Shown: positions 1-64,000 of the stretch, in pieces
Layout: the number at the start of each line of letters is the position of its first letter
Numbering within the stretch: the first letter of the stretch is position 1
Source of the DNA: Saturnia japonica
Taxonomy: Eukaryota; Arthropoda; Insecta; Lepidoptera; Saturniidae
Length of the DNA: 64,000 bases
NCBI GenBank assembly: GCA_033032175.1
Contig: CM065307.1
Span: forward strand, 3,782,001-3,846,000
Direction: 5' to 3'
The notes under the pieces: model-generated
What the model was told of the DNA's origin: nothing
The model's input: the letters and a program-made list of their open reading frames with translations, nothing else
Database searches by the model: none
Program-made: the position numbers and the translations under genes

Positions 1-131
1 ACCTGACGCTCCCGAAAACTCGTGTAATATTTTAAAATCCCACTTGTTGTTTATGTGGAATAACTATTACAAAGGGAGGATCCTCCGACCAGACGGGTGT
101 TATGTCTGGCGGGCAGCTGCCCAACAGTTGT

Positions 132-133
<2 letters not shown>

Positions 134-198
<65 letters not shown>

Positions 199-277
199 CT
201 GACTACACTGTTAGCCGTAGGGGCCCTATCGTCAAACAGAGCCGCTGCGGCTTTTACAGCTTCACCGGACTTGGCCC
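134..277 (-). mobile_element. SINE-like retroposon with long poly(A), nested in the left LTR
   Basis: A T-run of about 60 bases followed by about 80 bases is present in the left LTR (54-387) and absent from the right one. The insert is bounded by near-identical copies of CCAACAGTTGTAG (121-133 and 275-287), a target-site duplication of LINE-mobilised type. Read on the minus strand, it is a short body ending ...GGCTAACAGTGTAGTCAG, then poly(A). Related 3' ends occur at about 2590-2680 and 18000-18070. Confidence 0.65.
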
Positions 278-529
278 ACAGTTGTAGTCAGGTTCTTGTA
301 TATATACTCAATTGAAGAGTTAATTTCTATTGCGCGATGTAGGATGCGTCGTATGTGGCTCGATAGATGTCGCTGTGTGTCGCGACATCACTCCCCTCCG
401 AGACCGGAGGTCGATAGCAGGTTGAGTCGTCTATACATCATCTAGTGACGCTTGCCGGGCCCGTGAGATGTTCCAGTGAGTCGGAACCAGATGCCGCATA
501 GTTCACGGTGAGTCGGAACTGTCTACGGT

Positions 530-660
530 GATGCCCCAGTGAGTCGGGGTGATGCTCCCAGTGAGTCGGGGTAATGCCCCAGTGAGTCGGGGTAATGCCC
601 CAGTGAGTCGGGGTGATGCCCCAGTGAGTCGGGGTGATGCCCCAGTGAGTCGGGGTGATG
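530..660. repeat. 21-bp minisatellite
   Basis: About six head-to-tail copies of a 21-bp unit close to GATGCCCCAGTGAGTCGGG plus two bases, with diverged half-units on both sides (from about 473 and up to about 690). It lies within the interior of the LTR element. Three reading frames stay open through it on the minus strand only because the unit length is a multiple of three. Confidence 0.9.
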
Positions 661-2160
661 CTGCAAGAATGCTCCAGTGAGTCGGAGTGTTGCAGTGCTG
701 CGTAGTGACTGGCTCCTGCGTCGACCAGGAGAGAAGTGCTTCTCCGCTTGCTGACCGGCCGAAGTGCAGTGTGCTGTGCCAAGGTCGCTGAGAAGGCTGT
801 GGGGCTGACCAGGAATGCGCGTCCGCTGCATGCTGATGGTCAGGATACCCGTAGTAGCCTTGGATGCTGGCTGGCTGTATGACTCGCTGCTCGAAAACTT
901 GTGGAAGTGATGATGACGTCACGATGTAGCTGTGCGAAGAAGATTGCGCTGACGTTCATGCTCGGGGTCACCAGTGTGGAATAACTATTACAAAGGGAGG
1001 ATCCTCCGACCAGACGGGTGTTATGTCTGGCGGACAGCTGCCCAACGGTTGTAGTCAGGTTCTTGTATATATACTTAATTGAAGAGTTAATTTCTATTGC
1101 GCGATGTAGGATGCGTCGTATGTGGCTCGATAGATGTCACTGTGTGTCGCTATGTAGATGTCGCTACATTTACATACTTTTGCAAAACTGTAGATACCTA
1201 AGTTATTCTCTGAAGCTACAGTATCTATGGAACACTAGCTGGCAAATGGGTAACGACTGCGATAAAATTACTGCCTGTTGCAATCGTTGCTTACATTCTG
1301 GAAAATAAATGCTCGTTCCATTTTTGTCCATATTTTTATTTTTCGTTTGGTTATTGTTTTAGGCATATGTGACATAGAAAAATTAATAATCCTTAAAAAT
1401 CTACACAACTGTTTGATAGTTTCAGGTTTTGGAAAATCTTCGATGACCAGGACTAGACATAAAAAATTCAAAATTCCCATATTTATGTGCAACTGCTAAA
1501 TTTTTGAACTCAAATATGTCCTAGAACAATGAAAATATATTCAATGTCAATTTTTTTTATTTTGGCTATGAAATAACTTTTAGTTTAACGTATATTATGT
1601 TTTTAATTATTTTCAAAATATGTTCTTTTTTTTTCAATGTATCGTATTTAACCCGCCAGGCCACAGGAGGTTAATAGTTACTTTATATCCTAAAAATTAG
1701 ACTTGCTTCACTTTTACCAAAATCATATTTACCTAAGTAGGTAGTATATTTGCAGTTATACGGAAATAATTGAATCGTTCGAATACCTGCCTAAGGGGTT
1801 CTCTATGATATATTATATTATCACTGACGTTACCTAAGAAATAATAAAGAAAATCTAATCTCTGACAGTCGGCCCATTTTTCTAGGCTTAGTATGTCATC
1901 ATATTCACATGTACAACACGCAAAAGTTAATTTGAGACTTCAGCGTTGTTTGTGGACTGTACCGTCCTCGCCATCAGGTACTGTACAGTCATTTTGCCGA
2001 GCTAGTGTAAAAGAAAGCCTGATTGTTATCTATGAGTACTGTTGTGTTCATGGCAAGAGCGGTAATAGCAACTGAGTTCAGAGGAGAACGCGCATTTCGC
2101 TCGGGTCCCAAGTTAACTTTTGCGGTGTTTACCTATTTCTGTAAAATGTGTTTTATCGTA

Positions 2161-2290
2161 GTTCGAGGAGGTGAAAGCGGCAGCGTGCGCACGACACGAG
2201 CGGACACGGCGCCCGCGGGTTCTCACCGAGCTCGCGCACGCACACGCACGCGCTCTGAGATGCGCCGCACCGCTCGGTACACCACCGACA
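2161..2290 (+). CDS. Antepenultimate coding exon of an unrecognised plus-strand gene
   Basis: A pyrimidine-containing tract and acceptor ...TTTTATCGTAG precede this exon and a strong donor GTACGTAC follows it. The frame reads (x)RGGESGSVRTTRADTA and ends RYTTD plus two bases. The exon is GC- and CG-rich, unlike its surroundings. Its exit phase (two bases, AA) fits the next exon, whose first base completes Asn. The product is Arg/Thr/Ser-rich and looks disordered. I do not recognise the family. Upstream exons must lie to the left of the window or were missed. Confidence 0.6.
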
Positions 2291-2309
2291 AGTACGTACA
2301 ATAAGCCTA

Positions 2310-2480
2310 GTTTCTGACATTCTTCTTCTACTTTTTGATAGCGCGGCAAACAGTACTTGTCGGTGTCAAAGTGTTTAAGCCTTTTAGTATTTTCTAATAT
2401 TCAAAGTTGAGTCTAATAAGATGATCGCTCCATTGTTAGAACTATTTAGGAAGTTTTGTGTCACCTCAAAACATCTCTAA
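2310..2480 (-). repeat. Truncated copy of a GAA-tailed interspersed repeat family
   Basis: On the minus strand it shares blocks with longer copies at 22990-23300, 26340-26695, 48683-49010 and 58485-58800, including the stretch ending in GAAGAAGAA. No coding is visible. Confidence 0.5.
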
Positions 2481-2744
2481 TCTCATATCAAACATTACGG
2501 GGAGCTGTGAAATATGTAGTTGTGGCTATAAATTTAAGTTTTTCGAGTTTTTTACGGATAGGAAATTAGTCAGATCGCACACTTATTTCCCTGTACAGCA
2601 ACAGCACAAGTCAACGTTCAGCCACCTTCGTAATGGTTCCAGGGTCCTTAAGGCTAACAGTATAATCAGATAAAAAAAGAGTTTTTAGTTTGTATTGGTA
2701 CACTATAATGTGAGTTGGTTGATAGTGGGCGCTTGGATATGGTG

Positions 2745-3000
2745 GCAGTGCGTCCGCCAGCAAGCAGCATGGTCCTACGCCGCACTAACTGTGCGGAGGT
2801 GAGCGCCGCGCCCTCCTCCAGTATATCCGCGCCACACACCCCTACCGGTGCGCACTACGCAACGCGCGTGCCACCACTGCTCGCCGCGTACTCTGCACGC
2901 AACTCACCCGCCCCCGCGCCTGCACCGACGCCCGTCTCACCCATATCGCCTGATTTTGTTCACCCTCGGCAGTCTACCATCAGCAGGATAGGTACTACTT
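2745..3000 (+). CDS. Penultimate coding exon of the same unrecognised gene
   Basis: An acceptor ...GTTGGTTGATAG and a donor ATAG|GTACTA bound the exon; the start is approximate within a few bases. It encodes a Pro/Ala/Ser-rich segment containing NGRLDMVAVRPPASSMVLRR and APAPAPTPVSPISPDFVHPR, and ends ...STISRI plus one base. Entry and exit phases match the exons on either side, which is the best evidence that these three pieces form one transcript. The composition suggests a cytoplasmic, disordered C-terminal tail, perhaps of a channel or signalling protein. No motif identifies it. Confidence 0.65.
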
Positions 3001-3787
3001 TTATATATTATTACCAGCGATAGAGTTAAAAAAAGGCAGATAGAACCTTCAGAATAACAAATTCGGGACTTACATTTTGCTGTGTGTCCTTGGCAACCAG
3101 ATAACAACACGCGCGACGATGTGAAAAATGTTTCCAGGGCTTTAATAGTACATTATTATATATATCACGGAAATAGGCAATTGCAGGTGAAGTATGAATT
3201 TGAAGGCAGAGCCGTAGGCGAGGACTTCACTAATACGAGACAGGCAATTGCCATTTCCGCCGAAGCATATGTAGTGCTTTTCTAAACATGCATGGAAATA
3301 TTGTCATTATTTTCGAAAAAAGGACACGAGAAGTATCGATTTTTTTTAAATTTAGAACATTACAACGCTCCAGCGATTTTGTATGAAACGGCGTGCTGGG
3401 GTTATTAAATACTCTTTGATTGGATCTCTTTTATGATTCTTGGCATGTCCGTAAATTCAATACTTCGCGTGTTCTTTTTTTCGATAACAATAACAATATT
3501 TCCATGGATGCACAATAAGTTAGTTTTTACCACTCCAGCAAAGAAGTATTTACAATACATCATCCGTCATCAAATACTAACTTTGTACTTGAAATGGACC
3601 CCTTCATTTTTTTCAAACCCAATAACCCTTTAGATACCAATTTTCAACTAAAGTTGATATAACTTCTTGCCTCTGCCTTCTTGATTTTTTATTATTAATG
3701 AATTAAAGGTGATATGGTATCGTTTAAGTAGTGCTACTTCCTTGTTCCTTGTAAACTGAAATAAAAATGTTAATTTGTTCAACCAGG

Positions 3788-4022
3788 AGCCCGTCTGAAA
3801 GCAAACAGCTTCACATCTCGGTCGCGGCCCATGGATCAATCGCCAAAGATCAGCGATCAAAGCCCCGAAGGGTCCGGCAATTCGGTTACTAACGGCACGC
3901 CAGGATCATTCCGCATCCGTTCAGTCACAACCGCATCCTTTTTCAGGAGTAGAAACAAAGACAGGAAGAGCAAAGAACAAATCAACACGGACGCCAAAGA
4001 AAACGATACTACTCGAATGTGA
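3788..4022 (+). CDS. Last coding exon of the same unrecognised gene
   Basis: It begins after TTTGTTCAACCAG. The split codon G|GA gives Gly, so the protein runs ...STISRI-G-ARLKANSFTSRSRP, then a Ser-rich stretch, then SFRIRSVTTASFFRSRNKDR, and ends ...KENDTTRM with TGA at 4020-4022. The segment is basic and rich in Ser/Thr, with several R-x-x-S/T sites, consistent with a regulated cytoplasmic tail. An AATAAA lies about 50 bases after the stop. The gene is convergent with FARP. Identity unknown; a search of the joined tail should settle it. Confidence 0.75.
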
Positions 4023-4072
4023 ACATTTAGTTCCACTGGTTATTTTAATTAATAATTGTAAAATGTAATTGT

Positions 4073-4078
4073 AATAAA
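4073..4078 (+). terminator. Candidate poly(A) signal of the plus-strand gene
   Basis: AATAAA, 51 bases downstream of the TGA at 4020-4022, in AT-rich DNA. Confidence 0.55.
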
Positions 4079-7000
4079 TTAATTTCATGACAAAATTCAT
4101 TCGACCACTGAATGACCATTAGATAGATTTATATTGCAAAAATGACGGACATTATGACAATTCTATTAGAAATTGTATCCATATTGTTAGGAACACACAA
4201 AATATTATTTGTTAAGTGAACAGTTAGTTAAATTCCTTTTATCGAATTTACCTTTTTTGTGATAGGGATATATATTGCAAGATTTGAATTCAGAAGTTAT
4301 CCATATTTATGTATGGAGATAGTTACGTATTTAGGACTTTTTTTTACAAAGTGTTTAAATAACTCTTTTTATAATCATAACTGTTATCCGAAATATGTTT
4401 TTGGTTATGTCGATATTGGCACGGCATAAAAATTTACGTTCTATGGATACCTACGTCATGCAACCCTTTTTATGATGAACATGATACGGAGTACTACTAG
4501 GCTCCGCTAATTTATTTTTTATACTAATTTTTCTGGTTTAGCAGTCGATACGATACCTTGTTTTAATGCAATGCACTCATAACTATAACTGGTAAATAAT
4601 AATGAAATGAAATTTCTAGATTCAATTTAAAAGTACCTAGTTTAAGTACAGTTTGTATTTCAGGGCTTCTATGATGTTAAATGTTTGATATTTTCATGTG
4701 TATAAAGTACAACTAATGAGACACATCTTTGACTCGCACAAAAAATATACGGATTGAAAAGAAATTAAATATATAAAACATATTAGATATTATTAAACCA
4801 AAATTTTTATTTCACATTACAGTTAACAAAATGCAGCATTATCCTATACCTTACTTGAATGTATTTTAAGAATATACAACTTTTAATAATGAGTGCCATA
4901 TTATCGTACATTTCATATAATATATCAAGAATAGGTATATAATTACACGTATTATAGATTATGTCATTTCATTTTACAAATTACAATAAAAATCCATTAG
5001 AATATTAATTAGAATCAATAAGATTGCTGTTCGAACATTATTATTGAGATTTAACTATATAAGAACATAAATAAATTTATTTATAACTATTTTTACTCGA
5101 CGTAGTCATGGGCCCCGTGCTGGAAGGTGGGTGCAAGGGGGTGCGTTTCCAACCCCCTGCCAGGAAAAGAAATGCATAGAATAAAATAATATTTTTAATT
5201 AAGTTGTTTAGTTAGCTTTACAAATTTGTACAATACGTCATGTATAATAAATTATATTTTTTTCATAATTCTATAGCGTTAGTTCTATAGATGCTCCTTG
5301 AAATTAATCCTGGCGGCGCCCATGTTCAGGGAGTATTATGTATGACACTTCCAATTTTAACTAATATTTATACTTTAGAAATATCCAAGATCTTTTATAT
5401 TTTCACAAAAACCATTAGTTGTTTAAAAGTCAATACCAGTCAGTCGCCATTTTAAACATTAATAATATGTTATATTGATAACTAGGTACAACATAAAAAA
5501 TAGGTAAATTATAATAAGAATTACGTAAAATATAAATATATATTTTTATCACTTCTACTACGGTGACATCGCTAATACCTACGTATCTGGCTAACGTGAT
5601 GATCAAACCCATGCCTGCCCCTCGGGATGAGGCCTTTCCCCCAGCAGTGGGAAAATAGTGGTATAATAGATATATGGTCGTTTTTGTTATAATTTTTTTG
5701 TTTTAGTAATGTTAATAGTCATTAATATAATTATTTGTTACCCTAATTTAAGACACTATTTAACAAAATAATTATATTGAATTTGACACAAGCCAAATAG
5801 CACGGATTAAGACCGCCGGAAGCCCAGAGTTGGTGTGGGCTTACTAAGTTACCTCTCGGCAATGCTACCTAATGACAGTGTTATTACCCATCAAGCTAAA
5901 AAAAAATTAAATTGAAATAAAGCATACCCCCCCTCACCATTGTTAAATTAAAATTAGCTGTGGGACTTCCCAGACGAATGCGTTTTTTAGGAAAACTTAT
6001 TTTATTTGTATATGGTACTGGGGGCATCTAAAGCTCAAAGAACCTTTAGACGCCCCCCAAGGCAGGAGACTTAGGGCCCAGGGGCTCTAGCCCCCTAAGT
6101 CCACCATCATCGGCCGTATGCACTGTTTTGACTAAGTTAAATGACATTAACATAATATTGTAGTTATAGAAAAAGATTGGAAATCTTTTGACAAATATGT
6201 GCCACAAATAAAGCCAAAAAGTTTTGATCTCAAACCTTTTTTTAAACAACATAAATATTGAATAATCAACTCTAGTTACTATTAAATAGCGTGACTATTC
6301 ACTCGAACGTGAGATTTGAGACTTATCAAATAGCAAATAAACAGTCATTTAAATTATTATATATATTTGTTATAAACATATGTAAAGATTAAATAATTTT
6401 ATCAATTATTTGGAAATTGAAAATTATTTATAAGAAGTACAAGTAAATGTACACCTATGGCGCTTAAAGTTTTCTATGTAAAAGAATCCATTTTATGATT
6501 TTTTTTTCCATAAAATCACACTTTATAGTGAATAGGGTATAGATAGTTTAAATATTTATATATTTCTAGATATGTATTTCGACTCATATGTGGTATTATA
6601 GAAATGAAATGTTTTTAAAGCAAAATATCTATTACACATTGATGGCATCGTAAAACAATGTTATTTTTAAACTATTTTATTAAGAAACTTATCTACAGCA
6701 ATAGAAATATGTTTTTTTTATATACAAACTATTTCGGAAACATACTTTTAACACGCGAAGCGGAGAGAAAAGGACAGAACTATGCTATATAAACTGAAAT
6801 AGACAGATGAGCACAAGTCGCGTCGCGTGGCAAGGAAAATTAAAAGTATGTCCTGCGTTAATGATATGCGCTCTATATAAGTTTCAATCAATAATTTAGT
6901 AAATTTGTCGGAGGAAATGACAATGAAATAAAAACAATTATATCTGTTTAAAATGTATCATTGTGTTTTATTGGCAAATGTTCATACATAACCTTTATAA

Positions 7001-7645
7001 ATAATCGCTTTGGAAAATACACCACTCGCTAATAAATATAGCTCGTTTAAACTAATTACAACAGAGCCATAGAGCATTACAATCCACACATGGAAAGCAC
7101 AACATACATGAAGCCTTGTATAAATTATAAAATAAAATGCGATCTCATCACCGGAGTCATGATTCTGTGGAGACACATAGGCAATCGGACAACTTTACAA
7201 AAAGCGTTAATTATCAATTATTATGGATTTATGAAGCTAGGAATAAATATAATTTCACATATTTTGTAAATGACGCATTATAAATACTTAAAATAACGTA
7301 TGAACGTATACATTTTTAAATTTCCGCGCTAACGATACCGCAGAGCGCGTCACGTCATACATGCAGTCAGTACTAAATAAACGTAGAAAATGATAACAAA
7401 ACAACAGGTATCAGCAAACAACGCACCAATTTGGTAATGTTCGCTTACACACGAATGACGTCATACGCTATTGGTGTCGTTTCGCTTTAACATGAAGAAC
7501 AGCACAAAATATTCCATCTTATTTATTAATTTTAAAAAAGAAATCAATATTTCACAAATAAAACAGTGATAATTATAATATTAGGTAGATTATTTTCGAC
7601 TACATTTTTTTGTGATTACTGTCCGGTTGCCTATTCTTTTTTTAA

Positions 7646-7831
7646 AGGTGGCCTCCCACGATCCGTTATATTACGGACGGACGCGGACCAACCCGCACTG
7701 ACCCAACATGGGAAGAGTGTTGTCTGTGGAAGCGCAGACAAGTCCGTAGCCTTGGTGTGCGGTTCGCGGCTGTCCTTGGTCGTCGACCGTGCGTGATAAT
7801 CCGCAATACCGCGGACCGTGGGAACCCACCT
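7646..7831. mobile_element. MITE with TAA target duplication (PIF/Harbinger type)
   Basis: An element of about 186 bp with imperfect terminal inverted repeats: the left end reads AGGTGGCCTCCCACGATCCG and the right end, reverse-complemented, AGGTGGGTTCCCACGGTCCG. It is flanked by TAA at 7643-7645 and 7832-7834. A 3-bp TAA/TTA duplication with inverted repeats is the pattern of PIF/Harbinger MITEs. It has no coding capacity. The superfamily is inferred from the duplication only. Confidence 0.65.
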
Positions 7832-8649
7832 TAACAAGCAAATGGGAAACAAGCGTACGGTCTGATGGTAAGCGGTTAACGTAGCCTATGGCTGCCTACC
7901 TCTTTTAATTCAAGGGTGGCATGTCTTTAGGAATTATACATCAATACACAGATCTAAATAGAAACTATATAAAGAATACAGTACTCATAAATAAAATCAA
8001 TTGGCAGGAAAAATAGGAGTCATAAAAACAAAGGAAACAACATCCTAATTTTTTTTTATTTGCATTTTTGATATAACTCCCATTTTTATGAAGGGTGAGG
8101 GTTTTATTCAGAAATTCTGTTCAACAGCATGCGACAATAACGTTACTGTTCATCCGATATTTGTAACTTATTATTAATAAATACTACTGTTGCGTGCATT
8201 GTGAATACAGATAATGTCGACAACTTTTTCCAGTGAAATTAAATATTGCTGCTTTTTCTTATATATGTATATGACACTGTCATTTATACATGACTCTAAA
8301 TTATTAATCATATAATTTAATATCTATCAGAACGATGACCTCTGCACAGACACATTTAAAAAATTGTTTTAAAATAAATATTATGCATGGACGTAACCCG
8401 GCAAAAGTCACCCCATCCCCGACCCCTCAACCCTCCCCGACCCCTCAACCCTCCCATAAAGGTTTTGATAAGCGCTTAGAGTAAATAATTTAATCAAGTT
8501 AGTGTAAAAAAAAAAATTACCATTCGTTTTCCCTTGGCCGCCATAACCCATAAAATCCTGGCTACGCCCTCGTAAATGTGTGGGTGACTATATCATAAAA
8601 CTAATAAATAACTTAGCTCCAACTAGATATAAGTTAAATAAACATGAGT

Positions 8650-8735
8650 GATAACACAATGATAGCTCAGTGATAGCGTGTAAAAACACGGCGTCGATTG
8701 ACGTATAGTTCATTTCTTCAAATAGAATCAAAAGT
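8650..8735 (+). mobile_element. tRNA-derived SINE head, partial copy
   Basis: The stretch GATAGCTCAGTGATAGCGTG followed by CGGCGTCGATTGACGT resembles the box A half of the SINE copies at 20545-20755 and 50330-50650. Confidence 0.45.
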
Positions 8736-9879
8736 TTATACTCAAACCCACAACTGAGCACTTTTTCTTCTACCACTCACTAATTAAATTTGATATCACA
8801 ACTATACATTAGGCATTTTTAAACGTTATTATTACACTTACACATAAACAATCAATAACATACTTATTATTTTCATTATATAAAACTTTTTGTCGAAATT
8901 CTAGGTTTGTCAAACCTAAACAGTATTCCATGGAGAAAATAGTGTTGCCATATTATACAACAAATTAAATCGATAGAACTAACTGTAAAACATAGATTTA
9001 CAATAATTTGGGGGGGGGGGGGGGGGGAAGGAATAATTTTAAATTAAAATGTCTTATAATGTTGGAAATTTTTTTGTGGTGTTAGTTGGCACGACAAAAC
9101 AATTTAAGAGAAGATTTTACATAATCCTTTGAGAACAATTTAAGAGAAAATATGGTCTTCTTTAGAAATTGTTTTTTTACACTGGTTATTCGCGACGTTA
9201 TCGATAAAGATCCTATTTATATTATGTAATAACTTATCTCTTAGTATCATAGTTGCAAGGTCCAACATATATTTGTGATTAAATAATAAATATAGTTAGT
9301 TAGAAATAATAGAAAAATACAGCGTGAGCGGGTGTCAGTTCGAAAAAAATATATACCAATCACGGTGAAGCTGTCCAAATCTCTAATGGCTCCAGGCCCC
9401 AGAGTTCTTAAGATTAACATGTGTAGTAAATTCGAAAAAAAGAAGGCGAACATTAGTTCAAGCTCAACAAATGGTCTACAAGCAACAAGCAGCGAACATT
9501 AAGATTTATAGTTATGAACATTTGTACTACAAGAATAAGAAACTATGATATTGGAATATATGAATTGATTTACAAATCTCTGTATTTTTTATTCATAATA
9601 TAACTTAAACACGATATGTAATATAATATGCAGTTTAGTTTTAAATCCCCCCGCAGTTGCCGCCTAATTCATGTACAATGAAAAAAAATTATGACGTATT
9701 TAAATGTTATTATTACATTTAAAGTAGTTTTAAGAAGTCTTATTTAACCCAACATTTGAATGTTTATAGTTTTTAGGGGTAAAAGATTTGGCTTTTGGAT
9801 ATATATTTCCATAAGAGTTGGCAATGCCCTGAACTATAAACCCCTCACTGTTATATCTATGGAGTTGGTCACGTGACTT

Positions 9880-10030
9880 GTTTGTTTACACTCTTGATTC
9901 CTATCGAAGAAATGGACTGAAAAGATCGTGATGAAAACATATAATAGAATGGTGGAAGGGCAGTTTTTAAAGCCCATCTGGCTAGCTACCACCCTCAAGT
10001 TGGGCAGCAGTTTATTGTGCGGGTAATAAT
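9880..10030 (-). mobile_element. SINE body fragment (same family as 50330-50650)
   Basis: The reverse complement contains CAACTTGAGGGTGGTAGCTA and the following CCAGATGGGC...CTGCCC block, matching the middle of the element at 50330-50650. The tRNA head is not preserved. Confidence 0.55.
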
Positions 10031-10726
10031 AATACATCAGTCTTGGCTAATATTGTATCTTCATAAATTAATCGCGTCTTTCAGACGCTTACCAAACGCT
10101 CTCTCGTAATAAATGCCACTAAATGAAAATTACCACTCAAAGATATCAAGTTAAATTGATCAATTAAAAATCAAAATTATGAATATAGTCACACGTGTAA
10201 GTCAGTATAAATGACAGAACTGAAACTTTTAATTTAATAATACATCTCGTTTTTGTTTTTCTAATACTTGCTTAACAAAGGCAAGCAACAGGCTTGACTT
10301 CGCACTTGTGTATAATTACTTGTCATATTCTATCGCGCTCATATATCTTATACGGTTTATAGCATAGTTCTTTATTTTCGGACCTTACTCTTTAAGAATC
10401 GATTTTCATATAAAACCACCGTATGGAAATTTTATGATGAATGAAATTTATAAAAGCGTTAAAAAAAGCGTTACGTTTTTCTGCTCAACGTACGTTACGT
10501 ACCTTTCACTTTAAAATTATGTATGTGTGTACAACATACAACATCTTTATTTTAAATATTTTTTTCAAATACACTGATATTTTTATTTTCTCCCCATATC
10601 CGTTAGGGACGCTGTCAATAAATGTAAGAATGAAAACATTTGATATTATTTGAAAGATTACTAGACCCGTGATATATCATATAAAAATCGAAAGAGCAAG
10701 CGAGATCGATCCGTTTATCCAACATA

Positions 10727-10732
10727 TTTATT
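10727..10732 (-). terminator. Candidate poly(A) signal of the FARP (GEF) transcript
   Basis: AATAAA on the minus strand, about 130 bases past the FARP stop codon at 10864-10866. A second AATAAA lies at 10546-10551. Confidence 0.5.
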
Positions 10733-10863
10733 CATTAAAATATACTATGCACATTCCACATACAAAAATCTATGGCACCAATATAGAATATTACTTATAC
10801 ATATCATCTCGTTTGATTTTTATAAGACAAAGTAATAAATTAACTATTAAACATAATCTTACG

Positions 10864-10912
10864 TTAATTGTGATCGGAACGTATCATGGTGGTCTGTAGA
10901 ACTTCCGTCCAT
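10864..10912 (-). CDS. FARP/Cdep: FARP exon 25 (terminal, end of PH2)
   Basis: Only 49 nt. After acceptor TTTTGTTAACAG it completes Arg with one base and encodes WTEVLQTTMIRSDHN and TAA. This is the C-terminal helix of the second PH domain, whose conserved Trp aligns with RW-x-E-V-I in vertebrate FARPs. The protein ends almost at the domain border, so it lacks the short Ser-rich tail of vertebrate FARPs. The phase match with exon 24 (AAC AG|A TGG) and the motif decide the call despite the small size. Confidence 0.93.
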
Positions 10913-12604
10913 CTGTTAACAAAATAAAAATTTATTAATGAAATCGAAATTATTCCATTAAATTAATTAAATGAAGTATAAAAGCTCTTAGTGAAGACTA
11001 CATGTTTTTGCCGTTTGAAGTAGTGGTTGGCGATGATGAAATATACTAATGCAATTATTCGATTATAGAAATGTCTCGACTTACTAATTATTAATTTGAT
11101 AGTATCAGTAACTAACTTTTAAACTTTGTGTTGGTAGTCCGGAGAGGACCTTTTTTTTAGCTCGTCGGTATACAAGTTGTTATGAAGAACTTCTTCGTTT
11201 ACGACTGAACGAGAATTAGTAACACTGATTAGAGTAATATTATTCCATTATATGTATTAATTAGTAGTTAACAATATTAAATAAGAACTAATCGACATTA
11301 GTAATAAGTAAATGACTCGATTATGTAAATCATTCATGATCGCCCACCGCTAGTTTGAAGTAGAAATTGAACCATCGGGCGCATTAACGCGTAACCCTTT
11401 TAAAGAACTTGAGAGTCGACTGGTGTCAACGTAAAAATCTGGCCAGCCTTCTGGGTATGTTTCCTTCTTCTGGCGGCGAGTTTGATGGCATATACTATTT
11501 GTAGTTTTTGAATTATACCAGGTGACCAGAACGCCATTTATTTTTAAAATTATCGAGAGTCGCGCGGATGGAGTGGTGCCTTTCACCGGTCAGCAGCGTG
11601 CTTTTTGTGTCCGAGGTAATTATTATCAAAAGAATAGTTATGTCGTTACTGGTCAACATTTGTTTTGTGCTCATTAAAAAATCCGAACTCCGCCTCACCG
11701 GAATGTCATCCGAAAATGGATAAAATATTTGAATAGACGGGATCCATCGTTAAGTGTGTAATTGTAGAAATATTTACAATTATTTTATAAATGCAATTGT
11801 TGACAATCAGTTGTTTTTGTACTTGTTACGTAGCCACCGTAAGGAAAATTATTAGTTAGTATACATTGTGACAACACTGAAATATTTTTGTTCTCTTTAT
11901 CAATTCGAGTTTAATATGTGGTGGGCGGCCTTGCCTGGCTGTGATTGACTCCCGCGCACGCGTCCACTCCACCGCGCCGCTCTTCGATTGGTGCGAAGAC
12001 CGTTGAAAAAGAACATTTAAAAACAACATTAGATTCATGTTCGGCAGCTTGACGAGCTCCGACCCTTTTATAATAAAATTACAGTCCTCTAATCGTTTGT
12101 GGTGAAAATCTCTTGCAGACAGTCTACGATTGTGACAATAGAAAACCCTATGGATAATTTCCCGTATCGAGGTTCCTAGTCGGATCCGACACCTCATCAG
12201 GCGGTGGAACGAGCTTCAACGACATCAGCGTGAGGCCATCATCGTCAAGTGCGGGTACGTCGCCACATATTCCTCGATACAGTACTACTACTTTGTTGTT
12301 TGTTTTTACTATATTTAATATTAGAATTATTCATATAATATGTATATCATTCGATCAATAAAAAGGCAATGAAAAAGTACTCTAAAAGATCGCCTTTTTT
12401 CCTGATTTCTCGTAATCCGTTCCATAAAAATTGAGCAATCCGCAACAGCAACCTTATTACACTTATTTCAAATAAAATATAGTCCTTAATCCCTTTATTG
12501 TTTAAATTTGAAAATTAAATCGCATTATATGAAAACAAAAATAAAAAAGTTTTACTATTTTAATGAAGTAGTTAAGGGAAATAATGTAGAACATATTACG
12601 ATAC
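10913..12604 (-). other. FARP intron 24, with an unexplained GC-rich island
   Basis: AT-rich DNA except for 11920-12010 (CG-rich, with ATTGG/CCAAT-like sites) and 12140-12265. The latter is open on the minus strand, reading GDVPALDDDGLTLMSLKLV and on to a stop. No splice phase links this patch to the FARP frame, so it is not annotated as an exon. Confidence 0.5.
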
Positions 12605-12721
12605 CTGTTGTAAGTGTAGTAACTGTCCGCTCTGAAGAAGTACACGTGGTTCTTGAACTGCAACTTGAATACGAAATCCTTGTCGATACCCTCGCCGGGC
12701 TCCGGCGGACCCACAGAATAC
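12605..12721 (-). CDS. FARP/Cdep: FARP exon 24 (PH2, middle)
   Basis: It encodes YSVGPPEPGEGIDKDFVFKL then QFKNHVYFFRADSYYTYN, the beta5-beta7 part of the second PH domain. It is close to the vertebrate FARP pattern (LPLLGYS...KDYVFKLxFKSHVYxFRAES). Acceptor AATTTGCAG and donor AG|GTATCG. Enters with one base and leaves with two. Confidence 0.96.
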
Positions 12722-13698
12722 CTGCAAATTCAAGTTAATTTAATTCTTAAAAAAAGACTTAATGACAGACAACGCCGAACTTTACAATCTGTCAATAAGT
12801 GATGTGAACCGGCTATTATCATCAACACCGGTTTTTGCCAACCACCTTTTTTTAGAAAGCCGTTTTTTTATTATTATTTAAATAGTTTAAAAGGTTGGAC
12901 TTTAGATTACATGTCGCTGAACATGATGATGTGAAAGGTTGGGGGAATTTGGGGAGGGTGAAAAGTAATCTCCCTGTCAAAGAAAAAGCCTGTTCTTTTT
13001 CAGTTTTATGGTTGTCTATTTTGAATATTCAAAATTATTTGTTTCCGGAATTCGTATCGCAGTTCAAACTTAACCTAACCAATTTTAAAAGGCGAAAAGA
13101 CGCATACAGCCAAATGGATTGTAAAAAATGGCAACAATTGCAAAAGAAAAAGGCTCTCTGGTTTTATTTAGGAAGTTAGACCCAAGATAGCCTGCATATT
13201 ATGACACTGTTTACGGTCAAGTGTGATGAAAAGAATGATAGACACTCATAGTACCTAATTCACAAATTATATTGTAGGTAATTTAATACAGAACTTATAA
13301 AGTGATTTTCGTCTTGTGGTAAAGGGATTACTCGGTTCGTTCAATCGCGAATATACACTTAGTTTGAAACCGGTTTATGAGTTGGACGGTTCCCGATAAT
13401 ATATTATAGCATTACAATAATAACTAGTAAGTTACTAGCATAACTAATAAAAATTACATTCACACATACTAGCATAAAGAAACATTTTTTGGCATTACCA
13501 AGTCAAGGTGATTTGGTGCCGAGTGGACAACTTTTTTTGTTGACTTTTGTTGTGGACAACTACACATACAGTATTTTTTTCCTCAACAAACAAATGTGAA
13601 AATATCGTTATTCGATGCTTTTGTTCATAGCATCAATGATTTAAGCTCGAAATCTTTGTATATCGATCATCTGTGGATAAAATATTGTTATTTGTTAC

Positions 13699-13841
13699 CC
13701 TAATAGAGGTAATGAAGCGAGCGGCGTCTCATCCTGCCAACTCTTGTAGAAGAACAGCGTGAACATAGCGAACACAACCCACAGCTTCTGCCAGCCCGGA
13801 GACTTTTTAAACTTGCGCAACAGGTAACCGGATAGCTGAGT
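13699..13841 (-). CDS. FARP/Cdep: FARP exon 23 (PH2, start)
   Basis: It encodes TQLSGYLLRKFKKSPGWQKL then WVVFAMFTLFFYKSWQDETP and ASLPLL, the first strands of the second PH domain. The match to the FARP signature QLSGYLLRKFKNS-x-GWQKLWVVF is near-complete and is the single best family identifier. The exon is in phase 0 at its start and leaves two bases, GG, completed by the G of exon 24. Confidence 0.98.
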
Positions 13842-14621
13842 CTGTTTTAATGAAATATTTTGATTGAAAAAAAAGATAAATATAATAAAGGTCAAACTAT
13901 AAAATTGCAACTAAGAGAATTTTATTTATTTTTAATTTTTATTTTTATGAAAGCTTTACAGACTAATATATATCAGAAAAAAAAGAGATGAAATTCTACT
14001 AATCCTACTTCCTACTAATATAATATGTGTGAATGTGTGTATGTTTGGATGTTTGTTACTCAATCACGCAAGAACGGCTGAACAGATTTGAATTAAATTT
14101 AGTATACATATAGTCTACATAACCTGGAATAACACATACAGTACTTTTATCCTGGTGAAATCATAACTTTAACCACTGTTATCCTAAAAATATAATACTC
14201 ATCTATGATTTTTTCTTTGCTTTGTCGGGTGCCGGAATCATATGCAAGCATATGCAATAATATAGCGGGGTGGTAGGGATCGCTTCCACTATACACATAG
14301 TGACAAACCCATCTATGATTTTCTTTTGATTTGTCGTGTTACAAGATCAATCTGTGTATATCCACAAAAACGCAGACCAAGTCGCGGCTACCAGCTAGTA
14401 TATAATAAAAAGATAAAAGGAGCGAATTTGGTTTAAATATTAGCCGATGGTATCTGTCACCACTATTGCCTATTGGTGTGTGTAAATGTCTATAGTCCAG
14501 TATTGAGTTTTGGGCTAATTCAGAGTTGGAATATTCTGGAATACTGGCAGAACTATAATTATTTACAGACAATTATTACATATAGTCAGCTATATTAGAG
14601 TTATTGGAGCTCGATACGGAC

Positions 14622-14728
14622 CGTGATGGCGCGATGCAGCATGTCAGTGTGCAGAGAGGCGGTACGGTGCCAGCACACGTGCCAAAGCGCACCACCGCAC
14701 CCACCACCACCACCACTCGGTAACGTAT
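14622..14728 (-). CDS. FARP/Cdep: FARP exon 22 (PH1-PH2 linker)
   Basis: After acceptor TTGTTTAG it encodes (D)TLPSGGGGGGCGGALWHVCW then HRTASLHTDMLHRAIT. The HVCWHR motif is diagnostic for the FARP linker between the PH domains. A six-glycine run (GGT/GGG codons, a CCA repeat on the plus strand) precedes it and is probably length-variable. The donor ACG|GTCCGT is slightly weak but keeps phase 0 into PH2. Confidence 0.93.
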
Positions 14729-15321
14729 CTAAACAATAACAACATTGTATATCATTCACTGAAAATATCTGCCGGGGTATTTACAGAACTATGACGTCAT
14801 CGCGAATCACGTTATAGTAGTACAAGTTCGTGCTCGACCGTCCTATGTTATAGACGTCGGTGGGGATGAGGTAGCACGCCGCTATACTATACTACACTAC
14901 ACACTAAAGTAAATAGTATGTTGTCTCGACAGTGTTCTTGTAATAATTACTTACAGCCGCTCGGTAGATAAACACGACTTTGGCTTTTTTTTAAATAAAA
15001 ATATAATTTTTTACTTAAGGTTTAATCAACCAAAAACAATTTTAAACTGTAATTAGTAGGTAAAAGTAGACATTGAAAAGACCTCCAAATAAGTCAGCGA
15101 AAGTATATGCCTATCTTCTGAGGAATTCCCACGATAAGCATTTTTTTCTTTAAAATAACCGGGAGCATGATACGCGCGTCTGCTCGATTTATGGCATTCT
15201 GTAGTAGACGTGAGTGAATCCGCAGGAACAGCTAGTCAGAAAATAAGTGACGATGGCGGCCCTGGGCTCTTGCTCAAACTAAAAAAATATAAAAAATCTA
15301 ATATCATTTTTAAAATCTTAC

Positions 15322-15465
15322 CGATTTCTTGGTCGTACGGCGTCAGTTCAGTATCCACTTCGGTATACTTGTTTCGTGCGTTTTCAATGGCACTTTCTAG
15401 AGTATTATACCAACCCTCGAATTCAACTTCATTACTCGCATTAAGCATTACATCCACATCTTCAC
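15322..15465 (-). CDS. FARP/Cdep: FARP exon 21 (PH1, C-terminal part)
   Basis: It encodes (G)EDVDVMLNASNEVEFEGWYN then TLESAIENARNKYTEVDTEL and TPYDQEI: the last strand and C-terminal helix of PH1 with its invariant Trp, then the start of the linker. Acceptor ATCTTTCACAG, donor ATCG|GTAAGA. It leaves one base, which with AT of exon 22 makes Asp. Confidence 0.95.
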
Positions 15466-15746
15466 CTGTGAAAGATATTATTACATGAAGAAACACAATT
15501 TAATGAAAAACAAACATTATACGCAAACTTCTAAACAGAGAAAATCACCTCTTCAGTTGGTTGTAGAAACCCTATGTTCCTAACGAATTTTTATTCCAAT
15601 ATTACAATAAACTAATAGATTACACCACAATAAAGTTGAACCTTTAATATTAGAAAATGATTGTATCGAGGTGACAGTGGCAGAATTTTTTATTGTTGAA
15701 TACGTTGACATTAAAATAAGAAGCAGGACGGTCGAAATAAAATTAC

Positions 15747-15870
15747 CTGTAAGGGTGAACGCATGTGGTAGTTCCGCCGGCTTGATGCGTAGTCCGTGCA
15801 GAGCGTGCGCCGAGTGCGCTCGGAACACAGAGTTCCCGGTCTTCGACGTTATTATTAACACGTCATTGAA
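15747..15870 (-). CDS. FARP/Cdep: FARP exon 20 (PH1, middle)
   Basis: It encodes FNDVLIITSKTGNSVFRAHS then AHALHGLRIKPAELPHAFTLT, which parallels FLFNDVLLYTS...LPLYGM in vertebrate FARP PH1. Acceptor TTTTGTTGTAG, donor ACAG|GTAATT. Phase 0 in, one base out. Confidence 0.95.
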
Positions 15871-16438
15871 CTACAACAAAACAGTAACTACCTCGCTATT
15901 ATAATCGTACAATCCATCAATTTAATGTTTACAGATCGGCAACTTGAAAGAGAAAGAGCATACAGTACACGCTTGTGTTAGGACGAGTTACATACACGAG
16001 ATTGTTTTTGTACTGTACCGTTATGTAACTTGTATCGCAAAGGAATCAACAAACTAAACTATTAAAAAGGAAACAACAAAACCGACTGCAACAAAATCAC
16101 TAAAAAATATTTTTTTTATTTCTGCTTTTTATTTGATTTCCATACCTCGTACTTAAATATTATATAGTCTATGCCACTCACAGAATTAAGACGAATCTAA
16201 CGACACCTTGTATGCTAAAATCCATCAAGCCGTTTAGGCTACAGAGCGTGCCAAAGAAATAGACGTATAACATACGCTCGAAAAACATAACCCTCCTTCT
16301 TCGTAGTCGGGTAATAATACTAACACTAGTGTATTCCGTTTTTAATCTCGTCTTATTCAACTTATTGCCGATCAACACTACTGAACTTATGGTACAGTAT
16401 CTTTTGATACTATATTTGATAACGACAATTCGACTCAC

Positions 16439-16536
16439 CAAAAACAACATCTTCTGTTGTAGTCCCCTAGTGGAATGCTTGTAGACGCAACCTAGTCTTA
16501 TGAATTCTCTGTCGGCGACAAGTAGTTTATCGTAAC
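16439..16536 (-). CDS. FARP/Cdep: FARP exon 19 (start of PH1)
   Basis: It encodes (G)YDKLLVADREFIRLGCVYKH then STRGLQQKMLFL. REFIRLG and GLQQ-[KR]-M-[LF]-FL are characteristic of FARP PH1. Donor TTTTTG|GTGAGT. The frame stays open into the intron for another 260 bases, ending at 16178. Confidence 0.95.
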
Positions 16537-17814
16537 CTGTGTAAGTACACAAAATTACATCATTTAAATATATGTAAAATAAACTCATTTGAATAAAATA
16601 CATAATGTGACATTTAAACGTAACTATAATCCGACCGCTGTAAGCGCGACCCTCCAGATGGTTTGCGGGACAGCATATGTGGATGGATATACACGGTATT
16701 GAGATATTACTCTACATCGTAAGATCAATTATTTTATGCATGTTATTGCAATTGTGACATATAAATAAAATAATATGAATACAATACTTTGATGTCTTCA
16801 GTAAAATGGTAAACAAAATTTACTATATTGAACAAAAATTGTATATGTAGGTCTTTACTTCAAAAAGTTCATTGAATTTAATAGTACTAGCGGTCGACCA
16901 GCGACTTTTTAATCATAAACATAATTTAATCACATATCATGATTTTGTGTTTGACATTTGCAGTATGAACTTAAACAATGAATATTATAATCACTTGGTG
17001 TCACTTTTCATTGAGTGACGTCAATATTTTGGGGGTCTAAGTTCAATGGCACTTGTCGGGTTAGGATTCGCAGTATTAATTAATTTAATTTTTTAATATA
17101 TTAGTAACAGTTATTATATATACATTTTAGCTTTCTACACTCTTTCTCCATATAAACATTAACCATGCCAAATCTCAGTTTCCGTGGACGCAATACGCTT
17201 AAAAAGGGGTACAAAGTTTTTGCTTCACGTATTAATTTAAAGATATATTGATTGACTTTATAATTTTCTTGGAACGCGTCAAAGCATTACTTTTGTTTGA
17301 ATGGATAGTTTTTCTTTAATGCAACGTCAGTAATTGCATGTTGGTAAAATGATCTCATTTCTAATAGAAACAAAAATAAATCAGCGAAATCTCCCGCGTC
17401 ATACGTCTATTGCTGCCGACGGAGTATGGATGATCAATAATATAGAAATATCGATGTTGAGGTTGAAATCATCGATGTCTTGACATCGATATTAGGTTCT
17501 TTAAAAGATCGATGCACGATGTTAGGAAGGAAAACATGGAACATAAATGGTTCCTAGTTTGTGTGTTGTAAACCAGAGTTCGAGGATACGATGTGGCATT
17601 CCAAATATCGATGTTAATTATTTTTTTAGCGATGTTAACATCGATAATAATGTTGATGTTTCTCTAACATCGCTCACCCCTAACGGACGGCAATAGACTA
17701 AGTCATTGGTCGGTCTTTTTCCCCTTTTGCGTGTCGCAGAGCATAAGAACAGTCACACTTATGACGGTCAGCCTATAGGTAGAGAGTAATAGCGCCGCGC
17801 CAGTGTGTCAGTAC
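16537..17814 (-). other. FARP intron 18
   Basis: AT-rich. Positions 17440-17690 are dense in ATCGAT/AACATCG words in both orientations and end in ACATCGCTCACCCCTAACGG, which looks like a decayed inverted-repeat element. Confidence 0.45.
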
Positions 17815-17952
17815 CTGCGATATCTCGTTGCAGCTGGCAGAGCGCGGCGTGGTTCTGTACATGCTGCAGATGGAGCTCAGCCTCGTGCGCCGCGCACTCC
17901 GCTACCTCCGCCGGACTCGCCCCCGTGGTACCAGTCACGCCCCTCTGTAGCT
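17815..17952 (-). CDS. FARP/Cdep: FARP exon 18 (DH, last helix)
   Basis: It encodes (E)LQRGVTGTTGASPAEVAECA then AHEAELHLQHVQNHAALCQL and QRDIA. It ends in the LQRD-[IL]-[AV]-G junction that links the DH domain to PH1 in FARPs. I chose the acceptor at TATATACAG|AGCTAC rather than the AG six bases inside, because only it restores phase with exon 17. Confidence 0.92.
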
Positions 17953-17999
17953 CTGTATATAAATAGGCCTGATTCATGGAAAGTAACCAAGTTCGGTGC

Positions 18000-18070
18000 A
18001 GCTGTAAAAGCAGTAGCGGCTTCAGGGCCTCTAAGCCTAACAGTGTAGTCAGATCTTAAAAAAAAAACAA
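18000..18070 (+). mobile_element. 3' end of a poly(A)-tailed SINE-like family
   Basis: It reads AGCTGTAAAAGCAGTAGCGG ... CTAAGCCTAACAGTGTAGTC, then AGATCTT and an A-run. It is related to the nested insert at 134-277 (read on the minus strand) and to about 2590-2680. Confidence 0.5.
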
Positions 18071-18270
18071 ATACTTGACCGCTGTTAGAACCTAATTAAT
18101 CCAGCGAATTATGAAAACCAATAAAATATTGAAAACACTAGTACTAGCATATTTTGCAATAGGTAGCAGATGTCGTTGGTGAATAGATCCAGAAAGGGCT
18201 GAACGTTTGGACACTAACACATTGTGCAAAGCCTAATAATTCAGTGATTATTATCGATGTGGTAGTGTAC

Positions 18271-18451
18271 CTTGTGCAAGGGCGCGGTAGTGCAGCAGAC
18301 GGTGCAGCGGCCGCAGCAGTAGACACGTGAGCGGGAGCGGCGCGCACGACTCGAAGGCGGCGGCGGCGTGCGCTGCGGCCGCGTCGTGTCGGCGCGCGCT
18401 CTCCGCGAGCCCCACCAGCGCGCCGCACTCGCGCACGTACCGCGAGTACGC
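18271..18451 (-). CDS. FARP/Cdep: FARP exon 17 (DH, CR2-CR3 region)
   Basis: It encodes AYSRYVRECGALVGLAESAR, a stretch of Asp and many Ala, then LTCLLLRPLHRLLHYRALAQ. The LLLRPLHRL-x-HY motif is the FARP form of DH conserved region 3 and marks this as the GEF domain. The exon is extremely GC-rich and alanine-rich in AT-rich surroundings. The upstream helix is poorly conserved against vertebrate FARPs. Phase 0 in, one base out (CAAG|GTACAC). Confidence 0.93.
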
Positions 18452-19233
18452 CTGCCGACACGCACGGAACACTCACAAATACAATCAATATCCTGCAGAG
18501 CGGGGGTACTCAGATTTATAATTTCGGCGATATACCATAGAAAGTGTAGGCAAGGGCAAGCATTACCGGCCCTAGGGTAGAGTGATAGGTCACCAGGCGC
18601 CAGGTGTCAAGGACGCCAAAATGCAAATGACAGTTTCGAGCACAAACCTGTTCATTGATTATTATTTTTATTATTATTTATTAAACAAAATAATTAAATA
18701 AATTTAACGTGAAAGGGTTGACTAATACAAAAGGAGCCTAAAGACAATCTCAGACACCGGATAAGTAAAGGACTATGTCCAGCACTGTAGGCAAGTACTA
18801 TAGATGTTATTAGTTATATCTATGATCGCCACCGCAAGACTATTGTGATACAGTATTTTATACCCTTCCTCTCAGCTCAAAGCTCTCGTAATCGATTTGT
18901 CGACCGCGATGAGCTGTTTGAGCACCCTTGTTGTAAAAAAGTAATTTAATTAAATTGTAAATCCTCACATATAAAAGGCAAGGTCTCTCTCTTTGTCCCT
19001 TAGTTTGCTTACAACACGAACACACTGAACCGATTTACATCTTATATTTTATAAATATAGGCGTATACTCTGGTCAGGCTTGTTTTATTACATTAGGTAA
19101 AGGGACAAAGCTAAATTCAGTAGAAAACACATTATATTTGTCTTTATTCTATCGAGGTAATTTATCTCTCTCGCTTTACAACACAGTTTTTTCTTTTACT
19201 TTCTCTCTCTCTCTATCTGGCCATGTGCATATT

Positions 19234-19764
19234 TAGAGATGCCACGAATAGTTATTTTGCCACGGTCTTGGCCGAAGCGCCGAATATTCGACGCGGGAGA
19301 CAGCTTACAACCTGTCTCATTGCACTACATGCGGTGGCGATACGGGAGGCATTTGTTATGTCTGATTGTGTTCGCCCAAAGTAAAACATGGTCCCACGCC
19401 CTAGAACGAGCAGAGACCTTTACAAGTAGTGGTCAGCATAAACCTGAGAAAATTCGCAAAGGTTTTTTAACGATCATCGTGCGGTAGCAGTATCTATAGT
19501 GAGGTAATTTTCAGAATCGGTTGTAATTTATGAAGAAAATCGCAATCCTTTGCTACCAAGAAATGATGAAAAATTGTTTCCATATATCACAACTTACCCC
19601 TGATAAATTTTAAGTATTAATTGTAATGTAACAAAACATTATTGATTTTGGAGCAATATGTGTGATTTTTTTCTTGTTTTGGTATTTCGGCATTCGGTCG
19701 AATACCGTATATAAAAAAAAGTGGCCGAATACCGAATAGTAACTGAATATTCGTGGCATCTCTA
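19234..19764. mobile_element. Inverted-repeat DNA element in FARP intron 16 (hAT-like?)
   Basis: The ends are inverted copies of TAGAGATGCCACGAATA. They are flanked by near-matching 9-bp stretches, GTGCATATT (19225-19233) and GTGCATAAT (19765-19773), suggesting a target duplication of about 8 bp of hAT type. The inside carries subterminal CGAATA/GGCCGAATAC words in both orientations. There is no convincing transposase frame, so it is a non-autonomous copy. Confidence 0.55.
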
Positions 19765-19903
19765 GTGCATAATATATTTTGTCCTTTTTTCGCTAGAAAC
19801 GTTGCCTACGAAACGTTTCAGTAAAGTTCGACCTTGGCATTGTATTCTTATCAGACCCAGAAAAGTTTCACTTCCAAACTGTAATATATTTCAATTTGCT
19901 CAC

Positions 19904-19971
19904 CTCACTAGTACTCGATAAATGATCGTACAAAAATTCCGATATCCTTCTGTACTCAGGTTCATCTATCT
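19904..19971 (-). CDS. FARP/Cdep: FARP exon 16 (DH)
   Basis: It encodes (E)IDEPEYRRISEFLYDHLSST then SE. This aligns with the YQRIGD-x-[ML]L-[KR]-N part of vertebrate FARP DH domains. Acceptor TTTTTACAG, donor GAG|GTGAGC. The alternative AG two bases downstream would give an immediate stop. Confidence 0.9.
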
Positions 19972-20192
19972 CTGTAAAAACACAAAACAATTACTTATAA
20001 AATAAAAAATTGTTGATACCGATTAAAGCATAAACAGTATTTTTGTCATTATTTTGTTCTGTTGTTATTAATATTATTGTATTTTACCTAATATTCTATT
20101 TTTGATATTTTTTTATTGTAAAATTTAAATAGTTATAATCGCTCATACAAAAGTTGTAATCATGGTACAGTGTGTTTTCTGGAGTGTGTTAC

Positions 20193-20352
20193 CTTCGTGT
20201 CTTGAGGGCGAAGCGGCCGCCAGTATCCTCTCGAGCCTGGCGAGGAAAGCGCCCGCGGGCAGCGCGAGCGGTTCGAGCGCAAGACAGGCGCGCGCGACGC
20301 CCGCCACCTCCGCCCCGCCCGCCGCCAGCTCCGACACCCGGCGAGACCATGT
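20193..20352 (-). CDS. FARP/Cdep: FARP exon 15 (DH)
   Basis: It encodes TWSRRVSELAAGGAEVAGVA then RACLALEPLALPAGAFLARL and ERILAAASPSRHE. Spacing and hydrophobic pattern follow vertebrate FARP DH (TWF...LF.N..P...FH..FL.E.EQRLALWEG), but identity is low and alanine is very frequent. Phase 0 in, one base out. The exon is GC-rich (NotI-like GCGGCCGC near its 3' end). Confidence 0.88.
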
Positions 20353-20544
20353 CTGCACACAAACCCGCTACTGACTCTACTTCTTTTTTTTTTTTTTAAT
20401 AATAGCTCTGCACATTGACAGTACTGTCCCTGATGGAAATCCCAGCACAATCCAAAGACAACGGCGACCACCGACTCCATCCGGCGGCTAAATCCATCGG
20501 CGGTCGCTGCTGTCATACCGGCCTGCATAAATATCTATGTTAAG

Positions 20545-20755
20545 AGTAATGATGGCTCAGTCGGTAGCGTGCAGGGACTCCACGTCGATAGACGTGAGTT
20601 CGACACGCTGTATTAGGCCTGAGCTTTTGGTGAAAAAAAAACATCGTAATTAAACCATAGCATGATTCAACACAGTCTTCCACTAGACTTAGCGTGTTAC
20701 CATCTTGGGCCACATCGTCATTTAAGATCAGGTGAGATTGTCGACACAACGCTAA
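20545..20755 (+). mobile_element. tRNA-derived SINE
   Basis: The head TGGCTCAGTCGGTAG resembles a pol III A box and GAGTTCGACAC a B box. A body follows (GAGCTTTTGGTGAAA, CATCGTAATTAAACCATAGC) and the end reads TTAAGATCAGGTGAGATTG. It has an internal deletion relative to the copy at 50330-50650. Confidence 0.7.
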
Positions 20756-20889
20756 ACCTATAAAGATTTTAAAAATCCAATTAGGATTTATTTCTCATAC
20801 CTCCGACTTCTTATTCGTTGCTCATAAACAATTCTGTTTTTAGTAGTCTAGCAAATGCACTGTACGTTACGTTCAGCACAATCAAAATA

Positions 20890-21560
20890 TCAAAATAAAA
20901 TATATTTTATTCAATTTAGGCCCTAAGAAGACACTTATGAATGTCGAAATACTACCACCGGTTCGGAAAACCTCCCAGACATCGAGAAGAACCGACAAGA
21001 AACTCGATCGGGTTTATATTATTTTTGTTTTTTTAAACTGGTTATACAGTATTTAATTATATACAGTTATTATCATTTTCAGTAGATGTACAGAGAGGGA
21101 ATCACATCCAGACATCACCATCATTAACGTAATCAGCCACCCTATAAAACCCTTCGACAATAAAACCGGCTTAACACATGATTTTTGAACTTATTATCCG
21201 GCAAATTGGTAATGTGCTTAGAAAGTTTATTATAGAACCTAACACAATTACCTAAAAACTTTTATTTGTTTTACTGAGTTTAAAAGACGGAATGACTATT
21301 TTATATTTATTTCTAGTATTGAAATTGTGTGTGTTAGTAACAAGTTCAAAATTGCTTTCATTTTTCCGAACATACATTATATTTTCCAAAATGTATTGGG
21401 AAGGCAAAGTTAAGATATTAAATTCTTGAAATTTATTCCTCAATGATTCGCGTGGTCCCATATCATAAATTGCCCGAACTGCCCGTTTTTCTAATACAAA
21501 TATGGTTTCTACCTCAGCTGCTGAACCCCACAGTAAAATACCATAGGACATTAAACTGTG
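20890..21560 (-). mobile_element. Non-LTR retrotransposon 3' end (truncated LINE)
   Basis: The minus-strand frame 21252-21551 reads MSYGILLWGSAAEVETIFVL then EKRAVRAIYD, the conserved C-terminal part of Jockey/CR1-like reverse transcriptase proteins (YG..LWG......I..LQKRA.R.I). It continues into a 3' UTR containing the common lepidopteran block with CCACCGGTTCGGAA and GAAGAACCG (about 20935-21005). It is 5'-truncated and lies within FARP intron 14. A second, shorter copy of the UTR is at 48290-48500. Confidence 0.75.
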
Positions 21561-21952
21561 GAAGTAAGCGAAGTAGACCAGCCTAGCAGTAGCAATACAG
21601 TAGAATCACAACGGCGACCACCGAAAGATGCCGGCTTGCATAAATATCTCTTCACGTTACGCTTGAAAGATCCAATGTCGTAGGAAGGAGGGAAAACATT
21701 GTACATTTATTGAAAAAAAAAAAAACGGTGTGACCTTAACGAGACCACACGAAAGAAATTAAAACTTTATTATGGCTATGTTTATAAATACGAAATACAA
21801 TTAGTCGACTCGAGGCGACATTACCCGACCGAGCGTGACAGCTCAGCCTCATTCAATACTTATAAAATAAAGTGCCTAAAAAAGTTTTCACTTCAAAAAA
21901 CATACGCGAACACTGTGCTAATAAATGAGAAAGTTGATATCTGGGCACTCAC

Positions 21953-22109
21953 AACGGTGATAAGTTCCAAGTCACGTTTATAAGTACGTTCGGTCATCAG
22001 GAGTTCCTTGGCGACGAAATACGTGATGTCCGTGTTACGCCGCCGCGGGACATCCCCGGTGGCGGTGGCGGCGCACTCGCGTAGCGTGCCCAACAAGTTC
22101 GAAGATACA
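21953..22109 (-). CDS. FARP/Cdep: FARP exon 14 (DH start, CR1)
   Basis: It encodes (S)VSSNLLGTLRECAATATGDV, then PRRRNTDITYFVAKELLMTE and RTYKRDLELITV. YF-[VI]-AKE-L-TERTY-x-[KR]-DLE-[VL]-IT is the FARP form of DH conserved region 1. The Glu of TER is the residue that in DH domains contacts the Rho GTPase switch region, so nothing here suggests loss of exchange activity. Acceptor TGTTTCAG, donor GTT|GTGAGT. Confidence 0.97.
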
Positions 22110-22989
22110 CTGAAACAATTCAACATTTCAGTTCACGTATAGACAGCTCAACTCATTTGGGCACGCCGCCTTCTTCTTACCCCATATCCTGTTTAAGTAG
22201 GGTCGGCAAAACATGTTTACATGACAATATCATATTCATATTCACAACTTTTGTGCGCGCGGCCATACACGTGCGTAAAACGTATCCAAATACAGTATAA
22301 CTATACTACGCGCGCGAGTTGAATACAGAGTTACGGAATTCGATAGTGCTGTGACTCAATTAGAATTACTGCTGTCGATAGTGAGAATGTCGGTAAACTT
22401 CAACGTTATTTGAAATTTAACATTTACATATTGGTTAACATAAAGAAAAAACAAGGTAACAATTTATCAAAAAAAAATTTCAAATCAATTATTTCACACA
22501 GATAAACCAAACTGAAAAAAATAATATCTATAATTTTATCTCCGTCAGATTCATTTTTCGCCATTCCTCGTGGTTGGCGATGAATAAAAAACATGTTGTT
22601 TGTAACAGCAGTTGATGGAGTCTTCGTTAAAAACAAAAACTAACACGGGACTGTAACTTAAGCATTAACGCGATCGGTAAACGTACGATAGTTGTTAAAG
22701 ACAGCACTCACATCGCTAAAGTAAGGGCGTGTGAGACGTGGTGTGCGGACGTCGGGGCGAGATACTTCCACTCTTTACCTCAGGCCCCAACTGCACTCAA
22801 CTCGCGCGCTTTTTATGCTGTTTATTTTGATTATATGTGTAAATACTTATATAATTTTAGAAATTTAAACTTATTTGTTAACAGTTAAAAATTAACGGAT
22901 TATTCATGGAAACACTACGAACTAGGCGGAATTGAAGAAATCATGTTAGCAACACTGTATGTGTGCATGTATTGATGGCAGTGGATGGC

Positions 22990-23300
22990 ATATGAGTTTT
23001 TGGCGGGATTTTGAAGTGTTATGTTATGTGATTTAATTCACAAGTTTATGTCATTTGGCCCTATATTATGTAGTCTTGGCCGCATTTAACGTAATATAGT
23101 TTAGATATTGCGCACAAGTGAAGTAGATTATAAATAATAACCAGGAAAATGCATTTTTGTTGCCACAAAAACTCCCTGGAATGTTTTAACAGGGGAGCCG
23201 CCATCTTGTTGAAGCAATGTTTGAATATTGTAGGATAATATTAATTAGATTGTGCAAGAGCACAGTTGCCATTTAATAAAAAGAAGAAGAAAAAGACCAC
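22990..23300 (+). repeat. GAA-tailed interspersed repeat, copy
   Basis: It begins GAGTTTTTGGCGGGATTTTG, contains GTGAAGTAGATTATAAATAA and ends in AAGAAGAAGAAA. The same order of blocks occurs at 26340-26695, 48683-49010 (minus) and 58485-58800. No ORF and no evident pol III boxes. Confidence 0.65.
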
Positions 23301-23567
23301 CTCATACCAGGCGCGCGATTTCAATTAACTCGTAAAAAATGTTCCTGAGAATATTTACTATTATCCATTAAATTAACGCCAACGCCTTTAATTTCAATAC
23401 GTCGTGATGCAACCCACTATGAGTACCCATCGCACCCATGAGGTATTTTTCTACCAATTCCCTCGTTTCTTCTTTAGCAGAGCGTACCGCGTACAAGTGG
23501 AGGTAGCATATTCTCTATGTCATTGTGACTAAGACACTCGATAAGCCGATAACATATGAAAACAGAC

Positions 23568-23661
23568 CTATTATTGTTTCGCCTAGAGAGTGTATCACCA
23601 GCGTCACTCTCGCCTCCGCTCAATACATCCATACTCGTCGTTGACTCTGATACTATATTCA
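23568..23661 (-). CDS. FARP/Cdep: FARP exon 13 (linker)
   Basis: It encodes (V)NIVSESTTSMDVLSGGESDA then GDTLSRRNNN, an acidic/Ser-rich linker just before the DH domain. The phases agree on both sides: G|TG with exon 12 and AG|T with exon 14. Confidence 0.88.
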
Positions 23662-23734
23662 CTGTAACAAATAATTACGTATAATAAAATAGGCATAATG
23701 GAATCCAGTTATTAAAGTAACCTCATTTTTAACC

Positions 23735-23935
23735 GACCTCAACAAAATAGGGAAGGTTACTCAATTCGAATGTATATATTAATTTTTTGATAGCCATAAC
23801 TTCTTTCTTTATGGACCGATTTGTATGATTCTTTTTGTTTTTATAGAGGGTACATCAAGGGTGGGGTCCCATTTTAATTTCATTGGCATTGGAACTGCAA
23901 CTTGTAAGATACACAAAGGGAACTCTTCAAAATCA
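23735..23935 (-). repeat. Dispersed repeat, third copy of the family at 49112 and 57068
   Basis: The reverse complement contains AAATTAAAATGGGACCCCAC and TTGATGTACCCTCTATAAA, matching the other two copies. Confidence 0.5.
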
Positions 23936-24627
23936 TTGACGTTGGTTTTCTTTTTTGTTATAAATTGTCTTGTATTTATAAAATATTTTTCTCTTGAACA
24001 TGGGACATTACGTCACTTTGAAATTATTCTGAAATATTGATAAATCTATCGAATCAACATACACTTACAATCATTTGAACTAAAACTCACTATGTAGTTT
24101 CCTAGCTGCCATACACTCGCTTGGAACACGTCATTGCGGATTAACGGGTGTTTATGTTATTTCTGTATCTATATCTTATGACAATTAAATTAACTTCATA
24201 TTTTGACTATGAATAATAGCTTCAAATGTTGTTTTTATACTGTTTTTAGGTAAAGTAATAACTTAATTGTGTTATTCTGAAAGAGATTTATTTTTACTAC
24301 ACTCAAACCTTTTAACATAAATTAATCTAATTTTAACAATTCATATTCACAAAATCTTATCTAAAACATTAATAATAACACCGATAATCATAGACACAGA
24401 ACTAAACTACATTACATATATATTTCTAATTTATATTATGACTATTGATAGCGAGATATGGACATCCGAAGGAAAGCCCTCTAAAGCAGCAAAGGAAGAA
24501 CTAACCAGACTAAATAAAAAAAATTGTGACAACCCGTGGTTTGACGTATGTCTAGATCTCTCGACGGAAGTGGCATTTCATGAGACTTCAAAGGCGGTAT
24601 TTCTACAGATATACAAATATATAATAC

Positions 24628-24935
24628 TATCTGTGCCCGTGGCTTCGCTCATGTGGACTACAGAATGCTCTTCCGCTCTCCAGTATTTTAAAGACAAAAA
24701 TGCTTATTGTGGGTCTTCCTTAGAAGATAGACCTATACCCTCGCTGACTTTTTTGTAGGCCTTTTTAATGTCTACAATTATTTTGTATACTAGCTGTGCC
24801 CGCGGTTTCCCTCAGGTGGACTAGAGAAAGCTCGCGTAAATATTGCTCCCCCGTTCCCAGTTATTTTAAATACAAAAATGCTTATTGTGGATGCTCCTTA
24901 GAAGATAGACTCGGAACAAACAGACAGACAGACAA
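24628..24935 (+). repeat. Two tandem copies of the 'GCCCGTGGCTTCGCTC' lepidopteran repeat
   Basis: Copy 1 (24628-24790) and copy 2 (24791-24935) each start TGTGCCCG[TC]GG, pass through AAAAATGCTTATTGTGG and GAAGATAGAC, and the second ends in ACAGACAGACAGAC. A third copy is at 46972-47360. A 106-residue plus-strand frame (24438-24758) runs partly through copy 1 and is not taken as a gene. Confidence 0.65.
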
Positions 24936-25065
24936 AAAAATTCAAAATGTTTTTTTTTGTTATTTGTAGCACATATAATTCGAAATCCATTTAGTAAAAA
25001 GTAGTTATTCTAGCATTACAAATAGACACTTCAACTTTATTAATTGTGTATAGATATAAATTTAC

Positions 25066-25290
25066 CGGTAATGTTCCCATTGACAACGTCAGAGGCAGCG
25101 AGTTTGTTGTCGACGTGTCCGTTGGTGAGCGATCGCTTCGCGTGCGCGTACGGCGTCGACGAGCACAATGGCGGCGCTCGTCGCTCGTAAGCGGACCGCT
25201 CGTGCGTCGACGTCGGAGACATGCACAGGCTGGCCGACGATACCGTCGCCTCCTCCTCGACCGTCGCATCCTCATCGGCCGATGTATCGT
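25066..25290 (-). CDS. FARP/Cdep: FARP exon 12 (linker; first exon after the giant-tail region)
   Basis: It encodes (D)DTSADEDATVEEEATVSSAS then LCMSPTSTHERSAYERRAPP and onward to ASDVVNGNIT. It is an acidic, Ser/Thr-rich linker between FA and DH domains, with no fold evident. It enters needing one base from upstream. Exon 10 (phase 0) cannot supply it, but the internal donor at 42905 can (G|AC = Asp). This is the key link that makes the 11-kb tail optional. Donor ACCG|GTAAAT. Confidence 0.9.
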
Positions 25291-25334
25291 CTGTCGTGCA
25301 CAAATCAACATTTTTACACATGTCAACTTACAAA

Positions 25335-25561
25335 AGATGGGCAATACGTATCGATAAACAGCGATACGTAAAGTATTCTTCGTATTTTTATCGTATATTA
25401 CAGTTAAACGATACGGACTCGCGAAAATTTTAAGGCTTTATTTCAAAAAATATCGCTCTTATATTACCTTATAAAAAATTGTACGTATCGCTGTATCGTT
25501 ACATCGTGTCTCGAAGCGTATAGTCATGGTATATCGATACAAATGGATTTTTTGCCCATCT
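25335..25561. mobile_element. MITE-like inverted-repeat element next to a splice acceptor
   Basis: The ends are AGATGGGCAA and TTGCCCATCT, followed inward by ACGTATCGATA and TATCGATAC. The interior is rich in CGATACG words in both orientations. No clear target duplication. It ends only about 45 bases upstream of the exon 12 acceptor. Confidence 0.5.
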
Positions 25562-26339
25562 CTACATCCTACCTTATACTACTTCAGTAAATAAATAAAA
25601 AACTGTGATAAAAACTACTTCAGAGATCGCTCATTTGTATAAATTATTGCCACAAATGGAATGTTATCTTCTATTTATGACTTATAAATGAATACCGTTT
25701 ACTTAAATTAGATATACGTTTTTAATAAATCACAAATATTTTGTACAAATAAGCAATCAATTTCATACGTATTGGAAATAAAAAGAAAAACGTCAAGAGT
25801 GAATGAAAAGTGGACTTATAAATTAATAATTATTACGATCCGAAAAGTAATATAACGAATATAAAATAAAAAATTTAAGATCACAAAACCTGCAAGGAAA
25901 AGGTTTTAATATTTAACATATAAACTTATATACAACAAAGCAACAACTAAATGAAATACATAAATTAAAAAATATCCATTTACCATGCTTATATCTTATT
26001 TTTTTAACTTACACTTCATCCAAGCCGCTTTAATAAATAATAAAGAGGGTGGAAAAAAAAACAACATGAAAAGAGAAATTTCGTTAATTTTATTGATTTA
26101 TTGGTTAACTAACCCCCAAACGCAGGGCGGTGACGTGTATTGCGGGGTCACAGTACACTCACACGTAATATAAATTCAAAAAGGTAGTAATGTTTCAATA
26201 ATCGAAACAATATAATCACGTGACAATCAAAATAATTAATCTTGTCAAACGGAAAACTGTGGCAACATTCTAAACAGAAATAATAAATACTTTATCTCAT
26301 CACTATTTAAAGTAATAATGCATAGATTAACTACACATT

Positions 26340-26695
26340 TTTTGGAGTTTTTGGCGGGGTCTTGAGGTGGCATGTTCACAGTTTTTATTTTTTATTCATT
26401 AAGTTATCCTGTGTTGACCCTATTTCATTATTGACCCTAGTTTATGTAATATTAGTCTTGGTGGCATTTCGCGTGATATAATTGGGTTGTTGGGCATAAG
26501 TAAAGTGGATTATAAATATAAAGTGGAAAACATGCATTATGAGATGTCAGAAAAAACGCCCTAGATAGTTCTGACAAGGGGGCCACCATCATGTAAGAAG
26601 ACCCCAATTCGTATAATTATTAGAAAATTTTACCAAGGCTGAAAAACATTGACATTGGCAAGTGCTTTTTGCGGCGCCAAAACAAGAAGAACTAC
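26340..26695 (+). repeat. GAA-tailed interspersed repeat, longest copy
   Basis: It starts GAGTTTTTGGCGGGGTCTTG, contains AAAGTGGATTATAAATATAA and GTTCTGACAAGGGGGCCACC, and ends GCGGCGCCAAAACAAGAAGAA. It is the reference copy for the family in this window. Confidence 0.65.
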
Positions 26696-27589
26696 ATATT
26701 TTTTGCATATATACGGCGATTTAACCCCGCCTTAAACATAAACAATATAATTATATGACGCGACATTGTTTTTTTTTTTTGTAATTATCTGCGTCTATTA
26801 TGACTTTATTTTAATTTGCATGAACTATGTAACCACACCATAATAATTTGAAAAACTGTAAAATAAACTCTTTTTTTTTAATGGGAAAATCTAGACTTCT
26901 CTACAATCAATAAATTCCAAGAAAAGATAATACACCAGCCGTCGCGAATATTAACGAGGAACACACATTTCTTCATGAAATCACATGTTCCATGTATCGT
27001 AAACAGGTAAACAACTCTCGAATTTTTCACCCCTCGTTTTAGACAGGTAGGTATACAAGCGAGCCAGAGTCATGTTATGAAAATCAAAGCAAGCACTAGA
27101 AGCGATAAACGTAAAAATTTATGAACGAACTATAATTACGACTAAGAACCTACATATGAAGAGTGGATACTTAAGTGTTTTTATATTATTATTATTATGT
27201 CTTCGTGTGAATAAATCCTTTAGTTGTGACACGGATTTTTTTATTCACAAGAGAGTAAAAATATAAATTATTTAATGATAACAAAAATATATCTAAATAT
27301 GTATAAAAAGACACTTTGACTGACCGACCGATCCATCAACACATAGCTCAAACCACTGAACGGATTGAGCTGAAATATGGCACAAGGATAGTTATTATGA
27401 TGTAGGCATCTGCTAAGAACGGATTTTTGAAAATTCAACCCCTAAAGGGGTGTAACGGGGGTACAAAATTTGTATGGAATTTTTCTTGTAACACTTGTGA
27501 AACCGTGGCGCATAGCTATTATAATATAACCAAAATTAATGATTTATTAACATAAGAGAGTTAGGGCATAGAGAAATTTCTTTCGAGGT

Positions 27590-27815
27590 TTCTCTCTACT
27601 TGGGGCAGTCTGACTGGTGGAATACGTCCACCCTACGGAAGATCGCCAACCAAATAACTTTATGACATGTCCCTGCGGTGAGTGGGGTATCCAGAGCGCC
27701 TTGGGTTAGGGGGTTCAATGTTGGCAAGGCGCTAGTGATACAAGCATCCATAGGCTACGGGTAGCCGATTACCATCAAGTGGGTCGTATGCTTGTTTGCC
27801 ACCTATGTTAAATAT
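27590..27815 (-). repeat. Dispersed repeat with 'GGTGGCAAACAAGC' end
   Basis: The reverse complement begins GGTGGCAAACAAGCATACGA and continues with a poorly conserved body. Related copies lie at 44090-44275 (same orientation) and 7840-7915 (opposite, truncated). Confidence 0.5.
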
Positions 27816-29352
27816 TAAAAAAAGTATATTGGAGGGCGAGTTCGTTTAGGATCGTTTTCATGTAGCTCGAAGAAGACCTTCGTTTCATGTATAGATTAAT
27901 AAATTTTTTCTCTTAACAATTCCTTAACTTTATTTTAAATAGTTCTCTTACAAAAAAAGACGTAGGGTCGGCCAAAATGGAATTATATATACCGATGTGG
28001 AACGAACCAGAAGCATTAAGTTTAGACCTAGTAGATTCTCTTCGGACACACTCCACCAAAAATTGTTCTGTGCGAAAGCGAGCCAAGTTCTCTGTTTGAC
28101 AAAACCTTTATAATTCAGTGAACATTAACAGTCTGTTCGGATTGTACACGTCAATTGAAATATCGAAATACTTAATAGCTAAAACTTTTATTACTTTTTT
28201 TTTTATTTATTTATAATTATTATTGATTTATCGATCGTTATTGCGCTAACTAGTGAAGTCGACGATATCTTACAGCTAATAGTCTAAAATTGCTTCGTGC
28301 ACTTCACCACGTTAATTTAATTTAAAAAAAAATAATTGAACACTATTCAGCGGATATTATTTGTTTTATTGAAATGCCAATTTCCATTACAAAAATTCTT
28401 TGTTATTTTCGTGATTCCAGTCAATTACTTTAATTAGAAATAAAAACAGAACAATTGTGATTATTAATTACAAAGACTTATAAGAAACTTCGATGGTACT
28501 TTTTAAATATGATCTTATACTCGTAATATAAAATTCATGAAGCATATTATTACATTGTGCAATGGAAATACAAAAATCTCAAGAATTTTATAAAATACCA
28601 TAAATATTATAATTCTAAATAATGGGTTTCAAAATATACTGTTGGATATGATGTGCGCTTTTAAAATAATTTTATCAGACGCCCAACTGACTGTACTGAG
28701 AACATATAACATATCCTTAAATGATATAAAGTCAATAATACGTTTAACCTTTGGCACATTAGGATTATACCTACACTAATCATTGTAAATCGGATATTAT
28801 AACAATAACAATTATATAAATTGAATCATAAATATAGACGGGATTGAAACAGTACTTTTATAACTCGCGTCGCGTAGAGAAAAGGACAGAACTATGCTAT
28901 AAACATAGAGACAAATGAGCGTGCTTCACGCCGGGTGTTAATAATGCGTTTCTAACCAAGGCCATACAAATTAGTACGATTCAATTTCAAAAACACGCGA
29001 CACGTCGACACGGGTGGCGTGGCGTAGTGTGTTTAAAGTTTTTTTCTGCCTTTAAACTTCTTGAACACAATAAAACAAGAGGTTTTTTAGCATACTATCA
29101 CAATTTTGTCACAACGCACCAAAAAAAAACTAAATACATCCCATTCACAATTAATTAATTAGAGACACGATTCGATATTATTAACCAATCGAAATTCTAA
29201 CAGTGACATACTCACATATCTTTAGTTATCTAAACTCCGCGACAACATATCAACGTAGACGTCTAATTCTCGAAATAATCGAGAGACGATGATATTATTA
29301 TATCATACATACAATTATAAGTGACATGTATTGTTCTTACAACTTTAAACAT

Positions 29353-29645
29353 AATGCTGCGTATCCACCAGAAATGTGCGAAGAGTTTAAGCGATACTAG
29401 GATCCGTAGCCAGGATTTGAAACGGTGATGCGAGGATGCGTATAAAGCGTACTTTTTTCAACGGAGACACAAACAGCGGCATCTCTCGCACATATTGCTC
29501 GCTTTTTAATCTGTACAAACACTCATCTCTGCTAATACCATCTGTACCTGAGCTACGCTAAGCGAAGCTAGGAAACTTAAGTAATCTTATTGGTGGATTT
29601 TTTTCCTCGCGCACTGCTGAGCCACCTCACACATCTCCGGTGGAT
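29353..29645. mobile_element. Candidate MITE with 'GTATCCACC' inverted ends
   Basis: The left end reads GCGTATCCACCAGAAATGTG. The right end, reverse-complemented, reads ATGTATCCACCGGAGATGTG. About 290 bp apart, with no ORF between. The target duplication is unclear. Confidence 0.45.
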
Positions 29646-31721
29646 ACATAACCATAAATAGATGCAATTATAATTAACAGCTACTTCATTACAATTTACG
29701 GAAATAAAAGGGATGCAACTATAGTTAACAGCTACCATTCATACAATTTGTAGGTTGTCAACTATTTCGATGTTCACGAGCGTTAGCACATTTCTGATTT
29801 GTCAATCAAATGTATTGCCAAAACCTTAAGTCGCTTCTGTTATTAGTGGTCTTTGCAAATATGTTGTCACTGGTTATCAATATATTGTATTTTGAAGTAG
29901 CTTGCTTGTACATTCTAAATTTGTTGATTATAACTTATATATACAAATCAATTGAAAATTCAAATAAAATGTAAGTAAGAGTATACGAGAAAAACACGTC
30001 ATATTATTACTGGATCCATTTTCTTTTTCACCTTTCCCATCAATAACGTCTTAGTAAAACACTATTTTAACATAACTACGTTGTCTATGTGAAATAACTT
30101 TTGTACAAAATACACGTATAATTCAATTAATTATTTTGGCAGTACATTACATACATACCATCACGCCTGTATCCCCGAAGGGTTATGCAGAGGTGTACTA
30201 TTATAGTACTTGTATTGTGTAATGTAATTTAGCAGTATATAGCTTTTAATAAACCTTTGATAAGTCTACTCTTCAAAGCAATAACGTTAACAGCATTTTA
30301 TAGGAATGATCAATACGAACATACCTAATGTACAATTTGTAACATAAATCACCGAAAGATAAATACAAAAAATTTTTCCATAGTGAAAATTAATGAAATG
30401 TAAAATTTTATATTATTAATGAATAATTATAAATCAAATATACTTTATATTTTAATACTTGTGTTGAGATAAACTATGCTGTAATAGTAAAGATATTATG
30501 CATTTCTATTACAAAAGCAGATTCATAGTAAGAACTAGAATAATAAATTAAACATTAATAATAAAAAAACAATTATTGTAAAAAAAAATTACATGTGTAT
30601 ATTTTATAAGTAGATACGGCATTGACGCACTTTACATGTCATCGTGAATGGTAAGCAATTGCCCTCAGTTCACTTTCGACTTGATACCGGCGTGAGCGAG
30701 AAGATACATTTATCCTTTTTGACAACAAAGTTTCTTGCCTTACGCTGTGATTTCCTATCTCTTTTGTTTCAACGTGCTGATAACAAAATTTGTAACGTTT
30801 TCATTATTGCTTTTAGTGAGAGTATAACGCTTCTATTTATAAAACGTCATCAGTGTAAGACAAGTATTACACATAAACATACGAAATCATATTACGGTTC
30901 CCACCACACAAAGTAAATCACAGCCTTTATACATAACGACTATAATACACATAATAGAGTCTATATAATTCATAGGATAATAATAATTTAAATTAACATT
31001 TGACTAGAACATTTTGGCACACAAAATTATTAGGATACACCTGTATTGCGTAGTGTTGCAAGCTGTCCGTCTACAGTACCTTTACCGATCTGGTATAAAT
31101 CCATTACTAAGAATAAATATTATATTTCATTTTAGAATATTCAATCAGGATTCTTTGAGATCAAAGACGTTGTAGAATTAGGGCCAATATACGCAACTAC
31201 ACCTAAATTATTTAAAAGCTACAGGTAAAAGTCCGCATACACACGACAGTTAAAGGGGGTCACGCTACCCGGGAATTTGGCACTAGATATATTTCTTTTT
31301 TTTTCTAACTATCCAAAGTGAATATGTAAAATATTTCATTATAACGTGTACGTAATATCAAATACCAATTTTAGAAGTAATTGTTGTAATTAGAATTTAA
31401 ATTTTGAAACGCTAATCAAATAGAACGCACGCATATCGGAACATAAATGTTCAGCAATGCTAACAAAATGGCTATACGATAAAATTATAGGTATTGCCGA
31501 CCAGTCCAGAGGTACTGTATGTAAAAATTGACTTATAAACAACCGTCCTAACAATTATTTTATAAAATAACGTTAACATAATTGATTTGTGGTATTTTCA
31601 TAATTTGTCATAAATAAATGATTCATGATCATAATCCATGACAAAAATTGTGAATTTCTCAACATACAGTACTTCTTTAGACGGCAGTGTAGGAAAGATA
31701 AGTAGCTCAAAAATTGGTTGA

Positions 31722-34700
31722 TTAATCGTTTTCATCGTCAGAGCAAAGAGGCGGCGGCAGTGTGGACACATCGAATTTTTGCTCAGGACTATCGCTAGAC
31801 GCTTGCGAGTCAACGTAATGACTAGAGTAAAAGCGCTCAACATTATTTAAACTGAACCGCTGATCAAGATCTCTGGTATAATGCTCCCCGTTTCTATCGC
31901 CGTTCTCATCCAAATCATTTTCATATTGCGGGTAACACTCCTGCGTTTGAAACATTTCAACTTCCTCGTAACGTTCTGGATACGGGCTACCTCTATATTC
32001 TTCATATTGATCCTTATCGTGCGTTAGTTCCGTATCCGAATAAGCCGTAGATTCTCCACGCTCAAAAACATAGCTGGCAGATTTATTCATTTTTGGAGCT
32101 CTTTTAATAGTGTCTATAGGATAAGCGTAATCATCTGAATCATCCCTGTCACTTTGTTCCTCATAATAAACTCTTTGCGGATGTTGCCCTGAAGGTTCGC
32201 CTACAAGTTTGTCTTCGGATAGCAGGAAACTGGTAGAAGATTTAGCTCTTTTTAAAGAAGACTGTCGACTACTTTTATTCGAATACGATATGCGAGGTGG
32301 GCTATCTTCAGATACATAAGAGGGCTCCTGCGTATCGAGGTAGGGATGACGTAAACGACCTAATCTATCGAAACGAGGGAAACCCATTTCGTCTTCGTCA
32401 GCTGATGAACCAAACCCTTGAAACTGAACAGGTGTTATGCTGATAGGAAATTGTTTTGCCTCATAATTCTCACTTTTGTATTTCACATAATCTTCCAGTC
32501 CTTCGTCTTCCGAGAAGCTGGCCTCCTCTTGAATGTCGTAGTGTCTACAATCTCCTTTTGACATTTCTGACGAACCAGACTCTACTTCTGGTTGATAGCT
32601 ATCAGAACATTCTGAACTCTCCATGCGACGTAAGGACTCATCCACTGCCAAATATTGAACTCCATGAACCTTTTCACTTTCCGAAGAATACTGACTTTTC
32701 GTCGAGTCTTCCTCTAAGACGTCTTGAATTTTTTCTTGTCTTCTTCGTGTACTCGTTACCTGTTTCTTTCGTCTAAATGTCTTCATACGTTCACGTGGAT
32801 CTCTTATGACATCCAGAGAGCTATCAGTGTCATTACCACTTGGGGGACTTTTTAGTGATATGTTTCTTACTAGTAGTGACTTTTTAACAGATGCTTTCAG
32901 AGGTTGTATTGGTGGTGATTCCGAACTCAAGCTACTCGAATAATAAGGTGAACAACGCGACAGTGGAGTCTTCCCAGATCTCTCTCCTTGTTTCTTCTCT
33001 TGTAATTCTCTATGAACAGAAGGTATATCCGGAACAGAAATAACCGGTAGGTCTGAAGAAGCTAAATAGTGCTCATGAAAAGACCAGCTTTTTGGTTTAC
33101 TGCGGTATTGGTGTGATGTTTTATATTCTTTGATCTGATTCTTGGATAAAGTTTTATCATCGTAACTTGCGTGTTTTGCTAATGGTTTGTAATCTGATCT
33201 TATGAATGGGCCACCAGTATCTTCACGTAAAATACTGGAGAACTCTTGACTCTGATATCGTTCACTATGTTTCTCTTCTTGACTATAAAGTTGTGAAGGC
33301 ATATCAATATCAAGTTCCGGTTGTGGTCCCACAAAGTAAGGTTTGAAACCACTATCTTCGCTTTGACAACGTGTAGTCGGCTTTATAACTTTCTGACCTT
33401 GTTCTTCGTAACTCAAACTCTTCGGTGGTACTTTTTGATATCTGTCATGGGTGAAGTTCTGTGGATGAAATCCTCTAAGCCTTTGATCGAATCTCAAAAC
33501 TCCATTAGAATGCCTTTGCAGACTACTTAAAGAACTGGAACTAGATTTATCCGATTTATCACTAAAACTTATTGAAGAGGACTTATCAGTTTTCCCTGTA
33601 TGGCTTTGAGACAATATCAAAGCAAATTCTTTCATCTCGTGAAAATCATTATCTTTTATAGGCGATGCTGTTTTTTCTGTATTATGTTTTTCGAGTTTTT
33701 CCTCCGTTATAGAAGTCGCTTCTACAACTACAGTATCTTCAGATTTCGTATTGTTGTCACATAATGAATCGATACGTGCAGTTCCTACCAACGTGTGACT
33801 AGTACTCGTCGACCATTCAGATATAGATTGTGCTAATGTTAAAGTACTATCACTTTTAGTACCTGAACTACTATCAACACCTTTTCGGGATACTGTTGTG
33901 TCTGAGCTATACAACTTATCATATTTTATAATATCTGAACTTTTATCTAAGCTACTACTTTTAGAACTCATTTCAGTTTGGGAACTAATTTTAATTTTTT
34001 GCTCGATTTTCTTACTAGCATGTGACGAAGAATATAGTTTACCCGAAGTATTTTCCGATTTCTCACTTTTCGGAATTGACACAGCTGATATACTTTCTGA
34101 TGCTGATAGATTTGCATACTGACGAACTGTATTAGTCCCTGTAGACCACTCAGAAATGCTTAGACAAATGGAAGTATCCTCGGAATGGGAACTGTGAGTA
34201 CATTTCTTTTGAGGCAACCCAATTTTAACGGTACCGTCTAAATCTGTACCGAATGAACTAGTTTCCTCTTCCGAATGACTACTGTGACTACATCTTTTGC
34301 AGGTACCCGCGCTTCCGGTACTCAACTTAGTTGAAGCACGAACTGTCTCTTCCGCATTTGTGTGCGAAAGAAGATCGTCTATAGACGTGTCGGAATTGTT
34401 AGAATCTATAGAATATTTTTGCGAAAACCCTTTATCAAAGTCAGGCGATAAAGATTTACTGTCTCCGCCAAATACATCGTCAACATACATAACATCATCT
34501 TCAAAAATTGGACTATGGTTAGTAGGCGACTTTTGAGGTTGGCTTATTATAACTTTATTTTCTAAATTACTTTTAATACTAAATGATTTATGGTCTGAAC
34601 GTGAACAGCAAGACCCCATATCACCCATAAGACACGTTGCTTTACTGATAGTTCCACTAAGACAAGACTTGTCATAGTTCGGCACAGTGTTTTTATTAAG

Positions 34701-37700
34701 ACATTTAAATTCGCCGTGTTTTTCTAAAGGCTCCACCATGTATCCAGACTGTTCGTATGGTATAGTTTTAAAGTTTTTATTTTCAGCGTCATCGATTTTA
34801 TCTGTCGACCTTTCTGATTTCATCTCTTGCACATCTTTTTCTAAATCATCGTCGTTGTTCAAAGTATCACTATCATCGTCTGATCCATCTATCTGCTCTT
34901 TAGAACTATCAGACTGAAGAGTTACCTTCATGGCCTGTTCTGGCTCATTACTCATATAGTAAATATGTACTTTCTCAATGATGGGAGTTTCCAGTAGGCT
35001 AGATGAAACAGGGCGTTGCTCAAATTCAATCGAGTTCCTTTTAACATTACCTTTATCACAGTTTTTCAGGGATACCTGTATTGGCAATTCCGGTAGTGGC
35101 CAATCTTCAGATTCCTGACTTTCGCTTGCAGATGATTGTTTTGATGGAGCTTGAAGTTTGATTCTTGTCACACTATTGGGACTTCCATCAGATTTTTTAG
35201 GTTCCAACGCATCATCGGTTAGCTTTCCTTGATCAGCGTACATTTCGCAAATTTTGGTTTGATCTATAGGTATGTCAGGCATTTCTGCTGATGTCCTTCT
35301 ATCAGTATCCGAAATATATGCAACATTAGCGTTACTGGGTGGATCCGAACTCAAACTAGCTTGATGATCGCTAGAGTTCATTGATTCTTCATTCAAACTT
35401 TCAGATCGTGAACAGGCTTTAGTAGAATCTTCATCAGCACTTGTTTTTTCAGATGTGGTGCTTCGCTCAGATATACGAGATAAGGTGCGACCGAAATTTT
35501 GCCCGTATCCTATTACAACATCAGTTGTTGATGAAGTAGATGGATATAAGAAATTAACAGGAAAATCGTTTAGGTCATCAGTGAAATCGGCTTCGGTAGA
35601 ATCCTTAGATGTGTTTGAAGATAAGGGTGGATTTTTTGAGAAAGTTTGAAAATCATCAAGTAACCTTTGATTATTGTATTCAAAAACATCTTTACTGTGA
35701 GATAAACTTTCGTAACCCTCATGATCTTGTGGAATCCATGCTTCTTCAATACTCGTGCTGTTTTCACTACCAGAAGCACCAAAAAATGGCCTCCAAGTGG
35801 GTTTTAGCTCTTCTCCTCTACGGTAAGCCTCGCCCAAAGAGCCGGAAGTTGATTCAGTTGTTTCGAATGACCCTCTCGATTCTACACTAAGTGATCCTCT
35901 AGAATCCATGCTAGATTTAGAAGAACTCTTCTGCTCATCCAGCAGTCTTCCTTTTCTACGTGAAGATGAGTCATCGACACTAAGAGAACCTTTCGAAGGT
36001 GTAGTGGTTGTAGTATCCATGCTTGATTTAGATGAACTTTTTTGATCTGTATCTTTCAGCGCTCTCTTTTTCATAAGTTCTCTCTCGAAAGAGGATGTAA
36101 TAACATTCCCATCATCATCAAAATCTATAGTAGTGTTTTGGTCTTCTTGTGATATAGTTATAGCTATTTTAGTTTTCTTTACAGTCCTTTGTAGCTCTTT
36201 TGCTATATCCGAAGCTTTCGATGCAGCCGATTGACTCGACTCTGATTCTTCCATAACGCATTTTCCCATTTTCTCTAAACCACTTTTTCTTGCATTTGGT
36301 TTTTTGAGCTTTTCGACAGTTTTGTCAATACTTTCAGAACTAGATTCGGAATCCGTAGGTGCCTTTTGCGAATCAACTTGACCTTGTTTTTCTAGTGTTG
36401 GCGTAGGAGATTTTCTTGTTCCGTATTTACTTGGACTTCTTGGACTTTCAATTCGAGTCATTTCAGGTATTGGTGACGGCGATTTAGAATTAGACTTTGA
36501 ATGTTCGCTAGATAAAGTATGTTGAGATAATAAATGTTCTTCGCCATATTCCATGGCTTGTTTCAATTCTTCTAAGCATTCCCTATCCTTTTTGTTAAGT
36601 TTTTCAATATCTTGTGATATACCCAGCGGTCTAGCAATAGAACAACTGACACTAGACTCATCGTCGATAGAACTACCTTTGATATTGCTTGACGGGCTGA
36701 CATCCTTTTCTATACTGGTCCAAGATGTCGATTCTGAACTACGAGATCGTTCTGCGCTCAATTTTAATAAATCGCTACGTCTCGATTTAGCACCCAACAG
36801 CGTTTTTGAATCAGGCTTCGGTTCAGTGGGTGATTTGTCACTTCCGGAACTACCGGTATGTTCCCCTCCATCCGATTTGTTAGATTTCGAGGTGCTCGAA
36901 TCAATAAACGCAATAGTTTCAATTGTAGGACTGTTCTCCTGCGGTGGAGTAACAATTATTTTATTTTTATTTTTCCATTTCAAACTCAAATCTACAGTTT
37001 TAGATGGATCCCTAGTTATTTTTATGTCACGTTCTGTCTCTGTGTCGGATATTTGAGACATAGATTCATGTTTCAAAAACTCGACCAAACTAGCAGAAGA
37101 TTCATCAAATGTTCCCTGAGGGTCTAATATTTTCTTTCCTTTGGTGGTTTTACTACTCATGTCGGAAAGTAGTAGTTCAGTATCAGCTGTATAATCACAA
37201 GTTATGCATGATCCAGTATCATCACTTTCCCCACGATTTAGTTTAGTAGTTATCTTCAAAGTTTGATCTTGATCTGACGAGCTATCGGCATCAATATATG
37301 GCAGCGAAAGTCCCAATAAATTACTTTCATCAGATACTTTCAATTCACTAACATCGGTCAATGACTCTTCTTCACTCGTCAACCGCGTAACAGATTCCGA
37401 CTTCTCCGTTTCTCTTGTACGTATGTGCAACATTTCATGAATATCTTGACAGCTCTTACTTTCCTGTAACTCGTTTTGTCTTTGTTTGTTATAAAGGTCA
37501 ATCTTTCTACGTTCTAAAATAATCGTTTGTGTGTCATTTTCTATCACAGTATGTTGAGAACTTGTCATCCACTCCATCGAAGAATCATCTTCAGTTTTTT
37601 CTTTGTAACTATTTGAAGGTGATGTTTCCTTCATTCCTAGAACAATTGAACTAACTTCTTGTATATCTTCAGGTTCCTCTTTTAAGCTTGGATGCACGTC

Positions 37701-40700
37701 AACTTTGACGGTTTCTTGTTTAAAATGTTTCTCAGTAGATTCCGTCGGTAACACCGACGAAGGTGTGACATAATTTCGATCAAGGCTTTTGGATTTTGCT
37801 TTCGAATCAAGATGAACATCTACTTTACGTTCCAAACTTTTAGATTTTATACTTTGATTCATTTTTTGATATACAACTTTGCCTTCTATTTGTTGTTTGA
37901 TTTCTTGTTTTTTAGATAATGTTTTAGGCGATTTTTGCAAGGCAGCAAGGTCATCAAATTTATCTTCCAACGATTGACTGGACTTATCATCCATACTTTT
38001 ATTCATTTTAACATTTGTTTTTGGGGATTTTTGATCCTCGAAACTTCGACTAATTTTTCCACTTAATTTATTGTCAAGCTTTTTAGGAGACTTTGCAATA
38101 AAGACATGATCTTCTGCTTTACTTGTAATTTTTGTTTCAATAATAATTTTATCTCCCTCAGTCTTCACCATTATTTTATCCTCCGGTGGAGGGAACGGTG
38201 GCATAGTATCTTTAACGGGACTAATAAGCGTTTTCGTTTGTTTTAAGGCAGCTTCAAATAGCATTTGCTGTTTTTCTTTACGTTTAGCGATTTCTGTGTC
38301 ACTGTCTTCTTGAGATTTTGTTCTCTCTTTACTTCCTACGCGTTTAATTTCCATCTTCTCTAACGATTTTGATTTTTCTCGTGCCATTCTCTTTGTAGAT
38401 TGTTCTAGTTCTTGACTCTTAGCTCTTGCTATATCCAATGGGGGTACAGTAAGAAAATCCGGTCTGTCTTTTAATGAAGATGGCAAAGATTTCTGTGTTT
38501 GCAATGCTTTTACCTTAGTGGCATTGGTATCGAGTGATCCGCCTTTATTTAACTTGCTATTTACTTTCTGTTTATCATCTGGTTTGGTCTTTAAAGTCAA
38601 CTTTTTCTTTTCTTTTCGTTTAATTCTCTCTATATCAGGAACTATTTGATCCTCGCTCAAATCTGACAGTTTCCTAATGCTACCTCTAGGTGAGTTTAGA
38701 GATGACGTCGGTGACCTCGACGGAGATTTAGATATGGGTGAACGAGATATTGGGGATTTACTCAAAGGAGATCGAGTTGGGGATTTAGTTTGAGATTTCA
38801 GTTTCGTCAAATCGTACCTACGCTTAAACGAACGCGGACGTCTTTGTTCGATTAGATTTTCTAGTAACTGTAACTCTTCGTTATCAATAACAACTTTTTT
38901 TATTTCTTGTAAATGTTCTGGAGTAACTTCTTCTTCAACTTCGTCTATTTTTTCAATCGTGTCCTTTTTTGATATTGGTGCAATAACATTTTTATCCTCC
39001 AGTAAAGGTTTTTCTTCCAATATTTCCCCTTCTTCATTAATGTCTTCAACAGTATCGTCCTTCGATGAAAATGCATTCATAGGAGGTAGCCTATGAAGTT
39101 GAATGACAGGTGTGTCTAAACTTTTAGCTCTTCGACTTGCTGTTGGAGAATCTTGGGTTGCTTTTTGACGTTGCAGCGAGAAAACTGATCCTTCTGATAA
39201 ATTCAATCTAGCATGCGCAAACAGTATTGGTGTCCCACCAGGTTTACGTAACATGGGAGAAATTAATTCATCTCGTAAACTCTTCTTAACATCTAGTTTA
39301 GTAAAATCTTTCATCTCTTCTTTTGGCAATTCTCTTTTTTCTTCAGATTGTGATCGTTCATCGGTTACCTTCTGTATTTCCATGTCAGCTAAATGTTCAT
39401 CATCAGATTTAAGAAACTCTGTACTCTCCAGTATCGGTGAAGGAATGTTTTCATTATACTCCCATGTAGAACTATCTTTACTTGTTTGTTTTATTTCAGG
39501 CATTTTCGTTGCCACATCATCTTCGGAACTTGGAATGGAAATCGACCGTTCAGAAATTCTTCTAAGTTCTGTAGCATTACCGCTAATACTTTCCAGTATT
39601 TGTGGATTATATTTTGCTTCCAGTTCAAGTAATTTACGACACTGCGGTGGAGAACCTTCGATTTCTGTAGAACTCATTGTTTGTCCTCTATGCCAAGCCC
39701 CTGAGGTTATTTTATCGTATTCTAGCTGCAGAATTGGTTCCAGATCCTTCCGCGATTGAGGAGGAGAAAATTCTAACTTAGGAGCGGCTTCGGTTGTACC
39801 AAAAACATCATCAGAGTCTACGCTTTCATCATCTGACGAGAAGGAGGTTATTCTAATTTTATTATTATTTTTCGTTTTGATTTTACTACCAGCACCTTTT
39901 TTGCCAGTACCTCTATTCTTTGGAGCTCTCTTTGGTGGTAGTTTTTCTGACTTAGATTTGATATCAGCTCGCAATTTTTCAGCAGCTGACATAGGCTTTG
40001 GATCTTTACATACTGGCGTCTGTTGCATGTTACGACCGTTTATAGTAAACTTAATATCATGAGGGAATTGAGGTTCTTGGATGATACTATCTGTTTTAGA
40101 GCTAGTAGCCGAATCGCTTTCAATTTGACTAAGTTTAGAATTTAACGTCTCAAGAAGTAGTGGGTCTAAGTTTTTGGTAATATCTCGCTTAGGGCTTGGC
40201 AAATGTTGTAATTTTCCACTTTTATTCATTTCTAAGGTGACTGGATCTACCTTAGATAGATCTATATTTTGAGTGAACAAAAAATCTCGACTTTCTACTT
40301 CTAAGAACTTCGAACTGTGATCGATTTGAATACTACTTCTCGGCGACTTAGGTGATTTAGGGGATTTGGGCGATTTAGGTGATTTAGGAGACTTTGGAGA
40401 TTTTGGAGATTTTGGTGATTTAGGTGATCTTGGAGACTTAGGATGGTCGTGGTATTTACACCGAGGATGTGCACTGACTACGTGACGACCATTTTGCGGT
40501 GGCAGCATTACGATGTCAGGAGGCTGTCTCTTATCATCTAAAGGAGAAGGGGCAGTTCCATTCATAACATGTCTCTTATGCAATATATAAGGAATGTCAT
40601 ATCCATCATCTACCGTTCTCTTTGTATCTTTAAACCCTGCTTGAAATTCATCAAATTCTTTAAAATAATTTTTGGGTAAATCAAAGGGAGATCTTGCATG

Positions 40701-42904
40701 GTCCGTATGTCTAGATGGCAATTCGAAATGAGATCTTTTCGTTGCAATGGGAGGTGCACTCGGTATCTGTCGAAATATATAGTCTTCATCACTGGACTCG
40801 GCAGGTGTTAAATCTATAGATTTTTGATGCATTAAAACATGCCTGCGTGAGTTAACACTATTGAATCGAGGTCTATTAGCTAGACTATTTGGATCACTTT
40901 TAGTTCTTTCAACTGTGGGGTGCGTGTATGATACAGCGGTATCTGCGAGGCGACTACTCGAGCTCGTTTCCAAAATTAGTTTTGGATTATATTCATCAAA
41001 ATGAGTCTTCGCCATCAATTCTTCTTTCAAACTATCTTTTCTTACCATATGCGTGTGAACTTTTCCACGTTTATCAAATTCCGACAGTAGAATCGAAACG
41101 GTTCCAGATTGTATCGCAGCGGCTTTTGCTTTATTTTTAGCATATTCAATACTATCCATTGCGGGTAAAACACGTACGTTAACATCGGATTCATTTGATG
41201 ACTCCTTAACTAAATGTGACGTTGCATTCTCCTTACTGATTGATCGAGTCAAAGATTCTATCTTCTCCTTGTCAAAGCTAAAAACTGTTTCAGAGGACCG
41301 GCGACGCTGGTAGTTATGTACTTTCGCCACTCTACTGCTTTCAATTTCCGTGTCGAGTCCCGTTATCTTTTCTGGCCAAATATGAGTTGTTTGTGGATGT
41401 ATATCTTCCTCTTCAGTTGAGAATTCGTCTGGCTTTTTTGGTGGACTCTCATCCGAATAGAGACCGAATTGTTCAAGCTCGACGTTTTGCAAGCTTGCAG
41501 AATGTACAGGACCTGGATCCTTGTGTTTATTGTTGCTCGGAAATGTTGAATAAGGAGTTGGTATGTGGTAGAAGCTGGGAGAATTAGCTAAATTTGCAAT
41601 CAAATCCTCATGTGATTTATCGAACAACGTTCTTTCTCTATACTCCGGTTTCTCCATTCCGATGAACGTAGCCTGTGTGTCATAGAAATCTTTAGTAGAA
41701 TCTGGACTTGACGACGGCGACACTGGCTCGAAAGGGTCGATATAGACTTGTTGTATGCTTGTGATGCTTCGCCGACGGATATCATCAGGCTCGTACAAAT
41801 TTCTTCTGCAGTCATAGTAGTCCGATTTAGAGTCCTGACTAGAAGTACGCGAGCCGGATCGATCAGAACTTTTACTCTTTAGCGTTTCGCGAGACTTCTT
41901 GCTGTCGGTATGGTAAACGCTGTCCTTTGACTTCTTACTCGATTCAGCGCTACTCTTCGAAAGTTTCGAATCGTAAATGTCGCTTCTGGACTCTTGGCTG
42001 GAGGTGCGTGAACCAAGTACGCGTTTAATTTCACGGTAAAAGGCACCATCAGACCGTACAGAGAGCTTCTCACGAGGAAGGATACGCGGGTCATCCACCA
42101 GAAAGGGGTCAAGACGCAGTTCCGGGTCGCTTCCGTAAAGGGCGGGCGCTGCATCCGACTCACGACCGTCGACCTCAGAGAGAGAGTGGTCGTCGTCAGA
42201 TAGCAGCTCGTTACCGGAATCGAGAGAGCAGGAACGGGTACGCGGATGAGCACGACGACCCTCCGATTCTTCATCAGAGCGCTCAATGAGCTCGTAGCTG
42301 TCGTGAGACACGTCATCCTGGGAACCGCTGCGCATGAACGCCGAAAGCTCCAACCGTGGCTCCCCGATAGCACCCGGGAAGCTCGCGGAGTATGCGCGTG
42401 GTAACAGCGACCGCTGTGAATCTGCTGAGGCAGTCCGGGACCAAGGTGCAGCGAACGAACGTACTTCCCCATATCGCGTCACAGAGTCGATATCGCGCGA
42501 ACGATAAGCGTCAAGATCAGCGAGGGCACTCCGCGCGTCACGCCGTCGCTTCGCACGACCTGCTTCGTCAAAACTATAGTCTCGCAGATTGCGACAGCTG
42601 GCACTACGACGCCAGAGAAAACGCACAGGCGGCGGGCGCACGGGCCGCCCAGACGCCACCGTCTCGAGGAGGTGATCTTGCGCGGGTTCACCGCCGGATC
42701 GGCTGGAACGCGTCGACGGACAAGCGGAGTAAATGTTGGTCTGGCTGAGTTCATACTCGAGTCGTTCGGAAGACTTCCTGAAGCTGGAGGAATATTTAGG
42801 CAGCACAAAGTCGGGGTAAAGACTAAGGGCCGGGGAGACGGCGACAGGTCGCGTGACAGTGCGCGCGGTGCGCGTGTGCGTGCCCGTGGGCGTAGGACTC
42901 TGAC
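31722..42904 (-). CDS. FARP/Cdep: FARP long isoform: giant alternative C-terminal tail
   Basis: A single unbroken frame of 11,183 nt continues in register from the FARP exon at 42905-43052 and ends ...STLPPPLCSDDEND TAA (31722-31724). It adds about 3727 residues. The tail is dominated by Ser, Lys, Asp, Glu and Thr, with no signal peptide, membrane segment or catalytic motif. Visible features: two SRTSSQ[ED]S-[RK]-SD units near 41830-42015; a KSP/RSP run at about 40338-40443; two SPPQ[SC]RK-x-LE units near 39640-39780; SPT/SPI/SPL clusters near 38690-38800; repeated KSKSLE/KSKSLD near 37780-38370; SISEWSTGT and SISEWSTST near 34140 and 33810; two C[ST]HSSHSE units near 34190-34300. It has normal codon use and no decay, so it must be translated. 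A role as a phosphorylated cytoskeletal or cortical scaffold is inference only. Confidence 0.88.
40338..40443 (-). repeat. KSP/RSP triplet repeat inside the giant tail
   Basis: Nine consecutive Lys-Ser-Pro triplets are flanked on each side by an Arg-Ser-Pro and, at the N-terminal side, a further KSP. Synonymous codons vary between units (TCA/TCC/TCG, AAA/AAG, CCA/CCT/CCC), so the array is kept at the protein level rather than being a fresh DNA slippage. KSP runs are best known from neurofilament tails, where they are sites for proline-directed kinases. Confidence 0.95.
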
Positions 42905-42910
42905 CTGTGC
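42899..42910 (-). promoter_or_regulatory. Internal 5' splice site that decides between the two isoforms
   Basis: The minus-strand sequence CGCACAG|GTCAGAG. Cutting after 42905 leaves one base (G), which with AC of exon 12 gives Asp and keeps the frame into the DH domain. Not cutting leaves the frame open for 11 kb. The phase-1 match is exact and no other donor was found that joins exon 10 or 11 to exon 12. Confidence 0.82.
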
Positions 42911-43052
42911 GAGGCTGGTGGAGCTGCGCCGCCGGTTGATGGTGCTGGTGGTGCGAGTGTGGACGAGGGGCACGAGGCGGCGGAGTGGGTGCGCGTCCGC
43001 GCCCACTGCCGCGAGGCATACTCCCCTGGCTCCATGTACTCTCCGGAGAAAC
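42905..43052 (-). CDS. FARP/Cdep: FARP exon 11 (shared by both isoforms)
   Basis: Acceptor CGCTTTTCTCAG. It encodes VSPESTWSQGSMPRGSGRGR then APTPPPRAPRPHSHHQHHQP and AAQLHQPRT. A Pro/His/Arg-rich disordered linker, very GC-rich. Phase 0 in; one base out when the internal donor is used. A second frame is also open here, but only this one joins correctly to both exon 10 and exon 12. Confidence 0.9.
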
Positions 43053-43130
43053 CTGAGAAAAGCGAAACCGGGTTTTAACTATGAACTTGTTCCGTGTTGA
43101 ACTAACGTTATAATGATCCGAATTACTTAC

Positions 43131-43217
43131 CAATGGTGTCGTCGTCCGATGAGGCAGAGGCGAATCCTCCGTAGCATGATGATTGACCTCGGCATGTGTC
43201 ACTAGTTCGGGGCCCAC
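43131..43217 (-). CDS. FARP/Cdep: FARP exon 10 (linker)
   Basis: 87 nt, phase 0 on both sides: VGPELVTHAEVNHHATEDSP then LPHRTTTPL. Acceptor AATTGTTCAG, donor TTG|GTAAGT. A symmetrical small exon that could be skipped without breaking the frame. No domain. Confidence 0.88.
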
Positions 43218-44089
43218 CTGAACAATTACGATGAAGTTCATAACATTTAAAAAGTACACGAAGTTTTAAATTAATGCCGAACATTGATAGGAACCCAGTG
43301 CCGAGTGCGTTACTAAAAATGTGCAATATAACTGAACATGTGCAAACAATAACTTTATATTAAGTCCTTCCCATTAGGTTATGTGTCACTAGCCATATAC
43401 ATATAACAGTGATCTTTTTAACACAATTATTTGAAATAATGTAGAGAGTTGCCGAATTTGTTTCACAAACATCTCATCAGTTCACTGTTATATTTTGTTA
43501 ATAAAGAAATACATGAAAGTAACATAACCCTGGTTTTACAAAGTAGACATATATACAGAGGTTGATTTTGTGCAAAACATGTATTTTCTGAATTACTGCT
43601 TATGGTCTCATTTGATGATGGTTAGTTTGGATGATCAGTTACCTTTACTTTACTTAATTTCTTAACAAACAAAATATAATTGAGACACACAAATCTATGA
43701 TTTCGATGACAACAAGATGATGGAACGATACAATTAGGAATAGGTTAGAATATAAAGAACAGAGATGCATAAAGCCAATGTACGAAGACCCTTACGATTT
43801 GATTGCAGTACAGTTTTGTCAGCTGAAAGAAACAAACAAAAAAAATATTTTCCATTTGAAACAACAACAAAAAAATATAAAAATGGTGTGTGATATGCAA
43901 TTACTATTCGAAATAAACTGTTTATTTTACATAACATCTAAATACATGGCTTTTTATACAAAAATAACTGTGCTGCACCTGATGAGAAATACAGTATGTA
44001 CAGTAAAAGTGCAAGAAAAAGTACACTAATCATACATTATTATGTATGTGTGAATAAAGACTGGCTAACTCTTTGGAGAATACTCTTGA

Positions 44090-44275
44090 CTTGGGTCAGC
44101 CTGACTGACGAACTACTTCCACCCTACAGAAAAACGCAGCTAAACTTTCTGTTGTCATTTCGTGAATAGGGTTTCCAAAACTCTATAGGTGACGGCGTGT
44201 TCAAAGTCAAGTAACCGTTCATAGGTCATGGTAACAGCATACCATCAAGCCGTACGCTTGTTTGCGACCTTAGGT
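44090..44275 (-). repeat. Dispersed repeat with 'GGTCGCAAACAAGC' end
   Basis: The reverse complement starts GGTCGCAAACAAGCGTACGG, related to 27590-27815 and 7840-7915. It lies in FARP intron 9. Confidence 0.5.
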
Positions 44276-44557
44276 GTATAAAAAAACCCACTCACTATCT
44301 AAGCTAAATATTGTTGTTACAATTTCTCGACTACATTATTTTCCTAGCCAACCAATTGAGCAACAAACTCGTCTTCTGTAGTCTAAAATGTTCGACTCAG
44401 ATATAAATACTCAACGTTAATCGCTAAACAAGTTTATTAAAGCCAGTTTGAAAACAGTTTCGATAATTTTATTCCACAATTCAAAATCGAATGGAGTAAA
44501 AGTCATAAATAACTTTTCGAAAGATGTATTTTTGTGAAGTTGAGTAAGGTTGCTAAC

Positions 44558-44730
44558 CTTGTCCCTCGTGGTGGCATAGGCGGTAGCTAGTAAAGGCGGG
44601 CGAGCGGCGACCGGCGCCGGGTGCTCCTGGGCCCGCTGCGCCGCCGCCCGCGCCTCCTCCGCTGAGTACCCCTTCATCATCAGAGAAGCCTCCAGGTAGT
44701 GAGGCTGCTTGTCCCACTCCAGGGAAATCG
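44558..44730 (-). CDS. FARP/Cdep: FARP exon 9 (linker)
   Basis: It encodes (A)ISLEWDKQPHYLEASLMMKG then YSAEEARAAAQRAQEHPAPV and onward to ATAYATTRDK. Probably partly helical (Ala/Glu/Arg-rich) between the FA domain and the disordered linker. Two bases in, phase 0 out (AAG|GTTAGC). GC-rich. A second frame is open through this exon and its neighbours, but the phase from the FERM exons selects this one. Confidence 0.87.
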
Positions 44731-45375
44731 CTGTGCACGACACATTAACGCTTCAATCAACTCTTTTCTCGCTCGCAGGCTCGGTTTCTCTGGGTGTATT
44801 TATAAACTTGTGGACAATATGGTGCATAACGAAATAACATTGTCAAAAGTTTTAAGTCTTTCTATATTATGTATAATAAATAATCCAGTCGGTTTTATGC
44901 ACTTGACCTTAGTTACAATCACTTCTGGTTGAAACATTAAGTTTCGATCCATCCCTAAATACATTTTAGCTGGTAATCAATCTCGATTTTAATAATACAA
45001 TATGAGGAAGCGTGAATGTACCTTTTAATCAGTCATTTTAACAATTTGCACTTTATATGAAGCTAATATAATTTAAGAAACTTCATAAATAACGACGTTG
45101 CAAAACTAACCTTGCAAATAAAAAAAATAATGTACCTAATCGCGTTTCATAAAACGTATGTATGTAATTTAATGAACCAGAAATGAGTTGATAAAAGCGT
45201 TAGAGGGATAAATAAAGGACTGAAGATGCATTCGGTATAATCAGATTTAGGATATTATTTTTAATTGATTTGAGCAAAATGAATATTATATAAATCGAAA
45301 GTCAAAGTGTGTATAGAATGAGTAGTGTTCGCACGATACATAGAGACACACAGAGCGGGTCGGGTGCGCACGTAC

Positions 45376-45512
45376 CGTCGGAGCCAGGCGGCAGCGGCAG
45401 CAGCGGGTGCGCGGACACGCTGGGGGCGAGACCGTGCGCGTGCGCGTGCGCCGACGAAGACACGTTGCCGCGCGACCCGCCCACCGAGCGCGACGCACGG
45501 AACGACCCCGAC
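45376..45512 (-). CDS. FARP/Cdep: FARP exon 8 (after FA domain)
   Basis: It encodes (R)SGSFRASRSVGGSRGNVSSS then AHAHAHGLAPSVSAHPLLPL and PPGSD. The start RSGSFRASRS is a basic/Ser segment like the end of the FERM-adjacent region, which in related proteins is a phosphorylation site cluster. A short Ala-His alternation follows. One base in, one base out (GACG|GTACGT). Confidence 0.88.
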
Positions 45513-46666
45513 CTGCCGACAGTCCGCCAGAGGATGGTGACCACACACACCGGCTTTTGGTTTCTCGCGAGAGGGGTCGGGTCGGGTCGGGACGAGTCGA
45601 GTCTGCGCTCCGCACTCACACATTCACACCATCCTATGTTCTACACGACTCTCAGTGCACTTTACGCGACCTTGCCAATATAAATATGTAAGCAGAGTCC
45701 ATTGCTCGCTAATTTTACTATGAATTATTTCAATGACTTTCATGACGCAGATATTAATAATACATTTTAAAATGTAAATTTGCATTACGAATTACGTGTT
45801 CCTTTTATAAATACAATTCTATATTCAAGTGATTTTGTGCAACAAGCTATGCTAAGAGCCATGTTTGAGTGTGAAGCGAGTACGCGATGCTCTGGTTGGA
45901 GTCACAGAACGCAGACCCAGAGTTAAAAAATCCCTAAAACTGAGCAACCGCACCATCCTCCGACCGAATGTCGCGGTGACACACTTTGTCTCTCGTCTCG
46001 TCTTTCGGAAGAAGCGATAGTGTCAATGTATACAGCGCATGCTCGAGAATCTAGTCACCATCGATAAATGCAACTATTCCAAGCTTCTCTCTCTCTCTAG
46101 GCAATTTTTTAAGTTGTTTTTAGGGACTTTTTACGTTAAATCATGCAGACACCCGTGAGTTAATCGTGATTTTAGAATTAAATCTGTTTATATTCGTCCA
46201 CACAAACGCCCACAAGACAAAACCAAAAGCCAGTGTATCCCTGCCCATGCTGATCACTCACCTGTTTTCTTATATCAATACAGTACGGTCATCTAACATT
46301 TTATATTATTATAAAAGTCATTGTTATCCCAAAACTTGTGTATCCTCCGTACACATATTCGACACTAAAGTACAAACAAAAGCCAATATCTAACTACACC
46401 TATTTTTTACATTAATTTATAGATAAGCTATCATATTTATTCAGCTATAGCATATTAAGCTGTCAAATTTTCATACATGCATGTTTTGTAGCACAAAATA
46501 AAAAAAACCTCACTCCATTTCCAATGCAGACCCTACTAATGAATAGAATTCATGAGGCAACTTTTATTTCGTGTCTGAATGTTGTATTATTTAAGTCTAC
46601 GAACTTAATAATATCTGCAATATACGCTAAGCCTTTATCATCTTATCAATATAAATGTTAACGTAC

Positions 46667-46741
46667 CTCTGGAAAGTCTGTCTTTTCACATAGTTGTCTC
46701 TGACGAACTCCACAATTTGCTTTTGAGTTTTACCACTATAT
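46667..46741 (-). CDS. FARP/Cdep: FARP exon 7 (FERM-adjacent domain)
   Basis: It encodes (R)YSGKTQKQIVEFVRDNYVKR then QTFQ. RGSSFR-[YF]-SG-[KR]-TQKQ across the exon 6-7 join is the FA-domain signature of FARP and related FERM proteins. Acceptor TTTGTATCCCGTAG, donor AG|GTACGT. Confidence 0.97.
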
Positions 46742-46971
46742 CTACGGGATACAAATGAAAATTAAATTATTATTTCTATACATTATCTTTTAGAGAACAT
46801 GTAATGGACAAGGTATTTTGTTGAAACACTTTTCAGGTATAATTGTTTACTTTATAAATTTCTAACCAATTATTTTTTTTAGGTTGTCGGAATCATTTGG
46901 AGCTATCGTGTTTATCGCACGATATTTACGAAACAAAAATGAATAATTATCAAAAGAAATAATTATAACTT

Positions 46972-47360
46972 GCTGAGCCCGTGGCTTCGCTCATGTGTAC
47001 TACAGAATGCCAACAATCGACCATACGCGCGAATCTTGCTCGCCCGCTCCCAGTTATTTTAAAGACAAAAATGCTTATTGTTGGTGTTCTTTAGAAGATA
47101 GACGTATACGGTCGCTGACTTTCTTGTAGGTATTTTTAATGTCCACAAATTGACTACTCAGCGTAAGCCATGCGCCCGAATTGTTCACCATGACCAGTTT
47201 TTTTTTTTAATTTGCGCGGAACCCTAATTAATTTTCTAAAATAAAACAGCCTAAGTTACTTCTTATAACATCTGGTATCTAACAGTGAAAATCCCGCCAA
47301 AATCGGTCCAACCGTTTCGGAGATTACGCTGAACAAACAGACAGAAAGACAGACAAAATT
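46972..47360 (+). repeat. Dispersed 'GCCCGTGGCTTCGCTC' repeat, copy 3
   Basis: It begins TGAGCCCGTGGCTTCGCTCA, contains AAAAATGCTTATTGTTGGTG and ends CAAACAGACAGAAAGACAGAC-like, matching 24628-24935 and carrying a longer 3' part. It sits in FARP intron 6. Confidence 0.65.
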
Positions 47361-47436
47361 TAAAAAAATAATGTTTTTTTGAAATAGGTATCATATATAC
47401 ACTTCAATTTTATTAATTGTATATATATAAACCTAC

Positions 47437-47597
47437 CTAAACGATGACCCTCTGGATATGACTCTTGTCTTGTGCCTCGGCAGTCGCGGTACAGTGGAAC
47501 ACCTGAAAAACCCATGATTCTCGACACACTTCTTCCAGAAGTTTTTGCATTCGTTACGCCCTTCGAAAAAGAACTCCACCACGTCCCTGTAGTAGCC
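47437..47597 (-). CDS. FARP/Cdep: FARP exon 6 (FERM F3 lobe end, FA start)
   Basis: It encodes GYYRDVVEFFFEGRNECKNF then WKKCVENHGFFRCSTVPRLP and RHKTRVISRGSSF. FWK-x-CVE-[NH]-H-x-FFR is the C-terminal helix of the FERM F3 (PTB-like) lobe. Phase 0 in, two bases out. Confidence 0.98.
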
Positions 47598-47789
47598 CTG
47601 TGAGAAATTAATAATTCAGATATAATTTTTTAAACAATAAAAGAATATGAACTTAATTTAATAATAGTTTAAATTTACTTTTTTCTTGACCCATATTATT
47701 ATTATTTAAAAAATGTTAATGTTTATTTATTAAAGAAAGACGAATTGTTTGGAATACAAATTCATTAGCCGCATCGTACGATGCCGCGA

Positions 47790-48172
47790 TCGCTGTGATT
47801 GGCAAATTGCACGGCAGGTGTATCGTTCGGTCCACCCCGCCCCCTAGCTTCGTCCACGGCTCGTACTCGCACGTAGGCCTGTCTGCTTCGTGCTTTGGCG
47901 GTGAACTCGCGTTTGTTTGTTTTGTACGAGTTACGTCATTCCGGACGTTGGGATAGCGCTGAGATATATGTGATTTACGGTGGTTGAAGTTTTTGCATTG
48001 TATAACTTTGAGTTGGTATCCCAGAACGATTTTGATGAACAGATTGTTTGCGTGATAGTGTCTTGTGGGATTTGTGGCTGCACACAGTTCACTCTACACA
48101 CATACTTCACAATCTGCAGTCCAGATTGACGGGGCAAGGTCAAGGTCACCGCCCGCTCCTGACGAGGTGAGT
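47790..48172 (+). promoter_or_regulatory. CG-rich, first-exon-like island antisense to FARP intron 5
   Basis: A GC-rich patch in AT-rich intron with an inverted CCAAT box (GATTGG), a GC-box-like CCCCGCCCCC, a CRE-like TTACGTCA, and at its right end a good donor (CTGACGAG|GTGAGTCT). This layout resembles a promoter plus non-coding first exon on the plus strand. No coding is claimed. It may instead be a decayed element. Confidence 0.3.
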
Positions 48173-48289
48173 CTCTTTTGTTTGTTGTTAGAATAATTAC
48201 TGTGTATCGCAGCAAAAGCTTCGAGAGGGATTGATGAAATTAAAGTATTAGCTTTTAAAAAATTACTTCAACACCATTGTTATCCTTAC

Positions 48290-48500
48290 AAGACGATAAG
48301 CGTTCAATACAAGTACAATAATAATAATTCCAGACATCACTATCACTCACATAATGATCCACCCTATATTAATATTAACCTTTTGGCAGTAAAACCTGCT
48401 TAACATGGGCCTTGAACTTGTTGTCCGGTAAATCAGTAATGTGCTTCGGAATCTTATTATAAAACCTAACAACACTATTACCTAAAATACTTTATTCTTA
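48290..48500 (-). mobile_element. LINE 3' UTR fragment
   Basis: It shares the order ATCACTATCACTCACATAAT, GGCAGTAAAACCTGCTTAAC and GTAATGTGCTT with 21110-21260, the UTR of the LINE fragment at 20890-21560. Confidence 0.6.
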
Positions 48501-48682
48501 CTAAATATAAAACACGGTACGACTAATTTATCTCTAATTCTCGTATTAACATTGTAACTGTACTAACATTGTGTTACAATTGTATCAACATTGTTTAAAC
48601 AACTTTGACAAAATCTCACGCACACTATTATCGTTTTTTATTCCACCGTATTTATCTATCTCGTTTATATAATGCTTCTTTT

Positions 48683-49010
48683 TCTTCCTGTTATGGCGCC
48701 GCAAAAAGCACTTGCCAGTGTCAATGTTTTCAAGCCTTCGTAAAATTTTCCTATATACAAAGTGGGGTCTTCTGACTCTCGTGGGGTGGTTCTCTTGTCA
48801 GAACTATCTTGGGAGTTTTTGTGACATCCCAAATTGCATGTTTTCCGCTTTATATTTATAATCCACTTCACTTATGCACAACAAACAAACTATATGACGC
48901 AATATGCCACCAATATTACATAATATAGGGTCAAAAAACCTAAGTTAATTAATTAAAAATAAAACCACAACATGTCACTTTAAGATCCCGCCAAAAACTC
49001 CTCGTTTACA
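48683..49010 (-). repeat. GAA-tailed interspersed repeat, minus copy
   Basis: The reverse complement begins GAGTTTTTGGCGGGATCTTA, holds GTGAAGTGGATTATAAATAT and ends GCGGCGCCATAACAGGAAGAA. Same family as 26340-26695. Confidence 0.65.
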
Positions 49011-49111
49011 TGAAACATATTTCTTTCTTTTTTCTCCCTATCTCTGACCAAATATCTATCATAGTCCTTTTTGAGTTAGAAACTTTGCGTTGCCGCGTTG
49101 TAAAACGTTGA

Positions 49112-49315
49112 ACTACAAGACAATTTTTAAAAAAAGAAAACCAAATTTAATGATTTTGAGGAATTTCGTGGCTTATCTACGAATTGAAAGGTCCAAAGCT
49201 AATGAAATTAAAATGGGATCACCGTTGAGGTATCCCCTTTCAAACGAAAACAGAATCATCAAAATTGATTAATAAACAAGAAGTTATGGCTGAACATCCA
49301 TAAAAAAAATTCTAG
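49112..49315 (+). repeat. Dispersed repeat shared with 57068-57275 and 23735-23935
   Basis: Blocks AAGACAATTTTTAAAAAAAG, AAATTAAAATGGGATCACCG, TTGAGGTATCCCC and AAGAAGTTATGGCTGAACAT recur in the same order. Confidence 0.6.
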
Positions 49316-49622
49316 TTTTACTACTTTATTGTGTTTTTAAAATAGTGATGTCACCAATCAGTACTAATTGTAAACCCGTATAAGATATTAATATAATAAT
49401 AATATAATATTTATTTCAATACAATACAATAATACAGTAGATCTCCGGTACCCGAACTAGGCAAAGAGCCTGTGACTCAGGTAATTCAAAATGATAACTT
49501 TTTTCAAGTCAGTTAAAAATTATACCTTAAAATTTTACTCTCTTTATGCTCAAATAAATTTCAATACTAAAATATGAAAGCTTATTATTTATGAAGAGTT
49601 GAATAGGAAAAAACCAACTCAC

Positions 49623-49801
49623 ATAGCCCTCCGGGTGCAATTTGATGAGGAACTTTTTCCTTTTAAACGATATCTTCCTGATCTTAGCCCAGCTGAAGGT
49701 ATTTATTTTGGTATAGCTCTGGAACACAACGATGCCCATGTGCGCGACAGCGAGGTTCAATGGCACATTCTCGTGATCCTTCGCGGGGTGCATTTTTATA
49801 C
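49623..49801 (-). CDS. FARP/Cdep: FARP exon 5 (FERM F3 lobe)
   Basis: It encodes (G)[20 protein letters not shown] then [20 protein letters not shown] and [19 protein letters not shown]. This is the F3 lobe. AKD-x-E-...LNLAVA-x-[MT]-GI-VFQ-[SG]-[FY]-TKIN-x-F-[SN]-WAK-[IV]-RK-[IL]-SFKRK is near-identical to vertebrate FARPs. Two bases in, phase 0 out (TAT|GTGAGT). Confidence 0.98.
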
Positions 49802-50018
49802 CTGCACGTACAGAAAAGAACTCAAAATAGAGGTGGATATAACTATCTCTGTATCTACACTACACTATCATAAAGAGGTTATTTAGTTGAGTTTGAGTTA
49901 AAGAAGTTGAGAGTGAATGGTAGTAAGAGGTAACCTGTGGAACTACTGAGCAGAGTGTAAAAATTGTGACTCAGCAAAATTTCTAAATAATTTATCTGTA
50001 AATATTTAAAGAACATAC

Positions 50019-50083
50019 CATATAATTCACATCGGCGCGCAGTCTCTAACAGATTCAAATCCGCTTCCGCTGGACTTTGACCG
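50019..50083 (-). CDS. FARP/Cdep: FARP exon 4 (FERM F2-F3 junction)
   Basis: A 65-nt exon encoding GQSPAEADLNLLETARRCEL then Y. It aligns with GQTPAESDFQLLEIAR-RLE-MYG. One base in (AT|C = Ile), one base out (G|GT = Gly). Confidence 0.97.
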
Positions 50084-50329
50084 CTGTAACAAAAAACGTT
50101 TACAAATACAGTACAAATTATTTGTTTCCTTTACCTAAATACTTACAGAACAATTATTATAACTAGATAGAGAGATAACTAAGGATCAAAATTTGGATAT
50201 GTCTTTATAGTAAGTAATAATGTATGGCGTTTATTGATGTTGTTATTTTAAGTAGATAAATGGTATGCGTGCGTGTTGATTTGTGCGTATTTTTGTCAGT
50301 TCTAAGGCGGCGATTATTTTTTTTCGTTT

Positions 50330-50650
50330 AGCGTTTTGGCCACAATCACACCTGATCCTTAAGTGACAAGGAGGCTCAAGATGGTAGCACGCTACGCCTA
50401 GTGGAAGACTAACTCTGAAGTGCAGCTACCGGAACACACCTATTGGTGTTTGGTGACAGATTTACAACTTGAGGGTGGTAGCTAGCCAGGCGGGCAGTAG
50501 AAAAAGCCCTACCACCATGCTATGGTTTCATTACGATGTTTTCTTTCACCGAAAGCTCAGACTCATTGCAGGGATTCAAACTCACGTCGATCGACGCGGA
50601 GTCCGTACACGCTACCAACCGGGCCATCATTTTGACGGAATTGCGAGTGC
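50330..50650 (-). mobile_element. tRNA-derived SINE, near full-length copy
   Basis: On the minus strand: head GGCCCGGTTGGTAGCGTGTA (A box-like), GTGAGTTTGAATCCC (B box-like), body GAGCTTTCGGTGAAAGAAAA, a middle CCACCCTCAAGTTGTAAATC and end TAAGGATCAGGTGTGATTG. Same family as 20545-20755 and 9880-10030. In FARP intron 3. Confidence 0.7.
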
Positions 50651-50930
50651 AACTTCAAGGACGCGTTACGTTTAGGCACATTCCGTTACATGAGAGAGAA
50701 GAAAGATAGAACGCGACAACCCAAAAGAGATTTAATGTGGCGGGTTTATCACCATGTACACGTATGGTGGTCGCGACCCAATTGGGTCCATCCTACCACC
50801 CAACTTGATTACTGGATATAAGCTGGCCGCAGTGGTACTGATGTACGGTGTTCGCGAACCAGTCGAACACAAATTCAGTTCAAGTGAGATTATTTTGACA
50901 AACGATGACAAAATAAATTGTATTTCATAC

Positions 50931-51054
50931 ATGTGTTTCTTGTGGTTCTCCATGATCCTTCGTTCGGACTCGGAGTCCTGACTGGGGAAGAACTTGTAAC
51001 CGCTCAGGTACGTGTGGTCCGGGTAATCTTCGGGGACGAAATCGCCACACTCCG
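50931..51054 (-). CDS. FARP/Cdep: FARP exon 3 (FERM F2 lobe)
   Basis: It encodes (A)ECGDFVPEDYPDHTYLSGYK then FFPSQDSESERRIMENHKKH. It corresponds to S-E-x-GD-[FY]-x-x-x-x-...H..Y....Y.P of FERM F2. Two bases in, two out (AT|GTATGA). Confidence 0.96.
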
Positions 51055-52133
51055 CTGCGAATAATTAAACGCATTATAATTAGATAGTGCCTCTAGTTAT
51101 TAGTAAAGCCAGACGTGAGCGAGCGGGGTCACGCATCGTTTTAAATTATTCATAATCGCTTTATTATTCAATTTATATCATGTACCCACCGTTATACTTA
51201 TTGAGCTAATTCCGGACATTCAAATATTCTGTAATCAGTGTCATTTATAATAGATACTAGGAAGGAGGCAGGAGGAAGTCTATCAGGAAAATTGTAAATA
51301 AATTACATATACAGACACGACAGATCTACAGATTTATTAATATTAGTTGTTACGAAGATTATATTAATCTATACAATATGTATCGAAAACCCCGTCGAAT
51401 CCGAAGGGGGTACATGGGTACCCCAATGAAATTACCAAATTAAAATATCAAAATGTTATTTATTATGAAAATATAAATGTTATTGAGATTTCAAATTAAC
51501 ATATTTAGTTTTAGTTTCCCTAAAATTTAGCAAATTTTTAAAAAGTGATAACACCGTCGCCAGCCCCGACTCGGCGCTGCGGTCCGTTTGATCGTATGCC
51601 GTAACCTGCGCTGCGCCTCTTCTATTGCCATGTAAGTTTCCTCATTTAACTAATTTTTTTACATTTTATAAAGGGGTATTTTTTATTTATAATCTGAGAG
51701 ATAACATAAACAGAATATTATCTCGATACTTAATAACACCTTCACGGATCCGACGGGATTTTCAATACATATTGTGTATCATAATTATAATCATTTATTG
51801 TTTACAATGCAATACATCAAATATGGCTGAACCCTGTAACCTGAACTAGGTATAACCACCTGTGATTAAGATAACAGTGTCTTCCCCGATATACAAATAC
51901 TTGTTTCTTTACTCTCACATTAGGAATTTAAAGATTTAAAAAAAAAATTAGGCAAACTAAAAAAAACATTAAAAATATCAGTGCCTGTGTGTGTGTATAT
52001 ATATAAATAAAAAATCGACTACATCTAATTTATTAACTCTGATCCTGGGAATGACATATATAGCAATTTTACGTACATTTAAAAGCCAACGGGTTTAATC
52101 AGCAACTAACTATGGAAGTAACAAAGAACCAAC

Positions 52134-52356
52134 CTTGAACGATATAACTGGCCATCAATGCGGCCGTGTTCTCGTTACACTGTATGCAGCCCTGTGCGAG
52201 GTCTCGCTTCACTTGCAAACAGAACAGGTACCGGGTGAACTCCTCCTCCAGCCGAGCTGGGTCCGGCGTGTAGAACTTCACGCAGAACCGCAGCGTCGGC
52301 TCCAGCATCGACAGCCCGACTTGCCGGCACATCGGTTTCTCCAAATCCAGCCAGTA
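52134..52356 (-). CDS. FARP/Cdep: FARP exon 2 (FERM F1-F2)
   Basis: It encodes YWLDLEKPMCRQVGLSMLEP, then TLRFCVKFYTPDPARLEEEF, TRYLFCLQVKRDLAQGCIQC and NENTAALMASYIVQ. WLDL-x-KP...VKF-[YF]-x-PDP-x-x-L-x-EE-x-TRY-LF-LQVK-x-DLA-x-G is the FERM F1-F2 core. Phase 0 in, one base out (CAAG|GTTGGT). Confidence 0.98.
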
Positions 52357-55300
52357 CTGGCAAACGATACACCAATATTAACTAATTATGTAGGTACATA
52401 CAAATATAATCTATATAAATACCAAGTCTTAATTTAACAAATGATTTTTCAAAACAAGCTTTTATCGTCAAAACTGGCTATAATAATTAAATGCTCATAC
52501 AATATTTCGTGTTGAGGAGTTCCTCGTGGAAAGCCAACCCTGGGGGCAGCAGTCAGGCTATGACGCAATTAAAAGCGGGTAATCAAGATTCAATGTGTTT
52601 ACAAAATTTCGTGTCTAAGTTGTTGACAGTTAAGGAGTTATTTGGTCAGGAGCCAATCCTGGATGTCGATTTAGGTCATGCTTACCATCAAAATGTATTG
52701 TCATCTGAATTTAACAAACATGTAAAAATTAAACTCCGTAGAATAAGAGGAAGTGATTCTAATTCAGCTAGCAAGATTTGAACCAAACAAACTATTAACA
52801 TACAGAAATTGCAAGTTTAAATAAAAGCTTATAAAAATTAAATGCTTTCGTCGGTAAGGGGATCAATCGAAAACGGCTTGACCGATTTGGTTATTGCTTT
52901 GTTTTAACATGTTCGTTATAGCTCGTTTTCATGATAAGAAAAATTGGAAAAGATTTCCGGATTTAAAAAAAAATTAGGATTAGTTAGTTGAAAGTCATTT
53001 TTTCTATCAGATTCTTGTATGGACTAAAGACTCATATCCTATATCTTTTGCGTAATTATTTTTGTTTTAATTATGACAATGGAAAAGTAATTAGGAATAA
53101 ACAGGATAGGTGGCGCTGTGGTCGAGTTATCGGCCATTGGGAAAAGCAGAATAACGTCTGCCGGAACAGCTAATTTTAAATACAAATAAATATGAGCACA
53201 CAATTTCACACACGGCCATTTAATTCCAAACTAAGCAAAGCCTGTATTATGGTAACTAAACAACTGATGTACTATACATAATATATATACATAGATATTT
53301 AACACCCAGACGCACAACATACAATAAAATTACACTCATCACATAAAAGTCAGTCATGAGCTGGTATCCAACCCGCAACCTCTCTACTCAATCGAGCTTA
53401 CCTACCACTACGCCACGAGGCCTGATGGGATTCAGACATGATGATGATTTTTGCGTTACATTCGTTACAATATCAGTGATCAGTCTTGATATTTTTTTAT
53501 GTCCTTGTAAAAATTTGTAGACCACGAGCAACAAAACCTACTATACCAGTTACTGAACGTGAGTTCAGGTGTCAATCTGGAGTAAAGTAACGGTTGTTGT
53601 TATTGTTTACCAAGGCTTTCGACTGAATTATACACATTTTTTAATAGAAATGTACAATGTTATTATATTGTACTGAATTCGGTGCTAAATTCAAGTTAAG
53701 AAGTGCAAAGATTCATACTCTGATAAGCTTTTCTGGTGTCATTACGAATGTATATACGTTAAATCTAGCTTGTCTAGTTATACCTACAACAATTTTAAAC
53801 TGTGTAAAACCCAATTAAATTAAATGCAATACGTCTTTCAAATATAGTCGGTAGTGACAATACGATAAATATGTAAAAAATTTATAACAGAACACAAGCC
53901 GTTATAATATTGGATTGAGTGCATGCATTGCAACCATTAATAAGGTTTCACGGAGTGCCACTTGTACATATCAGATTACATCACAGTTATGTGTTTGCCA
54001 ATTTAGTATGGACATGTGTAGGTATAATAATAATTAATCAGTTTTTATGAACCATTTATATATTTTGTAATATATTAATAAAAAATATTATTCACCCACG
54101 ATTGTATATTTACTACCTATTTGTACCGTAACTTTTAGTCAACTTTTAAAATAGCATTTTAAACACTTTTTATGTTGAAAACAATACGCGTGAATTAATA
54201 TTTATTCATTATTACACCTTTTTAAAGAATATAAAATCGTTTTTTAATTTTTTTAATAAAATATGCCAGGAAAACGCTAGAATTATAGTCAAGTGGCCAC
54301 ATGTGACGTCATCCTTAAATAAATAAAGGTATTATATCCAAAGTTAATTTTAATAGAATTTCAATTATGAACTTTTTTTCAACACCTACATAATTTAAAA
54401 GGCACTATTTCCAAACATGCAGTAAATTTCCAGCCACATTTGATAATCTATAAACACTTAACTTTGTATATTTATTGAACGATGGCATTACCATGTTACT
54501 AGGAGAGGCAGAACAAAACTCATTGCCCATCATAGAAAAATCGATAGTATTAAAGCAATATACCGTTTTTATACTTTTAATCTTGAAATAAAATATTTGT
54601 CTCCTATTGACTGATCAGCTGGCTGACGGCCCCACTACTGCCTAGGAAAATTCGCTAGCTACTTAATGGGCGTCAACTTCTTCTAATTGTCGCTTCCAGT
54701 AACATGACTCGCAAACAAAGACATCCCAATTGTCCGAAAGATAAAATTACATAAATATCCTTTTGTTTCTTAAGTTCTATTGTTTTGGGCTTTTAATAAT
54801 CGATCAATATTATTGAATAAAGAAATTTAATTTTTTAAACTTACTGTCAACTTGCTTATTTGCAAGCCAAATAATACTACATCTCTATAAATTTAAAATC
54901 TGTGAATGAAGAGAAATCTTGCTAGTTATCAGGTGGTAACAATACTATTGAAATAAACAGTTACGACTCTGTCAGTCTGAAATTTAGAGTCCACGTGAGA
55001 TAGTTGTATGCTCATTTCAAGAACCATCCTATTTTTACCCCTTAGGGAATGCCTTTTTTTAAATCATTTTTTAGTGCTCACCTACTTTATTATTATTTTT
55101 AAATAAATTTACTGCTATTAAAAGGAAACATACACACACATACATCAGTCAACAACATCGGTTTTAGCCAAAGATTTCAGTTTTGTGAAAAAAAAAAAAC
55201 TATAACCCTACGAAAATTTTAAATTATTATTTACAAATCGTTAAATTATAATTTTACGATTGTGTATTATAAAGGAACTCATATACTATATTGCATTTAA

Positions 55301-55518
55301 GAAACACTTAAGAATTTTCGAAAGTATACATTAACTTCTTGACACTTAGATACTTCATTGGCCAGTATGTTAATTTTATCACTATAGTGCGCAATATAAA
55401 TTGAAAAAAATATGTTTCACTGACCCTACTTAGCTAGTACACGAGCAGGAAGAAGAGTACGCGCAAGTTGCCGAGTTGCGGTTAAAATAATAATATGATA
55501 AAGCCAACGTACCCATAC
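52357..55518 (-). other. FARP intron 1-2 region (visible first intron)
   Basis: AT-rich. It contains a tRNA-derived SINE at 53100-53440. A 96-residue plus-strand frame at 52491-52781 has no recognisable features. Nothing else supported. Confidence 0.6.
53100..53440 (-). mobile_element. Second tRNA-derived SINE family
   Basis: On the minus strand it starts GGCCTCGTGGCGTAGTGGTA (A box-like) with GGTTGCGGGTTGGATACC (B box-like) about 30 bases on. The body runs to GGCCGATAACTCGACCACAG-CGCCACC. Distinct from the 50330-50650 family. Confidence 0.65.
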
Positions 55519-55623
55519 CTTCGTCCCGTTGGTGTCCTGGTACTCGAGTCCGAAGTAGTCCGCTTCGAGTAGGTGCAGTTGCCGGCACACCTGGTCGAAC
55601 AGCACCCGACCTAGTGCTTTCGA
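55519..55623 (-). CDS. FARP/Cdep: FARP first visible exon (FERM F1 lobe)
   Basis: It encodes SKALGRVLFDQVCRQLHLLE then ADYFGLEYQDTNGTK, the F1 (ubiquitin-like) lobe with the LLE-x-DYFGLE-[YF]-x-D motif. Phase 0 both ends; acceptor TTTTGTTCCAG, donor AAG|GTATGG. The residues normally preceding it (beta1-beta2 of F1 and the N-terminus) must lie in an upstream exon, which I could not find up to 64 kb, so the gene is partial here. The protein is expected at the plasma membrane through FERM and PH contacts, with the DH domain acting on Rac/Cdc42-type GTPases (family knowledge). Confidence 0.97.
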
Positions 55624-57067
55624 CTGGAACAAAATATGAACAGTATAATTTATGAAAGTAAATTTTTATTCTATAGGAACTTTTTTATTACTATGTACAA
55701 CATAATGCTGCTATATGATTATTTTTAGCTTTATACAAAAGTTATTAAATATAAAACAACTTCCGTTTCAATCGGTGTATCCGGTGCATAGTTTTGCTAA
55801 ACACAAATTGTATTGTAAAAGGATTAGCTGAATCATGTTAAAACCAGGATTTTACAAGGAATTCCTTGTAAAGACTTTAATGTATTTCTCTGATACTAAG
55901 CCTGTGGTTTTATACTTCGTTGTATTGTATTATTATTCTCGGTTTTCACCATAATATATATTTTATTAAATAGAACTCTAGCTGACCTGTGAGAATATTT
56001 CGCACATTACACGTACTTATGTATCTACATATCTATATATGACGTATCTACGTCACACGTAGCAATCAAACAGCGGTCTGTCATATTAGAAACAAATTGT
56101 TATTAGAAGTCGCCTCCTAAATGTTAGTTGAAAATTATATTTCCATTATAAATTTATTTTATGTTTAGAATTTATTTTTTAATAAAAACTTCATTTTAAA
56201 CTATTGGTATGTTTTTCGTCAATAGCGGGGAACAAAAACTTTGAAATTAAAATTTGGTTTGAGTCATTAATTCTGATGAAGAATTATGGGAAACATGGCG
56301 TTACCATAAAGAAATATTTAATATTTAAATCAAATCTGTGTTTGAGAAATAAAGAGATAATGACCAATGACCTAACTAAGAACAACATGTTAAAACCCAA
56401 AATTACACCTCAAAAATATCGTTTTATAAATTTCATATAAGTGTAAATCTGTAGGTACCTATAGTCAGTAGATAGTAATATCATTTTGGAAAAAAAATAC
56501 ATTGTTCACGTATCTAAAATGAATTATAAGTAGTGAACTGTTGTAACTTGCAATACTCAACTGTTCGTCATATTAGAAGCCTTATCGTATTACTTGGGCA
56601 ATATATTTCAACTATAAAATTACCACATCAACTACATATATATTACAGATATGTGTAACCACAATAGAACAATCCACAGAAAAGGAGATTTAAAGAAACT
56701 CAGTTTTCAGGCATAAGGTGTTGTCTTGTGCTGGTAAAAATTTAATATTAATTAAGTTATAGAAATTTTTAATATAAAATCTATAAAGCAATGTTAACAG
56801 GTCTTCCACTGAAAAGTAAGACTAAACTGAGATGAATTGCCTTTAAATGCATGTTGAATGGTATTAAAAAATCAAACAACGTATAACAATTAACATAATA
56901 GATGCTGTATGACATTGAAAAATAACCGTGTATACTATAAACAAAGGGAAAATGCTAAAATGCTATGGAGCGGTTAAAAGACAATAGGATATTCATAGAA
57001 AGAGATATTATGACATCATAATAATATATAGTTTGAACACAAGAAAAATATATCACAGATATATAAA

Positions 57068-57275
57068 AGACAATTTTTTACAAAAAAGAAAACCAACTTC
57101 AATGATTTTGAAGAGTCCCCTGGTGTATCTTTCAAAGTTGAAAGTCCAATGTCAATAAAATTAAAATGGGACCAACCCTTGAGGTATCCCCCCTATCCAA
57201 CAAAAATCATCCAAATCGATTCATAAACAAAGAAGTTATGACTGAACATTCATAAAAAAAATACATTCGACATTT
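57068..57275 (+). repeat. Dispersed repeat shared with 49112-49315
   Basis: Shares AGACAATTTTTTACAAAAAA, AAATTAAAATGGGACCAACC, TTGAGGTATCCCCCC and AAGAAGTTATGACTGAACAT. Confidence 0.6.
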
Positions 57276-58484
57276 CACAATTTCACAACCTCCGTCATTT
57301 TTTAAAGTCGATTAAATACTAACAAGAATGTATTAGATGCATTAAGTTTATTGCAATAGATTAGAATTAAATAAATAAACAATTTGATCAATGAATTAAG
57401 ATTTTTTTCTAATTTAATGTTTTCTAATTACAATAAAGCACAAAAATATTGAAGTATGTATTCGTTAACTAAAGATAAATAAGGAAAGTATATTAATAAA
57501 ATACACAGCTCAGAAAAGTAAACGTTATGCCAAGCATTTCATTGCGATTTGTTTAATATCCTAACAACCAAACCGGACTGATGGGTGAGACGCGGACGTG
57601 ATGGATGGACAGACAGGTGATATGTGATAACCGTAAGGCATATATGTAAGTGGTGTCAGGAAGAAGACAGTATAAAATTGTTTTAGATAAATAAACTGCA
57701 TAAAGAAAAAAACGCAATCACCTCTAGTATGTACACGTATTTCAAAATACATTATTTAATAGATTAATGATAAGATTTTAAATTATTAATAAAAATTAGG
57801 GATAATATCCGTCTTAACTGAAGGTTGGCCGAAACCTAAATTCCATTCATTTTAGTTAAATTAAACCGAAGTTCGGAAGTTATGCCGAACTTCGGTATGT
57901 ACTTAGTGCTGACAAAGTAAAAATGGTACAATGGTCTCTATTTAATCATAGAATAAATAAGTGATAGAGTAGGTTCACTGTTTTCGTGATAATTAGTACA
58001 TCAATCTCGGGATTTACAACAAATCTCAAAAAACACAAGAAGACATATATGTCCAAATGTCAATTTTGCCATAGATTTGAGATTCTGGCCTTATAAGTAC
58101 TCGACAAATAAAATCTTCTGATTTTTATTTAAATTCATGTATTTTTCCACTCGCAGAAAAACGTACAATATACTGGTTATGTAAAGGTTGCAACAGAAAT
58201 GACAAGCCTTAGAGCCAAAATTGAAACGAACTTCGGTGAAACTTCGGCTTTGGTATGAACCACATTCGGTCTATCTCAGATAAAAATATAAAAATAAACG
58301 TTAATAAAAATGACTTGTGACCAAGAGCTGAACGTCTGGACAGCGTACACCGGACAGTGGCAAGGGGAAATGCTCAGGGGGACAATCACACATAAATAAA
58401 CACGTCACCAGTAAACTGGATAATGGTCCTAAATATTACCGAGGTGGACATCTTGTTAAACAATTGACGATATAAGATAACATT

Positions 58485-58800
58485 GTAAAGAATTTTTGGC
58501 GGGATCTTAAGATGCCATGTAGTGGTTTTTGTCTTTCATTCATTTTGTTTTGTTTAACCCGACATTGTACCATTTTGAATAATAAAGTTTGGTTATTGTG
58601 CACAAGTGAAGTGGATTGAAAATAACAGCATGGACCATGAATTCCGAGATGCCACAAAAACTTCCTAGAAAGTTCGAACAGGGAGCCCGCCATCTTATTA
58701 GGTTACTGAAATCGTCTCAAAACTCTAATTCACTTGATAATGGCCGTAATGGTTTCAATAAAGAGGACTAGTTGCCAAGTTATGAAGAAGAAGAAAAACA
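58485..58800 (+). repeat. GAA-tailed interspersed repeat, copy
   Basis: It begins GAATTTTTGGCGGGATCTTA, contains GTGCACAAGTGAAGTGGATT and ends ATGAAGAAGAAGAAAAAC. Same family as 26340-26695. Confidence 0.65.
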
Positions 58801-60069
58801 CTGCAAAGGAAACCTGAACTAACCCTTAATAGCAAGTAGCTAGATGTCTTGGAAAACTTTTTATTTTATTTTTATTAATCTAGAAGCGTATTAAAAATAT
58901 ATTATCTTGATAAACTCCACCTACTCTATAATATTTGAAAGGCAAACATGTACGTACAGATTATGTCATCTAGTATTTATTTAAGCTTCAGAAGCTATGG
59001 TTACCGTGGCTCTAGGACGACCTAAATTCATGTCTTCTCAGGCTTATGTCTAATTAAGATAACTGTTTCAGTTAATCCGTCCAAGGCTGTCTCTCCCGAA
59101 TAGAAGCTCACCCTTACAAAGCACTGAGACAAAAGGTTATAGTGACCATGTATAATCACACAATCTGCTCGTTAGCTTTTCATGTTTATATAAATATTTG
59201 GATAAAACCTTGCTTTCGATTCTTATATTTTTTCTTCAATAATATAAAAAGTTTAATCACTTAAATTAATAATATTGGCACAAATAAGATAAGCTCCAAT
59301 ACACGATTAATTGTCCAAATATTTTTAAAATATTTAACGCCAATTTCACTGGTATAAATTGGAACACCAAAACCTACTACCAATAATTGTCCAAGCTGCA
59401 TATTAGCTGCATCTGCATCGCAAATGGACATTAAATTGACAACAAAAGTTTTTTTTAATTACATCGTTGAGTATTTTTATCTGTTTCGCTATGAAAAAAA
59501 AATTTCAAATTATAGTCAAAAGTTTGAGAAATGTATTTATTACAAAATATAAATGTCTCTTAATTTCATAACTTTTATACAAATGTATTCATTTACGATG
59601 AGAGCGAACTGCAATCGCTGCTTCCATTTTGATCGGAAGTTGTTTGCAACTGTTGCACTCGAACTTTTGGTATAAATTTGAAATGTATTTGCAACAGCAG
59701 TTTGACGTCAATTTGCTACAAAATTTATTATAGGGGATGTTATGAACAGTGTAATTAAAAGAAAATTTTGTTCACATCAAAGAATTACATGGCATAAACT
59801 TCACAAAATTAAGAGCAAAGATACCTTTAATAAAATCGACTTTGTTTTCACTCCCAAGTTAAAACAAGTACTTACACCAAATAACATATTTTATCAGCGT
59901 GGGCTGCGTTTGTGACTCAGTAATACGTTTTTCTTTGCCTATCCCATTTAGGTATCTTGATTGAAATTACACTATTAACAAAAAAAAACCGTATTATTTG
60001 CACAACGGCTCTTCTCTAGTCGTTGCCTCTTAGTGTTTTAAAGGTTACACTTTGGAGAGTATGCACAGT

Positions 60070-60370
60070 AATTGCCCGATTTCATTCCGCCCAATCCGTA
60101 CCACCGTAGGACAACTAGACGCCGTGAAGGTTTCCACCTTTACGTTGTTGAAATTTCCTCGATTCGCACGAAGCGTTACGCTTCGTCGTTGATTATACGA
60201 ACGGCAAAGGAGTGGAATTCACTCCCGTCGTCTGTTTACTCATCCACCTATAACTGCGAAGAGTGAATAGGCAATTAATAGGTAAGCGCGATACATCGTC
60301 GACCTCATCTTTACTTACCATCAGGTAAGATCGAGGCCAAGCGCATACATGTACTAAATAAAAAATAAAA
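60070..60370 (+). mobile_element. Non-LTR retrotransposon 3' end with poly(A)-like tail
   Basis: The plus frame 60072-60266 reads HRRTTRRREGFHLYVVEISS then IRTKRYASSLIIRTAKEWNS LPSSV, the typical C-terminus of lepidopteran LINE reverse transcriptase ORFs (RT..W..LP..V). It is followed by a short UTR with ACTTACCATCAGGTAAGATC and a terminal A-rich tail (TAAATAAAAAATAAAA). 5'-truncated. Confidence 0.78.
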
Positions 60371-60991
60371 CAGTATAAAACAATAAAGTAGATATTCTAT
60401 AGTGATAGTAAATGTTTGAGACAATTAAATAATTCAACACAATCATACCACACAAATAGTATCGTCGGACGTATGGAACCATGTTAAACTTAGAGGACAC
60501 TTCCAGTCTCGGCGTAATTGTGTATTAAATAGATCGTCAGCGTGTAAAATTAACATAGTTATAATTTATGCTTCAAGTATATTTTTATAATAATATCCGT
60601 AAACCTCTCAGTGTAAATCATTTGCATTTAATTGAATTTTCTGTTTTTATCATCAGATTTATCATCCATTAAATAAAAATTGTCATCTAAAAGATGATGT
60701 ATTTTTCTTTTTTCATTTTACACAATGGTTATCAGTAGTGTATTATATGGAGTTTTACAGCTACTTAGGCACATTATGTTACATAATATGTATATGATAA
60801 TCTTAGATCCTTACATATGAAATTGGCGTTTTGTTGAACTGGCCACTTTGATCTCAAATATTTGGCGTTTGGTTAGAGATTACAAATTCAAATTTATTTC
60901 AAATTTAAGCGTGTGTATCGGTGTTTCGAATTTAGTGATTCATTTGTTTTAGCACCATTTCATTTATCTTTGACATCGTTCTTTTCACAAA

Positions 60992-61470
60992 ATGGAAAAC
61001 TTAAAATATAACGTTATTTACGAATATAAGTTCCACCGTGACATCAGCGCTGCAAAACTGCTCGAAGGATTAATGTAGTTGTAATGAAGGATGTGTATGG
61101 GGAATCTACTCTAAAAGAAGAGACGGTACGATTTTGGTTCCAACGTTTTCATTTTGAAAATTTTGACATACGAAACAAACCCCGTTGACAACCGGAGACC
61201 CCAGTTAATAATGAAGAATTAAAGGTGATCGTAAAAGCAGATTCATTGCAAACCAGGTCAGAGTTAGCGGCAGCCTTCAGTGGGATTGATAAATCAATTT
61301 TAATTCCCTTGAAACAAATTGGAAAAGTGAAAAAGCTCGAGAAATGGGTACCGCATAAATTGACTAAAGAACACATGCATTGAGTGCTGCGTTACATTAC
61401 TCAACAACACCAAAAGCACTTTAATTATTACCTTTTTCCAACGACTTTTTTCATGTGTATTTCATACTAG
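60992..61470 (+). pseudogene. Degenerate mariner-family transposase remnant
   Basis: From the ATG at 60992 the frame resembles the N-terminal half of mariner transposases. After shifts and stops near 61074-61095, the pieces VRFWFQRF, NEELKVIVKADSLQTRSELA and LKQIGKVKKLEKWVPHKLT are clear. The catalytic D,D34D region is absent. Broken and 3'-truncated, so inactive. Confidence 0.8.
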
Positions 61471-62209
61471 GTCCTTTTCCAGATCCCAGACACTTTCTTT
61501 GCCAAATTTTATTCTGATGAGTTCAGAGGTTTAATCATGAAAAGGTAACAAACAGACAAAGTTTCTTTCGCATTTATAGTATAATGTATACTATCAGTAT
61601 TGACTTTACACTGTTTAAAACATGAAATTATTTTTCCGTAAAGAAAATCATATTGCATAGCACTACAACATAAATTAGAGTGATAATAAACACTAAAACC
61701 TTTACCTATATATATATATATTATTCTTAACATAAACAATTAGGGCAACCCGTTCTATTTTTGCTTCAAAATTATTTACAGACTCCTAAGGCTCTCCCGC
61801 TTGACCTCAAAATAGAAAATGCTCGCCATTGCAAAGTGACCCTTATAAAGAGCAGTAGTAGACTATAATTTATAAAAATACAAAATCAGTATTTATTCTA
61901 TTTAATTTTATTAGGTCAAAGTGTTTCATAAATACTGACCTATGATGAAAATCCATAATTTTGTATACACACATACCGTTTATTTTATTTATGCAGTAAT
62001 GCCTTAATGATTTTAGTAAAAACCAAGAGGTTTACTTACGTGTACCTATAGTTTTCGTTAAGTTTTTAATCCTAATTTAATTATAATATGAATACAATAA
62101 TAATACCACACAATTTAATAAGAGTAAGTAATGGTAAGTAAGTAGCCATTTTTATCTTCAATATTTACACGGTAAAAGTTCAAAATATTGAAACGTAATT
62201 TTCCAGTAA

Positions 62210-62690
62210 ACATGTCTATAGAATCCAAAAACGCCTTTAGTAATATAGTAGAGGCACTGGAAAGGTCAAAAGTTGAAGTAACTATAAATATCTAGGACAC
62301 TGTTTATATTTTGACAGAGAGCATCGATACAAGGAAATCTAAAGAAGCATTCAATTAGAATGGTCTGCTTTCGGAAATTTTGATGATGTTTTCCGGGATC
62401 GAAAAATGACGAATGATAGACACCAAAAAATATTGCACAAAATAAGAGTTATGTTAGGGATCACCTTGAATACGTGTGTTGACGTCCACAAACTGAACTC
62501 AAATTGCGTTGTGCAGACGTGGACACGTCAAGTCGGGTGGAATAGATCCCTAACGGAATTCTGGAAGAGAGAGACCAAACGGAGTGTAGGCAGATGGGTG
62601 GCGAAATGGATTGACGGTATCTTTTCTGAAAAACCTGGACAAGGCTGACAAGGCTGGATCGAGGAGATATGCATAATAATGTTGATAATA
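62210..62690 (+). pseudogene. Decayed LINE (RTE-like) ORF fragment
   Basis: Frame pieces with stops. The segment ending RETKRSVGRWVAKWIDGI resembles the R-x-x-GRP-x-x-RW-x-DDI/L tail of RTE/BovB-like LINE ORFs. Assignment is tentative. Confidence 0.4.
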
Positions 62691-64000
62691 TTCCTATAGA
62701 TGCTATAAATGCAAAAGTAAGTTTGTTTGATTATTTATCCATCAACCACGCCAGCGGCTGAACAGATTTTAATGTTTAGCATAGAAGTCAGTTGTGTCAT
62801 GGAATAAGAAATGGGCCAAATTTTTATTTCATGACGTCCAACGAAGCAGGTAGATAATTAAAGCTAGTTTATCATTTATATCAAAGTATGTTTTTTTAAA
62901 TCACGGTCAAAAAGACTGGACGGAGTCTAATGAAAATTGGTATAGAAGTAGTTTATATCATAGAATAACATTTAGGATACTCTTTTATTGTTTTATCGCT
63001 CAACGACCGAAAATATACCTAAATTGGAATGTTATTTTCGAATACCGTGAGAATAGCATCGCGGATGTCCAGTGAAAACACCCTTGTCAAATCCTGGCTC
63101 TTTTATTCAAAGCGTGACACGCAATGCTTCATATTAACTTTTATACTTGTAACCTCGGATGTGATATTATTATACTTGTTGACTTTAGAATTATCGTAAT
63201 ATATAGTCCACAGTTCGACTTCAAATATAATTCAAAACTTCTGTTAAAAACCAAGATATTCAAGACAAGGCCAATGTACGCGTCACCGTCTCGAAATTAC
63301 CCATATAAATACACCCTAAATTGTATTGGATAGGCGACTTACATGTTTGAATGTGGCAATGCAAGCGGAGTAGATCCCTGACAAAACGGTGGTCGAAGGA
63401 CGGAAAACGGGACGTTTGGATTATTGTTAAAGGAATGAGTCAATGATAATAGAAATATTGAAGAAAATCCGGATAAATTCAATATAAAACAGGAATGAAT
63501 ACCGTACTAAGAAGAAGATACTTGCATTATAAGAATAAGTCATAAGAGCTGTGAACAATAATTTTAAGGTCAAATATCTTCGATTTTATATTACTGGCTT
63601 AATGTTTGTATGAGGTTTGCGATTGATATGTGTAACGTAATAAATAATAATTCTAATTCCATATCCTTCTTATATGGACAATATATAAATTAATGGTTTG
63701 TTTGTTCTCTATGCGTTCCTAAATCATTCATTTGCATGCGAAACTTTAGTGAGTACGCACATCCGCAAAGTTTTGCCATTAGTACAACCAGTTTACAATA
63801 GGTGGAGGGTGAGACGTTTCATATCGAAAACAACGGGAACGAAGTCGCTGGCAATAGCTAGTAATTATTTAATAATCTTAGCGTAATTATTAAGCTCTTT
63901 ATTTCACTAAATAATATTAATTAAAACTGTAGCCAGAAACCCACAAATTAACGCAACAAAAATAAAACCCAAATTAACGAGTTTAATAAATCAACAAACG

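Follow-up and report, generated by a model that had tools for sequence, protein, structure and literature searches.

FARP isoforms and giant exons in other systems

Vertebrate FARP1 and FARP2 have the architecture FERM-FA-DH-PH-PH, and to our knowledge no giant form without the GEF half is known for either. Single large exons are familiar from other proteins: in ankyrins (480-kDa ankyrin-G) a membrane adaptor gains a giant neuronal form through one huge exon, and in titin novex-3 the main product is cut short by an alternative terminal exon that has a large open frame. In C. elegans, the FARP1/2 orthologue frm-3 yields GEF-less and GEF-bearing isoforms from one locus; according to PMC7260190, the choice falls within the exon that ends the GEF-less form, which is alternatively spliced. 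FRM-3A and FRM-3B have a common FERM-FA half, one ending without a recognisable C-terminal domain and the other with a GEF and two PH domains (PMC7260190). In the same text, the FERM-FA half is enough, without the GEF, for GABA-A receptors to cluster (PMC7260190). A scaffold of the FRM-3A type would cluster receptors via UNC-40/DCC and LIN-2/CASK.

The locus considered here lies in a 64-kb stretch of Saturnia japonica DNA, analysed as a whole and called the window below. We read it, with a probability of about 0.8, as the insect FARP gene (called Cdep in Drosophila), in which one donor of a composite terminal exon would decide between a RhoGEF, built like vertebrate FARP1/FARP2, and a giant GEF-less protein. 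Whereas the giant ankyrin exon is an internal cassette, the insect FARP tail stands at the end and takes the place of the catalytic half; titin novex-3 has a similar exon arrangement in an unrelated protein family. The arrangement in the window fits the description of frm-3 (PMC7260190): the terminal exon is open and holds an in-frame donor that leads to the GEF exons. A difference may lie in the tail, which is giant in insects and had no nematode relative among the named homologues of a protein search; one nematode protein compared with the tail HMM gave no match. The first-pass annotation knew of no description of such an isoform. This stands for the insect giant form, of which we found no description in the literature, and falls for the general idea of GEF-less and GEF-bearing FARP isoforms, which is already known from frm-3 (PMC7260190).

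Gene model and the open frame of exon 11

Translation of the window bore out the earlier report that exon 11, entered at 43052, runs for 3,776 codons without a stop to a TAA at 31722. From stop to stop the tail frame spans 31722-43265 (3,847 codons), and it is the sole frame of at least 300 codons anywhere in the 64 kb. The longest open frame reached 111-184 codons in 20 first-order Markov runs of 64 kb with the window's dinucleotides, and 105-193 codons in 20 runs of 11.3 kb with the dinucleotides of exon 11 itself, while the other two forward frames of exon 11 contain 180 and 472 stops.

Splice phases are consistent throughout, from the ten FERM-FA-linker exons through the acceptor before 43052 to the donor and exon 12 (Table 1). 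The donor after 42905 (CACAG/GTCAGA) leaves phase 1 and exon 12, from 25290, enters in phase 1, as had been claimed from the first reading; lepidopteran FARP gene models use the same short junction (Manduca P0041, ...HTRT/DETSAEED). Use of the donor would leave 148 nt of exon 11, and the long form amounts to 4,219 residues when counting begins at the earliest FERM exon that the window contains, in agreement with the product of more than 4,200 residues proposed before. A motif scan of the window for an N-terminal exon gave none. The sequence of exon 9 is identical in Manduca (P0041), Galleria (P0042) and Parnassius mnemosyne (P0067).

Table 1. Features of the FARP/Cdep locus, in window positions
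Feature	Position	Strand	Basis
FERM-FA exons 1-8 (window count), whole span	45376..55623	-	splice phases and Pfam
FERM-FA exons 1-4	55623-55519, 52356-52134, 51054-50931, 50083-50019	-	phases agree; Pfam
FERM-FA exons 5-8	49801-49623, 47597-47437, 46741-46667, 45512-45376	-	phases agree; Pfam
FERM exon with FSW (FxW) and KRKK	49623..49801	-	motif positions 208, 219 of spliced protein
Linker exon 9, AISLEWDKQPHYLEASLMMKGYSAEEAR...	44558..44730	-	splice check; lepidopteran relatives
Linker exon 10, VGPELVTHAEVNHHATEDSPLPHRTTTPL	43131..43217	-	phase 0 in and out
Exon 11 short form, common to both predicted products	42905..43052	-	donor; lepidopteran FARP gene models
Predicted giant tail: continuation of exon 11 beyond the donor, starting with GGT (Gly), ending in TAA	31722..42904	-	frame and homology
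Exon 12, first exon of the GEF half only, phase-1 entry	25066..25290	-	splice check; Manduca P0041 junction
Exon 13, RhoGEF form	23568..23661	-	splice check
DH-PH-PH exons, RhoGEF form (approximate boundaries)	12505..22132	-	peptides; sub-threshold single-exon Pfam
DH exon	18472-18254	-	RhoGEF match, sub-threshold
PH2 exon	13910-13698	-	PH match, sub-threshold

In the spliced window protein, FERM_N, FERM_M, FERM_C and FA all scored above the Pfam cut-off. The FERM half carries both FSW (FxW) and KRKK, motifs for which PMC7260190 cites oligomerisation and phospholipid binding. On the GEF side, the lone DH exon matched RhoGEF below the cut-off (E 0.0055) and the lone PH2 exon matched PH just below it (E 8.9e-5). 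RhoGEF is also sub-threshold in the lepidopteran full-length relative P0041 (23.2 vs 27.6 bits, residues 683-855), which has two PH stretches in Pfam, and it is clearly above the cut-off in the beetle relative P0090, where PH is present. The tail had no Pfam match at E<=1; the giant product would count as an isoform of the FARP locus and not as a RhoGEF.

The tail in other insects and competing explanations

The first-pass annotation had suggested looking for tail homologues in other insects, and relatives were found in six orders, namely Lepidoptera, Trichoptera, Diptera, Coleoptera, Hymenoptera and, more weakly, Hemiptera. Across orders the protein-level conservation covers some 3,000 residues and more, with near-invariant islands within a disordered background. 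A C-terminal FD[VI]xx[ILV]PPP just before the stop was not found in two bugs and recurs in five orders; because of this recurrence, the tail's own end seems to be selected. Judged by this conservation, the giant tail is genuine coding sequence.

A long tail after the corresponding exon of FARP loci, the other check proposed at the outset, is indeed present in joined models outside Lepidoptera and Diptera. Existing Cdep/FARP1 gene models of ants, bees, wasps, beetles and two bugs likewise consist of FERM-FA and a homologous tail without DH-PH; these joined proteins, none of them lepidopteran, recur in many species of three orders, look like automatic predictions and measure about 2,200-3,500 residues, against more than 4,200 in the window. 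Of five same-species pairs, three have giant and RhoGEF forms that are identical over 495-547 residues and then split after T or A, continuing with G in the giant and D in the GEF form, which matches the prediction from the window. Since these pairs part at the predicted residue, they support the previously suggested choice between using and ignoring one splice site. The clean split, seen in Hymenoptera and a beetle, fits a phase-1 donor; of the remaining two pairs, Dendroctonus diverges otherwise and the tail model of Psylliodes is without FERM. Gly comes first past the split in 31 of 37 giant models, and in the window, where the homologous tail follows the FARP FERM-FA half in frame, the codon GGT stands at this place.

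Among the alternatives, the one that survives best, though we consider it improbable, makes the tail a gene of its own that lies within the FARP locus and has its own promoter, at any rate in Lepidoptera and Diptera; in other orders annotation pipelines would have fused it to the FERM exons. Two protein searches found no joined FERM-FA-tail model in Lepidoptera or Diptera, and the tail is modelled without FERM both in Diptera (Lutzomyia P0007, Eupeodes P0019) and in four named lepidopteran proteins (P0002-P0005). The last four, however, start at internal Mets (window residues ~1497-1683), far inside conserved coding sequence. A start of its own could be provided by the window Met at residue 12 of exon 11, the frame being open upstream across the 78-nt intron 10 to 43265, or by an MSK shared by 10 of 13 dipteran tail proteins, 11 of the 13 being presumed dipteran by similarity only. 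Yet the similarity between several of these 13 reaches upstream of MSK, and the lepidopteran sequences have no conserved Met at the point where the conserved tail begins or shortly before it. The tail frame is moreover the exon 10-11 frame that the RhoGEF form uses, and the joined models in many species of three orders, with a phase-1-type split in Hymenoptera and Coleoptera, also speak against a separate gene.

Occasional intron retention, which would produce a giant transcript and little protein, is less probable still. The donor CACAG/GTCAGA does have a non-purine at +3, but this gene has many weak donors, GTRAG being found in two of the 12 others of the model. Mere noise would leave unexplained why 3,000 and more residues are conserved between orders, with islands of the kind seen in coding sequence under selection. 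A single protein with FERM-FA, tail and DH-PH-PH, in which the end of the tail is spliced out, resembles one Callosobruchus analis model with FERM, tail and PH (P0194, 3,779 aa) and is the least credible option, given that the other 37 joined insect models are without PH or RhoGEF in precomputed Pfam and that the C-terminal motif before the stop recurs in five orders.

The proposed switch and its meaning

In the splice choice that we favour, use of the donor at 42905 would join the shortened exon 11 to exon 12 and give the FERM-FA-DH-PH-PH RhoGEF. If the spliceosome passes over the donor and the transcript extends past 31722 before it ends, read-through into the Gly codon would add about 3,700 further codons before the stop, and the resulting FERM-FA protein would have no exchange-factor domain. 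We infer that both transcripts are made in Saturnia japonica. Between the stop and exon 12 (6.4 kb), AATAAA occurs 13 times and ATTAAA 11 times, against 8.2 and 9.2 expected from base composition. Neither signal was found in the first 1.2 kb past the stop; the nearest ATTAAA is at 30456 and the nearest AATAAA at 28370. These results speak against the switch, as do the uncombined models in Lepidoptera and Diptera, the two unclean pairs, the Met at residue 12 of exon 11 and the automatic look of the joined proteins.

The GEF-less form may act as a scaffold bound to membranes and receptors, and its disordered tail would bear short motifs for docking and phosphorylation. With the FERM-FA module in common, the two forms could share partners and membrane sites, and perhaps form mixed oligomers, so that the splice choice would set how much Rac/Rho activation there is relative to scaffolding, in line with what the C. 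elegans isoform pair suggests. The two products might also compete, as the first-pass annotation considered possible. By the same analogy, the frm-3 work on GABA-A receptor clustering predicts what to look for in insects (PMC7260190). If the reading is correct, an insect gene filed as a RhoGEF has a second, much larger product and offers a tractable example of a splice decision that exchanges catalysis for scaffolding. Knock-down and phenotype studies of Cdep/FARP may then have conflated both forms; RNAi on FERM exons would remove both, and on DH exons just one.

A broader view, put forward tentatively and rather against the odds, is that the FARP locus is an old switch predating the nematode-insect split, with one regulated donor deciding between a RhoGEF and a GEF-less membrane scaffold. 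Insects would have enlarged the scaffold arm into a multisite hub of 3,000-4,200 residues, likely at synapses and the cell cortex and among the largest cytoplasmic proteins that they have, and retained it from a time before bugs and Holometabola parted, more than 350 million years ago. Flatworms and sea slugs also have long FERM proteins that lack the GEF, as a protein search showed; their tails did not align with the insect tail HMM, and as further branches of such a switch they would be too diverged for alignment.

In the databases the giant models are mostly called 'uncharacterized' and some 'titin', an example being 'uncharacterized protein Cdep isoform X1'. A gene encoding FERM-FA and the tail would account for the names 'titin isoform' and 'microtubule-associated protein 1B-like' on these proteins.

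Exon 11 and its open frame

Translation bore out the claim of the first-pass annotation that exon 11 opens a frame of 3,776 codons without a stop, closed by a TAA (43052-31722, minus strand). Stop to stop, the same frame reaches 43265; it is the sole open frame of at least 300 codons in the window, and the longest in simulated 64-kb sequences with the dinucleotides of the window was at most 184 codons (20 runs). Reading phase and splice signals were the basis of the exon model of the FARP gene, in which ten exons between 55623 and 43131 (minus strand) encode the FERM lobes, FA and linker, with Pfam matches to FERM_N, FERM_M, FERM_C and FA; an N-terminal coding exon was looked for in the window and not found. 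The internal donor of exon 11 has, as had been claimed, the phase that fits exon 12, downstream of which lie DH and PH exons, recognised by their peptides and, for two single exons, by sub-threshold RhoGEF and PH matches. Intron 10 (43130-43053, 78 nt) is stop-free and a multiple of three, so that its retention would keep the frame, too.

Features of the FARP locus and of the window
Feature	Position	Strand	Remark
Exon 11	start 43052	-	splice signals and phase
Internal donor of exon 11	42905	-	leaves phase 1
Exon 12	start 25290	-	enters phase 1
Open frame in FARP intron	21605-21255	-	resembles reverse transcriptase C-terminal part
21-bp tandem repeat, 6.4 copies	527-661		near window start
61-bp T run	134-194		near window start

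RhoGEF and giant models in insects

The FA-linker-DH stretch, used as query, matched 144 proteins, of which the best 120 were considered. Among the matches listed, the 35 records P0041-P0075 are lepidopteran wherever the species is named (P0046 lies outside this statement; some species occur more than once and P0067 is partial). The Manduca protein P0041 reads ...DAISLEWDKQPHYLEASLMMKGYSAEEAR...VGPELVTHAEVNHHPTEDSPLPHRTTTPLVSPESTWSQ...HTRT/DETSAEED, matching exons 8, 9, 10, short 11 and 12 of the window in identical frame, and the residue after the junction is Asp in 21 of the 25 of these records in which the alignment resolves it; the tail thus continues the frame used by the RhoGEF form. Judged by equal contig sizes, tail and RhoGEF models apparently share one contig in Chrysodeixis (P0003, P0049; 14,354,939), Parnassius apollo (P0002, P0078; 1,855,621), Leptosia (P0004, P0088; 9,338,528) and Psylliodes (P0033, P0117; 119,832,951).

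Searching with an ant FERM region retrieved 55 proteins, the length range covered being roughly 1,800-5,750 residues. Grouped by name, these comprise 23 hymenopteran models, 13 FARP-type beetle models (12 without PH; Callosobruchus P0194 has both tail and PH), one further beetle FERM protein not of that type (P0208), two Hemiptera, two molluscs, one nematode and 13 flatworms. Judging from these protein records, the gene catalogues of other insect orders already contain the giant form, as gene models. Most are named "uncharacterized" or "hypothetical", others "titin isoform", "Cdep isoform X1" (Euwallacea) or "FARP1 protein, partial" (Acromyrmex). Tail proteins P0022, P0170, P0172 and P0189 carry misleading names (microtubule-associated protein 1B-like, titin isoform, titin-like). 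The tail is shortened in Linepithema humile P0167 (Cdep isoform X6, 1,818 aa), which suggests extra splicing within the tail or an alternative end. The sea slug and flatworm records P0193 and P0196-P0206 are long FARP-like FERM proteins (about 2,000-2,950 residues), FA being present in most; their precomputed Pfam column holds no RhoGEF or PH, and the insect tail HMM did not match them.

Splicing switch or separate tail gene

Euwallacea P0185 has FERM-FA only by Pfam, and P0090, of the same species and on a contig of equal size, has FERM-FA, RhoGEF and PH; they are identical at residues 1-547 and then read HRADT/GIIIHT (giant) versus HRADT/DDRREN (GEF). Augochlora P0177/P0115 part after 497 identical residues (ISSA/GRIS versus ISSA/DNKP) and Fopius P0179/P0106 after 495 (TSST/GRIS versus TSST/DGDE). 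Five same-species pairs were compared, and the split was clean in these three; the Dendroctonus pair parts in another way, and FERM is absent from the Psylliodes tail model. For other beetles, the RhoGEF model used for comparison comes from a different species and departs from the giant at an earlier exon, after LADSNLS. The window predicts QPRT/GQSP versus QPRT/DDTS. If a phase-1 exon has G as its last base and translation continues through its GT donor, the codon is GGT, necessarily Gly. A pattern with Gly at this place was matched by 31 of 37 giant models (P0194 not counted) and missed by 4 of 12 beetles and both bugs. From this residue in protein records, we infer phase 1 at the split in these species.

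The proposed switch, by use or neglect of one donor, is therefore backed by the shared N-terminus and G/D split of hymenopteran and beetle gene models, but neither the tail search nor the ant-FERM search returned a joined FERM-tail model in Lepidoptera or Diptera. The four lepidopteran tail models each start at an internal Met (window residues about 1497-1683), and one of these positions is non-Met in the window. Tails of named Diptera are modelled separately, an upstream MSK is common to 10 of 13 tails that are dipteran or presumed so, and the first 1.2 kb 3' of the tail stop contain neither AATAAA nor ATTAAA. Given these results, it is possible that the tail has its own promoter in Lepidoptera and Diptera. 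Residue 12 of exon 11 in the window is a Met; however, the next, residue 240, is the first past the conserved RSASC block, no conserved start codon for the tail was seen, and of the 17 lepidopteran FARPs delimitable at exons 10-12 (out of 35), 14 lack Met throughout exons 10-11 and the first part of exon 12.

A proposed composite terminal exon and the FRM-3 precedent

Under the splicing switch, the locus would carry a composite terminal exon: use of the donor would yield FERM-FA-DH-PH-PH, and its neglect, with cleavage upstream of exon 12, FERM-FA plus tail. The insect giant form may be a GEF-less scaffold that has membrane sites and partners in common with the RhoGEF form, its tail adding many short phospho- and docking motifs. 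It would follow a principle already known from C. elegans frm-3, with GEF-less and GEF-bearing forms. According to the available text of PMC7260190, FERM-FA of FRM-3 is enough for GABA-A receptor clustering and binds UNC-40/DCC, and FRM-3 recruits LIN-2/CASK; GEF-bearing FRM-3B likewise rescued clustering, which leaves no demonstrated difference between the isoforms in that study. The parts seen of PMC6920096 and PMC9632837 agree on a scaffold role, the latter without separating isoforms. FxW and KRKK, named in PMC7260190 for oligomerisation and phospholipid binding, occur in the window's FERM. No title or abstract found by literature search describes an insect giant FARP/Cdep form, and the accessible portions of PMC2764050 and PMC11722539 mention Drosophila Cdep and nothing on such a form; the annotation likewise knew of no description of such an isoform, and the principle is known from frm-3.

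Inside the giant exon, a 9-bp tandem array (40342-40443) encodes (SPK)n, and SPK runs also occur in the tails of Lutzomyia P0007, Eupeodes P0019 and Arctopsyche P0006. The intronic open frame looks like the C-terminal part of what is presumably a non-LTR reverse transcriptase. A repeated element seems common to about 54-287 and 843-1136.
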